Source: Blautia sp. Marseille-P3201T (GTDB taxonomy: Bacteria; Bacillota; Clostridia; Lachnospirales; Lachnospiraceae). Taken from it: DNA of 64,000 bases. The notes under the pieces are model-generated. The model saw only the letters and a program-made list of their open reading frames with translations, ran no database searches and was not told the origin of the DNA. Of the stretch, positions 1 through 64,000 are shown piece after piece. Made by a program: the position numbers and the translations under genes. The stretch covers positions 310,001-374,000 of the forward strand of contig NZ_LT635469.1 in NCBI RefSeq assembly GCF_900120295.1, in the 5' to 3' direction. The stretch's first letter is position 1; every line of letters starts with the position of its first letter.

Positions 1-1
1 G

Positions 2-415
2 GTAAATCTTTTAATTGCAGGGGCAGATGATTATATTACAAAGCCTTTTGAGATACAGGAGGTACTGGCAAGAGTTCAGGTGCAGCTTCGCCGCGGTGTT
101 CAAGAGGGAAATGGCAATGTGCTTTCGCATAAACAAATGGTACTGGATAGAGAAAGATTTCAAATAGAAGTAGAAGGAAAACCACTGGGGAAAATTACGA
201 AACAGGAATTTTCTATATTAGAGCTTTTACTAAAGCATCCGAAACAGGTATTCAGCAAAGAAGATATTTTTGAATATGCGTGGGAAGAGCCTTATATGGG
301 AGAAACAAAAACTTTAGATGTGCATATCAGCAATATTCGAAAAAAGATAAAAGAGGTAACAAAGGAAGAATATATAGAAACCGTATGGGGAATTGGATAT
401 CGGCTTCAGCAGTAA
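2..415 (+). CDS. Response regulator, OmpR family (5' partial)
   Basis: The reading frame is open from base 2, so the gene begins left of the window. What remains is the end of a receiver domain, with the ADDYITKPF segment holding the conserved lysine, followed by a winged-helix DNA-binding domain ending in the typical IETVWGIGYRL segment. The phospho-acceptor aspartate lies outside. It is the first gene of a cluster with an ABC ATPase, a permease and a histidine kinase, an arrangement known from bacitracin/lantibiotic immunity operons. It probably controls that operon with the kinase at 2267-3166 (inference). No clear terminator separates it from the next gene. Confidence 0.9.
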   Translation, partial: VNLLIAGADDYITKPFEIQEVLARVQVQLRRGVQEGNGNVLSHKQMVLDRERFQIEVEGKPLGKITKQEFSILELLLKHPKQVFSKEDIFEYAWEEPYMGETKTLDVHISNIRKKIKEVTKEEYIETVWGIGYRLQQ

Positions 416-517
416 TCTGCAGTTTCGCTCAAACTTTACTCTTTTTTTACTTTTGATTTGCGATTTTTTAGGATGAAAGAGATAGGATGAAAGCAGATAA
501 GAAAAGGAGAAGTTATT

Positions 518-1435
518 ATGAGTGAATATTTATTGCAGACCAGAGGGCTGACAAAACAATATGGACGCCATAAAGCAGTGGAAAATGTGGATATCCATGT
601 AAAAAAAGGCGCGATTTATGGATTTATAGGAAGAAATGGAGCAGGAAAGAGCACCTGTCTGAAAATGATAAGCGGGCTTTCACGTCCAACAGCAGGTGAA
701 ATTGAACTTTTCGGATATTCAGGGAAGGAATTAAGAGATGTTCGTTCCAGAATTGGATGTTTAATTGAGATGCCAGGATTATATGGAAATATGACAGCAT
801 ATCAAAATTTGAAAATAAAATGTAAAATGCTGGGAATTAACAAAGCCGGATATGTAGAAGATATCTTGAAAACCGTAGGGCTTGAAAAAACAGGAAGGAA
901 AAAAACAAAACATTTTTCTCTGGGAATGAAGCAGCGTCTGGGAATAGGGCTGGCTCTTGTGGGAGAACCGGATTTGCTGGTTTTAGATGAACCCATTAAT
1001 GGACTTGATCCTCAGGGAATTGTAGAGGTTCGCGATACCATACAGAAGCTTCGAGATGAGCGAAATATGACGATTTTAATTTCCAGCCATGTATTGGAGG
1101 AACTTTCAAAACTGGCAACCCATTATGGGATTATTCATAATGGAAGTCTGCTGCAGGAGCTTAGTCAGGAAGAACTGATAAAACGATGTTCAGAGCGCAT
1201 AGAGCTGGAATTAGATTATCCGGAACAGGTGCTTCCTGTATTAGACAAAATGGGATTTACCAACTATCAGGTAATAGATAAACATCGTGTTTATATTTTT
1301 GAACGGTTGGAGGAGAGTGCTCTTTTAAATATGGAACTGGCAAAGGCAGGAATTTTAGTAAAGGGAATTTCGATTACCAGCGAAGATTTGGAAAGTTACT
1401 TTTTAAACCTGACAGGAGGTGCTCAGCATGCTTAA
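518..1435 (+). CDS. ABC transporter ATP-binding protein, BcrA-like
   Basis: A 305-residue ATPase with Walker A GRNGAGKST near residue 40, a signature segment LGMKQRLGIGLAL, Walker B LLVLDEP and an H-loop SSH. The length and the roughly 80-residue C-terminal extension fit the BcrA/lantibiotic-immunity ATPases, which pair with a separate membrane protein to export peptide antibiotics. An AAAGGAGA-type ribosome site precedes the ATG. The stop overlaps the start of the permease gene, so the two are translationally coupled. The substrate cannot be read from the sequence. Because the partner permease is frameshifted, the transporter may be inactive in this strain. Confidence 0.88.
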   Translation: MSEYLLQTRGLTKQYGRHKAVENVDIHVKKGAIYGFIGRNGAGKSTCLKMISGLSRPTAGEIELFGYSGKELRDVRSRIGCLIEMPGLYGNMTAYQNLKIKCKMLGINKAGYVEDILKTVGLEKTGRKKTKHFSLGMKQRLGIGLALVGEPDLLVLDEPINGLDPQGIVEVRDTIQKLRDERNMTILISSHVLEELSKLATHYGIIHNGSLLQELSQEELIKRCSERIELELDYPEQVLPVLDKMGFTNYQVIDKHRVYIFERLEESALLNMELAKAGILVKGISITSEDLESYFLNLTGGAQHA

Positions 1436-2266
1436 ACTGATTAAAATGGATTTATATCGAATGTTTCATACAAAGGCTTTTTATATTATTTGGATTATTC
1501 TTGGGGTAGCTGTTATTTTTTCAACTACGATGTCAAAGGAAGACTATCAATATATGCAAGAGGAAGCGGCAAAGGGCAGTTGGAAAGCGTTTCAGAAGGG
1601 AATTTAAACGTTGGACTAAATGTTACAATTCCTACAAAACCCGGAGAAAAAGTAACGGTGTTTGATCAGGTTTTTGCTAATATGCAGTCAAAATTTGTTG
1701 CCTTGTTTCTGGTTATTTTTGCGGTACTGTTTTCTACAGCAGATATTACAAGCGGATATATTAAGAACATTGGAGGGCAGGTAAAAGAGAGAGGAAATCT
1801 TATTCTTTCAAAAGCAATTGTACTGTTGATTTATACAGGATTAACGTTATTTTTATATTTGGTTATACAGGCGATTTGTCAGTACGCTGTATTCGGAGCA
1901 TCAAAATGGGGAGATATGGAAATGTTCTGGAGATATTTCGGAACGGAGGCAGTACTTCATTATGGTTTGGTATTGATTTGTATGGCAGTGGCAATTATTT
2001 TGAAAAACAATATGCTCAGTATGACTTTATCTGTGTGTCTGTGTGTAAATGTACTGACGATTGTATACAGTGTTGTGGATAAGGTTTTACGTGATATGGG
2101 AGTGAAAGACTTTAGTTTTATTGAACATACTGTCAGTGGAAAGATTTCTCTGCTTTCTATGACGCCGAAGGTTTCTGATTGCGTAAATGCAATTGGCATA
2201 GCCGGAGGATTTGGTCTTTTGGCAGTTCTTCTGACGATTTTGGTATTTCGAAGGAGAGATATATAG
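1428..2266 (+). pseudogene. ABC-2 type permease, frameshifted
   Basis: The start at 1428 follows AGGAGGT with a 7-base gap. The first frame gives a membrane-targeted N-terminus (MLKLIKMDLYRMFHTK) but stops at 1607. The rest of the permease, with several hydrophobic helices, continues in the -1 frame to 2266. The switch is best placed near the GGGAA at 1597-1601, where one missing base joins QKG to NLNVGL. I see no canonical slippery heptamer, so a real mutation or a sequencing error is more likely than programmed frameshifting. It would be the membrane partner of the ATPase at 518-1435. Confidence 0.75.
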
Positions 2267-3166
2267 ATGAAATTCTGGATTGGAATTTTAATTTTTATTA
2301 TTTTATTGCAAACATATTTTTTAGTAAAAATGCAGCGGCAGATAGGGGATATCTGCCGCCAGCTTGCGTTCTTGATGAAACATGACAGTAATATGATGAT
2401 TACTGCCAATATGAAGCGTGGCGGTTTTGAGAAGCTGATAAGTCTGCTGAATGAACTGTTTCAGATGCGAAGAAAGGAGCAGCAGGAATTTAAAGAAAAG
2501 GAGCAGATGATTGCAGATACTTATACAAATTTATCACATGATATTCGTACGCCGTTAACTTCCCTGAATGGTTATTTTCAGCTGATGGAAAGTGCCGGAC
2601 CGGAAGAACAGAAGCATTATATGAAAGTAATACAGGAGCGAATTGAAAGCTTAAAGGAAATGCTGGAAGAATTATTTATGTTTACAAAGCTGAAAAACGA
2701 CAGTTTTGTTTTGGAATTGAAAACCTGCTGTATTAATCGCATTTTAAAGAATACTATTTTTTCTTATTATGATGATTGGTCCAGACGCGGCATCTCTCCT
2801 GAAATCAGTCTGCCTGAAAAGCAGCTTTATATGGAGGGAAACGAAGCCGGACTAAAGCGAATGCTCCAGAATATTATTAAAAACGGCATGGACCATGGAC
2901 AGGATAAGATAAAAGTTCAGCTTTTTGAAAGAGAAGGGAAAATTTGCCTTTGGATTTGTAATGAGGTGACAAATCCGGAAGAAATTGATGTATCCCGGGT
3001 ATTTCAGAGGTTTTATAAGGCGGATGGAGCAAGAAGTAAAAATTCCAGCGGACTGGGGCTTTCTATTGCACAGGAATTTGTTCTGCGGATGAAGGGGGAA
3101 ATTCATGCGGAAATTTCAGGGAACCAGTTCTGGGTAAAAATGAGCTTCCCCCAAAATGTGAAGTGA
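2267..3166 (+). CDS. Sensor histidine kinase
   Basis: A 299-residue kinase with a single N-terminal membrane helix (about residues 3-20), no large extracellular sensor, a HisKA box around SHDIRTPLTSL, an N-box NIIKNGMDHG and a G-box GLGLSIA. It starts within a few bases of the permease stop and closes the regulator-ATPase-permease-kinase operon. Kinases with so little external sequence in such operons usually sense peptide antibiotics at the membrane or through the transporter (family knowledge). The probable partner is the regulator at 2-415. Confidence 0.9.
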   Translation: MKFWIGILIFIILLQTYFLVKMQRQIGDICRQLAFLMKHDSNMMITANMKRGGFEKLISLLNELFQMRRKEQQEFKEKEQMIADTYTNLSHDIRTPLTSLNGYFQLMESAGPEEQKHYMKVIQERIESLKEMLEELFMFTKLKNDSFVLELKTCCINRILKNTIFSYYDDWSRRGISPEISLPEKQLYMEGNEAGLKRMLQNIIKNGMDHGQDKIKVQLFEREGKICLWICNEVTNPEEIDVSRVFQRFYKADGARSKNSSGLGLSIAQEFVLRMKGEIHAEISGNQFWVKMSFPQNVK

Positions 3167-3268
3167 TAAAAATTCGTTGCCAGTGAGAAGAATATATGGT
3201 AGAATAAGTGCAATTGATGTAATTTGAGATACGATTTAGAAAGCAGATTTTGCGGAAAGGAGCAAACT

Positions 3269-3367
3269 ATGAGATGGAAAACAACGACGGTTCACCTTGC
3301 GAAAGGTACCTATATTGCTGTTTACAGGGATAGTGCGCTCTTTTTTAAGGAAAACAGTCTTTTGTGA
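3269..3367 (+). CDS. Putative 32-residue leader peptide
   Basis: A short ORF begins at ATG 3269 behind GGAAAGGAG with a good gap and ends at TGA 3367. Its product is basic at the start (MRWKTTTVHLAKG) and matches nothing I recognise. It lies directly upstream of the MFS gene at 3434. Its codons overlap the first strand of a set of competing hairpins, the usual layout of a translated attenuator leader. The ORF could also be fortuitous. Confidence 0.5.
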   Translation: MRWKTTTVHLAKGTYIAVYRDSALFFKENSLL

Positions 3368-3433
3368 TTGCAACAACTATAAAAAGCCACTATCTCCTAA
3401 TCAAGTAATTTATTTGAAAAGGAGATTTTTTTT
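3327..3433 (+). promoter_or_regulatory. Putative attenuator before MFS gene
   Basis: Strand 1, GGGATAGTG (3327-3335), inside the small ORF, can pair with CACTATCTCC (3388-3397; nine pairs with one G-U). The overlapping ATCTCCT (3392-3398) can instead pair with AGGAGAT (3420-3426). That last segment is the MFS ribosome site and is followed by eight Ts. The second helix would therefore act as a terminator or hide the ribosome site. The two helices exclude each other. Ribosome position on the leader ORF could choose between them, as in attenuated antibiotic-resistance genes. The ligand is unknown. Confidence 0.5.
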
Positions 3434-4525
3434 ATGCGTAAATTTAATATAAAACAGCAGATAGGTAAGTTATATTTAGTAACTTTTGTAGGCCATTTTC
3501 AGATTGCAGGAGCATCATGGGTTGCATTGCTGGCCATGAGGGGATTTTCTCTTTTGGAGATTGGAATGTTGGAAAGTATCTTTCATATTGTAAGCTGTCT
3601 GTTTGAAATTCCATCAGGCGTTGCAGCAGATGTTTTCGGACGCAAAAAGACTATGGTTATGAGTCAGCTTGCCTCTTTATTATCCGGTGTAATGATGGTT
3701 TTATCAGAAGGATTTTGGACAACGGCATTTGCCATAGGATTTAGCGCTTTAAGCTATAATCTGGCTTCCGGTACAAGAGAAGCACTGGCTTATGACAGTT
3801 TGAAAATGGCCGGAAAAGAGAAAGAATATAATGCGTTTGCGGCAACGGATATGATGCTTTACAGAATTACAAATTCTACGTCCACACTCTGTGCAGGCCT
3901 TGCATTATTTCTCGGTTTTCGAAAGGCTTATACGGTGGATATTCTTTTTACTTTGGCAGCTTTATTCATTGCATGCAGTTTAAAAGAGGTTACCATAGGA
4001 GAAAAAACAGGTAAAGAAAAGGTATCTTGCAGATTGGTGAATACAGTCAGAGAAAGCTGGCATTTTTTATTTTTTAATAAGAAGATTAGAAGTATTATGA
4101 TAATTAATGCGGTTATAGGGGCTGTTTCCACACTGGTATTGTTCTTTTTGCAGGCAAAATTGCCGCTTTCAGGATTAAATCAGGGAATGCTTGGACCGGT
4201 TCTTTTCCTTATGGGAATGGGGGCTGCTTTGGGCTCTAAAGCAACGTCATTTTTTTCCGGTGTGTCTTATAAAAAGGTTGTGCTTATAAGCAGTTTTGGT
4301 GTGGCAGTTTCCTTTCTTATGACATTTACTCAAAGCCCTGCGTTGATGATTTGCGGTGGATTTTTAGGAGCATTTGTTGATGACTTTCTGGAAGTCAGGA
4401 CAGACGTGCTTATTAATGAAATGATTTCATCAGAACAGCGTGCAACATTAATTTCAGTGAATTCTTTTACTTTTTCTATTGTTATGATTATTTTATCTAC
4501 ATGGATGGGGTGGATTATGGGATAG
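3434..4525 (+). CDS. MFS transporter, drug-efflux type
   Basis: A 363-residue polytopic protein with MFS motif A (GVAADVFGRKKT) after the second helix and about 10-12 hydrophobic helices. It is slightly short for the family (usually about 400), mainly at the C-terminus. The start has GGAG nine bases upstream, inside the putative attenuator hairpin. The substrate is unknown. The leader ORF and hairpins suggest induction by a translation-affecting compound, which would make efflux of an antibiotic plausible (inference). Confidence 0.82.
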   Translation: MRKFNIKQQIGKLYLVTFVGHFQIAGASWVALLAMRGFSLLEIGMLESIFHIVSCLFEIPSGVAADVFGRKKTMVMSQLASLLSGVMMVLSEGFWTTAFAIGFSALSYNLASGTREALAYDSLKMAGKEKEYNAFAATDMMLYRITNSTSTLCAGLALFLGFRKAYTVDILFTLAALFIACSLKEVTIGEKTGKEKVSCRLVNTVRESWHFLFFNKKIRSIMIINAVIGAVSTLVLFFLQAKLPLSGLNQGMLGPVLFLMGMGAALGSKATSFFSGVSYKKVVLISSFGVAVSFLMTFTQSPALMICGGFLGAFVDDFLEVRTDVLINEMISSEQRATLISVNSFTFSIVMIILSTWMGWIMG

Positions 4526-4578
4526 TTTTATGGTAGGATAGATATATATACCATGGAGAAAAAAGGAGAACAGCAAAG

Positions 4579-5427
4579 ATGAAAATTGCAGTAACTTATG
4601 ATAATGGAAACATATTTCAGCATTTTGGAAAAACAGAGTTTTTCAAATTATATGAAGTAGAGAATAATCAGGTGGTTTCAAGTGAAGTAATTAGTTCTAA
4701 TGGCGCAGGTCATGGTGCATTGGCAGAACTTCTGGGCAATCAGTCTGTAGACTTGTTGATTTGCGGCGGCATTGGCGGCGGTGCACAGACAGCGCTGGCA
4801 GATGCAGGAGTTGAAATATGTTCAGGTGTGCAGGGTGATGTAGACCAGGCAGTGGAAGCTTATTTAAAGGGTGAATTAGTATCTGCAGGTGTAAACTGTG
4901 ATCATCATCACGAGGAAGGCCATAGCTGCGGCAGTCATGAAGACGGACATTCCTGTGGTGGAAACTGCGGTGGTTCTTGTGGAGGACATGTACATTTGAC
5001 AGGACGTAATGTGGGTAAGACCTGTCGTACACATTACAAAGGAACTTTTAATGATGGAACACAGTTTGACTCTTCTTATGATCGTGGGGAACCGTTGGAA
5101 TTTATTTGCGGAGTAGGCCAGATGATCAAAGGGTTTGATGCAGCTGTCGCAGATATGGAAGTGGGACAGAGTGTGGATGTTCACTTAATGCCTGAAGAAG
5201 CTTATGGTATGCCGGATCCGGATGCAGTTTTTACTCTTGAAATCGCACAGCTTCCAGGGGCTGAAGATTTGGAAGCCGGTCAGCGTGTTTACCTGACAAA
5301 TCAGTTAGGACAGCCATTCCCGGTAGTTGTTGTGGAAAAAACAGAGGCAACGATTACTTTTGATGCAAATCATGAAATGGCAGGAAAGGAATTAAATTTC
5401 CATATTGAATTAGTTGAAGTGAAATAA
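4579..5427 (+). CDS. NifX/NifB-type domain fused to FKBP peptidyl-prolyl isomerase
   Basis: A 282-residue two-domain protein. Residues 1-105 look like the dinitrogenase iron-molybdenum cofactor (NifX/NafY) fold, which binds metal clusters. Residues about 108-140 form a His/Cys/Gly-rich linker with repeated HSCG and HHH motifs suited to binding metals. Residues about 145-282 are an FKBP/SlyD-like domain (VGKTCRTHYKG, then FICGVGQMIKGFD). SlyD is known to combine prolyl isomerase activity with a His/Cys metal-binding tail for nickel delivery. This fusion may be a metal-handling chaperone (inference). There are no nitrogenase genes nearby. Confidence 0.82.
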   Translation: MKIAVTYDNGNIFQHFGKTEFFKLYEVENNQVVSSEVISSNGAGHGALAELLGNQSVDLLICGGIGGGAQTALADAGVEICSGVQGDVDQAVEAYLKGELVSAGVNCDHHHEEGHSCGSHEDGHSCGGNCGGSCGGHVHLTGRNVGKTCRTHYKGTFNDGTQFDSSYDRGEPLEFICGVGQMIKGFDAAVADMEVGQSVDVHLMPEEAYGMPDPDAVFTLEIAQLPGAEDLEAGQRVYLTNQLGQPFPVVVVEKTEATITFDANHEMAGKELNFHIELVEVK

Positions 5428-5440
5428 AACAGGGTACAAA

Positions 5441-5520
5441 AAACGGAGTTGTCGAATTAAACATTATCCCCAAATATTTATAAATATTCAGGATATGATT
5501 TAACACGACAACTCCGTTTT
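5441..5520. terminator. Long hairpin, bidirectional terminator / repeat copy 1
   Basis: AAACGGAGTTGTCG (5441-5454) pairs with CGACAACTCCGTTT (5506-5519). Inner pairing continues through TTAAACATTATCC against GGATATGATTTAA. It sits between two convergent genes and has A and T runs outside the stem, so it can stop transcription from both sides. The inner sequence resembles the hairpin at 9718-9875. Confidence 0.7.
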
Positions 5521-5535
5521 GATTTCATCTAATGT

Positions 5536-6750
5536 TTATACCGGAATGTTTTTCTTTCTTAATTTTCGAATATAGCTTACCAGCAGAACAATACAAATAA
5601 AATCTATGATTACAACGGCAATTATAGATTGCATACCGTAGTAAATTCCTGCTGTTTCTGCTATTTTACCGATAATGGAAGGCATGATGATTGCTCCTAA
5701 ACTTGCAATAGTTAAGATAAAGCTCCATGCAAGTGCATACTTTTGAATAATACTTCCTGCAAAGGAAACAGTTGTAGGATAAAGCCCTGCCATGCTGAAA
5801 CCGAAGCCCATAATACCTATGAGAATAAGTGGTGTTGTAGAGCTGGACAATAATAAAATCAGGAATGCTACCAGACCAAATCCCATGCAAAGGAGCAGCC
5901 ATTCTTTATGTATTTTTGTAGAAAGCCATGCAGTTAAAAGTCTTCCTGCTAAAATCATAATCCATAAAACACTGGCAGTAGCCTGTGAAAGTGACTGTGG
6001 AAGTAATCCTGTGTCTTTAAAATAGGTAATCATCCAGCCAATGACACCCTGTTCTGCACATAAGTAGAAAAACATTGTCAAGGTACAGAGATAAAACAGA
6101 GGTTCCTTAAAAAATGCAAAGCTGGAAGCGGTTTTCTCCTTTGTTTCTGTTGTGAAATTTTCAGAAGTGGGGATAATAAAGTACATAATCCAGCTTAAAA
6201 TTCCCATAATCAACATAAAATAACAGGCATAAATCCAGTTGTCAGGATTATTTTTTGTAAGAATAATCAGCAACAGTGGGAAAGTAAACGCACCAATGGC
6301 AAACATTGCATGAAGCCCGTTTAAAAGAGAAGCTTTCCCAGGAGCTAATTCATTAATGGATTGGTTACAAAAATTGCTGGTAGCTCCTCGTGCCATACCT
6401 GTTAAGAAAAAGGAGAGCGCCAGCAGGGAATTATTATCAGAAAAGATAATAATTAAAAAGGAAAGAGCGAAGAAAGCGTTAAAAAGCAAAATGCTTTTTT
6501 TCCTTCCCAGAAAAGCCGGTAATGCACCGGAGGCAAAGCTGGAAATCAGGTTTCCTACAGAATGAAGACTGACAATCATACCACAAAAGGCGTATTCCAG
6601 TCCTCTGGCATCTCTGATATAAGGAAGGAGAGAGCCAATAGACAATGCGAGCATACCGTTAATAATAAAAACACCGTAGCTGCATAAAAGTTGTTTGTTT
6701 TGAGTTTTACTACTGAACAATGTTACAAAATTCCTTTCTTTAAAATACAA
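5536..6750 (-). CDS. MFS transporter
   Basis: A 404-residue protein with 12 likely helices. The segment GALPAFLGRKKS matches MFS motif A, and the two-half pattern fits the major facilitator superfamily. Sugar (FucP-like) or organic-solute transport are possible; no residue settles it. It is transcribed against its neighbour and divergently from clpB, so it is a single-gene unit ending at the hairpin at 5441-5520. A later Met at residue 33 is a possible alternative start, but the upstream helix-like sequence favours the long form. Confidence 0.8.
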   Translation of the reverse strand: MYFKERNFVTLFSSKTQNKQLLCSYGVFIINGMLALSIGSLLPYIRDARGLEYAFCGMIVSLHSVGNLISSFASGALPAFLGRKKSILLFNAFFALSFLIIIFSDNNSLLALSFFLTGMARGATSNFCNQSINELAPGKASLLNGLHAMFAIGAFTFPLLLIILTKNNPDNWIYACYFMLIMGILSWIMYFIIPTSENFTTETKEKTASSFAFFKEPLFYLCTLTMFFYLCAEQGVIGWMITYFKDTGLLPQSLSQATASVLWIMILAGRLLTAWLSTKIHKEWLLLCMGFGLVAFLILLLSSSTTPLILIGIMGFGFSMAGLYPTTVSFAGSIIQKYALAWSFILTIASLGAIIMPSIIGKIAETAGIYYGMQSIIAVVIIDFICIVLLVSYIRKLRKKNIPV

Positions 6751-6830
6751 AGTACTATATAGTCTAAAACAAGAGTGGAAGTTTGTAAAGGGATGTACGT
6801 TGTTTCGTTCATAAAGTTTTTATAATTATA

Positions 6831-6873
6831 TTAGCACTCGATACTTGACCTGGCTAATAATTAGTGTTATAGT
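6831..6873 (+). promoter_or_regulatory. clpB promoter with degenerate CIRCE operator
   Basis: TTAGCACTC (6831-6839) matches the left arm of the HrcA operator CIRCE exactly. After precisely nine bases, CCTGGCTAA (6849-6857) matches five of nine right-arm positions. A -35 TTGACC (6845-6850) lies across it, and a -10 TATAGT (6868-6873) follows at 17 bp. This predicts repression of clpB by HrcA, released by heat or protein stress. Confidence 0.6.
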
Positions 6874-6915
6874 AGCACTAGAACAAAGAAATTAGCACAA
6901 ATGGAGGGATTTTTT

Positions 6916-9507
6916 ATGAATATCAGTAAATTTACGCAGAAATCACTTCAGGCTGTTCAGGATTTAGAGAAAACTGCTTATGAATTCGGCAATCAGGAAG
7001 TTGAACAGGAGCATTTGTTATACAATTTATTAAAGCAGGAGGACAGTCTGATTTTAAAACTTATTGAGAAAATGGAAATTCAAAAAGAACATTTTCTCAA
7101 TCGGGTAGAACAGGCTTTGAATGCAAGAACAAAGGTATCAGGAGGACAGCCTTATATTGGACAATACTTAAATAAGGCTTTGGTAACTGCTGAGGATGAA
7201 GCCAGAAATATGGGAGACGAATATGTTTCCGTAGAGCATTTATTTTTGGCATTGCTGAATAATCCAAGCCCTTCTATGAAGAAAATATGGAATGAGTATG
7301 GGATTACCAGAGAACGTTTTTTACAGGCTCTCAGCACGGTGAGAGGAAACCAGAGAGTGACTACGGATAATCCGGAAGTAACCTATGACACCTTGAATAA
7401 ATACGGACAGGATTTAGTAGAAAAGGCAAGAGAGCAGAAGCTGGATCCTGTAATCGGAAGAGATGCGGAAATTCGTAATGTAATCCGCATTCTTTCCAGA
7501 AAGACCAAGAACAATCCGGTGCTTATCGGTGAGCCAGGTGTTGGTAAAACAGCAGCAGTAGAAGGATTGGCACAGCGTATTGTCCAAGGGGATGTACCGG
7601 AAGGATTGAAAGACAAAAAAATATTTGCTTTGGATATGGGCGCTTTAGTTGCAGGAGCAAAATATCGCGGTGAATTTGAAGAAAGATTAAAGGCTGTTTT
7701 GGAAGAAGTACGAAAAAGTGAAGGTCAGATTATTCTCTTTATTGATGAACTTCACTTGATTGTGGGTGCAGGAAAAACAGACGGAGCTATGGATGCCGGC
7801 AATATGTTAAAGCCAATGCTGGCAAGAGGTGAGTTGCATTGTATCGGTGCAACTACTCTTGATGAGTATCGTCAGTATATTGAAAAAGATGCGGCATTGG
7901 AAAGAAGATTTCAGCCTGTAACAGTAGACGAACCGACTGTGGAAGATACCATTTCTATTCTGAGAGGACTGAAAGAACGCTATGAAGTCTTCCATGGGGT
8001 AAAGATTACAGACAGTGCTTTAGTTGCAGCAGCTACACTTTCTGACAGATATATCAGCGACCGTTTTCTTCCGGATAAGGCCATCGACTTAGTTGATGAA
8101 GCCTGTGCATTGATTAAAACAGAGCTGGACTCCATGCCTACGGAATTGGATGAAATGCGAAGAAAAATCATGCAGATGGAGATTGAGGAAGCTGCGTTAA
8201 AGAAAGAAGATGACAGATTAAGTCAGGACAGACTGGTAGACTTGCAGAAGGAAATGGCTGAGTTAAGAGATAGTTTTAATGCACAGAAAGCCCAGTGGGA
8301 TAATGAAAAATCTACCGTAGAACGCCTTCAGAAGCTTCGTGAGCAGATTGAAGATATGAATAACAGAATTCAAAAAGCTCAGAGAAATTATGATTTAGAT
8401 GAAGCAGCAAAACTTCAGTACGGAGAACTTCCGAAGCTGCAAAAACAGTTACAGGCAGAGGAAGAAAAGGTGAAAAATCAGGATTTATCTCTGGTTCATG
8501 AAAGTGTTACAGACGAAGAAATTGCCAGAATTATTTCGCGCTGGACAGGTATTCCGGTGGCAAAACTGACAGAGGGGGAAAGAACAAAAATCCTTCATCT
8601 GGAAGAAGAACTTCATAAACGTGTCATTGGTCAGGACGAAGGTGTGACAAAGGTTACTGATGCGATTATCCGTTCGAAAGCAGGTATTAAAGACCCTACG
8701 AAACCTATTGGTTCTTTCTTGTTCTTAGGTCCTACCGGTGTTGGTAAGACAGAGCTTGCAAAGACTTTGGCAGCTACGCTTTTTGATGATGAACAGAATA
8801 TGGTTCGTATTGACATGAGTGAATATATGGAGAAATATTCTGTATCCAGACTGATTGGAGCGCCTCCGGGATATGTAGGATATGAAGAAGGCGGACAGCT
8901 TACAGAAGCAGTTCGCAGGAAACCTTACTCTGTAGTTCTTTTTGATGAGATTGAAAAGGCGCATCCGGATGTATTTAACGTGCTTTTACAGGTACTGGAT
9001 GATGGTCGTATTACAGATTCTCAGGGCAGAACTGTGGACTTTAAAAATACCATTTTAATCATGACTTCCAACATTGGTTCTCCGTATCTTTTGGAAGGAA
9101 TTGAGGAAAATGGTGAGATTAAACAGGAAGCAAGAGAAGCTGTGGAACGTGATTTAAGAGCGCATTTCAGACCGGAATTTTTGAACCGTCTGGATGAGAT
9201 GATTATGTTTAAACCACTGACAAAAGAAAATATCGGAGGTATTGTGGAACTCCTTTTGGCAGACTTAAATAAGCGATTAAAAGATCAGGAACTGTCTATA
9301 GAATTGACAAAAGCTGCAAAAGATTATATTATTGAGGGCGGATATGATCCTGTCTATGGCGCTCGTCCGCTGAAAAGATATGTACAGAAATATGTAGAAA
9401 CTTTAACTGCAAAGCTTATTCTTGCAGGAAATATAAGCGCAGGCAGCAGGATTGTCATTGATGTAGAAAACGATGAATTGGTTGCTCATGAGAAGTATGT
9501 AGAATAA
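6916..9507 (+). CDS. clpB: ATP-dependent disaggregase ClpB
   Basis: An 863-residue Hsp100 protein with an N-terminal Clp domain, first AAA+ module (Walker A GEPGVGKT), coiled-coil middle domain (about residues 405-530, the ClpB hallmark), second AAA+ module (Walker A GPTGVGKT) and C-terminal D2 domain. It rescues aggregated proteins in the cytoplasm with DnaK. The start at 6916 is chosen because GGAGGG lies seven bases upstream; an upstream in-frame ATG at 6901 overlaps that site. The promoter region carries a CIRCE-like operator, consistent with heat-shock control. Confidence 0.97.
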
Positions 9508-9519
9508 AGGAGAAATGCA

Positions 9520-9693
9520 ATGATACCGAAAGATCCAGTAATGCTTTTGAGTTATGTAAACACACAGCTTCGCGATTTTTATTCTTCTTTTGAAGGTTTA
9601 TGCGAAGATAAAGGACTAAATGCAGAGGAAATTCAGATGAAGCTGTCAGGAATTGACTATGTTTATGATTTAGAGAGAAATCAATTTATTTAA
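9520..9693 (+). CDS. DUF4250 family small protein
   Basis: A 57-residue acidic protein beginning MIPKDPVMLLSYVN, a start typical of the DUF4250 family found in Clostridia. It begins 13 bases after the clpB stop behind AAAGGAGAAATGC, so it is probably co-transcribed with clpB. Its function is unknown. It ends just before a long hairpin terminator. Confidence 0.82.
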   Translation: MIPKDPVMLLSYVNTQLRDFYSSFEGLCEDKGLNAEEIQMKLSGIDYVYDLERNQFI

Positions 9694-9717
9694 AAGAAAA
9701 TTGAGAGATATGGTAAA

Positions 9718-9875
9718 GAAGCTGTCGCTTTAAACACTATCCAAAAATATTTATACATTTTTAGCGAATTTGTCGAGCAGACTTTGAGATTATAGGCTCA
9801 AAGTGAGCGCAGACTGAGCGTAAAATGTATAGATATTCCGGATATGTATTTAATAAAACGACAGCTTCTTTTTTT
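9718..9875. terminator. Large structured terminator / repeat copy 2
   Basis: GAAGCTGTCG (9718-9727) pairs with CGACAGCTTC (9859-9868), followed by a T run. The inner arms, TTTAAACACTATCC and AAATATTTATA, closely resemble those of the hairpin at 5441-5520. This copy carries an extra ~80 bp with its own small stem (CTTTGAG against CTCAAAG). It ends the clpB operon. The shared core suggests a dispersed hairpin repeat family in this genome. Confidence 0.6.
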
Positions 9876-9894
9876 CACATATCGGTTTTTGTAT

Positions 9895-9901
9895 GGTATA
9901 C
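9895..9901 (+). promoter_or_regulatory. Possible extended -10 promoter for the BceRS-like pair
   Basis: TGGTATACT, an extended -10 form with TATACT at about 9896-9901, lies 45 bases before the response regulator start and directly after the large terminator. No good -35 box was found, so an activator may be needed. Confidence 0.35.
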
Positions 9902-9945
9902 TTTATGATAACAACAAAGTTTTTGTATGTAGTTTGAGGTAGGAT

Positions 9946-10614
9946 ATGAAGAAAATTACAGTAATAGAAGATGATAAAGTATTGAGGGAGGCGCTGACAG
10001 CCTTACTTTGTGAAAACGGATATGAGGTACAGCAGATTATAGAGTTTGATAAAACAGAACAGCAGATTGTAGAGAAAAATCCGGATTTAGTTCTCTTAGA
10101 CATTATTCTCCCCGGCACAAACGGGCAGGAAATTTTAAGAAATCTGAGGAGAATTTCAGATGTTCCGGTGATTATGCTTACCAGCAAAACAGGAGAAACC
10201 GATGAAATTCTGGCCATGAGTTATGGTGCAGATGATTATATCACAAAGCCCTATAATCCGGCGCTTTTGCTGCTGAAAATAGAAGCGCTTTTTCGCAGAT
10301 TAAAACCACAGGAAAAGCAGGAAGAGCTAGAATATAAAGGTGTGTTTTTAAATCTGTTAAAAAGTACCATGCGCTATCAGGATAAGGAAATCGTACTGTC
10401 TAAAAATGAGATTTCCATTTTTCATTACCTGTTAAAAAACAGAGGGAAAATTGTATCAAGAGATGAACTCATGGATTATTTATGGGACTGTAATGATTTT
10501 GTAGATGATAATACACTGACTGTAAATATCAATCGGCTGAGAAAAAAATTGGAAGAAATAGAACTGACAGATGTAATTGAAACAAGAAGAAGGCAGGGAT
10601 ATATCTTAGTATGA
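9946..10614 (+). CDS. Response regulator, OmpR/BceR-like
   Basis: A 222-residue regulator. The receiver domain has the acidic pair D9-D10, phospho-acceptor D52 in LVLLDIILPG and the conserved lysine in YITKPY. It is followed by a winged-helix domain ending in IETRRRQGYIL. The ATGA overlap with the kinase gene shows translational coupling. With the BceS-like kinase and the broken ABC ATPase gene downstream, it forms what was probably a Bce-type module that detects and resists cell-wall-active peptides. Confidence 0.92.
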   Translation: MKKITVIEDDKVLREALTALLCENGYEVQQIIEFDKTEQQIVEKNPDLVLLDIILPGTNGQEILRNLRRISDVPVIMLTSKTGETDEILAMSYGADDYITKPYNPALLLLKIEALFRRLKPQEKQEELEYKGVFLNLLKSTMRYQDKEIVLSKNEISIFHYLLKNRGKIVSRDELMDYLWDCNDFVDDNTLTVNINRLRKKLEEIELTDVIETRRRQGYILV

Positions 10615-11624
10615 GCATAAAAGGATATTTAAAAGACCATGGAATTTGTATTCTGATTTTCCTGATATGTATGGGAGTTACGGAAGGGATTTTTCTGCTT
10701 TTTAATTTAAGTATTACTCTGCAGATGTTTGTTTTGACAGTTTTGTTTTTGGGAATTCTTGCAGCAGGAATTTATGATTATAACAGGAAAAAGGGATTTT
10801 ATAGAGAACTGGAGCAGAAGCTTCAACAGCTGGAAGAAAAATATCTACTAATGGAAATGTTGGAAAAACCGGAATTTCTGGAAGGACAGATTTTTTATAA
10901 TGTGTTATCGGAAATGCAGAAATCCATGAACGATGAAATTCTTGTTCAAATACGAAAAAACAATGAATTTAAACGATATATAGAAACATGGGTACATGAG
11001 GTAAAACTTCCTATTGCCAGTATTCGTCTTATTCTCCATGAATATAAAGACACATCAGCCAGAACTTTAAAGGAGCAGGTGGGGCGAATTGAAAGCTATG
11101 TAGAACAGGTGCTTTATTATCTTCGAAGTGAAGTGCCGGAAAAGGATTATAGGATTGCCCCACATTCTTTGAAAAAACTTACAGACCAGTCTATTTCTGA
11201 AAACAGAGATAGCTTGATTTTAAATAAAATAAAAATTTTGCAGGAGACACAGGATATTTCCGTGTACACAGATGAGAAATGGATACGGTTTATTTTGGGA
11301 CAGATTATCAGCAATGCAGTGAAGTATAAGAAAGAAGACAGTATAATTCGGGTGTGGAGCCATCAGGAGGAAAAGCATAGATTTCTCCATATTTGGGACA
11401 ATGGCATTGGGATTGCAGAGGAGGATTTGCCAAGAGTTTTTGAAAAGTCTTTTACCGGTAAAAATGGCAGAACACAGCAGGCGTCTACGGGAATGGGATT
11501 GTATTTATGTCACATGCTTTGCAAACGTCTGGGACATAGGCTGACAGTGCAGTCAAAAGAAGGAGAATACACGGAAATCACCATAGAATTTTACGACAAT
11601 GAGTATTTAGATGTTTTGAAATAA
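10611..11624 (+). CDS. Histidine kinase, BceS-like intramembrane sensor
   Basis: A 337-residue kinase with two N-terminal membrane helices (about residues 12-32 and 37-56) joined by only a few residues, the layout of intramembrane-sensing BceS kinases. The phosphorylation site lies in WVHEVKLPIASIR, followed by catalytic-domain motifs DNGIGIAEEDLPRVFEKSF and GMGLYL. Bce kinases are normally signalled by their own ABC transporter. Here the transporter gene is destroyed by the ICE, so signalling is probably impaired (inference). Confidence 0.92.
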   Translation: MSIKGYLKDHGICILIFLICMGVTEGIFLLFNLSITLQMFVLTVLFLGILAAGIYDYNRKKGFYRELEQKLQQLEEKYLLMEMLEKPEFLEGQIFYNVLSEMQKSMNDEILVQIRKNNEFKRYIETWVHEVKLPIASIRLILHEYKDTSARTLKEQVGRIESYVEQVLYYLRSEVPEKDYRIAPHSLKKLTDQSISENRDSLILNKIKILQETQDISVYTDEKWIRFILGQIISNAVKYKKEDSIIRVWSHQEEKHRFLHIWDNGIGIAEEDLPRVFEKSFTGKNGRTQQASTGMGLYLCHMLCKRLGHRLTVQSKEGEYTEITIEFYDNEYLDVLK

Positions 11625-11650
11625 CCTTACAGCAATGTAAGGTTATTTTA
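11623..11650 (+). terminator. Small hairpin after the kinase gene
   Basis: AACCTTACA (11623-11631), loop GCAA, TGTAAGGTT (11636-11644), then a T-rich stretch. It may partly terminate between the kinase and the transporter genes, as in Bce modules where the transporter has its own regulated promoter. Confidence 0.6.
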
Positions 11651-11719
11651 TACAAAGAAATGGTTTAGTCAGAATGGAAAAAGTATAATGATACTTGAAA
11701 AAAGAATGGGAGGTACAAA

Positions 11720-11884
11720 ATGGGAACGCTATTAGAAGTTCAAAATCTGGTGAAATTTTATGGGAATAAGACGAGTCTTACAAAGGCAGTAAATGATATT
11801 AGCTTTCAGGTAAATAAAGGAGAATTTACAGCAATTATGGGTGCCAGCGGCTCGGGTGATTATGTTAAAATAAGACTAAGTTAG
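11720..11884 (+). pseudogene. Bce-type ABC ATPase, truncated by ICE insertion
   Basis: Starts with a good ribosome site (GGGAGG) and encodes a normal Bce/MacB-type ATPase N-terminus (LLEVQNLVKFYGNK, later FTAIMGASGSG). After the GSG of Walker A (codon ending at 11857) the expected lysine and threonines are replaced by foreign sequence and a stop at 11884. Only about 46 genuine residues remain. The downstream part and its permease are not in the window, so they should lie beyond the right end of the element. Confidence 0.85.
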
Positions 11885-11925
11885 CAGATTCCTTATAAAA
11901 TAAGGGCTCACGCCAATTTAGTCTT
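11866..11925 (+). repeat. ICE left end: direct repeats and terminator-like hairpin
   Basis: TAAAATAAG occurs at 11866-11874 and again at 11896-11904, 30 bp apart, just inside the predicted end. They could be recombinase arm sites. AGACTAA near 11873 can pair with TTTAGTCT near 11915, followed by six Ts, forming a terminator that insulates the element from outside transcription. From here to 12183 there is no gene; a further hairpin (GAAAATTCAT with ATGAATTTTTC) lies at about 11948-11980. Confidence 0.45.
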
Positions 11926-12117
11926 TTTTCTATTATACCATAAAAGGTAGAAAATTCATAGACCGGGAATGAATTTTTCATAGTAAAAATCAAATGGCAG
12001 GGGCTCTTAAAGATAGAAACCTATTGCTACTGGTCCTGTCAAAATTATATCCATTCTCACAGGCGGTCAAGTTTGTGAAAAACCATTCGGTTGCAATACA
12101 TTGTAAAAAAATATGTT

Positions 12118-12166
12118 AAGGACTAGGTTAGTTAAAAGATTCTGTTAGCTGGCTTAGTCCTTTTTT
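12118..12166 (+). terminator. Hairpin with T run before the ICE leader operon
   Basis: AAGGACTA (12118-12125) pairs with TAGTCCTT (12155-12162) and is followed by a T run. It sits 18 bases before a small membrane-protein gene, so it could be an attenuator for the downstream initiator operon or a terminator of a short upstream transcript. Confidence 0.5.
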
Positions 12167-12183
12167 CTTGGGAGGACGGAGCA

Positions 12184-12321
12184 ATGATAAAGGTGATTAT
12201 GATTGTTGGAATAATTTTTTTCCTCGTTTCGTTGTATGCGTGTCTGGTGGCAGGCAAAAGAGCAGATGAAGAAATAAGTGCTTTATTTGAAAAAGAAAAG
12301 AAGCAGAGGAGTGAGGAATAA
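12184..12321 (+). CDS. Small membrane protein, 45 residues
   Basis: ATG 12184 follows GGGAGGACGGAG. The product has one hydrophobic helix (residues 2-23, MIKVIMIVGIIFFLVSLYAC) and a charged C-terminal tail. It ends four bases before the initiator gene and is probably co-expressed with it. Short proteins of this form are frequent at this position in Tn1549-like elements. The function is unknown; membrane anchoring of replication or regulation is only a guess. Confidence 0.65.
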   Translation: MIKVIMIVGIIFFLVSLYACLVAGKRADEEISALFEKEKKQRSEE

Positions 12322-12325
12322 ACGT

Positions 12326-13441
12326 ATGAATGGAGGTATTTATAGCACTGGAAATGAAATTGTAGATGAAAATGCAAAACTGAATATATCTGGAAATATC
12401 ATTCCGCAGGTGTGGTATCGGACAATCATCAGAGAAAGTGGAAAGCCAAATCTGACAGCCATTATTATACTGGCAGATATTGTGTATTGGTATAAGCCTA
12501 CAGAAATCAGAGATGAAGGAACCGGACAGGTCATTGGGGTGAGAAAGAAATTTAAGTCAGATCTTCTTCAGAGAAGTTACCAGCAGATCAGCGAACAGTT
12601 TGGGATTTCCAAAAAAGAAGCGACAAATGCAGTAGTATTTTTAGAGAAGCTGGGTGTGGTAAAACGGGTATTTAGAACCATTTCCATGAATGGGATTGTT
12701 GTAAATAATGTTCTGTATCTGGAATTGATCGTAGACCGATTAAAAGAATTGACTTATCCAGAAGAAACAGGAGCAGATCCGGTTTCCTTTGAAAAAAGAA
12801 GAGAGAAATCCAAAGCAGAGAAAATCAGTCCCCATACAGTCATAGAGGAAGAGATACATTTTGTAGAAGAGAGGGCTGTCCCTTTCCAAAGGGAGAGGGT
12901 GTCACCATTCAAAGAGAGAGCATACCCCCACAGGGAAACAGAGCCCTGGATACCCAAAGAGGTACCTCAGACCGATAGCGGGCAGACAAATACAGAGATT
13001 ACTACAAAGACTACAGCAGAAAGTACCCAAAAGAATACAACAGAAATGGTGAATGGGTATAGAGATAATCCTATCTTATCCTATCAGGCAGCAGAAGAAC
13101 AGTTCAAAGATCAGATTGATTATGATGCGATATGGATAGACAGACCTTTTGACAGAAAACTGCTTAATGAGATTGTAGGGCTTGCAGTAGATGTTTTGAC
13201 GTCCAATGCAAAGACCATAAGGGTAAATCAGGAAGAACGACCTCTTGGCATTGTACAGGGAATGTATAAAAAGCTGGATAAGTTTACCGTAGAGTATGTG
13301 ATAGACTCAATTAAGCAGTGTACAAGGAAAGCCAATAATATCCGGGCAGTGCTGCTTACCGCTTTATACAATGCCACATTGACAGCAAACAGCTATATAT
13401 CCAATCTGTTTGCTTATCAGGAAGCTATCCCTCAGACGTAA
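12326..13441 (+). CDS. Replication initiator protein, RepA N-terminal family
   Basis: A 371-residue protein whose N-terminal ~130 residues (IIPQVWYRTIIRESGKPNL, then a winged-helix segment with ISEQFGISKKEATNAV) match RepA_N-type initiators of low-GC plasmids and ICEs. A charged linker follows, with repeated EERAVPF/RERVSPF/KERAYPH motifs near residues 185-215, then a conserved C-terminal domain (residues ~255-371). It probably supports replication of the excised circle. The start at 12326 is chosen over an upstream in-frame ATG that overlaps the preceding gene. Confidence 0.85.
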   Translation: MNGGIYSTGNEIVDENAKLNISGNIIPQVWYRTIIRESGKPNLTAIIILADIVYWYKPTEIRDEGTGQVIGVRKKFKSDLLQRSYQQISEQFGISKKEATNAVVFLEKLGVVKRVFRTISMNGIVVNNVLYLELIVDRLKELTYPEETGADPVSFEKRREKSKAEKISPHTVIEEEIHFVEERAVPFQRERVSPFKERAYPHRETEPWIPKEVPQTDSGQTNTEITTKTTAESTQKNTTEMVNGYRDNPILSYQAAEEQFKDQIDYDAIWIDRPFDRKLLNEIVGLAVDVLTSNAKTIRVNQEERPLGIVQGMYKKLDKFTVEYVIDSIKQCTRKANNIRAVLLTALYNATLTANSYISNLFAYQEAIPQT

Positions 13442-13453
13442 GGAGCGTGATAG

Positions 13454-13651
13454 AAAGTAACAAAATTAAGAAAATTCAGGACAGCTCATGGATATACACA
13501 GATAGAACTTGCGGCTGTCTTGGGTATCAGTCTTCGGACGTATCAGAGGATTGAATACGGACAGCAAAAGCCCAATGTCTATGTAGTTGTCCGACTTCAG
13601 CGGTTATTTCAAAAAGATATTAGTGAGATTATGGAGGAATATACAGAATGA
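13454..13651 (+). CDS. XRE-family regulator with lost start codon
   Basis: The frame encodes a 64-65 residue helix-turn-helix protein (TKLRKFRTAHGYTQIELA, then ISLRTYQRIEYGQQKP). It follows a TAG codon and has no ATG, GTG or TTG at a sensible place. AAGGAG lies just upstream. The sequence GTGATAGAAAGTAAC would become ATG-AAA-GTA-AC if one A were removed, so a one-base insertion probably destroyed the start. Either the gene is off, a weak start is used, or the base is a sequencing error. Its stop overlaps the next gene (ATGA). Confidence 0.6.
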   Translation, partial: KVTKLRKFRTAHGYTQIELAAVLGISLRTYQRIEYGQQKPNVYVVVRLQRLFQKDISEIMEEYTE

Positions 13652-14190
13652 GGGAAGAAAGGTTTCGTATTCAGTGCCCCGAACATTTTCAGGTTGGAGA
13701 TTCAGGGCGTTTTGAAAAACCTTCGCAGGATAAGGAGTCGGATTTTGTAGTAGATTATGCTCCGCCGGAAATGTTTGAAGCCGGGATTGTCTTACAGGAG
13801 ATGGGGACGGAAGGAGATACTTATTGCACAATGTATGTCTATTTTGCCCCGGAGGAACACCTTCCGGTTTATATGGACAGCATGAAATACGATTTACAAA
13901 AAGTATCCATTCGGAAAATTTTTGTTGATACCGAGGAATACCTCATAAAAGTAAATGAGAAGACAAAAAAGTTTTATGCAGGTGAGGACGGTTGTTGGGG
14001 TTCTTATACGGAACTTTACCGGAAAGAGAATGGGGAACGTCTGACTGACGCAGTGATTGTTTTTCTGTGTATGCCAGATGAAATGAAGTTTCAGGAAATG
14101 GAAGCTGTGATAGGGGAACTGTTTGAAAAACTTCCTGTGATAGACAAAGAAAAGAAAGAAACAGGTCAAGAACCAAAGAGGACAAGATAA
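13648..14190 (+). CDS. ICE hypothetical protein, 180 residues
   Basis: A soluble acidic protein with no membrane segment, beginning MREERFRIQCPEHF and ending in a Lys/Arg-rich tail. I do not recognise the family. It overlaps the XRE gene by four bases and precedes the ParM-like gene, so it belongs to the maintenance operon. The alternation of short hydrophobic strands (YCTMYVYF, AVIVFLCM) suggests an alpha/beta or beta-sandwich fold. Confidence 0.75.
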   Translation: MREERFRIQCPEHFQVGDSGRFEKPSQDKESDFVVDYAPPEMFEAGIVLQEMGTEGDTYCTMYVYFAPEEHLPVYMDSMKYDLQKVSIRKIFVDTEEYLIKVNEKTKKFYAGEDGCWGSYTELYRKENGERLTDAVIVFLCMPDEMKFQEMEAVIGELFEKLPVIDKEKKETGQEPKRTR

Positions 14191-14223
14191 AATACAAACT
14201 ATAACTTTCAGGAGGATAAGAAC

Positions 14224-15150
14224 GTGGAAACTAAAATGATTATTGGAATTGATCATGGAAACCGTAACATGAAAACTGCAAATACGGTATTCTCAGCAGC
14301 AGTCCAGCCTTTGCAGGCAAGGCCGGACAGCCTGGAGCACATTTTGGAATACCAGAACCAGTTTTATTATGTGGGAGGGAAAGTGCCGGAAAAGGAGTGT
14401 GTGGATAAGACAGAGAATGAAAATTATTATCTTCTTACCCTTGCAGCACTGGCGCAGGAAATGCGCTGCCGGGGACTGACAGACGCTTCCGTAAAAATGG
14501 GAGCTGCCCTTCCGCCTAGAAGATTTCAGCAGCAGAAAGAAAGTTTCAAGAAATATCTGTTAAAGACAAAGGAACTGCATTTCCGTTATGAAGGAGTACA
14601 TTATCATGTGTCTTTGGAAAATGTGTTTGTTTTTATGCAGGGGCATGTGGTGATCCATACGCTTTTAGAAGCAGTTCCCGGCTATTGCCTTTTAGTAGAT
14701 ATTGGTGGAGGAACTACCGACCTGGTAGAGTTTGTTGACGGAATGCCGGACGGGAAGTATTCGATTTCGGATAAGGCAGCTTTGTACTGTATCGGAAAAG
14801 TCAATGAGGAAGCCATTGCCAAAACAGGGGCAGGGGTACCGGCATACATTACAGAAGCATTTATGAGAACAGGAAGCTATGACTGCCCGAAGCAGTATCA
14901 GGACGTCATAAAAAACTGTTTGAAGTCCTACGCAGAGGAAATTTATGGTATCATACAGGCAAACCATTATAATCTGGATCTGACCAAAATGGTATTTATG
15001 GGCGGTGGTTCTTCCATTGTGGAGCATTTTGGAGCCAATGAGGGAAAAGATGTACAGTTTGTAACGGATATACATGCCAATGCAAGGGGCTGTGAAGAAG
15101 CAGTGAAAAGTATTATCCGGGCAAAACAGAGGAAAATGCGGACAGCATGA
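14224..15150 (+). CDS. ParM/StbA-like actin ATPase
   Basis: A 308-residue actin-fold protein. The phosphate-1 motif is IIGIDHGNRNMKT, phosphate-2 is LLVDIGGGTTDLVEF and the adenosine motif is VFMGGGSSIV. ParM filaments push sister plasmids apart; in an ICE this stabilises the excised or replicating form. The start is GTG 14224 behind AGGAGGATAAG. The next gene looks like its DNA-binding adaptor, so the two form a type II partition pair. Confidence 0.9.
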   Translation: METKMIIGIDHGNRNMKTANTVFSAAVQPLQARPDSLEHILEYQNQFYYVGGKVPEKECVDKTENENYYLLTLAALAQEMRCRGLTDASVKMGAALPPRRFQQQKESFKKYLLKTKELHFRYEGVHYHVSLENVFVFMQGHVVIHTLLEAVPGYCLLVDIGGGTTDLVEFVDGMPDGKYSISDKAALYCIGKVNEEAIAKTGAGVPAYITEAFMRTGSYDCPKQYQDVIKNCLKSYAEEIYGIIQANHYNLDLTKMVFMGGGSSIVEHFGANEGKDVQFVTDIHANARGCEEAVKSIIRAKQRKMRTA

Positions 15151-15166
15151 TAGGAAGTGAAAACTT

Positions 15167-15583
15167 ATGGATACGGAAAAAGTATATACAACTTCACTGC
15201 GGCTGTATAAAAGCAGACCGGTACATCATCAGGCTTATCGGTATCTGAAGGAGTATAACAAAGATATTTTCAAGACAAAAGACGATTTTATAGCAGAAGC
15301 AATCGTTTATTTTGCCAAGTATCTACAGCAGGAAGAAGAAGTACAGCAGATGAAACTATTAAATACCCTTCTGGAAAACCAGAAAGAACAATTTTGTAAA
15401 ATCGTAAAAGAAGCGGTTTCAAAGGCACAGGAAGAAGCCTTTGAGAAGCGGGGTGTGCTGGAAAAGACCGTTCAGGGAGAACTTTCTGACGGTGGAACGA
15501 TAGCAGAGGACAGGGAAAAGGAAGAAGCCTGTATGGAAAAAGATTTACGGTTTGCGGAATTTTATGGGGCATTTGAAGAATAA
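15167..15583 (+). CDS. ParR-like partition adaptor
   Basis: A 138-residue protein directly after the ParM gene. Residues ~8-50 (TSLRLYKSRPVHHQAYRYLKEY) look like a ribbon-helix-helix region, and residues ~58-105 are a Gln/Glu/Lys-rich coiled coil. Size and position fit ParR, which binds centromere repeats and caps ParM filaments. The centromere site was not identified. The call rests mainly on context. Confidence 0.65.
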   Translation: MDTEKVYTTSLRLYKSRPVHHQAYRYLKEYNKDIFKTKDDFIAEAIVYFAKYLQQEEEVQQMKLLNTLLENQKEQFCKIVKEAVSKAQEEAFEKRGVLEKTVQGELSDGGTIAEDREKEEACMEKDLRFAEFYGAFEE

Positions 15584-15596
15584 GGAGGAAAAAGAT

Positions 15597-15749
15597 ATGG
15601 CAGTAGGAAGAAGTGTATGGGAAGTTGTAAAAGGGATTTTCATTGCAGTGGGGAAACTGCTGTATCTGACAGGGAAACTGGTGATATGTTTGTTTCTGCT
15701 GGTTCTGCAGCTTGTTTTGGCAGTGTTCCATGCAGGGAGCAGGGAATAG
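15597..15749 (+). CDS. Small membrane protein, 50 residues
   Basis: ATG 15597 follows TAAGGAGGAAAAAG at the end of the ParR-like gene. The product has one long hydrophobic segment (about residues 9-43) and a short basic tail. An in-frame upstream ATG at 15552 overlaps the preceding gene and lacks a ribosome site, so it was not used. The function is unknown. Confidence 0.6.
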   Translation: MAVGRSVWEVVKGIFIAVGKLLYLTGKLVICLFLLVLQLVLAVFHAGSRE

Positions 15750-15823
15750 AAAGGGGATTGACAGGTGCATTGGATACGGGACAGACCGTATACAAAAGAT
15801 AGAAAAAAGAAGATAGAAAATGG

Positions 15824-15853
15824 AAAGCAGGCTTGTGTGGCCTGCTTTTTTTG
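15824..15853 (+). terminator. Rho-independent terminator
   Basis: AAAGCAGGC (15824-15832), seven-base loop, GCCTGCTTT and a T run. It separates the partition operon from the adhesin gene and argues against the adhesin start at 15820, which lies upstream of the hairpin. Confidence 0.85.
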
Positions 15854-15879
15854 ACGAAAAAATGAAAAGGAGCAAAGCT

Positions 15880-18800
15880 ATGATGAAAGGAAAAAAGAAA
15901 AGGCTGCTGGCTGGGACGCTGGCACTTCTTCTTAGTTGTTCTACGTTACTCAATACAGGGATCACCGCACTGGCTTCTGAACAGTCTGAGGAACATGCAC
16001 AGATACAGGAAGTAAAACAGGAGGAGGCTGCTTCAGAAACATTACCGGAGTTGGAAGAGGTAAAGGAGCAACTAACAGAAGAAGAACTGGTGTATGCAGA
16101 GGACCTTACCATAAAAGCAGGAGAGTCCTTTGACTTGGAAACAGATTACAGGGGTTTTCAGAAAAATGATGAAAAAGTAAAGGTGACGTTTCTGAAAGCA
16201 GAAGGGGACTCCGGCAATTCTTTTGATTTCAATACCCCAGGTTCTTACCAGGCATTTTATCGTGTTGATCCGTTAAGCGGAAACCCTTCCTATCAGATTA
16301 TGAGAAGAATTGTGGTAGAAGCAAGGGAAAACAGTACACAGGAACCCCAGGGAGAAGTAAGCCAGCATACCGAAGATGGCTCCGGTGAGGACGGTGAGGC
16401 GGACCCTGACCCGGAGATACCGGAGGTACTGACGGAAGAACCGGAAATGCCAGATGCAGGGGCAGAGTTGATTGATCTGACACCAAAAGAGGATAAGGGA
16501 ATGTTCTTATCGGTTGTTCCGGCAGCAATGGAGCAGCAAAAAGGAAGCAATGTACATCTGGTACAGGGAGAAAAAATCCCATACCCTTCTAACGTGGGGA
16601 ACTATTCTACTTCCTATTTCACTGTAAATGGCCATGTGGCATATTGTCTGGAGTCTATGAAGGCTTCCCCGCCGACCTCGGATTATGTAGCAAATGAATT
16701 TGAAAGCAACCCGGAATTGCAGAAAGTCCTTTATTATGGATATGGCGGTCCTGGGGACATTACCGGGGAGTATATGCCCTCTTTTGACTGGAAGACAAAG
16801 TATATTTTTACGCATTTAGCTGCCGCTTATTCTTATTGTGGCATGGACGGTTTTTATGGCTGTACCTTTGAAGATATTAAGGCAAGCGGTGTGTGGGGAT
16901 ATATCCAGCATATTTACAGCCTGGAAGCACCTCCGACAGCAGCAATCACGTTGTCCCCAAAGGAAGCAAAGGCTTATGAAAGTGGAAAGGAACAGCGTAC
17001 CGGGGAGTTTACTTTAAAAGGTGACCATAGAAACTATATTACTTTAAAAATGCCAGAGAATGTGACTTATCACAGTGGAAGTACAAAACAGACAGGAACC
17101 GTAAAGATCAATGGGAATACCACATTCTATTTCAGCGCTCCCAAAACTGTAACGGGTACATGGAACAGCGGTAAGCTGAAAGGACAAATGGGAACCCAGT
17201 GGAAGACCTTAGTATTGTCTACGGGTTCTGGTTCCCAGGACATTGGGTATGGGGCATTTTTTGAAGAAGAAAGTGCTTCTGTGGAATTTACGGTGAAGTG
17301 GCTGGACCTGGCAAGGGTAAAGGTAACAAAAAAAGATAAGAACAGTAAAGTAAATCTGTCCGGCGCTGTTTTTGGTATTTATTCAGACAGTGCATGTAAA
17401 AATCTTCTTGTGCAGATGCCGGCCACAGACAGCAACGGTACTTCTGAGGTGGAGCTTCCGAAAACCCAGGATACGGTATATTTAAAAGAAATTTCTGTTC
17501 CAGAAGGCTATAAGCTGAATACAGAGTCTTTTAATGTGAAGCTGGAAACAGGAAAAACAACTTCTGTTGCAGTGACGAATGAGGAACAGAAAGGAAAAAT
17601 CACAATCCGTAAAAAAGGTGAGGTTCTGACTGGAGTAACCGGAGAAGAGGGGAACCTGACTTTTGTATATGGAAATGCGGACTTTGCAGGGGCAGAATAT
17701 AACATTTATGCGGCAGAGGATATTTACAGCCAGGATAAAGTGACGAAGGTGCATAAAGCAGGGGATCTGGTAGAAAGTCTGACAACCGGGGAAGATGGAA
17801 GTGCTGTTTCCAAAGAATTGTATCTTGGAAAATATAAGGTTGTAGAACAGAAAGCACCGGAAAATCTGGTGATTGGAAAAACAGAACAGGAACGTACCCA
17901 GTTTGTAACCTTGTCCTATGCAGGACAGAATGTAGAGTTATCCCAGGGGGAAACCACTTTTACCAATGCAAGACCGGAGATTTCCGTAAATGTAGTGAAA
18001 AAATCGAAACATGATGACGTTACCCTGGAGGGTGCGACGTTTGGATTGTATGCAGAAGAAGACCTGACAGCGGCAGACGGAAAGGTTCTTGTAGAAAAGG
18101 GAAGCCTGGTGGAACGTGCTGTTTCCGACAGGGAAGGAATGGCTGTGTTCCATGCGGATATTCCTTTGAATTTCCATTACAGCGTAAAAGAAATCCAGGC
18201 ACCGGATAAGTATTATATGACAGATGAGGTGTATCGTTTCTTCTATGAATATAAAGACGACAGCACCTACACATATACTTTTTCCCATGATTTTAAAAAT
18301 GAGGAAGTACGGGGAGAAGTTCATGTAAGTAAGATTGATCAGGATTCCCAGGGATTTATTTCCCAGGGTGACGCAACCTTAGTAGGGGCAAAATACGGAT
18401 TATATGCTGCAGAAGATATTGAACACCCCAATAAGAAAGATGGGATTGTCCATAAAAAAGGGGAACTTGTAGCGCAGGGTACGATTTCCAGTGAAGGAAC
18501 TGTAGATTTCAAAAACCTGTATCTTGGAAATTATTTCGTGAAAGAAATAGAGCCGGCAGAAGGGTATCTGTTAGATGAAACAGAGTATCCCGTAGAGGTT
18601 TCGTATGAAGGACAGGAGGTACAGATTGTACACCGGGAAGTAACTGTAAAGGAAACTGTAAAGAAACAGGCCTTTCAGCTTATCAAGATCTCAGAAGACG
18701 GGGAGCAGACAGAAACAGAACTGGTAGAAGGAGCTGGATTTAAGGTATTCCTCATCAGTGAGCTGTCTGGTGTAAAAGATGGAAGTTTGAAGCCGGGAAA

Positions 18801-21315
18801 TGGTTCTTATTATACCCCGGAAGATTTTATCACCTATGATTACAGCAAAGACGAAACCGCTTCTTATTGGGAGAATGGTAAAAAGATTACGGTACCAGAG
18901 CTGTTTACAGATAAGAAAGGATATTTAAAGAGTCCAGAACTTCCTTATGGAACCTATGTGGTGTTTGAGTCTACAGTTCCGGAAAATTTAAAAGGGATTC
19001 GTCCATTTATCGTACAGATTTCAGAAGACAGCCGGGAACCCCAGGTATGGCGTGTGTTTGATGACCGTCCTTTGCAGTATTACTTCAAGATTGTGAAAAA
19101 AGATGCCCAGACGCAGAAGCCGGTGCTGGATAACAGTGCAGCTTATAAGATTTATGATGTGGAAGCAGAAAAATATGTGGAAATGATCGTAAGATATCCG
19201 AAAAAAGAAGTGGTATCTGTGTTCAGGACCAACGAAGAGGGATACCTGATTACACCGGAGCAGTTAAAATGTGGCACTTACCGGATTGAAGAAGTGGAAG
19301 CGCCGGAAAATTATGTACAGGTAGGATTTGAAAATGCCCTCTTAAAAGACGGAAAGGAAGTTCCACTGAATGAAGTTGCAGACGGAGGCACATACCAGGA
19401 GGCAAAGAAAGCGCCGATCACTATTACCGTAGATTCTGATACCGTACACCAGGTAGAAGAGGAAACCGGTAAATTTATTGTTGTCATTGAACAGTATAAT
19501 GATGAAGCAGTAGGAAGCCTTACAATCCATAAAAAGGGAGAAAAACTTTCTGGTGCTTCTAAAGTAGAAGAAAAGTTCCTGACGAAGATGAAAAACGGTG
19601 TAGCAGGTTTCGTAAATCAGGTAAGCAGTTTCTTCACCGGGGAAGAAGTCATGGAAAAAGAGAAAGGTTATAAATTTGACTATGAAGAAGGGAATATGGA
19701 AGGTGCAGAATTTGCCATTCATGCAAAGGAAACCATTTATACCCCGGACGGACAGAAAGACGAAGCAGGAAACCGCATTGTAAAATATGAAAAAGATGCC
19801 CTGGTAGCCCGTATGGTAACAGATAAAGAAGGAAAGGCAGTCCTGAATAATCTTCCTATCGGAAAATACTATGTAGTGGAAGAAAAGGCAGGTCAGAACT
19901 GTGTGCTTGACCCGGAAGCAAAAGAATTTGAAATTGCATATAAGGGACAGGAAGTAGCAGTGGATTATGTAACAATGGAACTTACCAATCAGCGACAGAA
20001 AGTTTCCCTGAGTATTCTGAAGAAAGACGCAGAAACCGGAAAACCGCTGGAAGGAGTGGTATTCGGGCTGTATGCGCAGGAGGATATCAAAAATGCTGCC
20101 GGGGAAGTAGTTGTAGAAAAAGATGCCCTGATTGAACTGGGAACAACAGATGAAGAGGGCAAGCTGGTATTTCAGGCAGATCTTCCTCATGGAAAATATT
20201 ATATTCAGGAAGTAGAGCATAAGCCGGGATACCTGCCAAATGATGAGGTGTATTCCTTTGATGCGTCTTATACAGACCAGACGCTTGAACTTCTCGCTTT
20301 TTCAGAAGAAATTTCTAATCAGCCTACCATTACAGAAGTTACAAAAGTAGATTTGACTGGCGGACAGGAAATTGAAGGTGCAAAAATGCAGATTTTAGAT
20401 CAGGACGGAAAGGTGGTAGAAGAGTGGGTATCTAAGAAAGAACCTCATGTAGTCTATGCACTGGAACCAGGAGAATATGTACTGCATGAAGAACAGGCGC
20501 CTACGGAACAGGGATATGTCCGGGCAGAAGATGTGAAATTTGTTGTGGAAGAAACAGGGGACGTACAAAAAGTGAAAATGGAGGACGACCATACCAAAGT
20601 TTCGATTTCCAAAACAGATATTACAGATGGAAAAGAAATTGAGGGAGCGAAGCTGCAGATTCTGGATCAGGACGGGGAAGTGGTAGAGTCCTGGACCACA
20701 GGAGAGGAACACCTGATTGAGTACCTTCCGGTAGGTACTTATACTCTGCATGAAGAAGCGGCAGTTGATGGATATATTGTGGCTAATGACGTGGAGTTTA
20801 CAGTAGAAGAAACGGGAGAAATTCAGAAGGTGAAGATGGAAGATGAGCGTGCTATGGGACAACTGGTTATTGTAAAGACCGATGCAGACAGTAAAGCGGC
20901 TCTGGAAGGAGTAGAATTTGTCCTCATGGAAAAGGAAACCGGTAAAGAAGTAGAACGCCTGAAGACTGGGAAAGATGGAAAAGCAGTTTCCAGCCTGCTT
21001 CCGATTGGAACTTATGAAAATGGTACTTTCAAAGAACCGATTACCTATGTGCTGAAAGAAACCGCAGCCTTAGAAGGATATGAGAAGACAGAAGAAGAGT
21101 GGGAGATTGTATTCAGCTACCAGAATGATAAAACACCAGTCATTGAAGTGGTAAAAGAAATCCAGAATAAAAAAATACCGGAAGCACCAGGTACCGTCAA
21201 ACCGGGACCAAAAACCGGTGATGATACAAACTGGTTCCTGCCTTTGCTGGCTCTTGGTGTAAGTGCAGGCATGGTAGCAGGCTTACTTTATTACAGAAAA
21301 AGGCATAGGAAATAA
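15880..21315 (+). CDS. Giant SpaA/Cna-B repeat surface adhesin, sortase-anchored
   Basis: An 1811-residue cell-wall protein. It starts at ATG 15880 behind AAAAGGAG and has a signal peptide with a basic start and hydrophobic core, cleaved near ITALASE. After an acidic low-complexity stretch comes a thioester-like domain (FTVNGHVAYCLE and IFTHLAAAY). About ten SpaA/Cna-B repeats follow, recognisable by EGAxFGLYAEED and YxVKEIxAPxGY motifs. Two adjacent repeats near the C-terminus (EIEGAKMQILDQDG and EIEGAKLQILDQDG) are near duplicates. The end has a PKTGD sortase-like site, a hydrophobic helix and a basic tail. It probably mediates host or cell-cell attachment, perhaps aiding conjugation. The usual thioester glutamine appears to be His. 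Confidence 0.9.
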   Translation: MMKGKKKRLLAGTLALLLSCSTLLNTGITALASEQSEEHAQIQEVKQEEAASETLPELEEVKEQLTEEELVYAEDLTIKAGESFDLETDYRGFQKNDEKVKVTFLKAEGDSGNSFDFNTPGSYQAFYRVDPLSGNPSYQIMRRIVVEARENSTQEPQGEVSQHTEDGSGEDGEADPDPEIPEVLTEEPEMPDAGAELIDLTPKEDKGMFLSVVPAAMEQQKGSNVHLVQGEKIPYPSNVGNYSTSYFTVNGHVAYCLESMKASPPTSDYVANEFESNPELQKVLYYGYGGPGDITGEYMPSFDWKTKYIFTHLAAAYSYCGMDGFYGCTFEDIKASGVWGYIQHIYSLEAPPTAAITLSPKEAKAYESGKEQRTGEFTLKGDHRNYITLKMPENVTYHSGSTKQTGTVKINGNTTFYFSAPKTVTGTWNSGKLKGQMGTQWKTLVLSTGSGSQDIGYGAFFEEESASVEFTVKWLDLARVKVTKKDKNSKVNLSGAVFGIYSDSACKNLLVQMPATDSNGTSEVELPKTQDTVYLKEISVPEGYKLNTESFNVKLETGKTTSVAVTNEEQKGKITIRKKGEVLTGVTGEEGNLTFVYGNADFAGAEYNIYAAEDIYSQDKVTKVHKAGDLVESLTTGEDGSAVSKELYLGKYKVVEQKAPENLVIGKTEQERTQFVTLSYAGQNVELSQGETTFTNARPEISVNVVKKSKHDDVTLEGATFGLYAEEDLTAADGKVLVEKGSLVERAVSDREGMAVFHADIPLNFHYSVKEIQAPDKYYMTDEVYRFFYEYKDDSTYTYTFSHDFKNEEVRGEVHVSKIDQDSQGFISQGDATLVGAKYGLYAAEDIEHPNKKDGIVHKKGELVAQGTISSEGTVDFKNLYLGNYFVKEIEPAEGYLLDETEYPVEVSYEGQEVQIVHREVTVKETVKKQAFQLIKISEDGEQTETELVEGAGFKVFLISELSGVKDGSLKPGNGSYYTPEDFITYDYSKDETASYWENGKKITVPELFTDKKGYLKSPELPYGTYVVFESTVPENLKGIRPFIVQISEDSREPQVWRVFDDRPLQYYFKIVKKDAQTQKPVLDNSAAYKIYDVEAEKYVEMIVRYPKKEVVSVFRTNEEGYLITPEQLKCGTYRIEEVEAPENYVQVGFENALLKDGKEVPLNEVADGGTYQEAKKAPITITVDSDTVHQVEEETGKFIVVIEQYNDEAVGSLTIHKKGEKLSGASKVEEKFLTKMKNGVAGFVNQVSSFFTGEEVMEKEKGYKFDYEEGNMEGAEFAIHAKETIYTPDGQKDEAGNRIVKYEKDALVARMVTDKEGKAVLNNLPIGKYYVVEEKAGQNCVLDPEAKEFEIAYKGQEVAVDYVTMELTNQRQKVSLSILKKDAETGKPLEGVVFGLYAQEDIKNAAGEVVVEKDALIELGTTDEEGKLVFQADLPHGKYYIQEVEHKPGYLPNDEVYSFDASYTDQTLELLAFSEEISNQPTITEVTKVDLTGGQEIEGAKMQILDQDGKVVEEWVSKKEPHVVYALEPGEYVLHEEQAPTEQGYVRAEDVKFVVEETGDVQKVKMEDDHTKVSISKTDITDGKEIEGAKLQILDQDGEVVESWTTGEEHLIEYLPVGTYTLHEEAAVDGYIVANDVEFTVEETGEIQKVKMEDERAMGQLVIVKTDADSKAALEGVEFVLMEKETGKEVERLKTGKDGKAVSSLLPIGTYENGTFKEPITYVLKETAALEGYEKTEEEWEIVFSYQNDKTPVIEVVKEIQNKKIPEAPGTVKPGPKTGDDTNWFLPLLALGVSAGMVAGLLYYRKRHRK

Positions 21316-21336
21316 AAATTAGTTTTTTAAACTTGG

Positions 21337-21368
21337 GAAAGGGCGGCTGCGGCTGTCCTTTCTTTGGC
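21337..21368 (+). terminator. Hairpin after the adhesin gene
   Basis: GAAAGGGCGGC (21337-21347) pairs with GCTGTCCTTTC (21352-21362; two G-U pairs) and is followed by TTT. It may partly end adhesin transcription. Confidence 0.5.
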
Positions 21369-21385
21369 AATATGAGGTGAGAAGC

Positions 21386-21466
21386 ATGGAAGAGAAAAAA
21401 AGAAAAGAAGTAAGTAAGCAGAGGCAGAAAACCGGAACTACCCGTATGGAAAGGAGCAGGCGTTGA
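21386..21466 (+). CDS. Small basic ORF, 26 residues
   Basis: ATG 21386 behind GAGGTGAGAAGC encodes a very basic peptide (MEEKKRKEVSKQRQKTG...). Its TGA overlaps the TTG start of the radical SAM gene as TTGA, so its main role may be to deliver ribosomes to that gene. A nucleic-acid-binding role is possible. Low certainty. Confidence 0.4.
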   Translation: MEEKKRKEVSKQRQKTGTTRMERSRR

Positions 21467-22587
21467 GGATAGGGATTATAGATGCAGATCTTTTGTACCG
21501 GAAAAGACACCGGTTTCCGAACTTGGCATGTATGAAACTTTCCGCTTATTGGAAGGAGCGGGGATTTGAAACAGAGCTTCTTTTGGATTACAGCCAGGCT
21601 GGAGAATATGACCGGCTCTATGTATCAAAAGTGTTTACGGATACCTTTGTGCCGGAACATATTTTGACGAGGGAAACAACCATTTATGGAGGGACTGGAT
21701 TTTTTTACGATAAAGCACCGGTACTTCCAGAAGCGGTTGAACACCATACACCGGACTATCATTTGTATGACCAGATGGTAAAAGAAAACAGTGCAGGAGA
21801 GAAAAAGAAGAAGGAGTTCCAATTTTATACGGACTATTCCATTGGCTTCCTCACCAGGGGGTGTTTTCGGAAGTGTAGTTTCTGTGTAAACAAAAATAGC
21901 ACTGGTGCAGTAGCAGCAAGCCCATTGGAAGAATTTTATGATCCGTCCAGAAAGAAGTTATGTTTTCTGGACGATAACTTTTTTGCCTGTGCAGGGTGGG
22001 AAAAAATCTTTTCCAGTGTCCTGGAAACAGGCAGGCGTTTTCAGTTCCGGCAAGGGTTGGATCTGCGGATTATGCAGAAAAGGCAGATGGAACTTCTAGC
22101 ATCAGGAAAATTGGATAATGGCATGATTTTTGCCTTTGACCATATCAAAGATCAGGAACTTATTGTAAGAAAACTGGAACTTTTGCGGGAAGTAATCCCA
22201 GTTCCTTACCAGAAAATTAAGCTGTATGTACTGTGCGGCTATGACTGGGAAGGAACCTGGAAAGCAGATTTTTGGGCAAAGGATATTCGGGACGTTTTCA
22301 TACGGATTGAGATTTTGATGCGGTATAAGTGCCTGGCTTACTTGATGCGCTATGCAGCATGGGAACGGGCACCGGAGGTTTATAAGGGAATGTATATCAA
22401 CCTAAGTCGTTGGTGTAACCAGCCGGCCCAGTATTCAAAAAAGAGCCTGCGGGAATTTTGTATCGGACAGGGGGAGCATAGTTCCTGCTTCCGCTACCTG
22501 ACTGCTTTTGGAGCTCTGCACCCGGAAATGGCGCATTATCTGGATATGAAATATGAAGAGGTGCAGTATGGGAAAATTTACGGCTGA
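21463..22587 (+). CDS. Radical SAM protein, ICE-encoded
   Basis: A 374-residue protein with CxxxCxxC in RGCFRKCSFC near residues 132-140, the [4Fe-4S] cluster site of radical SAM enzymes. About 130 residues precede it and resemble a Rossmann-like B12-binding or substrate domain (IGIIDADLLYRK). Starts at TTG 21463 behind AAAGGAG, overlapping the small ORF before it. It overlaps the primase-like gene downstream by 20 bases, so they are co-translated. The substrate is unknown; the company of DNA-processing genes suggests a nucleic acid rather than a peptide. It is far from the cysteine peptides at 59-64 kb. Confidence 0.8.
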   Translation: MRIGIIDADLLYRKRHRFPNLACMKLSAYWKERGFETELLLDYSQAGEYDRLYVSKVFTDTFVPEHILTRETTIYGGTGFFYDKAPVLPEAVEHHTPDYHLYDQMVKENSAGEKKKKEFQFYTDYSIGFLTRGCFRKCSFCVNKNSTGAVAASPLEEFYDPSRKKLCFLDDNFFACAGWEKIFSSVLETGRRFQFRQGLDLRIMQKRQMELLASGKLDNGMIFAFDHIKDQELIVRKLELLREVIPVPYQKIKLYVLCGYDWEGTWKADFWAKDIRDVFIRIEILMRYKCLAYLMRYAAWERAPEVYKGMYINLSRWCNQPAQYSKKSLREFCIGQGEHSSCFRYLTAFGALHPEMAHYLDMKYEEVQYGKIYG

Positions 22588-23629
22588 AGAAATTCAGATT
22601 GCAAAGGCAGTGGATCTAGTGGATTTGGCGGAGCAGATAGGGATTCCGCTGAAAAGAAAAGGCAGGTTTTATCAGGCAGTGGGTATGGACTCTGTGATGA
22701 TCTTCAACCGGTCTTCCTGGTGCCGGTTTAGCCAGGGGGTAGGAGGTAGTACCATTGATTTTCTGGAATATTTCAGAAATATGGATTTTGTGGAGGCAGT
22801 CAAATATCTGCTGGAGTTTGCCGGATATATCCGTACTGAAACCATGCAAAAATTTCAACCGGAAAGACAGATTGGAATGACAAAAGATACAAAGAAGAAA
22901 AAAGAGATACCGAAAGAACCTTTTGTGCTGCCTCCAAAATCAGAAACCAGCCGCCGGTTATATGGATACCTTATGAAGCAGAGGAGACTGTCAAAGCAGG
23001 TGATCGACTTCTGGATAAAAAAGGGACTTTTATATGAAAGCGGAAAATATCACAATCTGGTTTTTGTAGGAAAAGACCCGGAAGGTGTCCCACGTTTTGC
23101 CAGCCAGAGAGGAACCCTGGATAAATACGGAAAACCCTTTAAAGGAGATGTTACTGGGAATGACAAAACGTATGGAGTTAATCTGGTAGACCGAAACAGT
23201 GATACGCTCTATGTATATGAGGCGGCGATTGATGCCATGTCCGATATGGAACTGCGGGGAGATTACCGGAACAATATCCTGGTACTTGGAATGCTTTCCG
23301 ATGGTCCTTTGGAAAAGTTTTTAAAAGACTATTCCCATATCAGGAATATACAGTTCTGTCTGGATAATGACCCGCCGGGCAGACAAGCGGTAAAAAAACT
23401 GGCAAGAAAATATACCCTTATGAATTATGAGGTTTTTGTACGTCTTCCACCTATGGGAAAAGACTATAACGCTTTTTTGCAGTATAAAAAGGAAAACCAG
23501 GAGCTTTCCAGCCTGGTAGAAAAGGAAAGGGCGCTTCTTACCGAAACAAAAGGGACAAAAATACAAAAGATAGAAAAAATGGTAGGACACAGGAACATAG
23601 TACCATACCAGATAGCACAGGCAAGATAG
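22568..23629 (+). CDS. Toprim / primase-like protein (DUF3991-type)
   Basis: A 353-residue protein. Residues ~1-95 resemble a CHC2-type primase N-domain in which the zinc cysteines are not evident (FNRSSWCRFSQGVGGSTIDF is the conserved substrate strip). Residues ~205-295 form a Toprim domain with an acidic LYVYEAAIDAMSD and FCLDNDPPGRQA pair that should bind magnesium. Such proteins are thought to prime DNA synthesis during transfer. The start at 22568 follows GAGGTG and lies inside the radical SAM gene's end. Confidence 0.82.
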   Translation: MGKFTAEEIQIAKAVDLVDLAEQIGIPLKRKGRFYQAVGMDSVMIFNRSSWCRFSQGVGGSTIDFLEYFRNMDFVEAVKYLLEFAGYIRTETMQKFQPERQIGMTKDTKKKKEIPKEPFVLPPKSETSRRLYGYLMKQRRLSKQVIDFWIKKGLLYESGKYHNLVFVGKDPEGVPRFASQRGTLDKYGKPFKGDVTGNDKTYGVNLVDRNSDTLYVYEAAIDAMSDMELRGDYRNNILVLGMLSDGPLEKFLKDYSHIRNIQFCLDNDPPGRQAVKKLARKYTLMNYEVFVRLPPMGKDYNAFLQYKKENQELSSLVEKERALLTETKGTKIQKIEKMVGHRNIVPYQIAQAR

Positions 23630-23641
23630 GAGGGTATTCTT

Positions 23642-23890
23642 TTGGAAAATAGCTATGATGAGGAATGTTTCAAAAAATGGGAGATCGACGAATGCGAAGC
23701 GGAGATGGAAAAAGTAGTGCAGTGGATAGGAAAGAGGAAACTGCATGGACGTGTACGGGTTGCGTTTATCGAAGAGAGCTATGAGCGGCAGGGATACCGC
23801 ATGGGGATACCCAGGCAGGTGTATGTGTCCAGGGTGCTGGCAAACATCAGGAAAGAAGAGGTTAGAAAGGGTGGGAAACATGGAGTTTGA
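23642..23890 (+). CDS. ICE hypothetical protein, 82 residues
   Basis: Starts at TTG 23642 after GGAGGG with good spacing. The protein has an acidic N-terminal half and a basic C-terminal half (ERQGYRMGIPRQVYVSRVLA) and no membrane helix. It overlaps the DUF5688 gene by 11 bases. Family not recognised. Confidence 0.55.
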   Translation: MENSYDEECFKKWEIDECEAEMEKVVQWIGKRKLHGRVRVAFIEESYERQGYRMGIPRQVYVSRVLANIRKEEVRKGGKHGV

Positions 23891-24797
23891 TATCTTTTAT
23901 GAAAAATTGAAAAAGCAGATTTTGGAGATCGCCTCAGAAGAATTAGAAGGAAACATAGATTTTCGGATGGTATATAAAAATGGGCAACAGAACCAGGGAA
24001 TTGTATTTTTTCCGGAAGGAAGTAATGTAGGAATCACTACTTATGCAGAAGATTTTTATCGTATGTATAAAGAAGGAATAAGTTTTCCTTCTATTATTGA
24101 AAGATATAAAGAAATGATTGATGAAGCAAAAGGAGAAATGCAGTTTGCAAAAAATATCCAGATTTTTGAGGCAAAGAAAGAAGATATTATACCTGCTTTT
24201 GTTCCTAAAGAAAGTTTGGAGATTAAACCTGAGTTGGCACATGTTCCATTTGAAAACCTGGAAATTATCTTTCGATGGAATATCCCTGGTACAGAGTATA
24301 GCGTAAAATTGCCGGAAGAATATTTCAACCACCATCAGATAGAACCGAAACAATTTTTGGAGGAACTTATCAATGATCCTTCTTTTAAAGATCAAACAGA
24401 AGTATTTTCAATTAGCAGACTTTTTGAAACAGGGGATACAGAGATACCGAAGGAACAGGAGATGTATTGTGTTACAAACCAAAATAAAAACTGGGGAGCT
24501 GCTTCTATTCTGAATAAGGATATCATGGATGAAGTTGCGGATTTTTTTGGTGGGAAAACCTATATCCTTCCTTCTAGTATCCATGAGTGTTTGGCAGTAG
24601 ATACACATGTGTATACGGTTGAAGAACTTAAAACAATGGTTCGGGATATAAACAGTAAACCAGATTTGGTAGGGGCAGATTTTTTATCAAATGAGGTATA
24701 TGTTTATGATAGTTATACAAGAGAACTAAAATTGGCAGGAGAACAAAGAACAAAGGAAATACAAAATCCTGAAAAGCAGGAGCCTATTAAGAGATAA
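23880..24797 (+). CDS. DUF5688 family protein
   Basis: A 305-residue soluble protein beginning MEFDIFYEKLKKQILEIA, matching the DUF5688 family found on Clostridia mobile elements. The start at 23880 is preferred to a longer frame reaching back to 23745, which overlaps the preceding gene. The gene is visibly more AT-rich than its neighbours, suggesting separate acquisition. Its role is unknown; the family is often next to methylase or antirestriction genes. Confidence 0.75.
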   Translation: MEFDIFYEKLKKQILEIASEELEGNIDFRMVYKNGQQNQGIVFFPEGSNVGITTYAEDFYRMYKEGISFPSIIERYKEMIDEAKGEMQFAKNIQIFEAKKEDIIPAFVPKESLEIKPELAHVPFENLEIIFRWNIPGTEYSVKLPEEYFNHHQIEPKQFLEELINDPSFKDQTEVFSISRLFETGDTEIPKEQEMYCVTNQNKNWGAASILNKDIMDEVADFFGGKTYILPSSIHECLAVDTHVYTVEELKTMVRDINSKPDLVGADFLSNEVYVYDSYTRELKLAGEQRTKEIQNPEKQEPIKR

Positions 24798-24823
24798 GAA
24801 AACAGAAGAATGTGAAGGAGGTG

Positions 24824-25000
24824 ATGCAGACCAACAGAATTTTTGACAGAAGGGTAAACTCTGGATACGGGAAGGGGTGATTCTATGATTGTAAGGTAAT
24901 GCCAGATGGATATTTCGTTTGTAGCTGTGGATTTCTCATGAAGACTATAAAAAAATTTAGGAGACAGGAGGAAATAAGTGAGTAATCCTAGGTAAAATGT
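24824..25000 (+). pseudogene. Possible decayed small gene upstream of the methylase
   Basis: ATG 24824 follows GAAGGAGGTG. The frame runs 18 codons to a TGA at 24878, then stays open for about 34 more codons with a CxxxxxxxxxCxC pattern (YDCKVMPDGYFVCSCGF) and ends at the TAA near 24990. One stop in an otherwise well-formed small frame suggests decay. Two separate tiny ORFs or chance are also possible. Confidence 0.3.
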
Positions 25001-25026
25001 GTAGCTACACCTCATGAAACATGAGG
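24999..25026 (+). promoter_or_regulatory. Tandem palindromes abutting the methylase start
   Basis: GTGTAGCTACAC (24999-25010) is a perfect 12 bp palindrome. Overlapping its last base, CCTCATG-AAA-CATGAGG (25010-25026) is a perfect 7 bp hairpin that includes the only ribosome-site-like GAGG, one base before the ATG. They may hide the start, be an operator, or mark a rearrangement scar. Confidence 0.45.
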
Positions 25027-25027
25027 A

Positions 25028-26551
25028 ATGAAATATAGTTTGGTGAATTTTTGTGAGTTTGATAAATATGCAGCAAAGAGTTATTGTGCGATTCATGGTA
25101 CAAGTGAAACATTGAATCTGGGAGATATTACAAAAGTGGACGAAAAGGAGATTGAACCGTTTAACATGATCTGCGGCGGAAGCCCCTGTCAGGATTTTTC
25201 CCTGGCAGGTAAGCAGGCAGGGGCGGTTTGGAAATGCCGAAGCTGCGGGCATGAGTATAACCCTCTGCAGGTACATTATTCTAAAAGGGACACCTGCAGC
25301 ATGTGTGGTTCTCATGATATTGATAAAACACGTTCTTCCCTTCTGGTGGAATGGCTCCGTATGATACGGGGAGTAAAACCAGTATGGGGGATTTATGAAA
25401 ATGTGAAAAATATTGTAGGAAAAAAATTCCGGGATACCACATTCCGGTTGTTTGAAGAAGAACTGCATGAATACGGATACCACACCTATTGGAGTGTTCT
25501 TAATGCAAAGCATTATGGAATCCCCCAGAACAGGGAACGGGTATATCTGATTTTGATACAGAAGGAAATGGATAATGGAACATTCCAGTTTCCAGAACCG
25601 CTGGAGTCCTTCCAGTGCCTTATGGATATTCTGGAGGATACGGTAGAGGAAAGATACTACTTATCCCAGGAAAAAGTACGCCGCTTGATTGAAGATATGG
25701 AAGAGAGAAAAGCGCTTTTGTTTGAGCCGGACGAAAAAAGCCTGAAGGCTTTTCGGGAAAATCGGGTAAAGCGAGCCGGAAATATCAAAGGGGTGTTTGA
25801 ACAGACTGGACGGGTCTATCTGCCAGACGGGTGCTGCCCTACGGTAACTGCCTGTGGTGGTGGCGGGCAGCAGCCCAAAATTCTTCAAGTAGGAGATATT
25901 CATACCGGTTATGGTTCAAGCGGGGTTATTTATTCCCCTTTAGGAAGCAGCGGTGCGGTTTTAGCAGGACATGACCAGCCAAAGATTGTAGAAAAATACC
26001 CTGGAGCAATCCGGGGCAGGTATGATTCGGAAGGTCGGATTGTGCAGACTTTGGAACTGGGAGAAAAAGAAGTCTGCCATACCCTTACTTCTGTACAAAA
26101 AGATAATATCATTCTGGTACGTCAAAAGACACAGAAAGGTTATGAGGAATGTTTAGAAAATGGTGTTGTAAATCTTAGTTATCCGTCTGTGGAAAAACGG
26201 GGAAGGGTACAGGAGCATGGGGAACTCTGCCCTACGCTTACAACATCAAATGGAATACACCGTTTAGAGTCTTTGATCCGTATCCGGAGGCTGACACCTT
26301 TAGAGTGCTTCCGGCTTATGGGCTTTTCCGATGCGGATTTTTGGAAAGCAAAAGAAGCAGGCATAAGCAACAGCCAGCTTTACAAACAGGCAGGAAATTC
26401 CATTGTTGTTGATGTGCTGTACTATATTTTTCTGGAACTATACAAAGCCATGCCATATCTGTTTGAGAATATCCGGCTTTCTTCCTTTTTCAGTGGGATT
26501 GGAGCTTTTGAAAAGGCATTGGAGCGTTTGGAAGAACAGGTAAACCAATAA
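25028..26551 (+). CDS. DNA cytosine-5 methyltransferase with permuted motif order
   Basis: A 507-residue enzyme whose motifs run: II (LVNFCEFDKYAAKSYC, residues ~5-20), IV with catalytic PCQ (~55), VI ENV (~123), VIII QNRERV (~166), a target-recognition region with two cysteine pairs (CRSCG, CSMCG) and internal repeats, IX (RRLTPLECFRLMGF, ~420) and X (QAGNSIVVDVLYY, ~453). Motif I, FFSGIGAFEKAL, which binds SAM and normally opens the protein, comes last (~487-498). The N-terminus begins where motif I would lead into motif II. This is a circular permutation, or the product of a tandem duplication plus deletion. It probably protects the ICE from restriction. Confidence 0.85.
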   Translation: MKYSLVNFCEFDKYAAKSYCAIHGTSETLNLGDITKVDEKEIEPFNMICGGSPCQDFSLAGKQAGAVWKCRSCGHEYNPLQVHYSKRDTCSMCGSHDIDKTRSSLLVEWLRMIRGVKPVWGIYENVKNIVGKKFRDTTFRLFEEELHEYGYHTYWSVLNAKHYGIPQNRERVYLILIQKEMDNGTFQFPEPLESFQCLMDILEDTVEERYYLSQEKVRRLIEDMEERKALLFEPDEKSLKAFRENRVKRAGNIKGVFEQTGRVYLPDGCCPTVTACGGGGQQPKILQVGDIHTGYGSSGVIYSPLGSSGAVLAGHDQPKIVEKYPGAIRGRYDSEGRIVQTLELGEKEVCHTLTSVQKDNIILVRQKTQKGYEECLENGVVNLSYPSVEKRGRVQEHGELCPTLTTSNGIHRLESLIRIRRLTPLECFRLMGFSDADFWKAKEAGISNSQLYKQAGNSIVVDVLYYIFLELYKAMPYLFENIRLSSFFSGIGAFEKALERLEEQVNQ

Positions 26552-26768
26552 TTTCATAAGAGAAACCCAAAGCGGCAAATGGTCCATAGAGAGTCTTCCC
26601 ATACTTGGTGGAAAGAGAGAAATTGCGGAAGAAGAAGCAGCCTGCAGGGAGTCTGTGCAAAAGCGTTGATAGCAGAATGGAAGAACTGCTGTCACATCAG
26701 ACACAGGAGGCTGACAGATTTGCTAACAGAACTGGGGTTTTGTTAGCAGAAACAGAAGTAGGAAGCGG

Positions 26769-26808
26769 AAAAACCGATAGCAGATGTTTAGAACTGCTAT
26801 CGGTTTTT
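26769..26808. terminator. Strong 15 bp hairpin in the oriT region
   Basis: AAAAACCGATAGCAG (26769-26783) pairs perfectly with CTGCTATCGGTTTTT (26794-26808) around a 10-base loop, with A and T runs outside. It can end transcription from the methylase and, from its repeats, may also bind the relaxosome protein. Confidence 0.75.
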
Positions 26809-26871
26809 CTCTATATAGAACGCAGGTCTGCTATCAGTATCTGCGTTTTGCTATCTATTTTATCCGGGGTA

Positions 26872-26935
26872 TTAGGGGGTGCCCCCTAACAAGATGGGAT
26901 TTTGTACGGTAAAATCCGTATCTTGCAGAGGACTG
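26872..26935 (+). other. Predicted oriT with nic site
   Basis: Two inverted repeats lie in series: TTAGGGGG-TG-CCCCCTAA (26872-26889) and GGATTTT-N7-AAAATCC (26897-26917). Right after the second comes TATCTTG|C (nick predicted between 26925 and 26926), close to the RP4-type nic TATCCTG|C of MOBP relaxases. The position just before mobC and the relaxase gene is as expected. The whole 26552-27062 interval has no convincing gene; it holds this origin, the GATAGC repeats and a hairpin. Confidence 0.7.
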
Positions 26936-27062
26936 GCATAGCCAGTCCGGACGCCGGGAAGTTATACAGTGACCGATAGCAGGTCTTAGGAGTTGACAGC
27001 AGATAGCGTTGAAGTAGAAATCGGTAGATGAAATCTGTGATAAAGATAAGGAAAGGGGGAGC

Positions 27063-27386
27063 ATGAAAAAAGAAACAATGAAATGTAGAAAAGAAATCCG
27101 GCTGTATCGGTGGGAGCTGGAAGAGTTACAAAAACAGGCAGAAAAGATGGGGCTTTCTGATTCCCAGTATCTTCGTATGCTGATTACCAACCGCCCCAGG
27201 GATTACCCGGAAATCCGCAAGGAACTGGAACGCATGAACCAGGAAATCAACCGGATTGGTGTAAACATCAACCAGATTACCCATAACAATAACAGCGCCC
27301 TTTATTCCAGGGAAGATAAACACCGTCTGTATGTGTTTTTGAAGCAGATAAAAACACTGGTAAGCCAGGTGCAGGAAAGGCTGTAG
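27063..27386 (+). CDS. mobC: MobC-like relaxosome accessory protein
   Basis: A 107-residue protein with a ribbon-helix-helix-type N-terminus (EIRLYRWELEELQKQAEKMG) and the MobC signature INRIGVNINQITHNNN near residues 75-90. MobC proteins bind oriT and help the relaxase melt the nick site. It starts behind GAAAGGGGGAGC and ends three bases before the relaxase gene. Confidence 0.88.
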   Translation: MKKETMKCRKEIRLYRWELEELQKQAEKMGLSDSQYLRMLITNRPRDYPEIRKELERMNQEINRIGVNINQITHNNNSALYSREDKHRLYVFLKQIKTLVSQVQERL

Positions 27387-27389
27387 GTT

Positions 27390-28805
27390 ATGGCAATTAC
27401 AAAGTGCCTGCACATGAAACAGGCAAAAACGGGTTATCCGGCAAAACATCTGGCAAACGGTCTTCGCTATATTATGAACCCGGAGAAAACAGAACATGGC
27501 CGCTATGTCTGTGGACATAACTGTATTCCTGAACAGGCATTATCCCAGATGGTAGATACTAAACGTCATTTTGGAAAGCTGGATAAAAGGCAGGGCTACC
27601 ATTTCATTCTTTCGTTTGAGGAAGATGAGGTTTCGGAAGAAGAAGCCTTCCAAGTGGTAGGAGAGTTTGTGGCAGAATTTCTTGGAAAGGATTTTGAAGC
27701 GGTTTATGCAGTCCATAATGATACGGACCATATTCATGGGCACATTATTTTTAATTCAGTACGCTGTACTACGGGATATAAATACGATTATAAAAACGGG
27801 GATTGGGAAAACAGTATCCAGCCTCTGACCAACCGGATATGCAGGGAGCATGGTTTATCTGTGCTGGAGCTGGAAGAAGTAAAGGAAAAACGCAAACAAA
27901 AAGGACAGGAAGAAAAATCTCTTTCTGAACGGGACAGGCGGATCAGAAGAGATGTGGACCAGGCATTACAGGACGCAGGTTCTTATGAGGAATTTCTTGA
28001 AAATCTTTCCAGCATGGGATATGAGTTGCGGGGGAGAAAGCACCTTTCTGTTCGGGAACCCGGAGCAGGAAGGGCAAGACGGCTTGACCAGCTAGGGGAA
28101 GAATATACAGAGGAAAGGCTTCGGCAGCGTTTTGGACGCCTTCCAATCCCGGAAATGACCGGAGAGGAGATACCGATAGAATGGACGTATGTGTTTATCC
28201 CATACCGGGAGCGGCATTTGACCAGATACCAGAAGGAACGTTTTCTTCGCAGGTACCGGCAGGGGAAACCAATGGCAGACTCTAAAACCTGGAAATACAG
28301 GGTAGCAATCCATGAATTGAAAAAATTGCAGGAGGAATTTGATTTTCTGGCAGCTTATCGCATACAGGATAAGGCGCAGTTGAAAGCCATTTCTGATGCA
28401 ACAAAGGAACAGCTTTGGGAAAACAGCAGGGCAAGAAAGCAGCTACGAAAAGAAATGGTTCCTTATGAGGAAATGCTTCTGCTTCTCAATAAGCTGCAGG
28501 AAAAACAGATGGAAGCAGAACTTTATCAGGAAGGGTATCAGGAATTTTTTCAAGACCACCAGACATACCAAAACCTTCTTGGGCAGTTAAAAGAAATGGG
28601 ATATTCCTTGTCTGAGGCAGAACAGACAGACGCTTATTTCTTTGAGAAAGAGGAGCGTTTGCGGATCGAACGGAAAAAAATCTTAAAAGAAAAAAGGATT
28701 GCAGAGCGTCTGCGTGAAAAAGCAGAAGAAAAAGAAAACTTGGAAGCACAACAGAAGGAAAAGAATAGGGAAACGTCTGCAAGGGGCAGAAGAAAAGGAG
28801 GGTAA
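27390..28805 (+). CDS. Relaxase, MOBP family
   Basis: A 471-residue nuclease. The metal-binding motif HNDTDHIHGHIIFN at residues ~109-122 is the HxDxxHxH of relaxases. Tyr residues near the N-terminus (GYPAKHLANGLRYI) are candidates for the nicking tyrosine. The C-terminal half is a charged helical and coiled-coil region ending in a basic tail. It nicks oriT and pilots the strand to the coupling protein. It starts immediately after mobC. Confidence 0.93.
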   Translation: MAITKCLHMKQAKTGYPAKHLANGLRYIMNPEKTEHGRYVCGHNCIPEQALSQMVDTKRHFGKLDKRQGYHFILSFEEDEVSEEEAFQVVGEFVAEFLGKDFEAVYAVHNDTDHIHGHIIFNSVRCTTGYKYDYKNGDWENSIQPLTNRICREHGLSVLELEEVKEKRKQKGQEEKSLSERDRRIRRDVDQALQDAGSYEEFLENLSSMGYELRGRKHLSVREPGAGRARRLDQLGEEYTEERLRQRFGRLPIPEMTGEEIPIEWTYVFIPYRERHLTRYQKERFLRRYRQGKPMADSKTWKYRVAIHELKKLQEEFDFLAAYRIQDKAQLKAISDATKEQLWENSRARKQLRKEMVPYEEMLLLLNKLQEKQMEAELYQEGYQEFFQDHQTYQNLLGQLKEMGYSLSEAEQTDAYFFEKEERLRIERKKILKEKRIAERLREKAEEKENLEAQQKEKNRETSARGRRKGG

Positions 28806-29759
28806 ATGACAGTAGAAGGACAACGGTATCTGGAAGAATGCCGGAAAGTTTTAAAAGAAGAACAGATGGACGCAGTTTCTATGGGGCTGGATTTTGGTCT
28901 TCCTGTTTCGGATATCCAGAAGGTAGTTAAGAGTAACCAGGAAGCCCCGGTGATGAAAGCAATCATCATAGGGCTTATGGAAGGGATTGGGGAAATCGAC
29001 TTTTTATGTGAAGGAAATTATAACCAGTTCCAGGTACGGGAAATCGTAGAAGGCTTAAAAAACGGGCTGGATCTGGAAGAGGTGAAAACCTATGCCGGAA
29101 ATGAACTGCCGGCCAGTCGTATGCGGACCATGCGGATACAACTGGAAGAGTCAAAGGTAAAAAAAGAAGTTCCGAAAGATGAAGAAATGCGTTCTTATAT
29201 GAAAAATCTTATGGGGATCATGGAACAATCCATTCAGCAGTTCCGGGAAAGCAATGACCGTTTTACAGCTTTGTCCTCTCTGGTAAAGGAGCATGTTGTT
29301 GAAGAGAAAAATCAGGAGATTAAAGACCTGTATGAGAACCTGCAATACAAAGATAAAAATATACAGGAATTAAGGGAAAAGCTGGCAAAGAAAGAGCAGG
29401 AAATTCAGGATCTGAAAAAAGAAGCAGAAAAATACAGGGAAAAAACAGAAGCTGTTTCCAGGGAAACAAAAGTGGTATTGGAAGAAAAAAGCATACAAAC
29501 AGCAGAAGGGCTGCAAAAAAGTAAGCGCCGGCTGCTTGGGATTGCCATGCTTGGGAAAAAAGTACCCAAAAGTGTTGTGGAGAAGATCCTGGAATATAAC
29601 CTGTCCGCAGAGCAGTTGGAAGAAATCCGCCAGTGCGTAGAAAGTGGGCTGGCAGATGCAGAAATCCTTCAGGTGATGGAGAACAGCCCTTCACCGGAGA
29701 GAATGAAAAAAATGAGGGAAATTATCCTTTTGATGCGGAAACGGAAGGCGGGTGTGTAA
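28806..29759 (+). CDS. Mobilisation-region coiled-coil protein
   Basis: A 317-residue soluble protein starting one base after the relaxase stop. Residues ~100-230 are mostly coiled coil (KNQEIKDLYENLQYKDK onward). The N- and C-terminal parts share a helical repeat (LEEVKTYAGNELPASRMRTM and DAEILQVMENSPSPERMKKM), also seen at the end of the T4CP. The repeat suggests a small helical module used by several transfer proteins. The exact role is unknown. Confidence 0.7.
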   Translation: MTVEGQRYLEECRKVLKEEQMDAVSMGLDFGLPVSDIQKVVKSNQEAPVMKAIIIGLMEGIGEIDFLCEGNYNQFQVREIVEGLKNGLDLEEVKTYAGNELPASRMRTMRIQLEESKVKKEVPKDEEMRSYMKNLMGIMEQSIQQFRESNDRFTALSSLVKEHVVEEKNQEIKDLYENLQYKDKNIQELREKLAKKEQEIQDLKKEAEKYREKTEAVSRETKVVLEEKSIQTAEGLQKSKRRLLGIAMLGKKVPKSVVEKILEYNLSAEQLEEIRQCVESGLADAEILQVMENSPSPERMKKMREIILLMRKRKAGV

Positions 29760-30179
29760 ATGGCAGAACTTGAACATGTGGTAAAAACATTTTCCCTTTT
29801 GGAAGCTGCCGAAAAGGAACAGCCCTTTCTTACCAGGGAGCAGAAACAGGATTTGTACCGTATTGCTTTTCATAAGGAGTCTATGGAAGAGGTAGAAAAA
29901 ATTATTTTGCAGTTACAGGCGCCTCATGCAGGAAAGGAAGAAAAAGAGCGTATCCTTTCTCATTACCTTGAACCGTTTTTTCAGGTTCCGGAAAATATTT
30001 TGCAGATTGAGAATTATATTTTTCAGCTTCAATATATGACCTATGAAAAGGAAAAAGCAAACCACATGCTGGCGGCTCTCTTAAAACAGGAAAATATCCA
30101 GTATGACCTGGAAGCCATGCTTACAGAAGGAAAAATAAAGGCGGCTGTTCCAGTAAAAAAGGACAGGGCAATGGGATAG
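29760..30179 (+). CDS. ICE hypothetical protein, 139 residues
   Basis: A mostly helical soluble protein beginning MAELEHVVKTFSLLEAAEK. It begins directly at the previous stop, within the relaxase-PcfB operon. No family recognised. The helical segment LTREQKQDLYRIAFHKESMEEVEKI resembles the helical repeat of its neighbours. Confidence 0.65.
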   Translation: MAELEHVVKTFSLLEAAEKEQPFLTREQKQDLYRIAFHKESMEEVEKIILQLQAPHAGKEEKERILSHYLEPFFQVPENILQIENYIFQLQYMTYEKEKANHMLAALLKQENIQYDLEAMLTEGKIKAAVPVKKDRAMG

Positions 30180-30189
30180 GAGGGAGAGC

Positions 30190-31353
30190 ATGAGTGAAAT
30201 ACAAGATGCGGCGCAGATCATTAAAGTTTCCTTTGAAGGCGCAGAAATCATTCTGAAAATGGGAAATACAGGCTGGCAGTTTGTAAAAGATATTTGTGCG
30301 GTATTTAAAAAAGTTCTGGACCAGGAAAAACTGTCAGGGAAAACTTCTGTACAAAAGCTCCTGAAAATGGGAGGCGATTTACAGGTTTTCCGTTTTGAAA
30401 CAAAAGACCTGGAGCGGGTAAAAGCCCTGGCAAATAAGTATGGGATTTTATATTCCATTTTGCCGGATTTGAATGAGAAGGACGGTATGAGTGAAATTTT
30501 GTTCCATTCCCAGGCAGCACCCCGTATTCAGTCCATGATGGCAAAAATTGAACATTCCAATATTGGGACGTTAGATGAATACTATGAAAATGCAGAGCCG
30601 GATAAGGTGGAGCAGTTGGTAGAAGAAGTAAAAAAGCCTGCCCTGCCGGAGCCGAAGGAGTGTGAACTGGTTGCGCGGGAGCTGGCGAAAAACCAGGTGG
30701 AGAAGATCAGTGATGTCCGTTCCCGTCTGAATATGACCTGGCTTCAGATCTGGCCGATTATCTGCTACATGGAAGAACAGGGGATTTTGGAGAAAGGGAA
30801 GGAAGGTACGGTAACACTGACCAGGACACCGGAACAGATGGAAGAATTGGTAGATTCCCAGCAGTGGAAACAGTTGTTTGGGGAAGAGGAAGCCCAAAGA
30901 CGCAGCACTGGAAGCAGCCAGGAAACAGAAGAAAAGATGCAGGTCATTCAGCGTATCCAAAAGGAGAAACGGAACAATCCAGGTGTGAATGCCATTACCA
31001 TAGACCAGAAGCTGGTATATGAAGAAACAGAGCATCATATCAAAACCAGGATTCCGTACCGTAAGAATGAATTTATCTGGCTGGATAAATCGGAAATTAG
31101 CTGGATTAATGACCATAAGACGATTTTTGCAGGATTGGAAAAGAAGAAGGAGTATGCAATTTTAGACCTGGAGGACCGTTTTCTTAGAAAAACTTCGGGG
31201 GAAGATTTATATAGGGAAAGCTATGACCCGGTACACAGGGAACGTGCCAGACAGGAGCAGGAAAAGATACGCAGAAGAAGGGAGCAGAATTACAGGAAGG
31301 CACAACAGAACCTGGAAGCAGGGAGAAGAACCATACAGGGGCGAAGGAGGTAG
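30190..31353 (+). CDS. PcfB/DUF3801 conjugation protein
   Basis: A 387-residue protein whose first ~120 residues (AAQIIKVSFEGAEIILKMG, then FRFETKDLERVKALANKYGI) match PcfB/DUF3801. PcfB works with the coupling protein PcfC/TraG and the relaxase to dock substrate DNA. The remainder has a winged-helix-like stretch (DVRSRLNMTWLQIWPIICYME) and a very basic Arg/Gln-rich tail. It immediately precedes the T4CP gene, as in related elements. Confidence 0.85.
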   Translation: MSEIQDAAQIIKVSFEGAEIILKMGNTGWQFVKDICAVFKKVLDQEKLSGKTSVQKLLKMGGDLQVFRFETKDLERVKALANKYGILYSILPDLNEKDGMSEILFHSQAAPRIQSMMAKIEHSNIGTLDEYYENAEPDKVEQLVEEVKKPALPEPKECELVARELAKNQVEKISDVRSRLNMTWLQIWPIICYMEEQGILEKGKEGTVTLTRTPEQMEELVDSQQWKQLFGEEEAQRRSTGSSQETEEKMQVIQRIQKEKRNNPGVNAITIDQKLVYEETEHHIKTRIPYRKNEFIWLDKSEISWINDHKTIFAGLEKKKEYAILDLEDRFLRKTSGEDLYRESYDPVHRERARQEQEKIRRRREQNYRKAQQNLEAGRRTIQGRRR

Positions 31354-31395
31354 AGAACCGGAGCAATTCAGAAAAAGAAGAAACAGTCCTGGGGC

Positions 31396-32739
31396 ATGTA
31401 TCTTATTGGTGGCATAGCTTCCGGCTATGGAGGTTATCTCTTGAACGTGTGTTATCAGCCCGGAAAGGATATCAATTATTTTTTAAACCGTCTGGATCAG
31501 GTGATGGTAGCCCCGTTTGCCAATTATTGGAACGAAACTTCCTTAAAAGCAATCATTTTGGGGATTTTTGTATATGTGATCGGTATGGTCATGTATGTCA
31601 CCAGCCGGAAAAACTATATGCCGGGACAGGAATTTGGTACCGCTGTTTTTGCAGATCCGAAAAAAGTGGCAAAGCAGTTTGCGGATAAAGATGAACACAA
31701 TAACCTGATCTTATCCCAGAATGTCAGGCTGTCCATGAATACCAGAAAGACCAGGAGAAACCTAAATGTCCTGGTAATCGGAGGAAGCGGCGCTGGAAAA
31801 ACCTTGTTCATGGTGAAACCCAATCTCCTTCAGTTAAGCAGGGCTTCCCAGATCATTACAGATCCCAAAGGGGAGATTTTAAGATGCTGCGGAGGTATGC
31901 TGAAAGCGCATGGATACCGGATACGGGTGCTGAACCTGGTGGAAATGGAGCAGTCTAACGGATATAATCCATTCCGCTATATCCGCTCTGAAACAGATAT
32001 TGTAAAACTGGTTACCAACCTGATCAATAATACCACACCGAAAAACGCACAGCCCAGTGATCCATTCTGGGAGAAAGCCGAGTCTTTGTACTTGCAGGCC
32101 ATTTTTCTTTATGTGTGGCAGGAGTGTGAAATGGAGAAAAGGAATTTCCGTATGGTTCTGCAGCTTTTGAATGAGGCGGAAGTCCATGCAGACGGTTCCC
32201 CTTCTGATTTAGACCGGCGTTTCCGCAGACTGGAGAGAAAAAAGGGAAGCAATCACCCTGCTTTAATCCAGTATAATAAAGTGATCCGGGGTGCCGGAGA
32301 TACGGTAAGGAGTATCATCATTTCCGCAAATGCAAGGCTGGGATTGTTACAGAACCCACAAATTTTGCGGATTCTGGATCATGATGAAATGGAGATTGAG
32401 GAGATTGGGCTTGGTGTTGACGGGGACAGAAACCGGAAGACTGCACTTTTTTGTGTAACGCCGGATTCGGATAAGAGTTATGCCTTTTTAATTGGTATGC
32501 TTTATTCCCAGATTTTCCAGGAATTGTATTACCAGGCAGACTTCCATTACAATGGAAAACTTCCCATTAACGTCAATTTTATGCTGGACGAATTTGCCAA
32601 CGTGCCATTGCCAGATGACTACTGCAGCCTCCTTAGTACCATGCGTTCCAGGAATATTTCATGTACCATTTTTATCCAAAACCTTGCCCAGATCAAGGCT
32701 TTGTTTGAGAAAACCTGGGAAACCATACCGGGTAATTGT
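31396..32739 (+). CDS. Type IV coupling protein VirD4/TraG, 5' exon
   Basis: First 448 codons of the transfer ATPase: two membrane helices near the N-terminus (about residues 1-16 and 54-73), Walker A GGSGAGKT at ~residue 129 and Walker B NFMLDEFAN at ~394. It couples the relaxosome to the secretion channel. The gene is cut by a group II intron after codon GNC. The second exon is 35250-35987, and removal of the intron would restore one frame of 693 residues. The ATG at 31396 lacks a good ribosome site. The open frame extends ten codons upstream to an ATT at 31366, so the true start may be non-canonical or mutated. Confidence 0.88.
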
Positions 32740-33309
32740 GTGCGCCCAGAAGTCGCCAGCGCAATATAAATTGGCGACGTGGTATTTACAGGATACCGCC
32801 TTTAGCAAGCGGTAGGTAAAAGTATCAGGTGATGAAAAATCACAACCTATTATTCTACAACTTATCCGAGAGGGGAAACCCGAAGGGGAGTGTAGCATGT
32901 TGTTGTTCCAGTTGGAACGTAAATAGGAAAGGCGCTAATCCTATGCGTCAGAATATTTAAGAATAAAAATCAGTGTATGAGGTACAAAGCTAAACTGCCT
33001 AAACGATAGCCAGAGTGGGGGAAACTGTGCCCCGCATACGAAAAGGATTGAAACGTATGCTTTTCATGTTGGTTTCATTTCGCAGTTATGAAAGCAAGCG
33101 ATACTCATGAAAGAGCAACCGCAAGACAGCGGATAAATGGCGAAAGTCGGTGCCGACAACACTGAATGCTAATCCTGTATTTACTAACTGGGGATGACCT
33201 AAACCTGGTAACAGGCATGGTCACACAGCTCCCATAGTAGTCCGAGACGTTAATGACGTTCACATGGCGAAGGGGAGCAGCTTATCAGAAAATACTAAAA
33301 TGAAGGAAG

Positions 33310-35142
33310 GTGCGAGAGGCATTGAGAAATCCAACTGAGGTATTGAAAAATTTGATGGAAAAGTCAAAGAATGAAACTTACAGATTTCAGAGATTATACA
33401 GAAATCTGTACAATCCGGAGTTTTATTGGCTTGCGTATAAAAATATCTACGCAAATGATGGCAGTATGACTGCCGGAGCTGATGGAACAACGATTGATGG
33501 CATGGGTAACAAGAGAATTGAGAGGATTATTTTATCCTTAAAAGACCGAAGTTACCAACCTAAGCCTGCAAGAAGAGAATATATTGCAAAGAAAAACAGC
33601 AGTAAAAAACGTCCTCTGGGTATTCAGTCGGGGGATGATAAACTCGTGCAGGAAGTCGTTAAGATGATTTTGGAGAGTATTTATGAGCCTGTGTTCAGTA
33701 ATAAATCACATGGGTTCAGACCAAACAGAAGCTGTCAGACAGCACTGAAACAGATACAGAACACCTTTACTGGTGCGAACTGGTTTGTGGAAGGAGATAT
33801 ACACGCTTGTTTTGACAGTTTCGACCACCATGTAGTTATCGACCTCTTGAAAAAGAGGATTGATGACGAAGCGTTTATCCAGCTTATATGGAAATTCCTA
33901 AAAGCAGGATATATGGAACAATGGACATTCAACAGAACCTATAGCGGAGTGCCGCAGGGGTCGGGAGTCAGTCCAGTGCTGGCAAATATTTACCTTCATG
34001 AATTGGACAAATTTATGGAAAATTATGCAGAAAACTTCAATACAGAAGCTAAGAAGAAACATTTTTCTACTGCATATAAGTCCAGTGTCGGTAAGGCATA
34101 CAGATATAGGAAAAAGGGCAGAGAGATATGGGATAGTCTGTCTGACGAAGAAAAGAAAATCAGATGCAAAAATCTTAAGGAACTGGAAATGATTGAAAAA
34201 TCTACAACACCTTACGTCTATAACGACAGTAATTATAAAAGGGTGCAGTATACGAGATATGCGGATGATTTTATCATCGGGGTTATTGGTAGCAAAGCAG
34301 ACGCAGAAGCTATCAAGAAAGACGTGAAAATATTCCTGCAAAAAGCATTGAAATTAGAAATGTCAGACACTAAGACAAAGGTTACGCACACTGGAGACAG
34401 AGCAAGATTTCTAGGTTACGACATTACGGTATCAAGAGTGCAGACGCTACAGAAGGCTTCTAACGGAAGGGTTCAGAGATGTCAGACAGGAGTTGTTAAA
34501 CTGTACGTTCCACGCGAAAAATGGGTAGGTAAGTTAATTGAATACAAAGCAATGAAAATCAAAATCAACGAAAACGGAAAAGAGAGATTTGTAGCCCTTC
34601 ATAGGGGAAAACTGGTAAACCAGAGCGATATTGAAATTCTCGCAAGATACAATGCAGAAGTCCGTGGACTATATAATTATTACACCATAGCGAATGACTC
34701 CTTTAAAATAGGGAGATTTGCCAATGTAATGAAATACAGCATGTATAAAACATTTGCGTGCAAGTATAAGACGAATGTTCATGAGATTAAGCGGAGATAT
34801 TGCAGAAACGAATTATTTACAGTTGCGTATGAAACAAGGCAGGGAATGAAAACAACAACATTCTACAGGGATGGTTATAAACGGAAGGAATGTGCTACAA
34901 AGTTTGATAATGTAAGCGAGCTTCCGCAGTTTTCAAGATATGCCAAAACTAACACTCTCAAACAGAGAGTGGAACGTCATACTTGTGAATTATGCCAAAA
35001 AGACTGTAGAAATCTGGTAATACACCAAGTTAAGAAACTCAAAGATTTAAAGGGAAATACAGAGTGGGTATTACTCATGCGAAAAAGGAGACGGAAAACA
35101 CTCGTGGTATGCCCCGAATGCCATAATTTAATTCATTCGTAA
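33310..35142 (+). CDS. ltrA: Group II intron reverse transcriptase/maturase (LtrA-like)
   Basis: A 610-residue intron-encoded protein with all reverse-transcriptase blocks (KKRPLGIQSGDDKLVQEV, FVEGDIHACFDSFDHH, GVPQGSGVSPVLANIYLH) and catalytic YADD near residue 317. A maturase domain X follows, then an HNH endonuclease with zinc-type pairs (CELCQKDC and CPECHNLIH) at the C-terminus. It should support splicing and retrohoming. Starts at GTG 33310 behind GAAGGAAG; a TTG four codons later is an alternative. Confidence 0.95.
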   Translation: MREALRNPTEVLKNLMEKSKNETYRFQRLYRNLYNPEFYWLAYKNIYANDGSMTAGADGTTIDGMGNKRIERIILSLKDRSYQPKPARREYIAKKNSSKKRPLGIQSGDDKLVQEVVKMILESIYEPVFSNKSHGFRPNRSCQTALKQIQNTFTGANWFVEGDIHACFDSFDHHVVIDLLKKRIDDEAFIQLIWKFLKAGYMEQWTFNRTYSGVPQGSGVSPVLANIYLHELDKFMENYAENFNTEAKKKHFSTAYKSSVGKAYRYRKKGREIWDSLSDEEKKIRCKNLKELEMIEKSTTPYVYNDSNYKRVQYTRYADDFIIGVIGSKADAEAIKKDVKIFLQKALKLEMSDTKTKVTHTGDRARFLGYDITVSRVQTLQKASNGRVQRCQTGVVKLYVPREKWVGKLIEYKAMKIKINENGKERFVALHRGKLVNQSDIEILARYNAEVRGLYNYYTIANDSFKIGRFANVMKYSMYKTFACKYKTNVHEIKRRYCRNELFTVAYETRQGMKTTTFYRDGYKRKECATKFDNVSELPQFSRYAKTNTLKQRVERHTCELCQKDCRNLVIHQVKKLKDLKGNTEWVLLMRKRRRKTLVVCPECHNLIHS

Positions 35143-35162
35143 CACCGCAAATGATAAGCGGA

Positions 35163-35196
35163 AAGCCGTATACATCGAGAGGTGTACGTGCGGTTT
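35163..35196 (+). ncRNA. Group II intron domain V
   Basis: A hairpin of about 34 bases with the AGC catalytic triad in the 5' strand (AAGCCGTATACAT), a short loop and the GTACGTGCGGTTT 3' strand, located 53 bases before the intron end. Both spacing and sequence match domain V of group II introns. Confidence 0.75.
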
Positions 35197-35249
35197 GGGA
35201 GGGAGTGGATGCAAGTCCTTTTCGAAGGATGAGCTGAAGCTTACCTCAT

Positions 35250-35987
35250 GATTCCCTGGTATATCTTGGTGGGAATGAACAGTCCACGCATAAGTATATC
35301 AGTGAGTCCCTGGGAAAAGGAACCATTGATAAAAAAAGCAGTGGGGAAACCAAAGGCCGGCAGGGGAGCAGTTCCCGGAATTATGATGTGCTGGGGCGTG
35401 AGCTTTTGACACCGGACGAAACCCGAAAGCTGGATAACTCAGAGTGTATTTTGTTAATCAGGGGTTGTGATCCCATTATTGATAAGAAATACAATACGTT
35501 TGCACACTCCAGATTTTCGGAAACAGAAGATGGCGGGGCAGCGCCTTATATCCATGACAGAATGGCTGCAAAAAAACAGGCGGTACAGATTTTAAACGAA
35601 GAATCCCTGGATTATTATAAGAAGAAAAAGGAACAGGGAGAAGATGTTCAGATTGTGGAACTGTCTTTTGATGAAATTTTTTCTTATGAGCCTATTCCTA
35701 AGAAGATTTTTTCGGAGGAAGAGCTGAAAGAGAACCAGAAGAAGAGAACGGTAGAGGAGGTGAGGCCGCCGAAGAAAACGGAAAAACCGGTACAGACAGA
35801 GGAAGAAAAACTTTCTGAATTATTGGAAAGCCATGTTTATAATGAGGAACAGTTGGGAGAAATCATGCTTGCCATTGGTGCTGGAATTTCGTATGATAAA
35901 ATCCTTCAAATGGCAGATACAAAAAACAGTGCTGAAAAGATGAAGGAAATCCGTAAAAAATTTACAAAAGAAACAGCCTCGGATTAA
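35250..35987 (+). CDS. Type IV coupling protein VirD4/TraG, 3' exon
   Basis: The C-terminal 245 codons of the T4CP, continuing in frame from 32739 once the intron is removed: DSLVYLGGNEQSTHKYISES, then RELLTPDETRKLDNSECILL, typical of VirD4/TraG ends. The last ~60 residues repeat the helical module seen in the 317-residue protein (LGEIMLAIGAGISYDKILQM, then SAEKMKEIRKKF), suggesting a shared docking element. Without splicing, only a truncated ATPase would be made. Confidence 0.85.
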   Translation, partial: DSLVYLGGNEQSTHKYISESLGKGTIDKKSSGETKGRQGSSSRNYDVLGRELLTPDETRKLDNSECILLIRGCDPIIDKKYNTFAHSRFSETEDGGAAPYIHDRMAAKKQAVQILNEESLDYYKKKKEQGEDVQIVELSFDEIFSYEPIPKKIFSEEELKENQKKRTVEEVRPPKKTEKPVQTEEEKLSELLESHVYNEEQLGEIMLAIGAGISYDKILQMADTKNSAEKMKEIRKKFTKETASD

Positions 35988-36019
35988 AGAAGGCAGATTT
36001 TTGGAAACCTGTAGTTTTT

Positions 36020-36066
36020 GCATTACGCAGGGCAGGTTTTTAAAAATCTGTCTTTTTGCGTAATGC
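36020..36066. terminator. Hairpin between T4CP and Maff2 genes
   Basis: GCATTACGCA (36020-36029) pairs with TGCGTAATGC (36057-36066), and an inner palindrome GGCAGGTTTTT/AAAAATCTGTC extends the stem. There is no long outer T run, so it could be a partial terminator or an mRNA processing or stability element before the pilin-like gene. Confidence 0.55.
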
Positions 36067-36098
36067 GGTATCAATCACATGAAAAGGAGTAAAAAGAT

Positions 36099-36437
36099 AT
36101 GAAAATCAAAGAGGTTATCAGAAAGAAACAGAACCGCTTGAAAAAATCTCTACTGGGAGTCCTGGCAGTAAGCGCTGCCACTGTTTCCCTGTTCCCCCAG
36201 ACTGTCATGGCTTCCGGGGTAAGTGACGTAACACAGCCGCTTATGAATTTAAAGACACTGGTGATCAGCATTATCGGTGCGGTGGGTGTGATTATCCTGG
36301 CAAAAAACGTGATGGAATTTGCACAGGCTTACCAACAGCAGGACAGTTCTTCTATGAACAGTGCCATTAAAGGAATTGTTGCAGGGCTTATTATGGCAGC
36401 CATTTCCTCCGTTCTTACTTTCCTGGGAATTAGCTAA
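36099..36437 (+). CDS. Maff2/VirB2-like pilin
   Basis: A 112-residue protein with a signal-like N-terminus (basic start, SLLGVLAVSAATVSLF, cleavage near MASG) and two membrane helices (about 50-70 and 88-110) separated by a short polar loop, the layout of VirB2/TrbC pilins. This is the Maff2 family of Tn1549-type elements. Preceded by AAAAGGAG. It precedes the VirB6-like gene. Confidence 0.8.
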   Translation: MKIKEVIRKKQNRLKKSLLGVLAVSAATVSLFPQTVMASGVSDVTQPLMNLKTLVISIIGAVGVIILAKNVMEFAQAYQQQDSSSMNSAIKGIVAGLIMAAISSVLTFLGIS

Positions 36438-36484
36438 AACCATTCTTCTTTTTGAGATAAGCAGATAAGAAGAGAGGTGAAGTG

Positions 36485-37321
36485 ATGTTTAATTTAGGAG
36501 AGGCGATCCTTGCACTTTTGGAAATCGTGTTTGGATTTTGGAATAACCAGGTCAGCCTCGTATTTGAACTTTTAGGACAGTCCCCTACCGGATTCAAAGG
36601 AGGCGGGCCCTGGGGGATCATTGAAGGGATTGAACCCCTTTTTGTTGGGATAGGCTCTGCCCTGGTAGTCCTTTTTTTCGTCATAGGGTTTTGTGCAGAG
36701 TCGGTAGATATCCGGGAAGAAATCCGGTTTGAAGCAATTCTCCGTATGTTTATCCGGGTTGCCATTGCACAGTGGCTGGTATCTTATAACATTACCATTA
36801 TGAAAGCCCTGTTTACTTCCTGTGGAAACCTGGTGGGGCATTTGGGGCAAAACCAGAGTGTGGAGTTATCCATTGACCCGGCGCAGGCAGAAGTGATTAA
36901 AGATTTGGGATTTGGAACCAGTATCGTATTTTTGATACTTGCTGTTTTCCTGTCTTTAATCGTTATTATCTGTGGTTTCTTCCTGCTGTACAATGTTTAT
37001 TTCCGCTTTTTGAAAATCATGGTAATTGTACCTTTTGGGGCGATTGCCAGCAGTACCCTGGCTGGAAACCGGGGGCTTAGCAATACCTTTGTAGCCTATA
37101 TGAAATATTTTATCAGTGTTGTTTTTGAGGCAGTCACGATGGCACTGGCAATCCTTTTGTGTAACCAGTTTATTTCTTCCGGTCTTCCGACCTTTACCGG
37201 AGATTATGAGGACTGGGCCAAAACCCTGATTTATTTGGGGGAAATGACCTTTACGGTTGCGCTGACGGTAGGCACTGTAAAAGGGGCGCAGAACCTGACT
37301 TCCAGGGCACTGGGATTGTAG
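36485..37321 (+). CDS. VirB6/TrbL-like channel protein
   Basis: A 278-residue polytopic membrane protein with about six helices, a conserved central stretch (LVVLFFVIGFCAESVDIREE) and a C-terminal GAQNLTSRALGL. Size, topology and position between the pilin-like and VirB3/VirB4-like genes match the VirB6/TrbL inner-membrane channel component. The start at ATG 36485 follows GAGAGGTGA; a GTG one codon earlier is possible. Confidence 0.82.
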   Translation: MFNLGEAILALLEIVFGFWNNQVSLVFELLGQSPTGFKGGGPWGIIEGIEPLFVGIGSALVVLFFVIGFCAESVDIREEIRFEAILRMFIRVAIAQWLVSYNITIMKALFTSCGNLVGHLGQNQSVELSIDPAQAEVIKDLGFGTSIVFLILAVFLSLIVIICGFFLLYNVYFRFLKIMVIVPFGAIASSTLAGNRGLSNTFVAYMKYFISVVFEAVTMALAILLCNQFISSGLPTFTGDYEDWAKTLIYLGEMTFTVALTVGTVKGAQNLTSRALGL

Positions 37322-37377
37322 TGTAAGGCAAAAAATAGCTTCTGTTTGGAAGATAGAAGCTCATAAAAAGGAGGATT

Positions 37378-37986
37378 ATGAAAAAATATCAGGTTATCTA
37401 TGCAGATCCCCCCTGGGCATACCGGGTGTGGAGTAAAAAGGGCAGTGGGCGTTCCGCAGAAAGCCATTATCCAACCATGAGCATGGAAGAAATAGAAAAG
37501 TTGCCGGTAGGGAAACTGGCAGATGAAAATTGTGCATTATTTCTTTGGATTACATTTCCACTTTTGAAAGAAATATGGAGAGTTGTAAAAGCGTGGGGAT
37601 TTACCTATAAAACGGTAGCATTTGTTTGGATTAAGCAGAATAAGAAAGCGGATTCTTTATTTTGGGGCATGGGATACTGGACAAGAGCAAATGCTGAAAT
37701 CTGTATTCTTGCAACAAAAGGAAGCCCAAAGCGTTATTCCAGGCGTGTGCATCAAGTCCTTATCACACATATCGAAGAACATAGTAAAAAGCCAGAGGAG
37801 GCAAGAAACAGAATTGAACAGTTAATGGGAGATGTCCCACGAGTTGAGCTATTTGCGCGTAGAGAAGCACCTGGCTGGGACGTATGGGGGAATGAAGTCG
37901 TGTGTTCGCCGGGAACAGAAGTTTTGCAGCATGAAACGGCTTCTATCTGCAAAGGACAGGAGCCGGTAAGAAGGGAGGACATGTAA
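37378..37986 (+). CDS. MT-A70 family adenine methyltransferase
   Basis: A 202-residue enzyme with catalytic DPPW at residues 10-13 and a later WGMGYWTRANAEICILATKG strand typical of MT-A70 DNA N6-adenine methylases. It is a short, compact family member without an added recognition domain, inserted between the VirB6-like and PrgI genes. It probably marks ICE DNA against restriction or affects transcription on arrival. Starts at ATG 37378 behind AAAGGAGGATT and runs one base short of the next gene. Its moderate AT richness suggests it was added to the conjugation operon. Confidence 0.88.
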   Translation: MKKYQVIYADPPWAYRVWSKKGSGRSAESHYPTMSMEEIEKLPVGKLADENCALFLWITFPLLKEIWRVVKAWGFTYKTVAFVWIKQNKKADSLFWGMGYWTRANAEICILATKGSPKRYSRRVHQVLITHIEEHSKKPEEARNRIEQLMGDVPRVELFARREAPGWDVWGNEVVCSPGTEVLQHETASICKGQEPVRREDM

Positions 37987-38487
37987 ATGGAGATTGAATT
38001 AAGTGAGGACCTACAGCATTATAAAGAATCCCTGGTTCTAGGACTTACAGCAAAACAGTTTTTGTTTTCGGCATTGGCATTGGGCGTAGGAACTGGGATT
38101 GTCCTGCTTTTGTATGAAAAAATCGGGATTACTTTGAGCTGTTATGTGGCAACCCCTTTTGTTGTACCTCTGGCACTGACTGGGTTTTATAACTATCATG
38201 GGCTGACATTCTGGCAGTTTGCAGGGAAGATGATTTATTTTTCCTTTTTTAACCGCCCTTTGGTGTATGGCTCTACGGAATCGGTGCAGGAACTGAAACA
38301 GATTTATATGGAAACCCGTCAGGAAGAAGAACGGGAAGTACAGCAAAGGAAAAAGGAACAGAAAAAAGAGAAGAAAGGTGGTGATGTCAACGTGGTGAAA
38401 AAGAAGGCAATCCGTATGGGGATCGTAACGGTAGTGATGATTGTACTTGGTACGGCAGCAGCGGTGTGGTATAAGATGTACCGTTGA
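37987..38487 (+). CDS. PrgI family protein (VirB3-like)
   Basis: A 166-residue protein with two adjacent membrane helices in the first 80 residues (LGLTAKQFLFSALALGVG and VATPFVVPLALTGFY), a short conserved segment (GLTFWQFAGKMIYF), a Lys/Glu-rich stretch and a third helix near the C-terminus. PrgI/VirB3-like proteins sit beside VirB4 and anchor it to the membrane. It begins directly after the methylase stop. Confidence 0.85.
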   Translation: MEIELSEDLQHYKESLVLGLTAKQFLFSALALGVGTGIVLLLYEKIGITLSCYVATPFVVPLALTGFYNYHGLTFWQFAGKMIYFSFFNRPLVYGSTESVQELKQIYMETRQEEEREVQQRKKEQKKEKKGGDVNVVKKKAIRMGIVTVVMIVLGTAAAVWYKMYR

Positions 38488-38522
38488 CCAGAATATGCAA
38501 TCAAGGCGTGAAATAGCGCCTG

Positions 38523-38597
38523 CTCTCCATTTCAGGAGAGGGATACACAGACATGTAGCGGCAGATGGAAGCTGCTGTGTTTGTGGTCCCATCTGCC
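38523..38597 (+). promoter_or_regulatory. Structured spacer between PrgI and VirB4 genes
   Basis: CTCTCC (38523-38528) pairs with GGAGAG (38535-38540), and GGCAGATGG (38560-38568) pairs with CCATCTGCC (38589-38597). There is no T run, so these are more likely mRNA stability or translation-control structures ahead of the VirB4 ribosome site AAGGAGG than a terminator. Confidence 0.4.
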
Positions 38598-38617
38598 TGA
38601 AAGGAGGAAATTAGAGA

Positions 38618-40984
38618 TTGTCAATTTTTTCAGATAAGTTTGACCAGTTAAAAAAAGCAGATAAAGCAGTAAAATCCCCGAAATATCTTCAGGAAGTCAT
38701 GGGGATTGGGAGAATTGCAGAAAATGGCATTTTTGAAGTAGGGAAGGGGATATATTCCAGGACATACCGTTTTTTGGATATTAACTATGTAACCGCAGGT
38801 GCAGAAGAACAGATGCGGATTTTAAAGCAGTATTGTAAGACGGTAAATGCCATTGATGTATATTTTCTTATTACCATTTTTAATCGGAATAAAAATATGC
38901 AGGATTTCCGGGAGCATGTACTTTTCCAGGAAAAAGGAGATGGTTTTAACTGGCTGCGTGGAAGTTATAACCAGATTATTGAAAAGCGCATTGTAGATGG
39001 AAGGCAGGGGATTGAGCAGGAAAAACTGCTGACTGTATGTGTAGAACGGAAATCCTACGAACAGGCAAAAGCATTTTTTGCCACTTTTGAAGCTACCTTA
39101 AAACAGAACTTTGGAGAACTTGGTTCCTGCATTGAAGAATTAAATGCAGAAGAGCGGCTGCGGGTACTTTTCAATTTTTACCGTATAGGGGAAGAAGAAC
39201 AATTCTCCTTTGATTTCAGACAGGCGTTAAAAAAGGGCGGTGATCCTAAAAATGATATTTCACCAGGGTATATGCAGTTTTACCCAGGTTATTTTGAAAC
39301 GGAACGGAAAAAATGCAGGGCATTATTCATTAAAAAATATCCGTCTTCTTTATCGGATACCTTTTTAAATGAGATTACCAGTCTTCCGGTTCATAGCATC
39401 ACTACAATCTGCATTGTACCAGTACCAAAAGAACTGGCAAATAAGGTTCTTCAGAAGAAATATCTGGGCATTGAAAATGATATTTTAAAGCAGCAGAGAG
39501 TCCGTAATAAAAATAACGACTTTTCCAGTGACATTTCTCATATCAAGAAAGTCCAGAAGGAGAAGATTGTAAATCTTATGGACGACGTGCGGGAAAATGA
39601 CCAGAACCTGTTTTATACAGGGGTTAATTTCCTGATCATGGCAGAGGACAAGAAGGAGTTAGACAGTGTAACCGAAACCATTAAAAATATCGGCAATGGA
39701 CGCATGTGCCAGATTGAAACCCACTATTATCAGCAGAGGGAAGCTATGAATACCATACTTCCAGTGGGAAACCGGCAGATCAGCACAATGCGGACCATGC
39801 TCACCAGGGATATTGCAGCCCTTCTTCCCTTTAATGTACAGGAATTAAACGAAAAGTCCGGCGTCTGCTATGGCATTAACCAGGTTTCTCATAACCTTTG
39901 CATTGGAAACCGGAAAAAACTGGCAAATGGAAATGGAATGGTATTCGGTGTCCCCGGCTCCGGAAAATCCTATTTCAGTAAGTCGGAAATGCTGCAGGTG
40001 TTCTTAGGAACAGATGATGATATTATCTGTATCGATCCGACACTGGAATATTTTGATATTGCAGAAGCCCTGGGAAACCAGGCGGCAATCATTAACCTGT
40101 CTACCTATACAAAGAATTACATCAATCCTTTGGAGATGGATGTCTGGGCGCTGGATTTAAACGATTCCCAGGGATATATCCGAGATAAAGGGGAATTTAT
40201 GCTGGGGCTGTGTGAACAATGTTACGGGGATAATCTAAACAGCCGCCATAAATCCATTATAGACCGTTGTGTACGAAAGCTGTATATCGACATTGCAAAG
40301 GCAAGGGAAAAGCATATCCCTACCATGTCAGAATTTTATGAGTTATTGTTGGAGCAGCCAGAAGAAGAGGCAAAGGACATTGCTTTATCGTTGGAGCTGT
40401 TTGTAAATGGCTCTTTAAATATTTTCAATAACCATACCAATGTGAATGTACAGGCAAGGTTCATTGTCTATGGTACCAGGGACCTGGGGAAAGAGCTGGG
40501 AGCCATTTCCACTCTGGTCATGCTGGAAAATATCAGTGCCAGGATTGCAGAAAACGCAAAGAAAGGAAGGGCAACCTGGCTTTATATAGATGAGTTCCAT
40601 ACGGTTCTTGACCGGGAGTATAGTGCGAAATTTTTGTTCAGCCTCTGGAAAAAAGTGAGGAAGCAAGGGGGACTATGCACAGGAATCACCCAAAATTTGG
40701 TTGATATGCTGCAGAACTATACAGCCATGACCATGCTGGGGAACAGTGAGTTTATTGCCCTGTTAAAGCAGTCCAATGTAGACAGTCAGGAATTATCCAC
40801 TGCAGCAGGAATTCCAGAAGCACAATTAAAATATGTAGATAATTCTCCTTCCGGTACGGGGATCATTAAGTATGGAAATACCTGTATTCCATTTGATAAC
40901 CGTATGGAAAAAGAAGCCAATCCGCTGTATGCGCTTTTCAATACCAACCTTCACGAAAAGGCGTTGCAGACAAAGCAGGAGTAA
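38618..40984 (+). CDS. VirB4-family conjugation ATPase
   Basis: A 788-residue ATPase with an N-terminal TraE/VirB4 domain, Walker A GVPGSGKS near residue 446 and Walker B WLYIDEF near 655, followed by GLCTGITQNLVDML. It powers assembly of and substrate movement through the transfer channel. The start is TTG 38618 (giving MSIFSDKFDQLKKADK) behind AAGGAGG at ten bases, since no ATG is available upstream. It ends the core T4SS block. Confidence 0.93.
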   Translation: MSIFSDKFDQLKKADKAVKSPKYLQEVMGIGRIAENGIFEVGKGIYSRTYRFLDINYVTAGAEEQMRILKQYCKTVNAIDVYFLITIFNRNKNMQDFREHVLFQEKGDGFNWLRGSYNQIIEKRIVDGRQGIEQEKLLTVCVERKSYEQAKAFFATFEATLKQNFGELGSCIEELNAEERLRVLFNFYRIGEEEQFSFDFRQALKKGGDPKNDISPGYMQFYPGYFETERKKCRALFIKKYPSSLSDTFLNEITSLPVHSITTICIVPVPKELANKVLQKKYLGIENDILKQQRVRNKNNDFSSDISHIKKVQKEKIVNLMDDVRENDQNLFYTGVNFLIMAEDKKELDSVTETIKNIGNGRMCQIETHYYQQREAMNTILPVGNRQISTMRTMLTRDIAALLPFNVQELNEKSGVCYGINQVSHNLCIGNRKKLANGNGMVFGVPGSGKSYFSKSEMLQVFLGTDDDIICIDPTLEYFDIAEALGNQAAIINLSTYTKNYINPLEMDVWALDLNDSQGYIRDKGEFMLGLCEQCYGDNLNSRHKSIIDRCVRKLYIDIAKAREKHIPTMSEFYELLLEQPEEEAKDIALSLELFVNGSLNIFNNHTNVNVQARFIVYGTRDLGKELGAISTLVMLENISARIAENAKKGRATWLYIDEFHTVLDREYSAKFLFSLWKKVRKQGGLCTGITQNLVDMLQNYTAMTMLGNSEFIALLKQSNVDSQELSTAAGIPEAQLKYVDNSPSGTGIIKYGNTCIPFDNRMEKEANPLYALFNTNLHEKALQTKQE

Positions 40985-41097
40985 TGTAATCTGAAAGGAA
41001 CTTTTTCTTTTATCTGTAAAGGAAAAGGTATGACAGACGAGAAAAAATTAGGCAACAGCAAAAATTATAAGTCGGTAAAGTAGAAAAAGGATAGGAC

Positions 41098-41133
41098 AAA
41101 AAGAGTGCAGTGCTTTTATCAGGCACTCTTTTT
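41098..41133. terminator. Rho-independent terminator after VirB4
   Basis: AAAAAGAGTGC (41098-41108) pairs with GCACTCTTTTT (41123-41133). The T run on the plus strand ends the T4SS transcript. Confidence 0.85.
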
Positions 41134-41157
41134 GTATATCATGGGAAAGGTGGCAGA

Positions 41158-41280
41158 ATGGCTGAAACATATCAAATAGAAATGAATTTAGAACAGTTGG
41201 AAAGACTTTTAAAAAATCTGCCGGAGGGAATTATGCTGGAGATTTGTTTTGGAAAGGAAGAACATGGAGAAGACACATAA
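41158..41280 (+). CDS. Small acidic protein, 40 residues
   Basis: ATG 41158 behind GAAAGGTGGC encodes MAETYQIEMNLEQLERLLKNLPEG..., a short amphipathic acidic helix. It overlaps the RadC gene by 17 bases, so it probably couples to it. No family recognised. Confidence 0.55.
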   Translation: MAETYQIEMNLEQLERLLKNLPEGIMLEICFGKEEHGEDT

Positions 41281-41785
41281 AATAGATGTGGTAAGTATAC
41301 GCCTGGTGGAAGAACCTCCTCTATACAGTAGTAAAGAATTAAAAAATCCCTGTGATGTGGCAGAACTCTTTCAGGATTTTTTAAAAGATTGTGACCGGGA
41401 AATGTTCTGTATTTTAAACCTTCGGACAAAAAACCAGGTTATTAATGTCAACGTAGTAGGTATGGGAACGTTAAATAGTGTACTGGTTCACCCAAGAGAA
41501 GTATTCAAATCTGCGATTTTATCCAATGCCAGCAGTATCATTTTGGCACATAACCACCCTTCTGGTGATCCAGAACCAAGCAGGCATGATATAGAAGTGA
41601 CAAAGCGATTGGCAGAAGCCGGCAATCTTATGGGGATTGAGGTGTTGGATCATATCGTGGTGGCTGAGAACCGGTATTTTAGTTTCAGGGAAGAAAACAT
41701 ACTGCCAGAATACTTTCAAATGGAAGAAGTAGCAGCAGAGCAATCTCTTCCTTATGTAAAGAGTGAGAAAGAGAAGGTACGTTAA
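41264..41785 (+). CDS. radC: RadC/JAMM-family protein
   Basis: A 173-residue protein with the JAB/MPN metal-binding motif HNHPSGD at residues ~96-102 and a conserved NVVGMGTLNSVLVHPREVFK. It lacks the N-terminal helix-hairpin-helix domain of full-length RadC, as is usual for plasmid and ICE copies. The role is unsettled; a metal-dependent protease or DNA-associated function is proposed for the family. The start at 41264 is chosen over 41249 for its ribosome site. Confidence 0.88.
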   Translation: MEKTHKIDVVSIRLVEEPPLYSSKELKNPCDVAELFQDFLKDCDREMFCILNLRTKNQVINVNVVGMGTLNSVLVHPREVFKSAILSNASSIILAHNHPSGDPEPSRHDIEVTKRLAEAGNLMGIEVLDHIVVAENRYFSFREENILPEYFQMEEVAAEQSLPYVKSEKEKVR

Positions 41786-41919
41786 TAGGATTGACGTATC
41801 AATACTGGAACCATATAATGGGTACAAAGGAAAATTTGTTTATGGAAACAAACACATTGACGGAACATACAAAAGCTCTGTGATTAAAGTTTAAAGTGTG
41901 TTATACTAGGAGGAGAACA

Positions 41920-42516
41920 ATGGGATTAAAAGATGCGAAAGAAGGGAAACTTCTATATCATTTAACAGAGTTAAAAAACCTGGAATCGATCATTGACTTT
42001 GGACTTGTGCCAAGAAAGATTTTAAGGGAGAATACAGTAACGTTTGGAGATGTTGCAGATCCGGAAATTATACGTAAGAGAGAAGTTTTAGGATTGGACG
42101 GATATATTCCATTTCATTTTCACCCATATTCAGCTTTTGATGTGGCTGTGAAAAAAACGCATGTGGGCGAAGAAATGATTTATATTTGTATTACCAGAAG
42201 TTTGGCAAGACGCAATAATTTCCGTATTTTGCCTAAGCACCCATTGGCATTGGAAGAGTGCCAGCTATACGATTATGACGAAGGCTTTGAAATGATTGAC
42301 TGGGATATCCTTACCAGAGTAGGGCAGAATGACGAGGACGCCAGACAGATAAAGATGGCGGAATGCCTGAGTCCATTGGTTATTCCAGTTGATGCTTTCC
42401 AGTGTATCTATGTTTCATCGAAAGAAACTGAAAACAAAGTAGCAGATATGCTCAAACAGAAAGGTGTTATCTTTCCACCGCCATTTATTACGGTGATGCC
42501 CCAGTGGTTTGAGTAA
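41920..42516 (+). CDS. darT: DarT-like DNA ADP-ribosyltransferase toxin
   Basis: A 198-residue DUF4433 protein. NAD-binding H14 lies in LLYHLTELKNLESI, and catalytic glutamate in KMAECLSPLVIP near residue 147 matches the DarT AEF-type motif. DarT ADP-ribosylates thymidine in single-stranded DNA, blocking replication (established for the family). The start at ATG 41920 is behind AGGAGGAG. It is followed ten or so bases later by its macrodomain antitoxin. On an ICE the pair can enforce maintenance and defend against phage; note that transfer itself passes through single-stranded DNA. Confidence 0.9.
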   Translation: MGLKDAKEGKLLYHLTELKNLESIIDFGLVPRKILRENTVTFGDVADPEIIRKREVLGLDGYIPFHFHPYSAFDVAVKKTHVGEEMIYICITRSLARRNNFRILPKHPLALEECQLYDYDEGFEMIDWDILTRVGQNDEDARQIKMAECLSPLVIPVDAFQCIYVSSKETENKVADMLKQKGVIFPPPFITVMPQWFE

Positions 42517-42534
42517 CGAGAGGAGGTGGTTGTG

Positions 42535-43572
42535 TTGATTAAATACACAACTGGAGATATGTTTCAGTCTGGTGCAGAGTGTTTAGTTAATACAGTCAAC
42601 TGTGAGGGCTACATGGGAAAGGGAGTTGCGTATCAGTTCAAGCTGAAATTTCCAGAAAATAATAAAGCCTATATAAAAGCCTGCAAAGATAAAACACTGC
42701 ATGTTGGGACAATCCATACATTTGTAGAGAATGGTATTACGATTGTAAACTTTCCAACGAAAGATAAATGGCGTGAAAATTCTAAAATAAGCTATATAGA
42801 AACAGCGTTAGACGTTTTGGTAGAACGACTTCCGGGATTGCATGTGAAATCAGTAGCCATTCCACCGCTGGGGTGTGGAAATGGTGGTTTGGATTGGCAG
42901 ACAGTAAAAGAACTGATACAAAAGAAATTAGAACCAATCGCTGATAATTTTACATTTTTGATTTATGAGCCCCAGAGAAATTATGTACAGAGGGCAGCGG
43001 TTGCGCCTAAACTTACAGCGGCCAGTTTAGTTCTGATGAAAATAAAAATGGGGCTGAACCGTTGTACAAAACTTCGTCTGCAAAAAGCCGCATATTTTAT
43101 GAATTTGTATCTGGGAGAACCATATTTTTCGTTTCAGAAGTATAAATACGGTCCCTATGCTCATTCCATTGATATAGTTAGTAGAAATATCGGAGAGTAT
43201 CAGAGTTTTTATGGCTTAAAAGATACGGAATCAACGTATCAGTTAGCTTATCAGGTAATCTGTAGTGAAAAAACAACAAAGTTATTAAATCGTCTTATGC
43301 CTGCAATCGAAAGAGCGGTTGCTTATGTGAATGAGATAGAAAGTGATCATGAATTGGAAGGACTTGCAACGGTAACTTATTTAGTCCAGACTTTTTCAAG
43401 GATTGATGCCAGCCAGATTGTATCTGAATTTAAACAGTGGTCAGAGGATAAGGCAGCCCGTTTTTCAGAAGATGAAATAAAGAAATATATGGAATGCTTA
43501 GAGCAGACCGGTGTGATAGAACGGGATATTACAGGAAGCTATTGCATTTCAGAGTATCTTTCTTACAGATAA
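42535..43572 (+). CDS. darG: DarG-like macrodomain antitoxin
   Basis: A 345-residue protein. Residues 1-150 are a macrodomain (KYTTGDMFQSGAECLVNTVN, GYMGKGVAYQFK, IPPLGCGNGGLDW) that removes ADP-ribose from DNA. Residues ~160-345 form a second domain with KLRLQKAAYFMN and KYKYGPYAHSID, resembling the SocA/Panacea-type fold, which is expected to bind and neutralise DarT. Start ambiguous: TTG 42535 is eight bases from AGGAGG; GTG 42532 and GTG 42526 are in frame. Confidence 0.9.
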   Translation: MIKYTTGDMFQSGAECLVNTVNCEGYMGKGVAYQFKLKFPENNKAYIKACKDKTLHVGTIHTFVENGITIVNFPTKDKWRENSKISYIETALDVLVERLPGLHVKSVAIPPLGCGNGGLDWQTVKELIQKKLEPIADNFTFLIYEPQRNYVQRAAVAPKLTAASLVLMKIKMGLNRCTKLRLQKAAYFMNLYLGEPYFSFQKYKYGPYAHSIDIVSRNIGEYQSFYGLKDTESTYQLAYQVICSEKTTKLLNRLMPAIERAVAYVNEIESDHELEGLATVTYLVQTFSRIDASQIVSEFKQWSEDKAARFSEDEIKKYMECLEQTGVIERDITGSYCISEYLSYR

Positions 43573-43604
43573 AGAACAGTAGAAAAGAAAATAAGAAGTA
43601 ACAC

Positions 43605-43641
43605 AAAGAGCATTATCGCTAAAAACGGTAGTGCTTTTTTT
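43605..43641 (+). terminator. Rho-independent terminator after darTG
   Basis: AAAGAGCATTATCG (43605-43618) pairs, with G-U pairs, with CGGTAGTGCTTTT (43626 on), followed by a T run. Confidence 0.7.
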
Positions 43642-43666
43642 GTGCGTGAAAAGGAGGTATTGCTAC

Positions 43667-45007
43667 GTGGAAAACGGTGAGATGGGCGAGAATGCCACCG
43701 GACGTTTGGCAACGTATTATGTGGCAGAATGTATGGAATTTAACCGTTATGGAGAATACAGGGAGGATATTCAAAGTGCAGAAGAAGCAGTAAAGTATTA
43801 TCAGAGTATTCCTTCTGAAAGGCTGAATGCAGGAAAAGGGATTGGGCTTCATGTGGAGGAGGAAGATGGTATTCCATTGGACTTTCCACTGGTTTCCGGC
43901 GGCAAGTTAGATGTGGATTTTTTAGGGGAAGTTTATGGTTTCAAGGAATACCCTGAGCTTTTAAGGGCTGCCAGGGAACTGAGCGCTTATCTTCCAGAAA
44001 CAAAAGTCGTGGATACCAAAGGGATTTTAACAGAAAAGAGCATGGACGCTGCTGATTTTGCAGATGAAATGATAAAACTGGAAAAAAATCTTGATCCTGA
44101 TTTTTACCATACCTTTTATCCGAAAGAAGCAGAACATAAGGAAGCTATTATATGGAAAGCCTTATGTCAAGACGGAAAAGAGGAATACAGCAGGTGGCTG
44201 GGAAGCAAGATATTTGAGCAGAAATCAGAACTGAAAGAACAGGCAGACAAGCTAAAAACAACACTGGAACAGGTAAAACTTATTCCGCCGGTGGACTTGA
44301 AACCTTTTGTGTATGTGCGGATCAGTGAACACCCGGATATTCCATTGGAAGAAGCCATGCCATTAAATCAAGCGGTAGAATTGTTCGGAAAGCTGGATCG
44401 GCAGGCAGTGGAAGAGAAAGATATGGCAGGTTATTACAAAACACATTTTGAAATCTGTTTTCTCTCAGAGAGGGAAGTCATGTCTTATACCGGGCGCCAG
44501 GATTTTGGTGACGGGGAAGGAAATCTGCTGGATCATGTAAAAGCATTTGCAGATTATTATCTCCATACAGAAGAAGGGCAGCAGCTTATGAAACAGACTG
44601 CCAGGACAACAGAAGAATGGAAACATGAACAACAGCAAATGAAATGGGTACTGGAGGAGATGCTTCCTGCCCTTCAGTATTTCTGCAACCTGGAAAAACT
44701 GGAAACAGCGGTTCTGGAAGAACAGGAAATAGAAAAGAAAGTCCCTTTGCTGACACAGGGGGACGCATCACGAAAGGCATATCAGGAAGCCATGCTTGCC
44801 TATGTCCGGGAAAGCAGGATTGCACTAAATACAGGGAAGGAGCTGCCTTGTATGCCGGATATCCGGGATTTTGCAACTGCCTGTCCGGACAAATCATACA
44901 GGGAACAGGTTATGGAGGAAATACGACAGGAAGCGGAGTCATACGGTATGACCGTAGAAGCGTATGCCGCAAATGGATATGAGCCGCCAAAAAGGGGCGG
45001 CAGATAA
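43667..45007 (+). CDS. YodL-domain ICE protein
   Basis: A 446-residue soluble protein. The N-terminal ~75 residues (LATYYVAECMEFNRYGEYRE through ERLNAGKGIGLHVE) fit the YodL domain of large ICE proteins; the rest is helical with antirestriction-like repeats. It starts at GTG 43667 behind AAGGAGG (nine bases), inside a slightly longer frame. Proteins with this domain sit among antirestriction and DNA-processing genes of Tn1549-like elements. The biochemical role is unknown. Confidence 0.75.
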   Translation: MENGEMGENATGRLATYYVAECMEFNRYGEYREDIQSAEEAVKYYQSIPSERLNAGKGIGLHVEEEDGIPLDFPLVSGGKLDVDFLGEVYGFKEYPELLRAARELSAYLPETKVVDTKGILTEKSMDAADFADEMIKLEKNLDPDFYHTFYPKEAEHKEAIIWKALCQDGKEEYSRWLGSKIFEQKSELKEQADKLKTTLEQVKLIPPVDLKPFVYVRISEHPDIPLEEAMPLNQAVELFGKLDRQAVEEKDMAGYYKTHFEICFLSEREVMSYTGRQDFGDGEGNLLDHVKAFADYYLHTEEGQQLMKQTARTTEEWKHEQQQMKWVLEEMLPALQYFCNLEKLETAVLEEQEIEKKVPLLTQGDASRKAYQEAMLAYVRESRIALNTGKELPCMPDIRDFATACPDKSYREQVMEEIRQEAESYGMTVEAYAANGYEPPKRGGR

Positions 45008-45067
45008 CATTAGGAAAGGAGGCGGAGTTTTGGCCATGTAAAAGATATCTTCCCTCCTGAAACAGAA

Positions 45068-45973
45068 TTGGATTTAGAAAAAACAGCGATAGAACGTATC
45101 CGCACTGCCAGCCAGATGTCCCTACAGCACTATGGGCTTCCTTTGGTCGTGACGGATAGTGGAGGAAAAGACAGCGCGGTATGCAGGGAACTGGTGCGGC
45201 GGTCCGGTGTGCCATTTGAACTGATGCACAACCTGACTACCGCAGATGCCCCACAAACGGTTTATTATGTAAGGGAGCAGTTTCAAAAAGCAGAACAGGC
45301 GGGGATTCCTTGTAGTATCAACAAACCTTATTATAAGGGGCAGCGGATAACCATGTGGAGCCTGATCCCCATGAAAATGATACCGCCAACCAGGACGGTA
45401 CGTTATTGTTGTGAGATTTTAAAAGAGAGTGGGGGGACGGGGCGTTTCATTCTCACAGGTGTCCGGTGGGCAGAAAGCCGGAAGCGGAGAAACAGCAGAG
45501 GGATTTATGAAAATTTTGTTCCAAACGGAAAAGAAAGGGCAGTCATTTTAAATAATGACAATGATGATACCAGGCGGCTTTTTGAAGTCTGCAGGTTAAG
45601 GAGCAAACATGTATGCAATCCCATTATTGACTGGAGTGATCAGGAAGTATGGGAATATATCCGGTCTGAAAAAATCTCTGTGAACCCTCTTTACGAAATG
45701 GGATTTCACCGGGTTGGCTGTGTAGGCTGTCCTATGGCAGGAAAACAAAGATACCGGGAGTTCCACATCTTCCCGACCTATGAGAGGGCTTACCGGCGGG
45801 CTTTTGCTAAAATGCTGGAGTTAAGGAAAGCTGCAGGAAGGCAGTGCAATTCCCACTTATGGTCAGATGTAGATGCTTTTTTCCGTTGGTGGATGGAAGA
45901 TCCTGGTATCCCCGGACAGTATGAATTGTCCTTTCATGAAGATACCAATGAGATTTATTATGACTATTTGTAG
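45068..45973 (+). CDS. PAPS-reductase-family protein
   Basis: A 301-residue protein with the PP-loop SGGKDSAVCRELV near residues 31-43 and conserved cysteines in RYCCEIL and CVGCPMAG. The fold is that of PAPS reductases and of DndC, the sulfur-handling enzyme of DNA phosphorothioation. No DndB, D or E genes are near, so DNA modification is only a possibility. Start uncertain: AAGGAGG at 45016 is followed by an open in-frame stretch (SFGHVKDIFPPETE) without ATG/GTG/TTG, so the first usable start is TTG 45068 or the true start has been altered. Confidence 0.8.
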   Translation: MDLEKTAIERIRTASQMSLQHYGLPLVVTDSGGKDSAVCRELVRRSGVPFELMHNLTTADAPQTVYYVREQFQKAEQAGIPCSINKPYYKGQRITMWSLIPMKMIPPTRTVRYCCEILKESGGTGRFILTGVRWAESRKRRNSRGIYENFVPNGKERAVILNNDNDDTRRLFEVCRLRSKHVCNPIIDWSDQEVWEYIRSEKISVNPLYEMGFHRVGCVGCPMAGKQRYREFHIFPTYERAYRRAFAKMLELRKAAGRQCNSHLWSDVDAFFRWWMEDPGIPGQYELSFHEDTNEIYYDYL

Positions 45974-46036
45974 TGGAAGGGAGGAGGAATTATCGCAAAA
46001 TATCAATTATCTTTTGGACTGCAGTATGAAGCCTGG

Positions 46037-46498
46037 ATGCTGGAAATCCGTATTCCGGACTGGCTGGAGTTTCCTTCTAAGGAGCAGGCACTAAAATATG
46101 GTGAGCAAGCTGAGGTTTCCGTTTTCTTAAAAGCGGAAGCTATTTTTTTGCTCTTTGATGGCAGTAAGGAGAAGATTTTACCGCAGCAGACGGAACTTTA
46201 TCAGTTTTCCTACCTGAAAGAAAAGACTTATGACAGACTGGGACCGCCACTTTCCCCGGAAGACATAGACCATTTGGTAGAAGTGGGGGAATTGGAGCAG
46301 GTACTGTTCAGTGAAAAATATATCCTGACAGAAGATGATTACCAGGAATTTTCCGGAAACCTTATGGAAGCCTTTCAGGAATTGGAAAAGGAGTACGGTC
46401 CACCACCCAGAGAAAAGGAACAGGGGTATCTGTTTCAGGCGCTCTGGTATCAGGCAGAAGAATTAAACCCCGGAGAGGGGGACTGCTTTGGAGATTAA
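46037..46498 (+). CDS. ICE hypothetical protein, at least 153 residues
   Basis: A soluble acidic protein. From ATG 46037 it gives MLEIRIPDWLEFPSKEQALK. The frame stays open upstream through IAKYQLSFGLQYEAW. AGGGAGG (45978-45984) lies seven bases before an ATC (45992), which suggests the ancestral start ATG became ATC and the native protein is 15 residues longer. No family recognised. It overlaps the NlpC/P60 gene by 11 bases. Confidence 0.7.
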   Translation: MLEIRIPDWLEFPSKEQALKYGEQAEVSVFLKAEAIFLLFDGSKEKILPQQTELYQFSYLKEKTYDRLGPPLSPEDIDHLVEVGELEQVLFSEKYILTEDDYQEFSGNLMEAFQELEKEYGPPPREKEQGYLFQALWYQAEELNPGEGDCFGD

Positions 46499-48584
46499 GG
46501 TAAAAAAAGAAAAAGAGCCGGAGCTGAAATTAAAAAAAGAAGCCCAGGTGACGGTGCATAAGAAAAATCCTATTTTATCTGCAAAGGAAAAGAAAGCTGC
46601 TTTTACTTCTAAGCCGGTGGCTGATCTTTTAGGGCAGAGAAAGAAAAAAGAAGGGGCAGAAAAAGGGAAACAGCCGGAGCAGGGAAGAGAAGCGCTGTTT
46701 GAAAAACAAAAGGAAAAGAAAAAGCAGGCCGGGAAAGAGGCAGCAATCCGGGGAACTGCAGAAGATAGAAAACAAAATGGAAAGACCAAAAGTACCGTAT
46801 CTGTACCGGGAACCTTACAGACGGATCAGATGAAACAGGGGGCAGCACCAAACAGCCAGCCCTCTGCTGGTTTCCGGGCAAAGGAACAGTACCGGAGGGA
46901 ACAGGCTGCAAAGCTGGCGGAAACAAAGAAATCTTCCCTGGCGAAGCAGACTGCCATAAAGGGGGTACGCCGGGGAGAGGCTGCTATACTGACCCAGTTA
47001 GAAGGCGGGGAAGAAGTCAATGATTCCCTTTATGTCATGGGGACAGCAGCAAAACCGGCAGAAAAGCTGTGGAAGGACCGGAACTATAAAAAGGCAGAGC
47101 AGGAATTAAAGGTAAAACAGGCTGATGGGAAGATTACCAATAAGCAGTTTTACAAAGAAACAAAAGCAATGAAAAAGAAACAGATGGAGAAACAGAAAAA
47201 GCAGGCAGTCCGGCAGAGGAAAATCCAGTATATGATCAATAAGCTCACCGGAAATGGGCAGCAGGACAGTTTGGCACAGGTGGCAAAAGATATTGTAAAG
47301 ATGAAAGCCTCTGTATTTATGCTGAAAGTGGTCCAGTTTGCCGGGGCGCTTTTAGCTCCGCTGTTTAGTATTCTGCTTGTGGTGGCAATTCCTGTAGTGA
47401 TTATCTTTTTCCTCTTATACTGTTCGCCACTTGGTGCGTTCATGCCAAATCCGTCTGAGGAGAACCCTACCGTCCGGGAAGTTTTAAGCGGTTATTACAT
47501 GGAATTTAATACAAAACTTGGACAGAATGGGGAAGATGGGGCAGTTACCTATCTCCATGAGAAAAATGGGAATTATGTGAGTAATTATTATGATACTTTA
47601 ATGGTCTATATGGTGAAGTATGGAACCGGGGATATGGGTGTGGATATGGATCAGCGTCATAAGGACAAGCTGAAGGAAATCTTTGATGAAATGAACAGTT
47701 TTGAAAACACGACCATAACCACCACCATAAAGGCAGGGGAAAGTCTGGGAAATGTTGTCACCAGTGGTTACTGCCAGTGCAGTATCTGCTGTGGGCAGTG
47801 GGCAGGAGGACCGACAGCCTCCGGTGTCATGCCAAAACCGGACCATACCCTTGCAGTAGATGCACAAAATCCCTTTGTCCCTATGGGAACCAGGATCATT
47901 ATGAACGGGATTGAATATACCGTAGAGGATACCGGGGCATTTGACCGGTATGGAGTACAATTTGATGTTTTCTGTGCGGACCATGCAACTGCGTCTGCCT
48001 GGGGACATCAGACTTTTGAAGCGTTTCTGGCAGATGGGGACGAAAATGAGATTACGGTAACAAAAAAGGGCTGCTACGTCAAGAACCTGAATTATGAGGA
48101 CTATATTGCGCTTGGAAAGCTGACAGAAAAAGAAGAAGAACTGTTAAGGGAAGTCATGAGTGAGGAATTTAGAAATGAGATCCCTTCCTTTGGTGTAGGA
48201 AGTGACGTTGCAAATCTGGCTCTGACGAAGGTAGGCTGCAAATACAGCCAGGAACACCGGTATGAGGAAGGATATTATGATTGCAGTTCCCTGGTACAGC
48301 GGTTGTATCAGGAGGTAGGCATTTCCCTTCCGGCGATTGCCTCTACCCAGGGAGAATTTATGGTAACACATGGGTTGGAAGTTACAGAAGGCGAACTGGA
48401 GCCGGGAGATCTGATTTTTTATTCTTATGAGCAGAATGGGCAGTTCCGCAATATTTCCCATGTGGCAATTTATGTTGGTAATGGCAGAATGGTACATGCA
48501 GCCAACAGCAGACGTGGAGTAGTGAATGACCCGTTCAATCCGTCGAACATTGGGCTGTATGGAAGACCCAGCCGCTTGCAGTAA
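46488..48584 (+). CDS. Conjugation cell-wall hydrolase (3D + NlpC/P60)
   Basis: A 698-residue protein starting at TTG 46488 behind GGAGAGGGG. Residues 1-270 are charged, Lys/Glu/Gln-rich and presumably cytoplasmic. One membrane helix follows at ~280-310, then an extracellular part with a 3D domain (VTSGYCQCSICCGQW and VEDTGAFDRYG) and a C-terminal NlpC/P60 peptidase with catalytic Cys in YYDCSSLV (~597) and His in ISHVAIYV (~657). It probably opens peptidoglycan for the transfer channel, as VirB1/Tn916 Orf14 proteins do. Confidence 0.92.
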   Translation: MEIKVKKEKEPELKLKKEAQVTVHKKNPILSAKEKKAAFTSKPVADLLGQRKKKEGAEKGKQPEQGREALFEKQKEKKKQAGKEAAIRGTAEDRKQNGKTKSTVSVPGTLQTDQMKQGAAPNSQPSAGFRAKEQYRREQAAKLAETKKSSLAKQTAIKGVRRGEAAILTQLEGGEEVNDSLYVMGTAAKPAEKLWKDRNYKKAEQELKVKQADGKITNKQFYKETKAMKKKQMEKQKKQAVRQRKIQYMINKLTGNGQQDSLAQVAKDIVKMKASVFMLKVVQFAGALLAPLFSILLVVAIPVVIIFFLLYCSPLGAFMPNPSEENPTVREVLSGYYMEFNTKLGQNGEDGAVTYLHEKNGNYVSNYYDTLMVYMVKYGTGDMGVDMDQRHKDKLKEIFDEMNSFENTTITTTIKAGESLGNVVTSGYCQCSICCGQWAGGPTASGVMPKPDHTLAVDAQNPFVPMGTRIIMNGIEYTVEDTGAFDRYGVQFDVFCADHATASAWGHQTFEAFLADGDENEITVTKKGCYVKNLNYEDYIALGKLTEKEEELLREVMSEEFRNEIPSFGVGSDVANLALTKVGCKYSQEHRYEEGYYDCSSLVQRLYQEVGISLPAIASTQGEFMVTHGLEVTEGELEPGDLIFYSYEQNGQFRNISHVAIYVGNGRMVHAANSRRGVVNDPFNPSNIGLYGRPSRLQ

Positions 48585-48596
48585 GAAAGGAGAAGC

Positions 48597-48803
48597 ATGG
48601 ACGAAAAAGAATATGAAGTGACCATAACAGAAGTCCTGGAGAAAAAAGTAAGATACCGGGGCAGGAATGAACTGGAGGCAACTGCAAAAGCAGAAGCAGA
48701 TTACTATGCAGAAAAAATCGTGCTGGGGGCAGATGATTTTTCCTATCGTGATATTTCTGCAAAAGAACTGGTACCTGTAAAAGAAAGAAGGAACAGCAGA
48801 TGA
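48597..48803 (+). CDS. DpnD/PcfM-like small protein
   Basis: A 68-residue protein beginning MDEKEYEVTITEVLEKKVRY, matching the short DpnD/PcfM family of conjugative elements (an EVTITEVLEKxV strand followed by an EAxxxAEADYYAEKIVL helix). It starts behind GAAAGGAGAAGC and overlaps the giant gene by four bases (ATGA). Function unknown. Confidence 0.75.
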   Translation: MDEKEYEVTITEVLEKKVRYRGRNELEATAKAEADYYAEKIVLGADDFSYRDISAKELVPVKERRNSR

Positions 48804-51800
48804 AGCATATCACAAAAGTACGGGAACTGTATGAGGAAACCATACACTGGATTTCAGAGTCGGAGGATTCCTGGAAAAATTTCCTTTCCTGCATGGGGCG
48901 TCTGTATCAGTTGGACTTCTTAAATACCTGTATGGTATATGCCCAGCGCCCAGATGCTTCCGTTCTTGCAGGATATGATGCCTGGCTGGAAATGGATTTG
49001 CCGGTTGCCAGAGGAAGTAAAGGAATTGCAGTATTTCCTTCCAAAATTTTCGGGGAAGGAGTTACCCATGTTTATGATATTCAAGATGTAAAGGGACAGG
49101 GAATCCGGCCCTGGAACTGGCAGGTGAATGGGACAAACCGCAGGCTGCTGGCAAGGGAGCTGTTCCCGGAAATCTACGAACAGGAAAAAAAGTTTAAAAA
49201 TTCTTTAGACGCCTTTACAAGAACAAATGTTTGGTTTATGATAGAAGAGGAAGATGAAATTTTAAAATCCTTGCAGAAGCTGGCTGTCCTTACCGGAGAG
49301 GGACAGGAGGTAAAAGAAAACCAGATTACAGAGTTTCTTGTAAATAGTGTCTGTTATGCGGTGGAAAGCCGCTGCGGTATCCGAGATGACACCCTGGATT
49401 TTTCTTTTATCTGCGGTTTTTCAGAGAATGAGGAGGTTCTGTACCGGACAGGGCGGTTGGTATCCCATTTATCTGGGCGGATTGTGTTACAGATTGCAAG
49501 GACCATGAAGAACATAGACCTTGAAAGGAGGCAGTATTATGGAAGGGATCGCAGGAATCCAGTACAGGGAAATGAATGGCATACAGATACCAGTCTTAGA
49601 GGGCGTGATGAGCGAGGAGAAGATGCTGGCGTCCCTGAACCGTTACGGCAGGATCGCAGCACAGGAAATGAAGAGAACGGACCAGGCACAATACGAAATG
49701 ATGCTCCTGTCCGGGAAACTGATGGAGAAACTTATGAAAATCCAGACAGAAGCGGAGGAATACCACGAGAAACTGGCAGAAAGTCTTTTGAAGACCTGGA
49801 CCAGAGAGGACAGGATAGACCCTTACAACACGTTGGAAATGACCAACCTTCGGATACAGGCGGATATGGAAGCGCAGAAACAGGTTATGGAGGAGATCAT
49901 TCACCCCAGGATCGGATAAAACAGGAAAAAACAGAAAAGGATACAGGGAAAGGAACTGCTTCGGCGGTTCCTTTTCTGTCTGGGGAGATAGAACCTGCAC
50001 AGCCGGAAAACTGGCAGAAAGAGAAAATCCTTCTGGAAATGACAGAGCAGGAGATACCATATAAAATTTATGAGTTTTACCGGAACAATCCAGAGGAAAC
50101 AGAACGGGAAGCCTATCTTTATGAATTGTATGGAGATGTAAAAAGAGAAGCCCATATAAAAGACGGTATCCTGATTGCAGAAAGCGGTTCCAGCGGTTTT
50201 TATATCCTTTGGAGTGAGGGAACTTCCATGAAGGAGGCGTTCTGGTACTGGGACGAGGTTTCTTTGGAAATTGGAAAACGGATTGAAAAAGGGACCTATC
50301 TTCCTCTGTTATCCGTATCGGAGGAAGCCTTAGAAAACGGGGAAGATATAGAGGAAGAAACCTTACAGCCAAAGAAGGCGCAGGAAGTGATTGAGGAAAA
50401 GGAACCAATCCCATTAGAAGAGATTGGCATAGCCTTTTATAAACAGAATATCCAGGCGGATATTTTAAAGAAAATGCTCTGTCTGGTCTATACGACCAAT
50501 CAGCTACCGGAAGAAAAAGACCATTTTTTGAAGACGCTTTTGCTTCGGGAAGCACCGGAAGGCCAGCCTTATTATCTGGTGCGGACAGAACATGGAAATT
50601 ATGAGCTTTGTATTCAGGAAAATGGGATTAAGATCACCCTGCCAGAAAGTCAGGACTTTCTGCAGGAACTTTCCTGGGATCAGTTTGGCGGGCTTACTGC
50701 ACATCTTATAGAGGAGGACCAGATTGCCTATACCGAAGATTCAGAAACCTTAGAGCTGCAGGAGAATATGTACCGTCTGCTCCCCTGGTTTCCGGCATTA
50801 TGGGAAGAATATAGCGAAATTCTAAAAAAGGAAGAGCTTTGGCAGGAAGGAAGAACCTCTGTCCAAACAGAAGGCAAGGTAGAAGCCGGAGATTATTATT
50901 ACCCAGAAGGGTGGCTGCAGTTTACCGGTGGGGATAAAAGCCGGTATCAGAAAAATATCCGGGCGATCCGTATCTTAAAAACACTGGAGCAGGAAGAGAG
51001 AAACGCCACAAAAGAAGAACAGGAAATTCTTGCGGGGTATGTAGGGTGGGGTGGGCTGCCAAATGCTTTTAACAGTAAACGCCCGGAGTGGAAAAAAGAA
51101 TATCAGGAATTGAAGGAACTGTTGACCGCAGAAGAATACGCCCAGGCAAGGGCCAGTGTCAACAGTTCTTTTTATACGCCGCCGGAAGTCGTGCGGGGTG
51201 TTTATAAAGCCCTGGAGCAGTTTGGATTCCAGAAGGGAAAAATTCTGGAACCGGCTATGGGGATTGGAAACTTTTTTCATGGTCTTCCGGAAAGTATGCA
51301 AAAATCCCAGCTTTATGGCGTGGAGATTGATGCCATAAGCGGAAGGATTGCACAAAAGCTCCACCCTTCAGCCAGTATCCAGATCAAAGGATTTGAAAAA
51401 ACGGAATTTGAGGATAACAGCTTTGATGTAATTGTGGGAAACGTGCCTTTTGGGGACTTTCGCTTGTACGATCCCCGATATAAAAAGATGAAGCTGAAAG
51501 TCCATGATTATTTTATCCGGAAAAGCATGGACCTCCTTCGGCCAGGAGGCATTTTGGCAGTGGTAACTTCAAAAGGAACGTTGGATAAAAATGACAGTGC
51601 TGTGAGAAAAAATCTGGCAGAACAGGCAGACCTTTTAGGGGCAGTCCGGCTTCCGGCAGATTCTTTTGGAAAGAGCGCCAATACCGCAGTTACCAGTGAC
51701 CTTTTGTTTTTTCAGAAAAAAGCAGAGCCTTCGATTGGGGAGCCGATCTGGACTTATACAGGGCTTACGGAAGACATGGTGCCGGTGAATGAGTATTATC

Positions 51801-54800
51801 TGGAACACCCGGAAATGATGCTTGGGAAAATGGTCTGGTTTGAACAGTTTTTCGGGAAAGATTCCAAATATACAGCCCTGGTTAATGAAGCGGAAGACTT
51901 TGACCTGGAAAAAGGAATTTTGGACGCAGTTGGAGAGCTTCCTAAAAACTGTTATGAAGAAAGCATAGCAGAAAAAAAGAAGGAAGAGCAGGACGTCTTA
52001 GCTGCTTCCCCAGAGATACCTAATTATACGTTTACGGTGATACAGGACGAAGTATATTACCGGGAAGGGGAGTCTTTATACCGGAGCCAGGCAAAGGAAA
52101 GTGTGAAGCGCCGGATACGTGCCATGCATAAAATCCGCCTTCTGGTGCGTGAAATTTTACAAATACAGCAGGAAAATTGTTCCGACCAGGAACTGAAAAA
52201 CGCACAGGAACAGTTAAACCGTTTGTATGATGCCTTTGTGAAAACGCATGGATATTTCTGTGACCGGACAAATAAAATGGCGTTCCGGCAGGATAATGAT
52301 TATCCCCTGCTTTCTTCCCTGGAAGTAGTTGATGAGGACAAAAATGTAACCAAAGCCGACATTTTTTATAAAAGGACCATACGCCCCAGAGATGTGATAG
52401 ACAAAGTGGAAAATGCCCAGGAAGCGCTGCATATCAGTCTGTCAGAATATAACCGGGTGGATATTCCCTATATGCTTTCCCTTTATCCGGGAAACAGGAA
52501 AGAAATGCTCCAGGAATTAAAAGGGTTAATCTACCAGAACCCGGTACTGGCAAAGGAAGAAGATCCAAATGCAGGGTGGGAAACCGCAGATGAGTATTTA
52601 AGCGGCAATGTGCGTCAGAAGCTCCGTACTGCCAGGATCTATGCGCAGAACAATCCCCTGTTTGTAGACAATGTGGAAGCATTGGAAAAGGTACAGCCGA
52701 AAGACCTGACAGCGCCTGAGATCAGTGTAAAATTGGGAACAACCTGGATTGAAAATGAGGATTACGAACAATTTATCTATGAGCTTTTGGAAATCCCGGA
52801 GAACAACCAGAGAAACTATTGCGCTCATAGTGGACATGCCCTCAAGATTGAGCGCTTAGATGCAGATATGTCTTACCATATTGACAGGGGAAACTTTTTT
52901 GGAGGAACCATTCGTACCAGACAAACCTATGGCACAAGATTTATGGATGCGATCAGCATTATAGAGGAACTGTTAAACAGCCGGATTGTGACTATCAGGG
53001 ACCGGGTGCAGGAAGGGGAAAAAGTACGTTATGTGATCAATCGGAAGGAAACCATGCTTGCCAGGGATAAGGCGGAGCAGATAAAAGAAGCCTTCCGGGA
53101 CTGGATTTTTAAGGAGCCGGAGCGCAGAAAAAAATATGTGGATTTTTACAATGAAACCTTTAACTGCGACAGACAACGAAGCTATGATGGCTCTTATTTA
53201 AAACTGCCGGGACTGAACCCTCTGTTAAAGCTGCGTCCTTATCAGAAAAATGCTGTGGCAAGGGCATTGCTGTGTGGAGGAAATACCTTACTTGCTCATA
53301 CGGTAGGCGCTGGTAAATCTCTGGAAATGATCTGCATCTGTATGGAGATGAGGAGACTGGGGCTGGCAACGAAACCCCTTCTTACCGTTCCGAACCACCT
53401 GACCTTCCAGATGGGAGCAGAATTTTTGCGGGCTTATCCAGATGCGAAGATCCTGATTACCAGAAAAGAAGATTTTCAGAAGGAAAACCGCAGGCGTATG
53501 ATTGCCAGAATGGCAACAGGGGATTATGACTGTATTATTATCGGCCATACTCAGTTCCAGAGAATTGCCATTTCCCCTGACCGGCAAAGAGCCATGATAG
53601 AAGAGCAGGCAGAGCAACTGGTAGAAGCCATTAACCGGGCAAGGGAAGAAGAGGGAAAGAACTGGTCCATAAAGCAGATGGAAAGCAGAAAGAAAAAACT
53701 GCTAGAGAAAATCGAAGAACTGAACAATGAAGAAATCAAAGATGATGTGATGTACTTTGAAGAAACAGGCGTAGATGCCCTATTTGTAGACGAAGCACAC
53801 CTGTTCAAAAACCTGGAAGTTTTTACAAAAATGAACAATGTTGCGGGTCTGGGTTCCAGAGGTTCCCAGAGGGCTATGGACATGCGCATGAAAATCCAGT
53901 ACATCAACGAAAAAAATCAGGGAAGGGGCGTCATTATGGCAACGGGAACCCCTCTGTCAAACTCAATGGTGGAACTTTATGTGATGCAGTTATATCTACA
54001 GGAAAGGAGGCTTCATGAAAAGGGGATTTACCATTTTGACGCATGGGCTTCTGTGTTTGGGGAAGTAACCAGTTCCCTGGAATTGGCACCGGAGGGAACC
54101 GGTTACCGGATGCGGACCAGGTTTAATAAGTTTATCAATCTGCCGGAACTGATACACCTGTTTAAAGAAGTGGCAGACATCATTCTGCCTGATATGCTGG
54201 ATATTAAGCGGCCAGAATTAAAGGACGGAAAATATAAGGTTGTAGTATCGGAAGCCTCTGATTATGTCAAAGAACGTATGCAGGAAATGGTGGAAAGGGC
54301 AGAAGCAATCCATAGAGGTGTGGTAGATCCAAAGGACGACAATATGCTCCGCATTACCGGGGAAGCAAGGCTTTTGGGTACAGATCCCCGGCTTTTGGAC
54401 AGTTATGCTCCGGTAGATTCGGATTCCAAACTGAATAAAGCAGTAGAAAACATTTACCAGGAATATGTACAGTCCCAGGAACAGAAAGGAACCCAGATTG
54501 TTTTTTCGGATATTGGGACACCCGGACCTGGAAAAGCGTTTACCGTCTATGATTATTTAAAACAGGAACTGATTACCAGAGGTGTTCCAGAGGAAGAAAT
54601 CTGCTTTATCCATGATGCAAAAACAGATGAACAGAGGGACCGCATGTTTTCTGATGTCAGAGCCGGCAGAAAAAGGATTATTATAGGAAGTACCGAAAAA
54701 CTGGGGGTAGGAACCAATATCCAGACCAGAATGGTGGCGGCTCATCATATCGACTGCCCCTGGAAACCTTCTGATATTGAACAGCGGGAAGGACGTATTA

Positions 54801-55687
54801 TCCGCCAGGGGAATGAAAATGAGGAAGTCAATATTTACCGTTATGTAACAAAGGGTTCTTTTGATGCTTATTTATGGGGCATTGTAGAAACAAAACAGCG
54901 GTTTATCAGCCAGGTATTTACCAGCCGGGAGCTGGCAAGGATCTGTGAGGATATAGATGAAACCGTATTAAACTTTGCAGAGATTAAAGCGGTAGCTTCT
55001 GAAAATCCCCTGATTATGGAAAAAATACAAGTAGATAATGAAGTGGCACGTCTGAGAATTTTAAAAGCGGCACATGAAGGGAAACGGTTTGCCCTGCAAG
55101 ATGCGGTCACTTTCCAGTACCCGAAAAGGATAGAAAGCCTGAAGGGAGAACTGCAATTACTTCAAAAGGATTTGGAGCGCAGGAACCAGGCTATGGAAGT
55201 ACAGCCGGGGTTTGCAATCACGCTGCAGGGAAAAGTTTATGAAAAACACAAAGAAGCAGGTGAGGTTCTGCGTGGGATCATAGAAGGGGTGACAGCTTTT
55301 ACCAGGCACGAAGTCGGTATGTATAAGGGGTTTCAGGTATCTGTCCAGAATGATATGCTGGGGCCGATCTTGTTTCTTCAGGGAGAGAAGGAGTATAGTG
55401 TGGAGTTAAAAAGCAGTGACTCCGGTAACATGGTCCGTATAGAAAACCGCTTGAATGCTCTTGATAAAGCAGTAGAGGACGTTCAAAAAGAAATTAAGAC
55501 CTGCGAAAATGAAATAAAAAATGCAAAGCAGGAATATGAAAAGCCTTTCCCGTATGAGGAGCTTTTAAAAGAGAATATTACCTGGCAGATGGAGATTGAT
55601 GCAGAACTGGAAATCAAGGACCAGGAGGAGTGTGTGGAAGTGCAGGAGGAAACTAAAAATCTTCCATGCCAGACAGCAGTTCGGTAA
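48800..55687 (+). CDS. Giant methylase-helicase (LtrC/SNF2-DNA methylase type)
   Basis: A 2295-residue multidomain protein. Residues ~1-250 are ArdC-like (antirestriction, ssDNA-binding; YQLDFLNTCMVYAQRPDASV). Residues ~250-375 are Arg/Gly/Asp-rich disorder that overlaps a gene in another frame. Then come mixed domains; an N6-adenine methylase-like domain (EPAMGIGNFF ~816; GNVPFGDF ~879, where NPPF is usual); and a superfamily 2 helicase (Walker A VGAGKS ~1500, VDEAHLFKN ~1663, QREGRIIRQGNENEE ~1993). A coiled-coil C-terminus follows. Such proteins accompany Tn1549-like transfer and probably process and protect entering DNA. The NVPF substitution makes methylation uncertain. Confidence 0.88.
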   Translation: MKHITKVRELYEETIHWISESEDSWKNFLSCMGRLYQLDFLNTCMVYAQRPDASVLAGYDAWLEMDLPVARGSKGIAVFPSKIFGEGVTHVYDIQDVKGQGIRPWNWQVNGTNRRLLARELFPEIYEQEKKFKNSLDAFTRTNVWFMIEEEDEILKSLQKLAVLTGEGQEVKENQITEFLVNSVCYAVESRCGIRDDTLDFSFICGFSENEEVLYRTGRLVSHLSGRIVLQIARTMKNIDLERRQYYGRDRRNPVQGNEWHTDTSLRGRDERGEDAGVPEPLRQDRSTGNEENGPGTIRNDAPVRETDGETYENPDRSGGIPRETGRKSFEDLDQRGQDRPLQHVGNDQPSDTGGYGSAETGYGGDHSPQDRIKQEKTEKDTGKGTASAVPFLSGEIEPAQPENWQKEKILLEMTEQEIPYKIYEFYRNNPEETEREAYLYELYGDVKREAHIKDGILIAESGSSGFYILWSEGTSMKEAFWYWDEVSLEIGKRIEKGTYLPLLSVSEEALENGEDIEEETLQPKKAQEVIEEKEPIPLEEIGIAFYKQNIQADILKKMLCLVYTTNQLPEEKDHFLKTLLLREAPEGQPYYLVRTEHGNYELCIQENGIKITLPESQDFLQELSWDQFGGLTAHLIEEDQIAYTEDSETLELQENMYRLLPWFPALWEEYSEILKKEELWQEGRTSVQTEGKVEAGDYYYPEGWLQFTGGDKSRYQKNIRAIRILKTLEQEERNATKEEQEILAGYVGWGGLPNAFNSKRPEWKKEYQELKELLTAEEYAQARASVNSSFYTPPEVVRGVYKALEQFGFQKGKILEPAMGIGNFFHGLPESMQKSQLYGVEIDAISGRIAQKLHPSASIQIKGFEKTEFEDNSFDVIVGNVPFGDFRLYDPRYKKMKLKVHDYFIRKSMDLLRPGGILAVVTSKGTLDKNDSAVRKNLAEQADLLGAVRLPADSFGKSANTAVTSDLLFFQKKAEPSIGEPIWTYTGLTEDMVPVNEYYLEHPEMMLGKMVWFEQFFGKDSKYTALVNEAEDFDLEKGILDAVGELPKNCYEESIAEKKKEEQDVLAASPEIPNYTFTVIQDEVYYREGESLYRSQAKESVKRRIRAMHKIRLLVREILQIQQENCSDQELKNAQEQLNRLYDAFVKTHGYFCDRTNKMAFRQDNDYPLLSSLEVVDEDKNVTKADIFYKRTIRPRDVIDKVENAQEALHISLSEYNRVDIPYMLSLYPGNRKEMLQELKGLIYQNPVLAKEEDPNAGWETADEYLSGNVRQKLRTARIYAQNNPLFVDNVEALEKVQPKDLTAPEISVKLGTTWIENEDYEQFIYELLEIPENNQRNYCAHSGHALKIERLDADMSYHIDRGNFFGGTIRTRQTYGTRFMDAISIIEELLNSRIVTIRDRVQEGEKVRYVINRKETMLARDKAEQIKEAFRDWIFKEPERRKKYVDFYNETFNCDRQRSYDGSYLKLPGLNPLLKLRPYQKNAVARALLCGGNTLLAHTVGAGKSLEMICICMEMRRLGLATKPLLTVPNHLTFQMGAEFLRAYPDAKILITRKEDFQKENRRRMIARMATGDYDCIIIGHTQFQRIAISPDRQRAMIEEQAEQLVEAINRAREEEGKNWSIKQMESRKKKLLEKIEELNNEEIKDDVMYFEETGVDALFVDEAHLFKNLEVFTKMNNVAGLGSRGSQRAMDMRMKIQYINEKNQGRGVIMATGTPLSNSMVELYVMQLYLQERRLHEKGIYHFDAWASVFGEVTSSLELAPEGTGYRMRTRFNKFINLPELIHLFKEVADIILPDMLDIKRPELKDGKYKVVVSEASDYVKERMQEMVERAEAIHRGVVDPKDDNMLRITGEARLLGTDPRLLDSYAPVDSDSKLNKAVENIYQEYVQSQEQKGTQIVFSDIGTPGPGKAFTVYDYLKQELITRGVPEEEICFIHDAKTDEQRDRMFSDVRAGRKRIIIGSTEKLGVGTNIQTRMVAAHHIDCPWKPSDIEQREGRIIRQGNENEEVNIYRYVTKGSFDAYLWGIVETKQRFISQVFTSRELARICEDIDETVLNFAEIKAVASENPLIMEKIQVDNEVARLRILKAAHEGKRFALQDAVTFQYPKRIESLKGELQLLQKDLERRNQAMEVQPGFAITLQGKVYEKHKEAGEVLRGIIEGVTAFTRHEVGMYKGFQVSVQNDMLGPILFLQGEKEYSVELKSSDSGNMVRIENRLNALDKAVEDVQKEIKTCENEIKNAKQEYEKPFPYEELLKENITWQMEIDAELEIKDQEECVEVQEETKNLPCQTAVR
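49539..49919 (+). CDS. TnpV-like protein nested in the giant gene (+1 frame)
   Basis: A 126-residue frame inside 48800-55687, read in another phase. It has a textbook start: AAAGGAGG (49524-49531), seven bases, ATG. The product (IQYREMNGIQIPVLEG, LNRYGRIAAQEMKR, MLLSGKLMEKLMKIQ) matches the layout of TnpV-family proteins of mobile elements. The giant protein is low-complexity and disordered exactly here, as expected when an older gene is overprinted. The role of TnpV is unknown. Confidence 0.7.
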   Translation: MEGIAGIQYREMNGIQIPVLEGVMSEEKMLASLNRYGRIAAQEMKRTDQAQYEMMLLSGKLMEKLMKIQTEAEEYHEKLAESLLKTWTREDRIDPYNTLEMTNLRIQADMEAQKQVMEEIIHPRIG

Positions 55688-55718
55688 CGAAAAATAGAGT
55701 AGAAAAGGAGATCACAAT

Positions 55719-56327
55719 ATGGAATATAATATCAGAGTATATAAACCGGAATTGAAACAGGAAGAAGGAAAAATCAATAACCTGAAAGGATTTGCTACCA
55801 TTACCTTTGATGAGGCCTTCTGTGTGAAAAGCCTTGCAATTAAAGAGTCCTCGAAAGGAAATCTGTATCTGGATATGCCCCGTTACAGAGATTATGAAAC
55901 AGGGGAGTATGTTCCTTTTTTCCGGTTTACCGATAAGGAATTTCAAAAGGAAGTGTTGGATATCGTAAGGGAAGCCTATGAAAATATGACAGAAACGAAA
56001 ACAGACTGCAAGGGCAGTTGGGGAGAGGAAGAGCTGTATTACAATCTGAGTGTAAATCCGGTACAGGGAAGCGATACATTTAAGGCAGATGTTGCCATTC
56101 GTCTGCAGGACGTATTGGCAATCCAGCAGCTTCATGTGATCCAGGCATGGAACGGAAAAACTTTTGTAGGTATGCCTCAGAAAAATTCTGCAAAAGGAGA
56201 GAGGGAGGACATTGCCCATGCAGTCAATGCAGAATTTAAGGCAGATCTGGAAAGTGCAATCATGGACGAATACAATAAAAAGATGGAATATGCCAAAAGC
56301 CAGAAACAGCAGCGAAGAGGGAGATAG
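55719..56327 (+). CDS. SpoVG-like protein, tandem domains
   Basis: A 202-residue protein made of two SpoVG-type halves: residues ~1-90 (NLKGFATITFDEAFCVKSLAI) and ~105-185 (FKADVAIRLQDVLAIQQLHV, then KTFVGMPQKNSAKGEREDIA). SpoVG is a small DNA/RNA-binding regulator; ICE-borne homologues probably regulate element genes rather than sporulation. A basic tail (KQQRRGR) ends it. Preceded by AAAAGGAG 31 bases after the giant gene. Confidence 0.82.
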   Translation: MEYNIRVYKPELKQEEGKINNLKGFATITFDEAFCVKSLAIKESSKGNLYLDMPRYRDYETGEYVPFFRFTDKEFQKEVLDIVREAYENMTETKTDCKGSWGEEELYYNLSVNPVQGSDTFKADVAIRLQDVLAIQQLHVIQAWNGKTFVGMPQKNSAKGEREDIAHAVNAEFKADLESAIMDEYNKKMEYAKSQKQQRRGR

Positions 56328-56405
56328 GAGCGATTCATAAAAAGACTGGTATTTTTGGAACAATAATGGTAGAATGAAGAAAATATCAGCATGGGAGGAA
56401 ACAGT

Positions 56406-56645
56406 ATGCCAAGACGTAAAAAAGTAGAAAATCTTTCTCTTGAAGAAATGCTTATGAAGACAGAACAGGAGATTAAAACAACAGAGGCAGAATTAAAAGA
56501 ACTGCGTTTGAAAGCAAAAGAACTTAGGAAGAAGATTGAAGATAAACAAAAAGATGAAATCTTTAGCGCCTTACTTGCTTCCGGAAAAACGGTGGAAGAG
56601 GTAATGACATATTTAAAATCCGGTAATGAAGAAAAAGCGGAATAA
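56406..56645 (+). CDS. Small coiled-coil protein, DUF4315-like
   Basis: A 79-residue Lys/Glu-rich coiled coil (residues ~15-50) with a short C-terminal helix pair (DEIFSALLASGKTVEEVMTYL). ATG 56406 follows GGGAGGAAACAG; a -10-like TAGAAT lies about 35 bases before. It resembles the DUF4315 proteins at this position in Tn1549-like ICEs. Function unknown. It is the last backbone gene before the divergent cargo. Confidence 0.65.
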   Translation: MPRRKKVENLSLEEMLMKTEQEIKTTEAELKELRLKAKELRKKIEDKQKDEIFSALLASGKTVEEVMTYLKSGNEEKAE

Positions 56646-56653
56646 AATAAAGG

Positions 56654-56698
56654 AAAATGCCGTTACGGGTGATATTAAAACCTGTAGCGGCATTTTTC
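56654..56698. terminator. Bidirectional terminator
   Basis: AAAATGCCG (56654-56662) plus ACGGGT pairs with ACCTGT plus CGGCATTTTT (56688 on). It lies between convergent genes (the coiled-coil gene and the kinase on the minus strand). Confidence 0.85.
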
Positions 56699-57739
56699 TT
56701 ATTTAGGAGAGTCTGAGTTGATAAGCCAAACTTCAAAGGTACTGCCTACATGAAGGGTAGAAAACACGTGGATAAAGCCATATTGCCGGCTGATAATGTC
56801 TTGCGCCAGATGAAGCCCAACACCAACTCCCGGAAAGCTTTTGACAGAAGGAGAGCGGTAGAAGCGTTGGAAAAGTTTAGGGATTTCCGATTCTTTGATG
56901 CCGATACCGGAATCAGTGATTGCTATTTTGGTATAGTTTTCCAGGGTAAAAAGTTCTATGGAAATATGTCCATTTTCATTCGTGTATTTTACAGCATTAT
57001 CCAGGATATTATACAGCGCTTCGGAAGTCCATTTGGGATCATGATACGCCTTAAAGTCTTCTGAATAATTAAAAGTTATTTGAATGTTCTTCTGATCAGC
57101 CGCTAAAACGATATTTTCCAGAGCCATGAGAATGGTGTCACCAATCGTTTGATAACTTGGGGATAGTTTTATCACACCTGTTTCCAAACGGGATATTTTT
57201 ACAAGGGAAGAGATTAAAAATTCCAGCTTGTTCAGATGTGCAGTATTGGTGTGAAATAAGGTCTGTAGTTCCTGCGGTTTTGTAATGGCTTTTTCCATAG
57301 CGGACTCTGTCAGGCGCAGCGTGGTCATGGGGGTTTTTAACTGATGAGAAATATCAGAAATTAGCTGCTGGAGCTGTATCTTTTCGGCATTTACAGAATT
57401 TTTAGTGTTTTCCAATATACTGTACAGTCTTCCTAAATGATGGTTGATCTGTGATAGTAAAGTTTCGTCATACTTTTCATCAGGGGAAAAATAGGTTCCT
57501 TCAATCATACTGTCCAATGTTTTATGAAGTTCACGAGTAAACAAGGTGAGCTTGTGGAAAATCGTACAAAAGAGAATAAATACACAGATAAGCAGAAGGA
57601 AAGTGAAAATGGTAAAAAGCAAAAATACTTTAGGGTCTGACGTAAGTGTACGTAATATGATACAGGTTCCTGAAAATATCAACAGAAATAGCAGGGAAAC
57701 TATAATATATACTTTTTTTAAAGAAAATGTTTTTTTCAT
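56699..57739 (-). CDS. Histidine kinase of the cysteine-peptide cluster, BceS-like
   Basis: A 346-residue kinase with two membrane helices (about residues 9-30 and 37-62) joined by a loop of only a few residues, so it has almost no external sensor, as in BceS-type kinases. The HisKA site is ISDISHQLKTPMTTL, the N-box NILDNAVKYTNENG, and later GVGVGLHLAQDI. ATG 57739 begins two bases after the regulator stop; a GTG at 57748 would overlap it. It probably senses a peptide or the activity of the linked ABC transporter and phosphorylates the adjacent regulator. Confidence 0.92.
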   Translation of the reverse strand: MKKTFSLKKVYIIVSLLFLLIFSGTCIILRTLTSDPKVFLLFTIFTFLLLICVFILFCTIFHKLTLFTRELHKTLDSMIEGTYFSPDEKYDETLLSQINHHLGRLYSILENTKNSVNAEKIQLQQLISDISHQLKTPMTTLRLTESAMEKAITKPQELQTLFHTNTAHLNKLEFLISSLVKISRLETGVIKLSPSYQTIGDTILMALENIVLAADQKNIQITFNYSEDFKAYHDPKWTSEALYNILDNAVKYTNENGHISIELFTLENYTKIAITDSGIGIKESEIPKLFQRFYRSPSVKSFPGVGVGLHLAQDIISRQYGFIHVFSTLHVGSTFEVWLINSDSPK

Positions 57740-57740
57740 A

Positions 57741-58415
57741 TTAATCACCTATCCACATATATCCGGTTCCATAGATTGTTTTTATATAACGATGCCCGCT
57801 GGCTTCGATTTTCTTTCGGAGTCTGCTGATGGCAGTATTTAGGGAAGTATCACCTACAAAGTTTTCGGAGAAATCCCAGAGATGCTCAAGAAGCTGATCC
57901 CGTTTTAAAATATGCTTTTTATTCACAATAAAATATTGCAGAATACGGTACTCCAAAGGGGATAATTCCAGGGGAACTTTGTCCAGTGTCGCAGTCATTT
58001 GCGAGAAATTGATGCAGAGATTACCGTCTTCATATACGGTTTCCTTTTGTTTTTCTGTGATATATTTTGTTAAAACAGCTATTTTCTTTTGTAAGACGAC
58101 AGGTGAAAAAGGCTTTGTAATATAGTCATCAGCACCCAGGTCAAATCCTTTCACTATGTCATTTTCTAAATCATTTGCGGTTAAAAAGATAATACTGGCA
58201 GTTGATTTTTCTTTCAACTCTGAATATAATTCAAATCCATTTCCGTCAGGAAGGTTAATATCCAAAATCAGAAGAATGTAATGATACTGTTTTAAATATT
58301 CAAAGGCTTCTTTTGCATTATATGCAGAGTCAACAGTATAGCCCGCTGTCCGCAAGTTATAAGCCAGGGTATTATTTAAGGAGAAATCATCTTCAATAAT
58401 TAAGATACGGTGCAT
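57741..58415 (-). CDS. Response regulator of the cysteine-peptide cluster, OmpR family
   Basis: A 224-residue regulator: acidic pair D9-D10, phospho-acceptor D52 in LLILDINLPDG, lysine in DDYITKPF, and a winged-helix domain ending in IKTIYGTGYMW. The start at 58415 (MHRILIIEDD) follows GGAG; a longer frame upstream lacks support. It faces the phospholipase promoter, and the GTAA direct repeats with 11 bp spacing there are what an OmpR-type dimer binds. I predict it controls the three promoters at 58562, 59935 and 63835. Confidence 0.92.
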   Translation of the reverse strand: MHRILIIEDDFSLNNTLAYNLRTAGYTVDSAYNAKEAFEYLKQYHYILLILDINLPDGNGFELYSELKEKSTASIIFLTANDLENDIVKGFDLGADDYITKPFSPVVLQKKIAVLTKYITEKQKETVYEDGNLCINFSQMTATLDKVPLELSPLEYRILQYFIVNKKHILKRDQLLEHLWDFSENFVGDTSLNTAISRLRKKIEASGHRYIKTIYGTGYMWIGD

Positions 58416-58561
58416 AGTTTCCCACTCCTTCTGTTCTAAATTTCTAAGTTTTTCTATACCATAAAGAGCGTTTACGGTTTTCAAGATGTATTATAATTGT
58501 AAAAAATACAAAAGTAAATAATGATTTTTTTAGATAAAATATTTTTTTAAATGCACTAATT

Positions 58562-58593
58562 GTAATAATTTGGTAAGAATCGGCGGATATACT
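58562..58593 (+). promoter_or_regulatory. Regulated promoter A (before phospholipase)
   Basis: GTAATAAT (58562-58569) and GTAAGAAT (58573-58580) are direct repeats 11 bp apart, then exactly 7 bp, then -10 TATACT (58588-58593). They occupy the -35 region, as in activator-dependent promoters bound by OmpR-family dimers. The same layout recurs at 59935 and 63835. Confidence 0.75.
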
Positions 58594-58618
58594 GATAAGA
58601 AAAAAGGAGGTACTAGAT

Positions 58619-59461
58619 ATGAGGTGTAAAAAACTAGGGGTACTTTTGGCAATGGTTTTGGTAGGCGTTTCCGCAGCACCGGCATGGTCGGTATCGGCGG
58701 CAGAACCTCAGGGCTTACCGCAGCAGGTGCTGGATATTTCCAATGGTTCAGATGAAATTTACGGACCAGGTGCACCGATTGAGCATGTGGAAAATCCTGA
58801 TGAGCGGTTTAGCAGTGGCGGGGTAGATCATACACATCAGTATATCGTATCGAATGCCTTGAAGATTTTAAATAATGATAAAGGTTCCAGCGTCTTAAAT
58901 ACAAAAGCTGCTATGATATGTGAATATACAGACTGGCCAGATGTATTAGGAAATGAAACCGATTACGGAACGTTTGCAGGACATTTCTATGATCCGGATA
59001 CCGGAAAAAACTGGATGGGACAGAAAAATCCTACTGCACGAATCAGAGCAGAAACCTATTATCAAAGTGCAGTTGCAGCATATAAAGATGGATATACAGA
59101 TAAGGCAATGGAGTACATAGGAAAAGGAACACATTATGTATCAGATTTGAATGAGCCACATCATGCGTCTAACCTGACAGCAGTAAACAGTAATCATTCA
59201 GATTTTGAAAAATATGTGGACAAACATCGTACCGAATATACCATAGCAGGGAACAGCTTTGGCGTAGATGTTTATAGTAGTGCTGAGAATACAGCGGTAG
59301 GAGATATGCTTTATAGCGCTGCAAAAGATGCTAAAGCACTGGCTGGAATGGCACAGAATAAAGATACCTATGACTCAGCCGGAAATCAGTCAGTCCAAAA
59401 TGCAATAAAGACAGTAAGTAAGTACATTTACAAATTTGGTAAAGAAGTAGGTATTTATTAA
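58619..59461 (+). CDS. Secreted zinc-dependent phospholipase C-like enzyme
   Basis: A 280-residue exported protein. The signal peptide (basic start, LLAMVLVGVSAAPAW, cleavage near VSAA) is followed by a zinc phospholipase C domain. By spacing to the Bacillus cereus enzyme, zinc ligands are H73, D108, H122, H172, D176, H182, H193 and E197, in GHFYDPDTGKNW and THYVSDLNEPHHASN. The N-terminal tryptophan that normally completes a zinc site is not found at the expected position. It lacks the C-terminal membrane-binding domain of alpha-toxin. Strong AAAAGGAGG start. It is the first gene of the unit with peptides 1 and 2, so it is co-regulated with them. It may act on membrane lipids of competitors or host. 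Confidence 0.88.
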   Translation: MRCKKLGVLLAMVLVGVSAAPAWSVSAAEPQGLPQQVLDISNGSDEIYGPGAPIEHVENPDERFSSGGVDHTHQYIVSNALKILNNDKGSSVLNTKAAMICEYTDWPDVLGNETDYGTFAGHFYDPDTGKNWMGQKNPTARIRAETYYQSAVAAYKDGYTDKAMEYIGKGTHYVSDLNEPHHASNLTAVNSNHSDFEKYVDKHRTEYTIAGNSFGVDVYSSAENTAVGDMLYSAAKDAKALAGMAQNKDTYDSAGNQSVQNAIKTVSKYIYKFGKEVGIY

Positions 59462-59476
59462 ATAAGATGATTTGTG

Positions 59477-59486
59477 GTGACGTCAC
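59477..59486. promoter_or_regulatory. Perfect palindrome before peptide 1
   Basis: GTGACGTCAC (59477-59486) is a perfect 10 bp palindrome, flanked by TGT/ACA-like bases, between the phospholipase and peptide 1. No T run follows. It could be an operator or an RNA hairpin that adjusts peptide output. Confidence 0.35.
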
Positions 59487-59525
59487 ACTTTAAAATCATA
59501 AAATATCAGAAAGGAGGAAGGGACA

Positions 59526-59660
59526 ATGAAAGAACTGGAAAAGAAAATGCAGAACGAAAACTTTGATGTAGAAGTACAGTATTGTGATCCTGATAATTGC
59601 AAATATGATTGTATGGTTTCGGAAAATCATTGCAATTCGCATATTTCAACTTTGATGTAG
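59526..59660 (+). CDS. Cysteine peptide 1 (44 residues)
   Basis: ATG 59526 follows AAAGGAGGAAGGG. Charged N-terminus MKELEKKMQ, then FDVEVQYCDPDNC; cysteines at 20, 25, 29 and 36; ends in STLM. One of five paralogues sharing FDVE(V/T)QYCDPxxC and the C-x4-C-x3-C-x6/7-C pattern. No signal peptide, no double-glycine site, few Ser/Thr before the cysteines. In this copy the residue before the third cysteine pair is KYD where most paralogues have HD. Co-transcribed with the phospholipase. Function unknown. Confidence 0.8.
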   Translation: MKELEKKMQNENFDVEVQYCDPDNCKYDCMVSENHCNSHISTLM

Positions 59661-59702
59661 AATCAATTTGAAAGGCTGAATATATGTGAAGGGGAACAAG
59701 AG

Positions 59703-59837
59703 ATGAAAGAATTAGAAAAGAAAATGCAAAATGAGAATTTTGATGTAGAAGTACAGTATTGTGATCCTGACGATTGCACTCATGACTGTCTGATTGCACC
59801 AGATCATTGTAATACACATATTACACCTTATTGGTAA
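59703..59837 (+). CDS. Cysteine peptide 2 (44 residues)
   Basis: ATG 59703 follows AAGGGGAACAAG. Same leader as peptide 1 (MKELEKKMQNENFDVEVQYC), cysteines at 20, 25, 29 and 36, histidine between cysteines (CTHDC) and in CNTHIT, ending in Trp. Over 30 N-terminal residues it is nearly identical to peptide 1, also at the DNA level, so it is a recent tandem duplicate that differs mainly after residue 25. That pattern (constant front, variable back) is typical of precursor peptides. Confidence 0.82.
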   Translation: MKELEKKMQNENFDVEVQYCDPDDCTHDCLIAPDHCNTHITPYW

Positions 59838-59877
59838 AATCCAATTAAAGTAGTTTCTGAATTTTATCAGTAAAATG

Positions 59878-59919
59878 AAGGGGACATTTTCTCTATTATG
59901 AGTTAAATGTCCCCTTTTT
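59878..59919 (+). terminator. Terminator after peptide 2
   Basis: AAGGGGACATTT (59878-59889) pairs perfectly with AAATGTCCCCTT (59905-59916), followed by a T run. It closes the phospholipase-peptide unit. Confidence 0.9.
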
Positions 59920-59934
59920 ATTTTTTTTGTTTAG

Positions 59935-59966
59935 GTAATAATTCGGTAAGAATTAGGGGGTATGAT
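59935..59966 (+). promoter_or_regulatory. Regulated promoter B (before ABC transporter)
   Basis: GTAATAAT (59935-59942), GTAAGAAT (59946-59953) starting 11 bp later, 7 bp, then -10 TATGAT (59961-59966). Same layout as promoters A and C. Confidence 0.75.
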
Positions 59967-59993
59967 AAATTAAAACAAGGAGAGGTGAGAAAC

Positions 59994-60656
59994 ATGGAAT
60001 TGGTTAAAACATCAGATTTGAAAAAGTATTATCGTACCGGAGAGATTTGTGTGAAGGCATTGGATCAGGTCAATCTTTCTGTTGAAGAAGGTGAGTTTAT
60101 TGCTGTTGTTGGGCCGTCAGGCTGCGGTAAGACAACATTACTGAATATGCTGGGCGGATTGGATAATCCGACAGAGGGAACGGTTCTGATACATGGAAAA
60201 GATATAACAAAAATGAAATCGGAAGAACTGACGGTATATCGAAGAAAACATATCGGATTTGTATTTCAGAATTATAATCTTCTTCAAACACTGAATGTAA
60301 AAAGCAATATATTGTTACCACTTTATTTAGGGAACAGTAAAATTGATGAAGCATATTTTGAAGAGATTGTAGAAATTCTGGGTATTAAAAATAAGTTGAA
60401 AAATTTACCGAACACCTTATCGGGCGGACAGCAGCAGAGAGTTGCCATTGCCAGGGCAATGATTACGAAACCAGATATTGTCTTAGCAGATGAGCCGACA
60501 GGAAACCTGGATAGTGAATCCAGTGAAGAGGTTCTTAGGCTGCTCAGGGAGTCAGGGGAACGTTACAATCAGACGATTATCATGATTACCCATAGTAGAG
60601 AAATCGCAGAAACTGCATCAAGGATTATAAGAATGAGAGATGGTAAAATCGTATGA
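59994..60656 (+). CDS. ABC transporter ATPase, MacB/LolD type
   Basis: A 220-residue ATPase: Walker A GPSGCGKTT, Q-loop FVFQNYNLL, signature LSGGQQQRVAIARA, Walker B DIVLADEPTGNLDSES, H-loop MITHS. This is the short ATPase that pairs with FtsX-type permeases in peptide export, resistance or envelope remodelling. ATG 59994 follows GGAGAGGTGAG. The stop overlaps the permease start (ATGA). A second copy begins at 63891 with one base difference over the visible 110 bases. Confidence 0.93.
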   Translation: MELVKTSDLKKYYRTGEICVKALDQVNLSVEEGEFIAVVGPSGCGKTTLLNMLGGLDNPTEGTVLIHGKDITKMKSEELTVYRRKHIGFVFQNYNLLQTLNVKSNILLPLYLGNSKIDEAYFEEIVEILGIKNKLKNLPNTLSGGQQQRVAIARAMITKPDIVLADEPTGNLDSESSEEVLRLLRESGERYNQTIIMITHSREIAETASRIIRMRDGKIV

Positions 60657-63244
60657 GTAATGAAAAGAAAATAATCAAAGAAATGGTACAGGGTAATCTG
60701 AAGGTGAATAGAAAGAGAAATCTTCTTCTTGTATTGGCGATTACGTTAACTACCATTTTATTTACCTCAGTATTGGAAATTGGATTTGGCGGTATGCAAT
60801 CTATTCAGGAAACACAGTTAAGACTTTCGGGATTAAAAGCAGATGCAGAACTTCGATACTTGAATAAAGAACAGTTTCAGGAAGTTCAAAATTCGGAGTT
60901 GTTTGAAAGCGTGGGAGGAAGGATTCCAATCGCATTTTTGGAAGGAGAAACAAAGCGACCTATTGAAATAGACTATCTAGATAAAGGTGGTATGGAAGCT
61001 TATTATCTTTCTTTGAAAGAGGGGAAGATGCCAGAAGATGAGAAAGAAGTGCTTTTATCTGAGCAAGCATTGGAAGAACTGGGAATAAAAAAGGAAGTAG
61101 GAAGTTATGTTCCGGTGTCTTTTACATTAAGAGGTCAAGAATATAATTTTGATATGCGATTGGCAGGTTGGTATACAGGAAATCCTAAGGCTGATTTTTT
61201 AATTGTATCAGAAACATTTTTAGAACACAATCCTGAAGTGACAAAGAATACTTATGATGATGATAAAGAAGTGTCCGGAACATATTATGCTAGCGTTTGC
61301 ATGAAGAACACAAAAAATATCGAGCAAAACCTTAAAGAATATGTGAAAAGCCTTGGAGGACAAACTGAGGATTCTAATGGAAGAGAATATATTCACATAG
61401 CAGTGAACTATGTATTATATTCAGAAGATGGAAATACGGGATTGATTCTTTCGATATTCTTTTTTGCAGCGTTATTTATTTTATGTGGCTACCTATTGAT
61501 TTATAATATTTTTGATATAGGTGTTATGCAGGATATTCAGCAATTTGGAATAATGAAAACAATTGGAATGACAGGTAAACAAATCAAGAGATTAATGCGA
61601 AGACAGATGCTTTTTTTATCTCTTATCGGTATTCCGATTGGCTTGCTTCTGGGATATGGGCTAGGTGTCCTTTTGCTACCAGTCATTCTGAAAAACTGGG
61701 AATATAGTGAGGAAGAACTTACCATTGTACAATCAGTGCATCCAGCTATTTTTGCTTTAACAATTATTTTTGTATTAATTACAGTATTCTTAAGCATGAG
61801 AAGACCTTCTCAAAAAGCGGCTAAGTATTCTGCAATTGAAACAGCAAAATATACAGAGATAAAGAAAAAAACCGCTGAAAAAGATATTCGTTCTATTAGA
61901 AACATAGCAAAGAGTAATTTGCAAAGGAATAGGAAAAGAACGACTTTAGTGTTTACTTCACTTATATTAAGTATTATCTTTGTTAACTCTTTATGGATTA
62001 TTTCGAATAGTTTTGATGAAGAAAAATATATTAATGCACGAATGCGGAGGGACTATTTGATTGCATCTACAGACACTTTAAATCCGAGTGTTGGATATAT
62101 TAGATCTTCGGCGGCATTGAACGAGGAGGTCATGGAACAAGTAGAGAAAAATTCTATAGTCCAAAATGGTACTAGATTATATAAAAATACAGTAGATAAT
62201 TCTGACATAAGTTTTGAATGGGGCAATGAAGGAATTGAAATAAAAGAATATATGCCCAATGTAGAAGTTGATGGCGTAATTACAAATGAAGCAATAACAA
62301 ATTATGGACAGGTAACATTGTCAAAGGATGAAAAAGCATTATGTAATGTGTGTGGTATTTCTGAGAATTTTGTTGATAAAATGGAAATTTTAGATGGGGA
62401 AAGCAATATTGCCACCATTAAAGAAAAGCTAAAAAGTGGGAACTATATTTTGGCTGCTGTTTCTAAAAATACAAAGGGTGGTTATAGTAGTCAGGCATTA
62501 GAGAATTTACCAGATATTGGTGAAATAGTGACGATTTATAAGAATGGAAAACCACTGAAGAAAGCAGAAGTGCTATCACAAATTTTGGTAGTGGATTCAG
62601 AACAGATATCAGGAGATAGTTTAACTGGTGATAATACTATTTTAGGACCTTGGTTTTATTTAGGAGAAGATTTATTTAAAGAATTGTATGGAGAAGGCAA
62701 TTTAGTGAATTATTCTTTTGACGCAGATGAGAAAGATGCGCCTGCTGTACGAAGAATGTTGAACCAGATTTCACAAGAATTTTCAGATGTTGGATTTGAA
62801 ACTACAGAGCAAAGGCACTCTGAAATCGAAAATTATAAAGCACTGGTCAGAATACTGTGTGTTTTAATCGGAGGAATTTTAGGTGTGATTGGAATTGTAA
62901 ATCTTGTGAATATTATTTTTACAAATCTAATTGTGCGAAACCGAGAATTAGCAACATTTAGAAGCATAGGTGCAACAAAGAAACAGTTGCGTGAACTGAT
63001 TATAAGGGAGAGTATAGGATATGTTTTCTATGCTGCAGTTGGTGGCTTTATACTTGCAACACTAATCGGCATGACAGCAGTTAGGGGGATTTGTTCTTCT
63101 GTTTGGCTTTTTACTTTTCAATTTACATTACTTCCAGCAGCTATTGTCATAGTGTTGTACTTAATAATAGCTGTTATTGCTTCTGAGGCAGGGATTTATT
63201 TTTGGGAAAAAGGAAGTATTACAGAACGCCTCAGAAATTTGTAG
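60653..63244 (+). CDS. FtsX-family ABC permease, 863 residues
   Basis: A membrane protein with two FtsX halves: helix near residues 22-45, large external domain (~50-255), three helices (~258-385), then again a helix (~430-450), external domain (~455-720) and three helices (~728-855). The motif NRELATFRSIGATKKQLREL in the last loop is the FtsX coupling helix, and its counterpart FGIMKTIGMTGKQIKRLM is in the first half. Such permeases do not pump through a simple channel; they expel or release peptides or lipids using the external domains. It is followed directly by peptides 3-5, so transporter and peptides are made together. Confidence 0.9.
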   Translation: MSNEKKIIKEMVQGNLKVNRKRNLLLVLAITLTTILFTSVLEIGFGGMQSIQETQLRLSGLKADAELRYLNKEQFQEVQNSELFESVGGRIPIAFLEGETKRPIEIDYLDKGGMEAYYLSLKEGKMPEDEKEVLLSEQALEELGIKKEVGSYVPVSFTLRGQEYNFDMRLAGWYTGNPKADFLIVSETFLEHNPEVTKNTYDDDKEVSGTYYASVCMKNTKNIEQNLKEYVKSLGGQTEDSNGREYIHIAVNYVLYSEDGNTGLILSIFFFAALFILCGYLLIYNIFDIGVMQDIQQFGIMKTIGMTGKQIKRLMRRQMLFLSLIGIPIGLLLGYGLGVLLLPVILKNWEYSEEELTIVQSVHPAIFALTIIFVLITVFLSMRRPSQKAAKYSAIETAKYTEIKKKTAEKDIRSIRNIAKSNLQRNRKRTTLVFTSLILSIIFVNSLWIISNSFDEEKYINARMRRDYLIASTDTLNPSVGYIRSSAALNEEVMEQVEKNSIVQNGTRLYKNTVDNSDISFEWGNEGIEIKEYMPNVEVDGVITNEAITNYGQVTLSKDEKALCNVCGISENFVDKMEILDGESNIATIKEKLKSGNYILAAVSKNTKGGYSSQALENLPDIGEIVTIYKNGKPLKKAEVLSQILVVDSEQISGDSLTGDNTILGPWFYLGEDLFKELYGEGNLVNYSFDADEKDAPAVRRMLNQISQEFSDVGFETTEQRHSEIENYKALVRILCVLIGGILGVIGIVNLVNIIFTNLIVRNRELATFRSIGATKKQLRELIIRESIGYVFYAAVGGFILATLIGMTAVRGICSSVWLFTFQFTLLPAAIVIVLYLIIAVIASEAGIYFWEKGSITERLRNL

Positions 63245-63309
63245 ATAGGATGATTTACAGCATAAAAATGCTGATAAACCAGAAATATAAGTGAAAGGAG
63301 GCGGATAAT

Positions 63310-63444
63310 ATGTTAGAACTTGAAAAGAGAATGCAGGAAGAGCCTTTTGATGTAGAGGTTCAGTATTGTGATCCAGATGATTGTGCTCATGATTGTTTAA
63401 CAGCACCTGGACACTGTAACACACATTTTACTTCAATGTTATAA
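63310..63444 (+). CDS. Cysteine peptide 3 (44 residues)
   Basis: ATG 63310 behind GAAAGGAGGCGG. MLELEKRMQEEPFDVEVQYC, then cysteines 25, 29 and 36 with CAHDC and CNTH, ending in TSML. Closest to peptide 2 in the core and to peptide 1 at the end. Lies 65 bases after the permease stop in the same unit. Confidence 0.82.
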   Translation: MLELEKRMQEEPFDVEVQYCDPDDCAHDCLTAPGHCNTHFTSML

Positions 63445-63458
63445 GGAGGAACGTAACC

Positions 63459-63596
63459 ATGAAAGAATTAGAAAAGAAAATTCAGGAATTAGGATTCGAC
63501 GTAGAAACCCAGTATTGCGATCCGAGTGATTGCTATCATGACTGCTACGGTGAAGGCGTTAACAATTGTGATGCACATTTTACAGAAATTTGGTAA
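63459..63596 (+). CDS. Cysteine peptide 4 (45 residues)
   Basis: ATG 63459 behind AAGGAGGAACG, 14 bases after peptide 3. MKELEKKIQELGFDVETQYC, cysteines at 20, 25, 29 and 37 with CYHDC and a GEGVNNCDAHF segment one residue longer than in peptides 1-3, ending in Trp. With peptide 5 it forms a second subfamily. Confidence 0.82.
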   Translation: MKELEKKIQELGFDVETQYCDPSDCYHDCYGEGVNNCDAHFTEIW

Positions 63597-63613
63597 GACT
63601 GGAGGAACACTAT

Positions 63614-63751
63614 ATGGAAAAAATGGAGAAAAAAATCCAGGAAGTTGCATTTGATGTCGAAGTTCAGTATTGTGATCCAAGTGATTGTTATCACGATTGC
63701 AAACATGAAGGTGTCAATAACTGTGATGCCGATATGACAACAATCTGGTAA
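63614..63751 (+). CDS. Cysteine peptide 5 (45 residues)
   Basis: ATG 63614 behind GGAGGAACAC. MEKMEKKIQEVAFDVEVQYC, cysteines 20, 25, 29 and 37, CYHDC, then KHEGVNNCDAD and a C-terminal Trp. The histidine after the last cysteine in the other copies is Asp here. Sister of peptide 4. Confidence 0.82.
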   Translation: MEKMEKKIQEVAFDVEVQYCDPSDCYHDCKHEGVNNCDADMTTIW

Positions 63752-63772
63752 AAATTGACAAATTACAGAAAG

Positions 63773-63804
63773 TGGTTCTTGTTTTTAATGCAAGAACCAT
63801 TTTC
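63773..63804 (+). terminator. Terminator after peptide 5
   Basis: TGGTTCTTG (63773-63781) pairs with CAAGAACCA (63791-63799), then TTTT. It closes the transporter-peptide unit. Confidence 0.85.
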
Positions 63805-63834
63805 TAATTTTAGGATTAGATTTATTTTATGCCT

Positions 63835-63866
63835 GTAATAATTCAGTAAGGATTGTAGATTATATT
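63835..63866 (+). promoter_or_regulatory. Regulated promoter C (before second ABC ATPase)
   Basis: GTAATAAT (63835-63842), GTAAGGAT (63846-63853) 11 bp later, 7 bp, -10 TATATT (63861-63866). Same layout as A and B but with one changed base in the second repeat, while the flanks differ. Confidence 0.72.
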
Positions 63867-63890
63867 AAAATAAAACATGAGGTGAGAAAC

Positions 63891-64000
63891 ATGGAATTGG
63901 TTAAAACATCAGATTTGAAAAAGTATTATCGTACCGGAGAGATTTGTGTGAAGGCATTGGATCAGGTCAATCTTTCTGTTGAAGAAGGCGAGTTTATTGC
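63891..64000 (+). CDS. Second ABC transporter ATPase (3' partial)
   Basis: The gene begins at ATG 63891 behind GAGGTGAG and runs off the window. Its 110 visible bases match the gene at 59994 except for one silent change (GGT to GGC), so the two are a recent duplication or kept alike by gene conversion. It implies a further ABC-permease-peptide unit beyond 64000. Confidence 0.85.
   Translation, partial: MELVKTSDLKKYYRTGEICVKALDQVNLSVEEGEFI

What the first reader, a model, noticed from the sequence alone, without database searches (positions are those of the whole stretch)
59526..63751. Undescribed family of five cysteine peptides with dedicated transporter and sensor
Five short genes, each with a strong ribosome site, encode 44-45 residue peptides with a constant front (xELEKK, then FDVE(V/T)QYCDP) and a variable back. 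Cysteines follow C-x4-C-x3-C-x6/7-C, and four of five have His-Asp between the second and third. They have no signal peptide or double-glycine site and almost no Ser/Thr for lanthionines. They alternate with a MacB/FtsX transporter and sit beside a BceS-like kinase/regulator and a secreted phospholipase. Candidate roles are modified or disulfide bacteriocin, signalling peptide, or metal-binding peptide. I recognise no known family.
Basis: partly seen in the sequence, partly recalled or inferred. Interest (0 to 1): 0.93.

Follow-up and report, generated by a model that had tools for sequence, protein, structure and literature searches.

The report
Ten-peptide radical SAM RiPP cluster
A gut bacterium carries, on what looks like a transferable DNA element, an undescribed set of small cysteine-rich peptide genes together with the enzymes that probably crosslink, trim, export and control them, most likely a cocktail of antibacterial peptides whose chemistry can now be tested.

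Summary
The genome holds ten, not five, such peptides. Just right of base 64000 lie maturases: a PapB-like radical SAM enzyme, a subtilisin-like protease without signal peptide, a split ABC exporter, a second radical SAM enzyme and a thioredoxin-like protein. This is a RiPP system. A 17-bp element occurs exactly four times in the 2.94-Mb genome, once before each transcription unit. Seventeen further peptides lie in five other genomes or records, including Paenibacillus. All 27 have a leader ending [DE]-[VIAM]-x-x-Q, then [YI]-C-x-P-x-[DEN]-C-x-x-D-C and a fourth Cys. The leader end resembles the published cutting motif of ElxP, a cytoplasmic lantibiotic leader protease. A sister family with unlike cores keeps the leader end and CxxDC. 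Best reading: Cys-to-Asp thioethers, as PapB makes, plus disulfides; cleavage after Gln; export; antibacterial use with self-sensing. Chemistry and activity are inferred. None of the ten reaches a Pfam or NCBIfam cut-off. New variant of a known kind.

The parts
56699..57748 (-). Histidine kinase, 349 aa, two predicted TM helices 9 residues apart (BceS-like build by recall)
   Evidence: 68-98% identical homologues in L011, L038/L012 and L013, 41% in Paenibacillus L014
57741..58484 (-). OmpR/PhoB-type response regulator
   Evidence: PhoB-like models, below cut-off
58562..58578 (+). Operator-like element GTAATAATTTGGTAAGA (GTAA repeat, 11-bp step) before the phospholipase unit, TATACT 9 nt after it
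   Evidence: 4 of 4 genome-wide matches lie in this cluster, reversed-pattern control 0; window shuffles 0
58619..59461 (+). Zinc-dependent phospholipase C-like protein, 280 aa, N-terminal hydrophobic stretch, first gene of the unit with peptides 1-2
   Evidence: PF00882 E 3.7e-12; PDB phospholipase C 2.5e-14; 47% identical homologue in the Paenibacillus cluster
59526..59660 (+). Precursor peptide 1 (leader to Q18, core YCDPDNCKYDC...)
59703..59837 (+). Precursor peptide 2
59877..59917 (+). Hairpin followed by T-run, terminator-like, ends unit 1
   Evidence: -22.8 kcal/mol, z -6.9 (not listed by the simple scan)
59935..59951 (+). Operator-like element before transporter unit 1
59994..60656 (+). 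MacB/LolD-type ABC ATPase 1
   Evidence: LolD 223.8 of 307.75 bits; below each cut-off shown
60653..63244 (+). FtsX-type permease 1, 863 aa, 8 predicted TM helices
   Evidence: PF02687, TM count
63310..63444 (+). Precursor peptide 3
63459..63596 (+). Precursor peptide 4
63614..63751 (+). Precursor peptide 5
63767..63805 (+). Terminator-like hairpin ending unit 2
   Evidence: -22 kcal/mol, z -6.9
63835..63851 (+). Operator-like element before transporter unit 2
63891..64000 (+). Start of MacB-type ATPase 2; the cluster goes on outside the window to about G000:C9:388658: FtsX2, peptides 6-8, 4th operator (C9:377794), radical SAM 1, S8 protease, ABC exporter TM and ATPase, radical SAM 2, thioredoxin-like, MacB3/FtsX3, peptides 9-10, ATPase, kinase-like fragment and regulator-like gene (last two from sequence alone)

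Best explanation
A probably mobile RiPP (ribosomally made, modified peptide) cluster that makes a cocktail of up to ten radical-SAM-crosslinked peptides. Inferred order: (1) the short-loop kinase and its regulator switch on four transcription units through the GTAA-repeat element. (2) Ten precursors are made, each a ~15-18-residue leader with a conserved F-D-V-E-V-Q-like end and a 26-27-residue acidic core with four Cys. (3) The two radical SAM/SPASM enzymes crosslink the core; the PapB-like one most likely joins Cys thiols to Asp/Glu carbons in the C-x3-[D/E] and/or C-x-x-D-C stretch. (4) The S8 protease, which has no signal peptide, cuts after the invariant Gln. (5) The split ABC exporter, in which no peptidase domain was found, secretes the core. 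(6) The secreted thioredoxin-like protein pairs the remaining Cys as disulfides. (7) The MacB/FtsX pairs give self-protection and, with the kinase, sensing. Most likely use: inhibiting competing Gram-positive gut bacteria. Shown here: gene content, conservation, motifs, the element's exclusivity. Inferred: every chemical step, the cut site, export, regulation and activity. My odds: RiPP 0.93; cut after Gln 0.75; at least one Cys-Asp/Glu thioether 0.5; antibacterial use 0.55.
For: Radical SAM 1: best NCBIfam model is PapB, 211.5 bits over 3-315, next 139.9; best solved relative by profile 5wgg, E 1.2e-47 (CteB by recall). Radical SAM 2: Radical_SAM and SPASM domains above cut-off, profile hits 5wgg and SkfB. 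S8: PF00082; nearest model QhpE; D30, H71 and S218 invariant in 5 of 5 (triad by recall); the start with a GGAGGG site is L009 10880, 9 residues before that Asp, so no signal peptide fits. Whole maturation set beside the peptides in 4 of 6 peptide-bearing loci: own genome, G808, G810 Paenibacillus, G811. Peptides: a Cys-only pattern, which does not ask for the leader, gave 17 peptides outside the own genome (four unrelated minus-strand ORFs dropped); with the ten own ones, 27 of 27 have D/E at -5, V/I/A/M at -4, Q at -1, then [Y/I]-C-x-P-x-[D24 E2 N1]-C-x-x-D-C. PMC10885120 (passages): the cytoplasmic S8 protease ElxP recognises (D/E-5)(L/V-4)X2(Q-1). Sister family: three peptides read LDV[KQ]GQ-GC-x-x-DC beside radical SAM 1 and 2, with S8 in G363 and G332. 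PMC9413430 (abstract and passages): PapB links Cys to Asp/Glu in CX3D/E and accepts spacings 0-6. The element: 4 of 4 in the cluster, genome-wide, repeated in L011, L012, L013 and L039.
Against: Radical SAM 1 is below the PapB cut-off (211.5 against 340), so another chemistry is possible. One of 27 peptides has Asn where C-x3-D/E needs an acid. C-x-x-D is not the native PapB spacing. At -4, 10 of 27 have I, A or M and not the L/V of the ElxP motif. In G809 three peptides of this family lie beside PLC and transporters, but no orthologous radical SAM 1 and no S8 was found in that assembly, so S8 is also missing for its sister peptide; in G807 the cluster runs into a contig end inside the first ATPase and neither enzyme is found elsewhere. 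No recognition domain (RRE) was demonstrated: the N-terminal profile had no significant PDB hit and the model was poor (pLDDT 50). Outside the motif the two peptide families do not match significantly (hhalign probability 1.7%, E 0.029), and the third sister peptide was found with a profile of the other two, so its motif is not independent. The thioredoxin-like protein of Paenibacillus gave no tblastn match to ours. The cores are acidic (net -3 to -6), unlike many antibacterial peptides. No activity data.
Confidence: 0.62

Rival explanations
1. Disulfide-only peptides: the radical SAM enzymes act on something else and the secreted thioredoxin-like protein makes two disulfides in each core.
For: Four Cys in 27 of 27 peptides; thioredoxin-like protein with CPFC and a signal-like start in the cluster (the start by eye, the TM scan did not flag it), and one with CYYC in Paenibacillus; weak PedC/BrcD match, 18.6 bits.
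Against: Both radical SAM enzymes sit in one run with peptides, S8 and exporter genes in own genome, G808, G810 and G811, and the conserved P-x-[DEN] and xxD between Cys are not needed for disulfides. A sister family with three Cys keeps the same two radical SAM enzymes.
Confidence: 0.12
2. Sactipeptide-type or other radical chemistry: thioethers to alpha carbons, or Tyr/Trp/Asp C-C crosslinks, or two different modifications by the two enzymes.
For: SPASM maturases of many chemistries score on both enzymes; conserved Tyr just before Cys1 (26 of 27) and C-terminal Trp in 12 of 27.
Against: The best model for radical SAM 1 is the ranthipeptide enzyme PapB by a wide margin (211.5 against 139.9 bits), and Cys-acid spacings are among the best conserved core features.
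Confidence: 0.25
3. Signalling peptides: the mature peptides are autoinducers sensed through FtsX transporter and kinase, without killing.
For: Short-loop kinase and regulator next to the cluster, shared element before each unit.
Against: Ten divergent cores with fast-changing ends (pN/pS 0.68) suit a cocktail more than one signal; three transporter copies suit immunity; a LanM lantibiotic-type synthetase lies about 9 kb further on.
Confidence: 0.25
4. Metal- or calcium-binding peptides (acidic Cys/His/Asp cores), for example scavengers or Ca-dependent membrane binders working with the phospholipase.
For: Cores are Asp-rich with net charge -3 to -6; the phospholipase gene is kept in 4 of 6 loci, including Paenibacillus, with a C-terminal remnant in a fifth.
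Against: No direct test; metal binding alone would not need a leader protease and two radical SAM enzymes.
Confidence: 0.15

Closest known systems
PapA/PapB ranthipeptide (NF047865)
   Same: Nearest model for radical SAM 1; substrate motif Cys-x3-Asp/Glu (PMC9413430, passages) is present in 26 of 27 peptides.
   Different: Score below cut-off; one such motif per core instead of six; extra invariant C-x-x-D-C; second radical SAM enzyme, S8 protease, thioredoxin-like protein and FtsX transporters.
AC3_0185 family rSAM-modified Cys-rich RiPP (TIGR04118) and CXXX-repeat maturase (TIGR04115; that they belong together is recall)
   Same: The only NCBIfam peptide model touched: one of 29 peptides, over 5-40 of 45 residues; TIGR04115 is the second-best model for radical SAM 1.
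   Different: 15.9 of 35 bits and E 0.0097 for one peptide, nothing for the other 28; a six-frame search of the genome with TIGR04118 does not find the peptides; radical SAM 1 has 139.9 of 350 bits.
SCIFF/CteB ranthipeptides (TIGR03973/TIGR03974)
   Same: SPASM maturase, best solved relative by sequence; Clostridia.
   Different: No peptide matches the SCIFF model (29 scanned); radical SAM 1 scores 138 bits against a cut-off of 425.
Cys-rich peptide maturase CcpM system of clostridia (TIGR04068)
   Same: Radical SAM enzyme for Cys-rich peptides.
   Different: 131.8 bits against a cut-off of 500; no match to its peptide families (names recalled).
Sporulation killing factor (Skf) system
   Same: By recall: radical SAM thioether plus disulfide with a thioredoxin-like partner and ABC exporter; SkfB is a profile hit of radical SAM 2.
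   Different: Different peptide, two radical SAM enzymes, subtilisin-type protease.
ElxP of epilancin 15X
   Same: Cytoplasmic S8 leader protease with (D/E)(L/V)xxQ motif (PMC10885120, passages).
   Different: Serves a class I lantibiotic. ElxP itself was not compared by sequence.
QhpD/QhpE (quinohemoprotein amine dehydrogenase maturation)
   Same: QhpE is the best model for the S8 protease (100.2 bits); QhpD makes Cys-Asp/Glu thioethers (recalled).
   Different: S8 below the QhpE cut-off (165); the substrate there is an enzyme subunit, not small peptides.

Membership tests
RiPP (general) | Short precursor with conserved leader and variable core beside a peptide-modifying enzyme and exporter | tested here: met
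RiPP (general) | Modified product shown | not testable with these tools
   needs mass spectrometry
PapB ranthipeptide | Maturase above the NCBIfam NF047865 cut-off | tested here: not met
   211.5 bits against 340
PapB ranthipeptide | Cys-x3-Asp/Glu in the core | tested here: met
   26 of 27 peptides (24 D, 2 E, 1 N)
PapB ranthipeptide | Thioether to a non-alpha carbon of Asp/Glu | not testable with these tools
   needs MS/MS or NMR
AC3_0185 family (TIGR04118) | Peptide above cut-off | tested here: not met
   1 of 29 peptides matches at 15.9 of 35 bits, E 0.0097; genome search with the model finds none of the ten, and at E<=1 it also rings in 5 of 14 control genomes
SCIFF ranthipeptide | Peptide matches the SCIFF model; maturase above TIGR03974 cut-off | tested here: not met
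   no hit in 29 peptides; 138 of 425 bits
CcpM system (TIGR04068) | Maturase above cut-off | tested here: not met
   131.8 of 500 bits
QhpE protease | Score above NF049966 cut-off | tested here: not met
   100.2 of 165 bits
ElxP-like leader protease | S8 protease without signal peptide, triad kept | tested here: met
   PF00082; D30, H71, S218 in 5 of 5; RBS-supported start 9 residues before D30. The TM scan shows none but is weak, as it also missed the thioredoxin-like start
ElxP-like leader protease | Leader ends (D/E)(L/V)xxQ | tested here: met
   27 of 27 have D/E at -5 and Q at -1; -4 is V 17, I 8, A 1, M 1, so exactly L/V in 17 of 27
ElxP-like leader protease | Cleavage after Gln | not testable with these tools
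   in vitro assay needed
Bce-type sensing/resistance module | Short-loop kinase next to an FtsX-type transporter | tested here: met
   2 TM with 9-residue loop; FtsX permeases with 8-9 predicted TM. BceB has ten TM by recall, so the transporter is not a plain BceB
PedC/BrcD bacteriocin disulfide isomerase | Score above cut-off | tested here: not met
   18.6 of 120 bits
RRE-bearing maturase | PqqD-like N-terminal domain in radical SAM 2 | tested here: inconclusive
   model shows three strands then three helices, but pLDDT is 29-44 over residues 1-90; no significant PDB profile hit

The most novel reading that the evidence does not exclude
A separate RiPP class in which two cooperating SPASM radical SAM enzymes recognise a minimal C-x-x-D-C signature behind a D-V-x-x-Q leader end and build nested Cys-Asp thioethers, finished by extracellular disulfides, to give an acidic, horizontally moving ten-peptide cocktail that works together with a co-regulated phospholipase C. 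At least two peptide families with unlike cores (three or four Cys) share this machinery in Lachnospiraceae, one of them reaching Paenibacillus.
Probability: 0.3. Interest if true: 0.78.

Novelty: new variant of a known kind. Interest (0 to 1): 0.6.

Why it matters
No peptide of the 29 scanned reaches a curated NCBIfam cut-off, and a 2026 survey of rumen bacteriocins lists TIGR03973, the SCIFF model by recall, as its rule for ranthipeptides (PMC13289728, passages), so systems like this are probably missed by such mining. If the chemistry is as proposed, the cluster gives a natural library of ten cores for one enzyme pair, a cytoplasmic protease with a readable cut motif, and a sharply bounded regulon in gut bacteria. 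The prediction is testable: each core mass minus 2 Da per link, cut after one named Gln.

Tried and rejected
Rejected: lanthipeptide (no lanthipeptide synthetase among the cluster genes; the LanM gene lies about 9 kb beyond; but cores do hold 1-4 Ser/Thr, so this rests on gene content); plain disulfide bacteriocin (see rivals); phage or plasmid origin of the peptides (no tblastn match of peptide 2 in 72,556 plasmid and 50,697 phage records at E<=1; S8 none in phages at 1e-10); viperin-type defence (PADLOC pVip hits of up to 68 bits, which I read as the shared radical SAM core).

Led nowhere: structure model of radical SAM 2 (pLDDT 50), so no fold search was run; RRE by PDB profile; thioredoxin-like protein in PDB (no hit at E<=0.1); the simple terminator scan did not list the hairpins that folding shows. 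G149 has an S8 and ABC but no radical SAM match in the 18 kb looked at. G140 has a GCSNDC peptide beside MacB/FtsX without S8 or radical SAM match in 16 kb, and lacks the Gln motif.

Counts that depend on how I searched: the regular expression requires F/L, D/E, Q, Y/I-C-D/N-P, so those positions are fixed by construction there; the Cys-only pattern does not require them and gave the same 17 peptides outside the own genome. The script chose a too early start for one peptide (L009 9545; 9587 was used elsewhere). Own-genome peptides in L010 and repeats between L015, L016 and L039 were dropped as duplicates. The genus, family and phylum tallies include the own genome.

Not in print: no description of these peptides was seen in the listings; only open-access papers are held. 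The 2011 paper on radical SAM systems and target peptides that PMC9413430 cites is not held.

Full report
Check of the observation. Spacing C-x4-C-x3-C-x6/7-C holds in all five and His-Asp in four of five. The window is G000:C9:310001-374000. Reading on to the right shows that the window cuts the cluster in the middle: the genome has ten such peptides, in four sets that follow the phospholipase gene (2), FtsX1 (3), FtsX2 (3) and FtsX3 (2). A profile of the ten finds these ten and no other in the genome. Synonymous change is near saturation (pS 0.61-0.73) while the leader and first half of the core are under strong constraint (pN/pS 0.24 and 0.30) and the last nine codons much less (0.68). These are diversifying protein-coding genes.

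What lies beside them. In L009 (window position = L009 position + 57999): radical SAM 1 9853-10887; S8 protease, listed 10820-11923 but with the ribosome-site-supported ATG at 10880; ABC transmembrane part 11871-12821; ABC ATPase 12818-13453; radical SAM 2 13469-14674; thioredoxin-like protein with a signal-like start (by eye) and CPFC 14662-15381; MacB3 15445-16137; FtsX3 16155-18758; peptides 9 and 10; another ATPase 19197-19853; then (L010) a kinase-like fragment and a regulator-like gene, from sequence alone. Family scans: radical SAM 1 is nearest to PapB (211.5 bits, cut-off 340), next to the CXXX-repeat maturase (139.9 of 350); S8 nearest to QhpE (100.2 of 165); the thioredoxin-like protein only weakly like PedC/BrcD (18.6 of 120). 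Pfam confirms Radical_SAM in both enzymes, SPASM in radical SAM 2, Peptidase_S8, ABC_membrane, Zn_dep_PLPC and FtsX; the SPASM match of radical SAM 1 (17.4 of 21.5) and the thioredoxin matches are below cut-off. No peptidase domain was listed for the exporter, so leader removal must come from elsewhere; S8 is the candidate.

Known families. All ten genome peptides, the 17 outside and two sister peptides were scanned against NCBIfam: none reaches a cut-off, and one (L009:9433) matches TIGR04118, AC3_0185 family rSAM-modified Cys-rich RiPP, at 15.9 of 35 bits, E 0.0097. A six-frame search of the genome with that model finds none of the ten, one unrelated place at E 0.28, and rings in 5 of 14 control genomes at E<=1. 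It may be a very distant relative or chance. Pfam gives only sub-cut-off matches for the ten, PHROGs none.

Regulation. GTAATAATTNNGTAAGR occurs four times in 2,944,302 bases, all on the + strand, once before each unit (phospholipase, ABC1, ABC2, radical SAM 1); the reversed pattern occurs 0 times, and window shuffles give 0. A scan allowing two changes finds the element also in L011 (2), L012 (1), L013 (1) and L039 (3), and not in L010, L040, L014 or L036. It is a GTAA repeat with an 11-bp step, followed in the units by a TATACT-like hexamer, as known for OmpR-type activators (recall); that the neighbouring regulator binds it is inference. Each of the four peptide sets is followed by a strong hairpin (z -5.9 to -6.9).

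Relatives. The one scan of genome contigs gave 4 loci: Faecalimonas umbilicata DSM 103426 (L011), two Lachnospiraceae MAGs (L012, L013) and Paenibacillus tritici (L014); viral contigs gave two loci in one 68.7-kb record, G811, which also holds a LanM-sized gene and serine-recombinase-like genes (by eye). In sampled genomes the peptides are rare: 1 of 20 in the genus, 1 of 397 in the family, 2 of 398 in the phylum, where the second is a partial hit at E 9.5e-4 in a 381-residue frame; in each the first is the own genome. The S8 protein at E<=1e-20: 1 of 398 phylum, 3 of 378 family, own genome included. The full set of radical SAM 1, radical SAM 2, S8 and split ABC lies with the peptides in four of six loci: own genome, G808, G810 (Paenibacillus; identities 45, 38, 36 and 23-38%) and G811. 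G807 (F. umbilicata) ends at a contig edge inside the first ATPase and shows no orthologous radical SAM 1 or S8 elsewhere; G809 has three peptides, PLC, kinase and transporters but no orthologous radical SAM 1 and no S8 in its assembly. Orthologous kinase and regulator lie in five of six loci, all but G811, which has only 33-37% relatives far off. The phospholipase is seen in four of six, 47% identical in Paenibacillus next to the S8 gene, with a 16-residue C-terminal remnant in G811 and none seen in G808, so it probably belongs to the system.

Sister family. Following S8 homologues at 25-29% identity led to G363, where both radical SAM enzymes, S8, ABC and MacB/FtsX surround a 57-aa peptide. 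A second lies in G809 on another contig, beside MacB/FtsX, both radical SAM enzymes and a regulator, and a third, found with a profile of the first two, in G332 beside both radical SAM enzymes, S8 and ABC. By that profile 3 of 387 family genomes match, one of them (G140) weakly. Their cores have three Cys and do not align significantly with the window family (hhalign probability 1.7%, E 0.029, though in the register of the motif). Yet all three read LDV[KQ]GQ-GC-x-x-DC. What the two families share is therefore D-V-x-x-Q just before the first Cys and the C-x-x-D-C signature, together with the two radical SAM enzymes. The G363 peptide was seen in a plain list of small ORFs before the motif was scanned for.

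Mechanism. PMC10885120 (passages) reports that ElxP, a cytoplasmic S8 protease for epilancin 15X, recognises (D/E-5)(L/V-4)X2(Q-1). FDVEVQ-YC and LDVKGQ-GC fit, with I, A or M at -4 in 10 of 27 of the window family. I therefore put the cut after Gln18 (peptide 1 numbering), leaving acidic cores of 26-27 aa; masses are. PMC9413430 (abstract and passages) reports that PapB joins Cys to Asp C-beta or Glu C-gamma in CX3D/E, accepts spacings of 0-6, gave no product with Cys and Asp transposed, and accepts nested links. In our peptides Cys1-x3-[D/E] is kept in 26 of 27 and Cys2-x2-Asp in 27 of 27. That is my basis for Cys-Asp thioethers; it is a prediction, at about even odds, since the enzyme is below the PapB cut-off. 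A thioredoxin-like protein that looks secreted suggests that remaining Cys form disulfides, as in the Skf system (recalled). The kinase has two helices 9 residues apart, the build of kinases that sense through an FtsX transporter (recalled for BceS), so autoregulation by the product or by envelope stress is likely.

Setting. Left of 58 kb the window carries conjugation genes: coupling protein and TraG-type ATPase domains, an NlpC/P60 cell-wall hydrolase, and a 2295-aa protein read by me as the helicase/methylase of conjugative elements (the last from sequence alone). The cluster is thus probably cargo of an integrative conjugative element, which fits its rarity and patchy spread; element ends were not determined.

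Verdict. The finding is real and better than described: not a bare peptide family but a complete, apparently undescribed radical SAM RiPP system with ten substrates. It works like a ranthipeptide/Skf-type system but fails the numerical membership tests tried (PapB, TIGR04118, SCIFF, CcpM, QhpE), so I file it as a new variant of a known kind. No modification, cleavage or activity has been shown.

Noticed in passing
window 31396-32769, 33310-35142, 35388-35987: A VirD4/TraG-type coupling-protein gene appears split by a group II intron with reverse transcriptase, maturase and HNH domains (the third stretch by eye). Only described.
   Followed up: partly
window 41896-43572: DarT/DarG-like toxin-antitoxin pair among the conjugation genes: DarG above its NCBIfam cut-off (274 of 250 bits), DarT-like below (65.6 of 150).
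   Followed up: partly
window 45068-45973: PAPS-reductase-domain protein (PF01507), weakly like DndC (24.9 bits), between conjugation genes.
   Followed up: no
L010 13959-16925 (G000:C9:397958-400924): LanM lanthipeptide synthetase (TIGR03897, 570.5 of 304 bits) about 9 kb right of the cluster; a LanM-sized gene also follows the cluster in record G811 (not scanned).
   Followed up: no
L010 5462-9815: Phosphopantetheinyl-transferase-like gene on the minus strand (below cut-off) followed by genes that read like acetyl-CoA carboxylase subunits (from sequence), an unexpected neighbour for a RiPP island.
   Followed up: no
L060 7171-7368 (-): A 65-aa peptide with GCSNDC beside MacB/FtsX in a genome of the same family without S8 or radical SAM match in 16 kb, lacking the Gln motif: perhaps a third branch.
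   Followed up: partly
plasmid records NZ_CP124296.1, NZ_CP124282.1, NZ_CP045225.1: Homologues of radical SAM 2 (30-35% identity) on 3 of 72,556 plasmids, two of Paraclostridium sordellii and one of Clostridioides difficile; neighbourhood not looked at.
   Followed up: no
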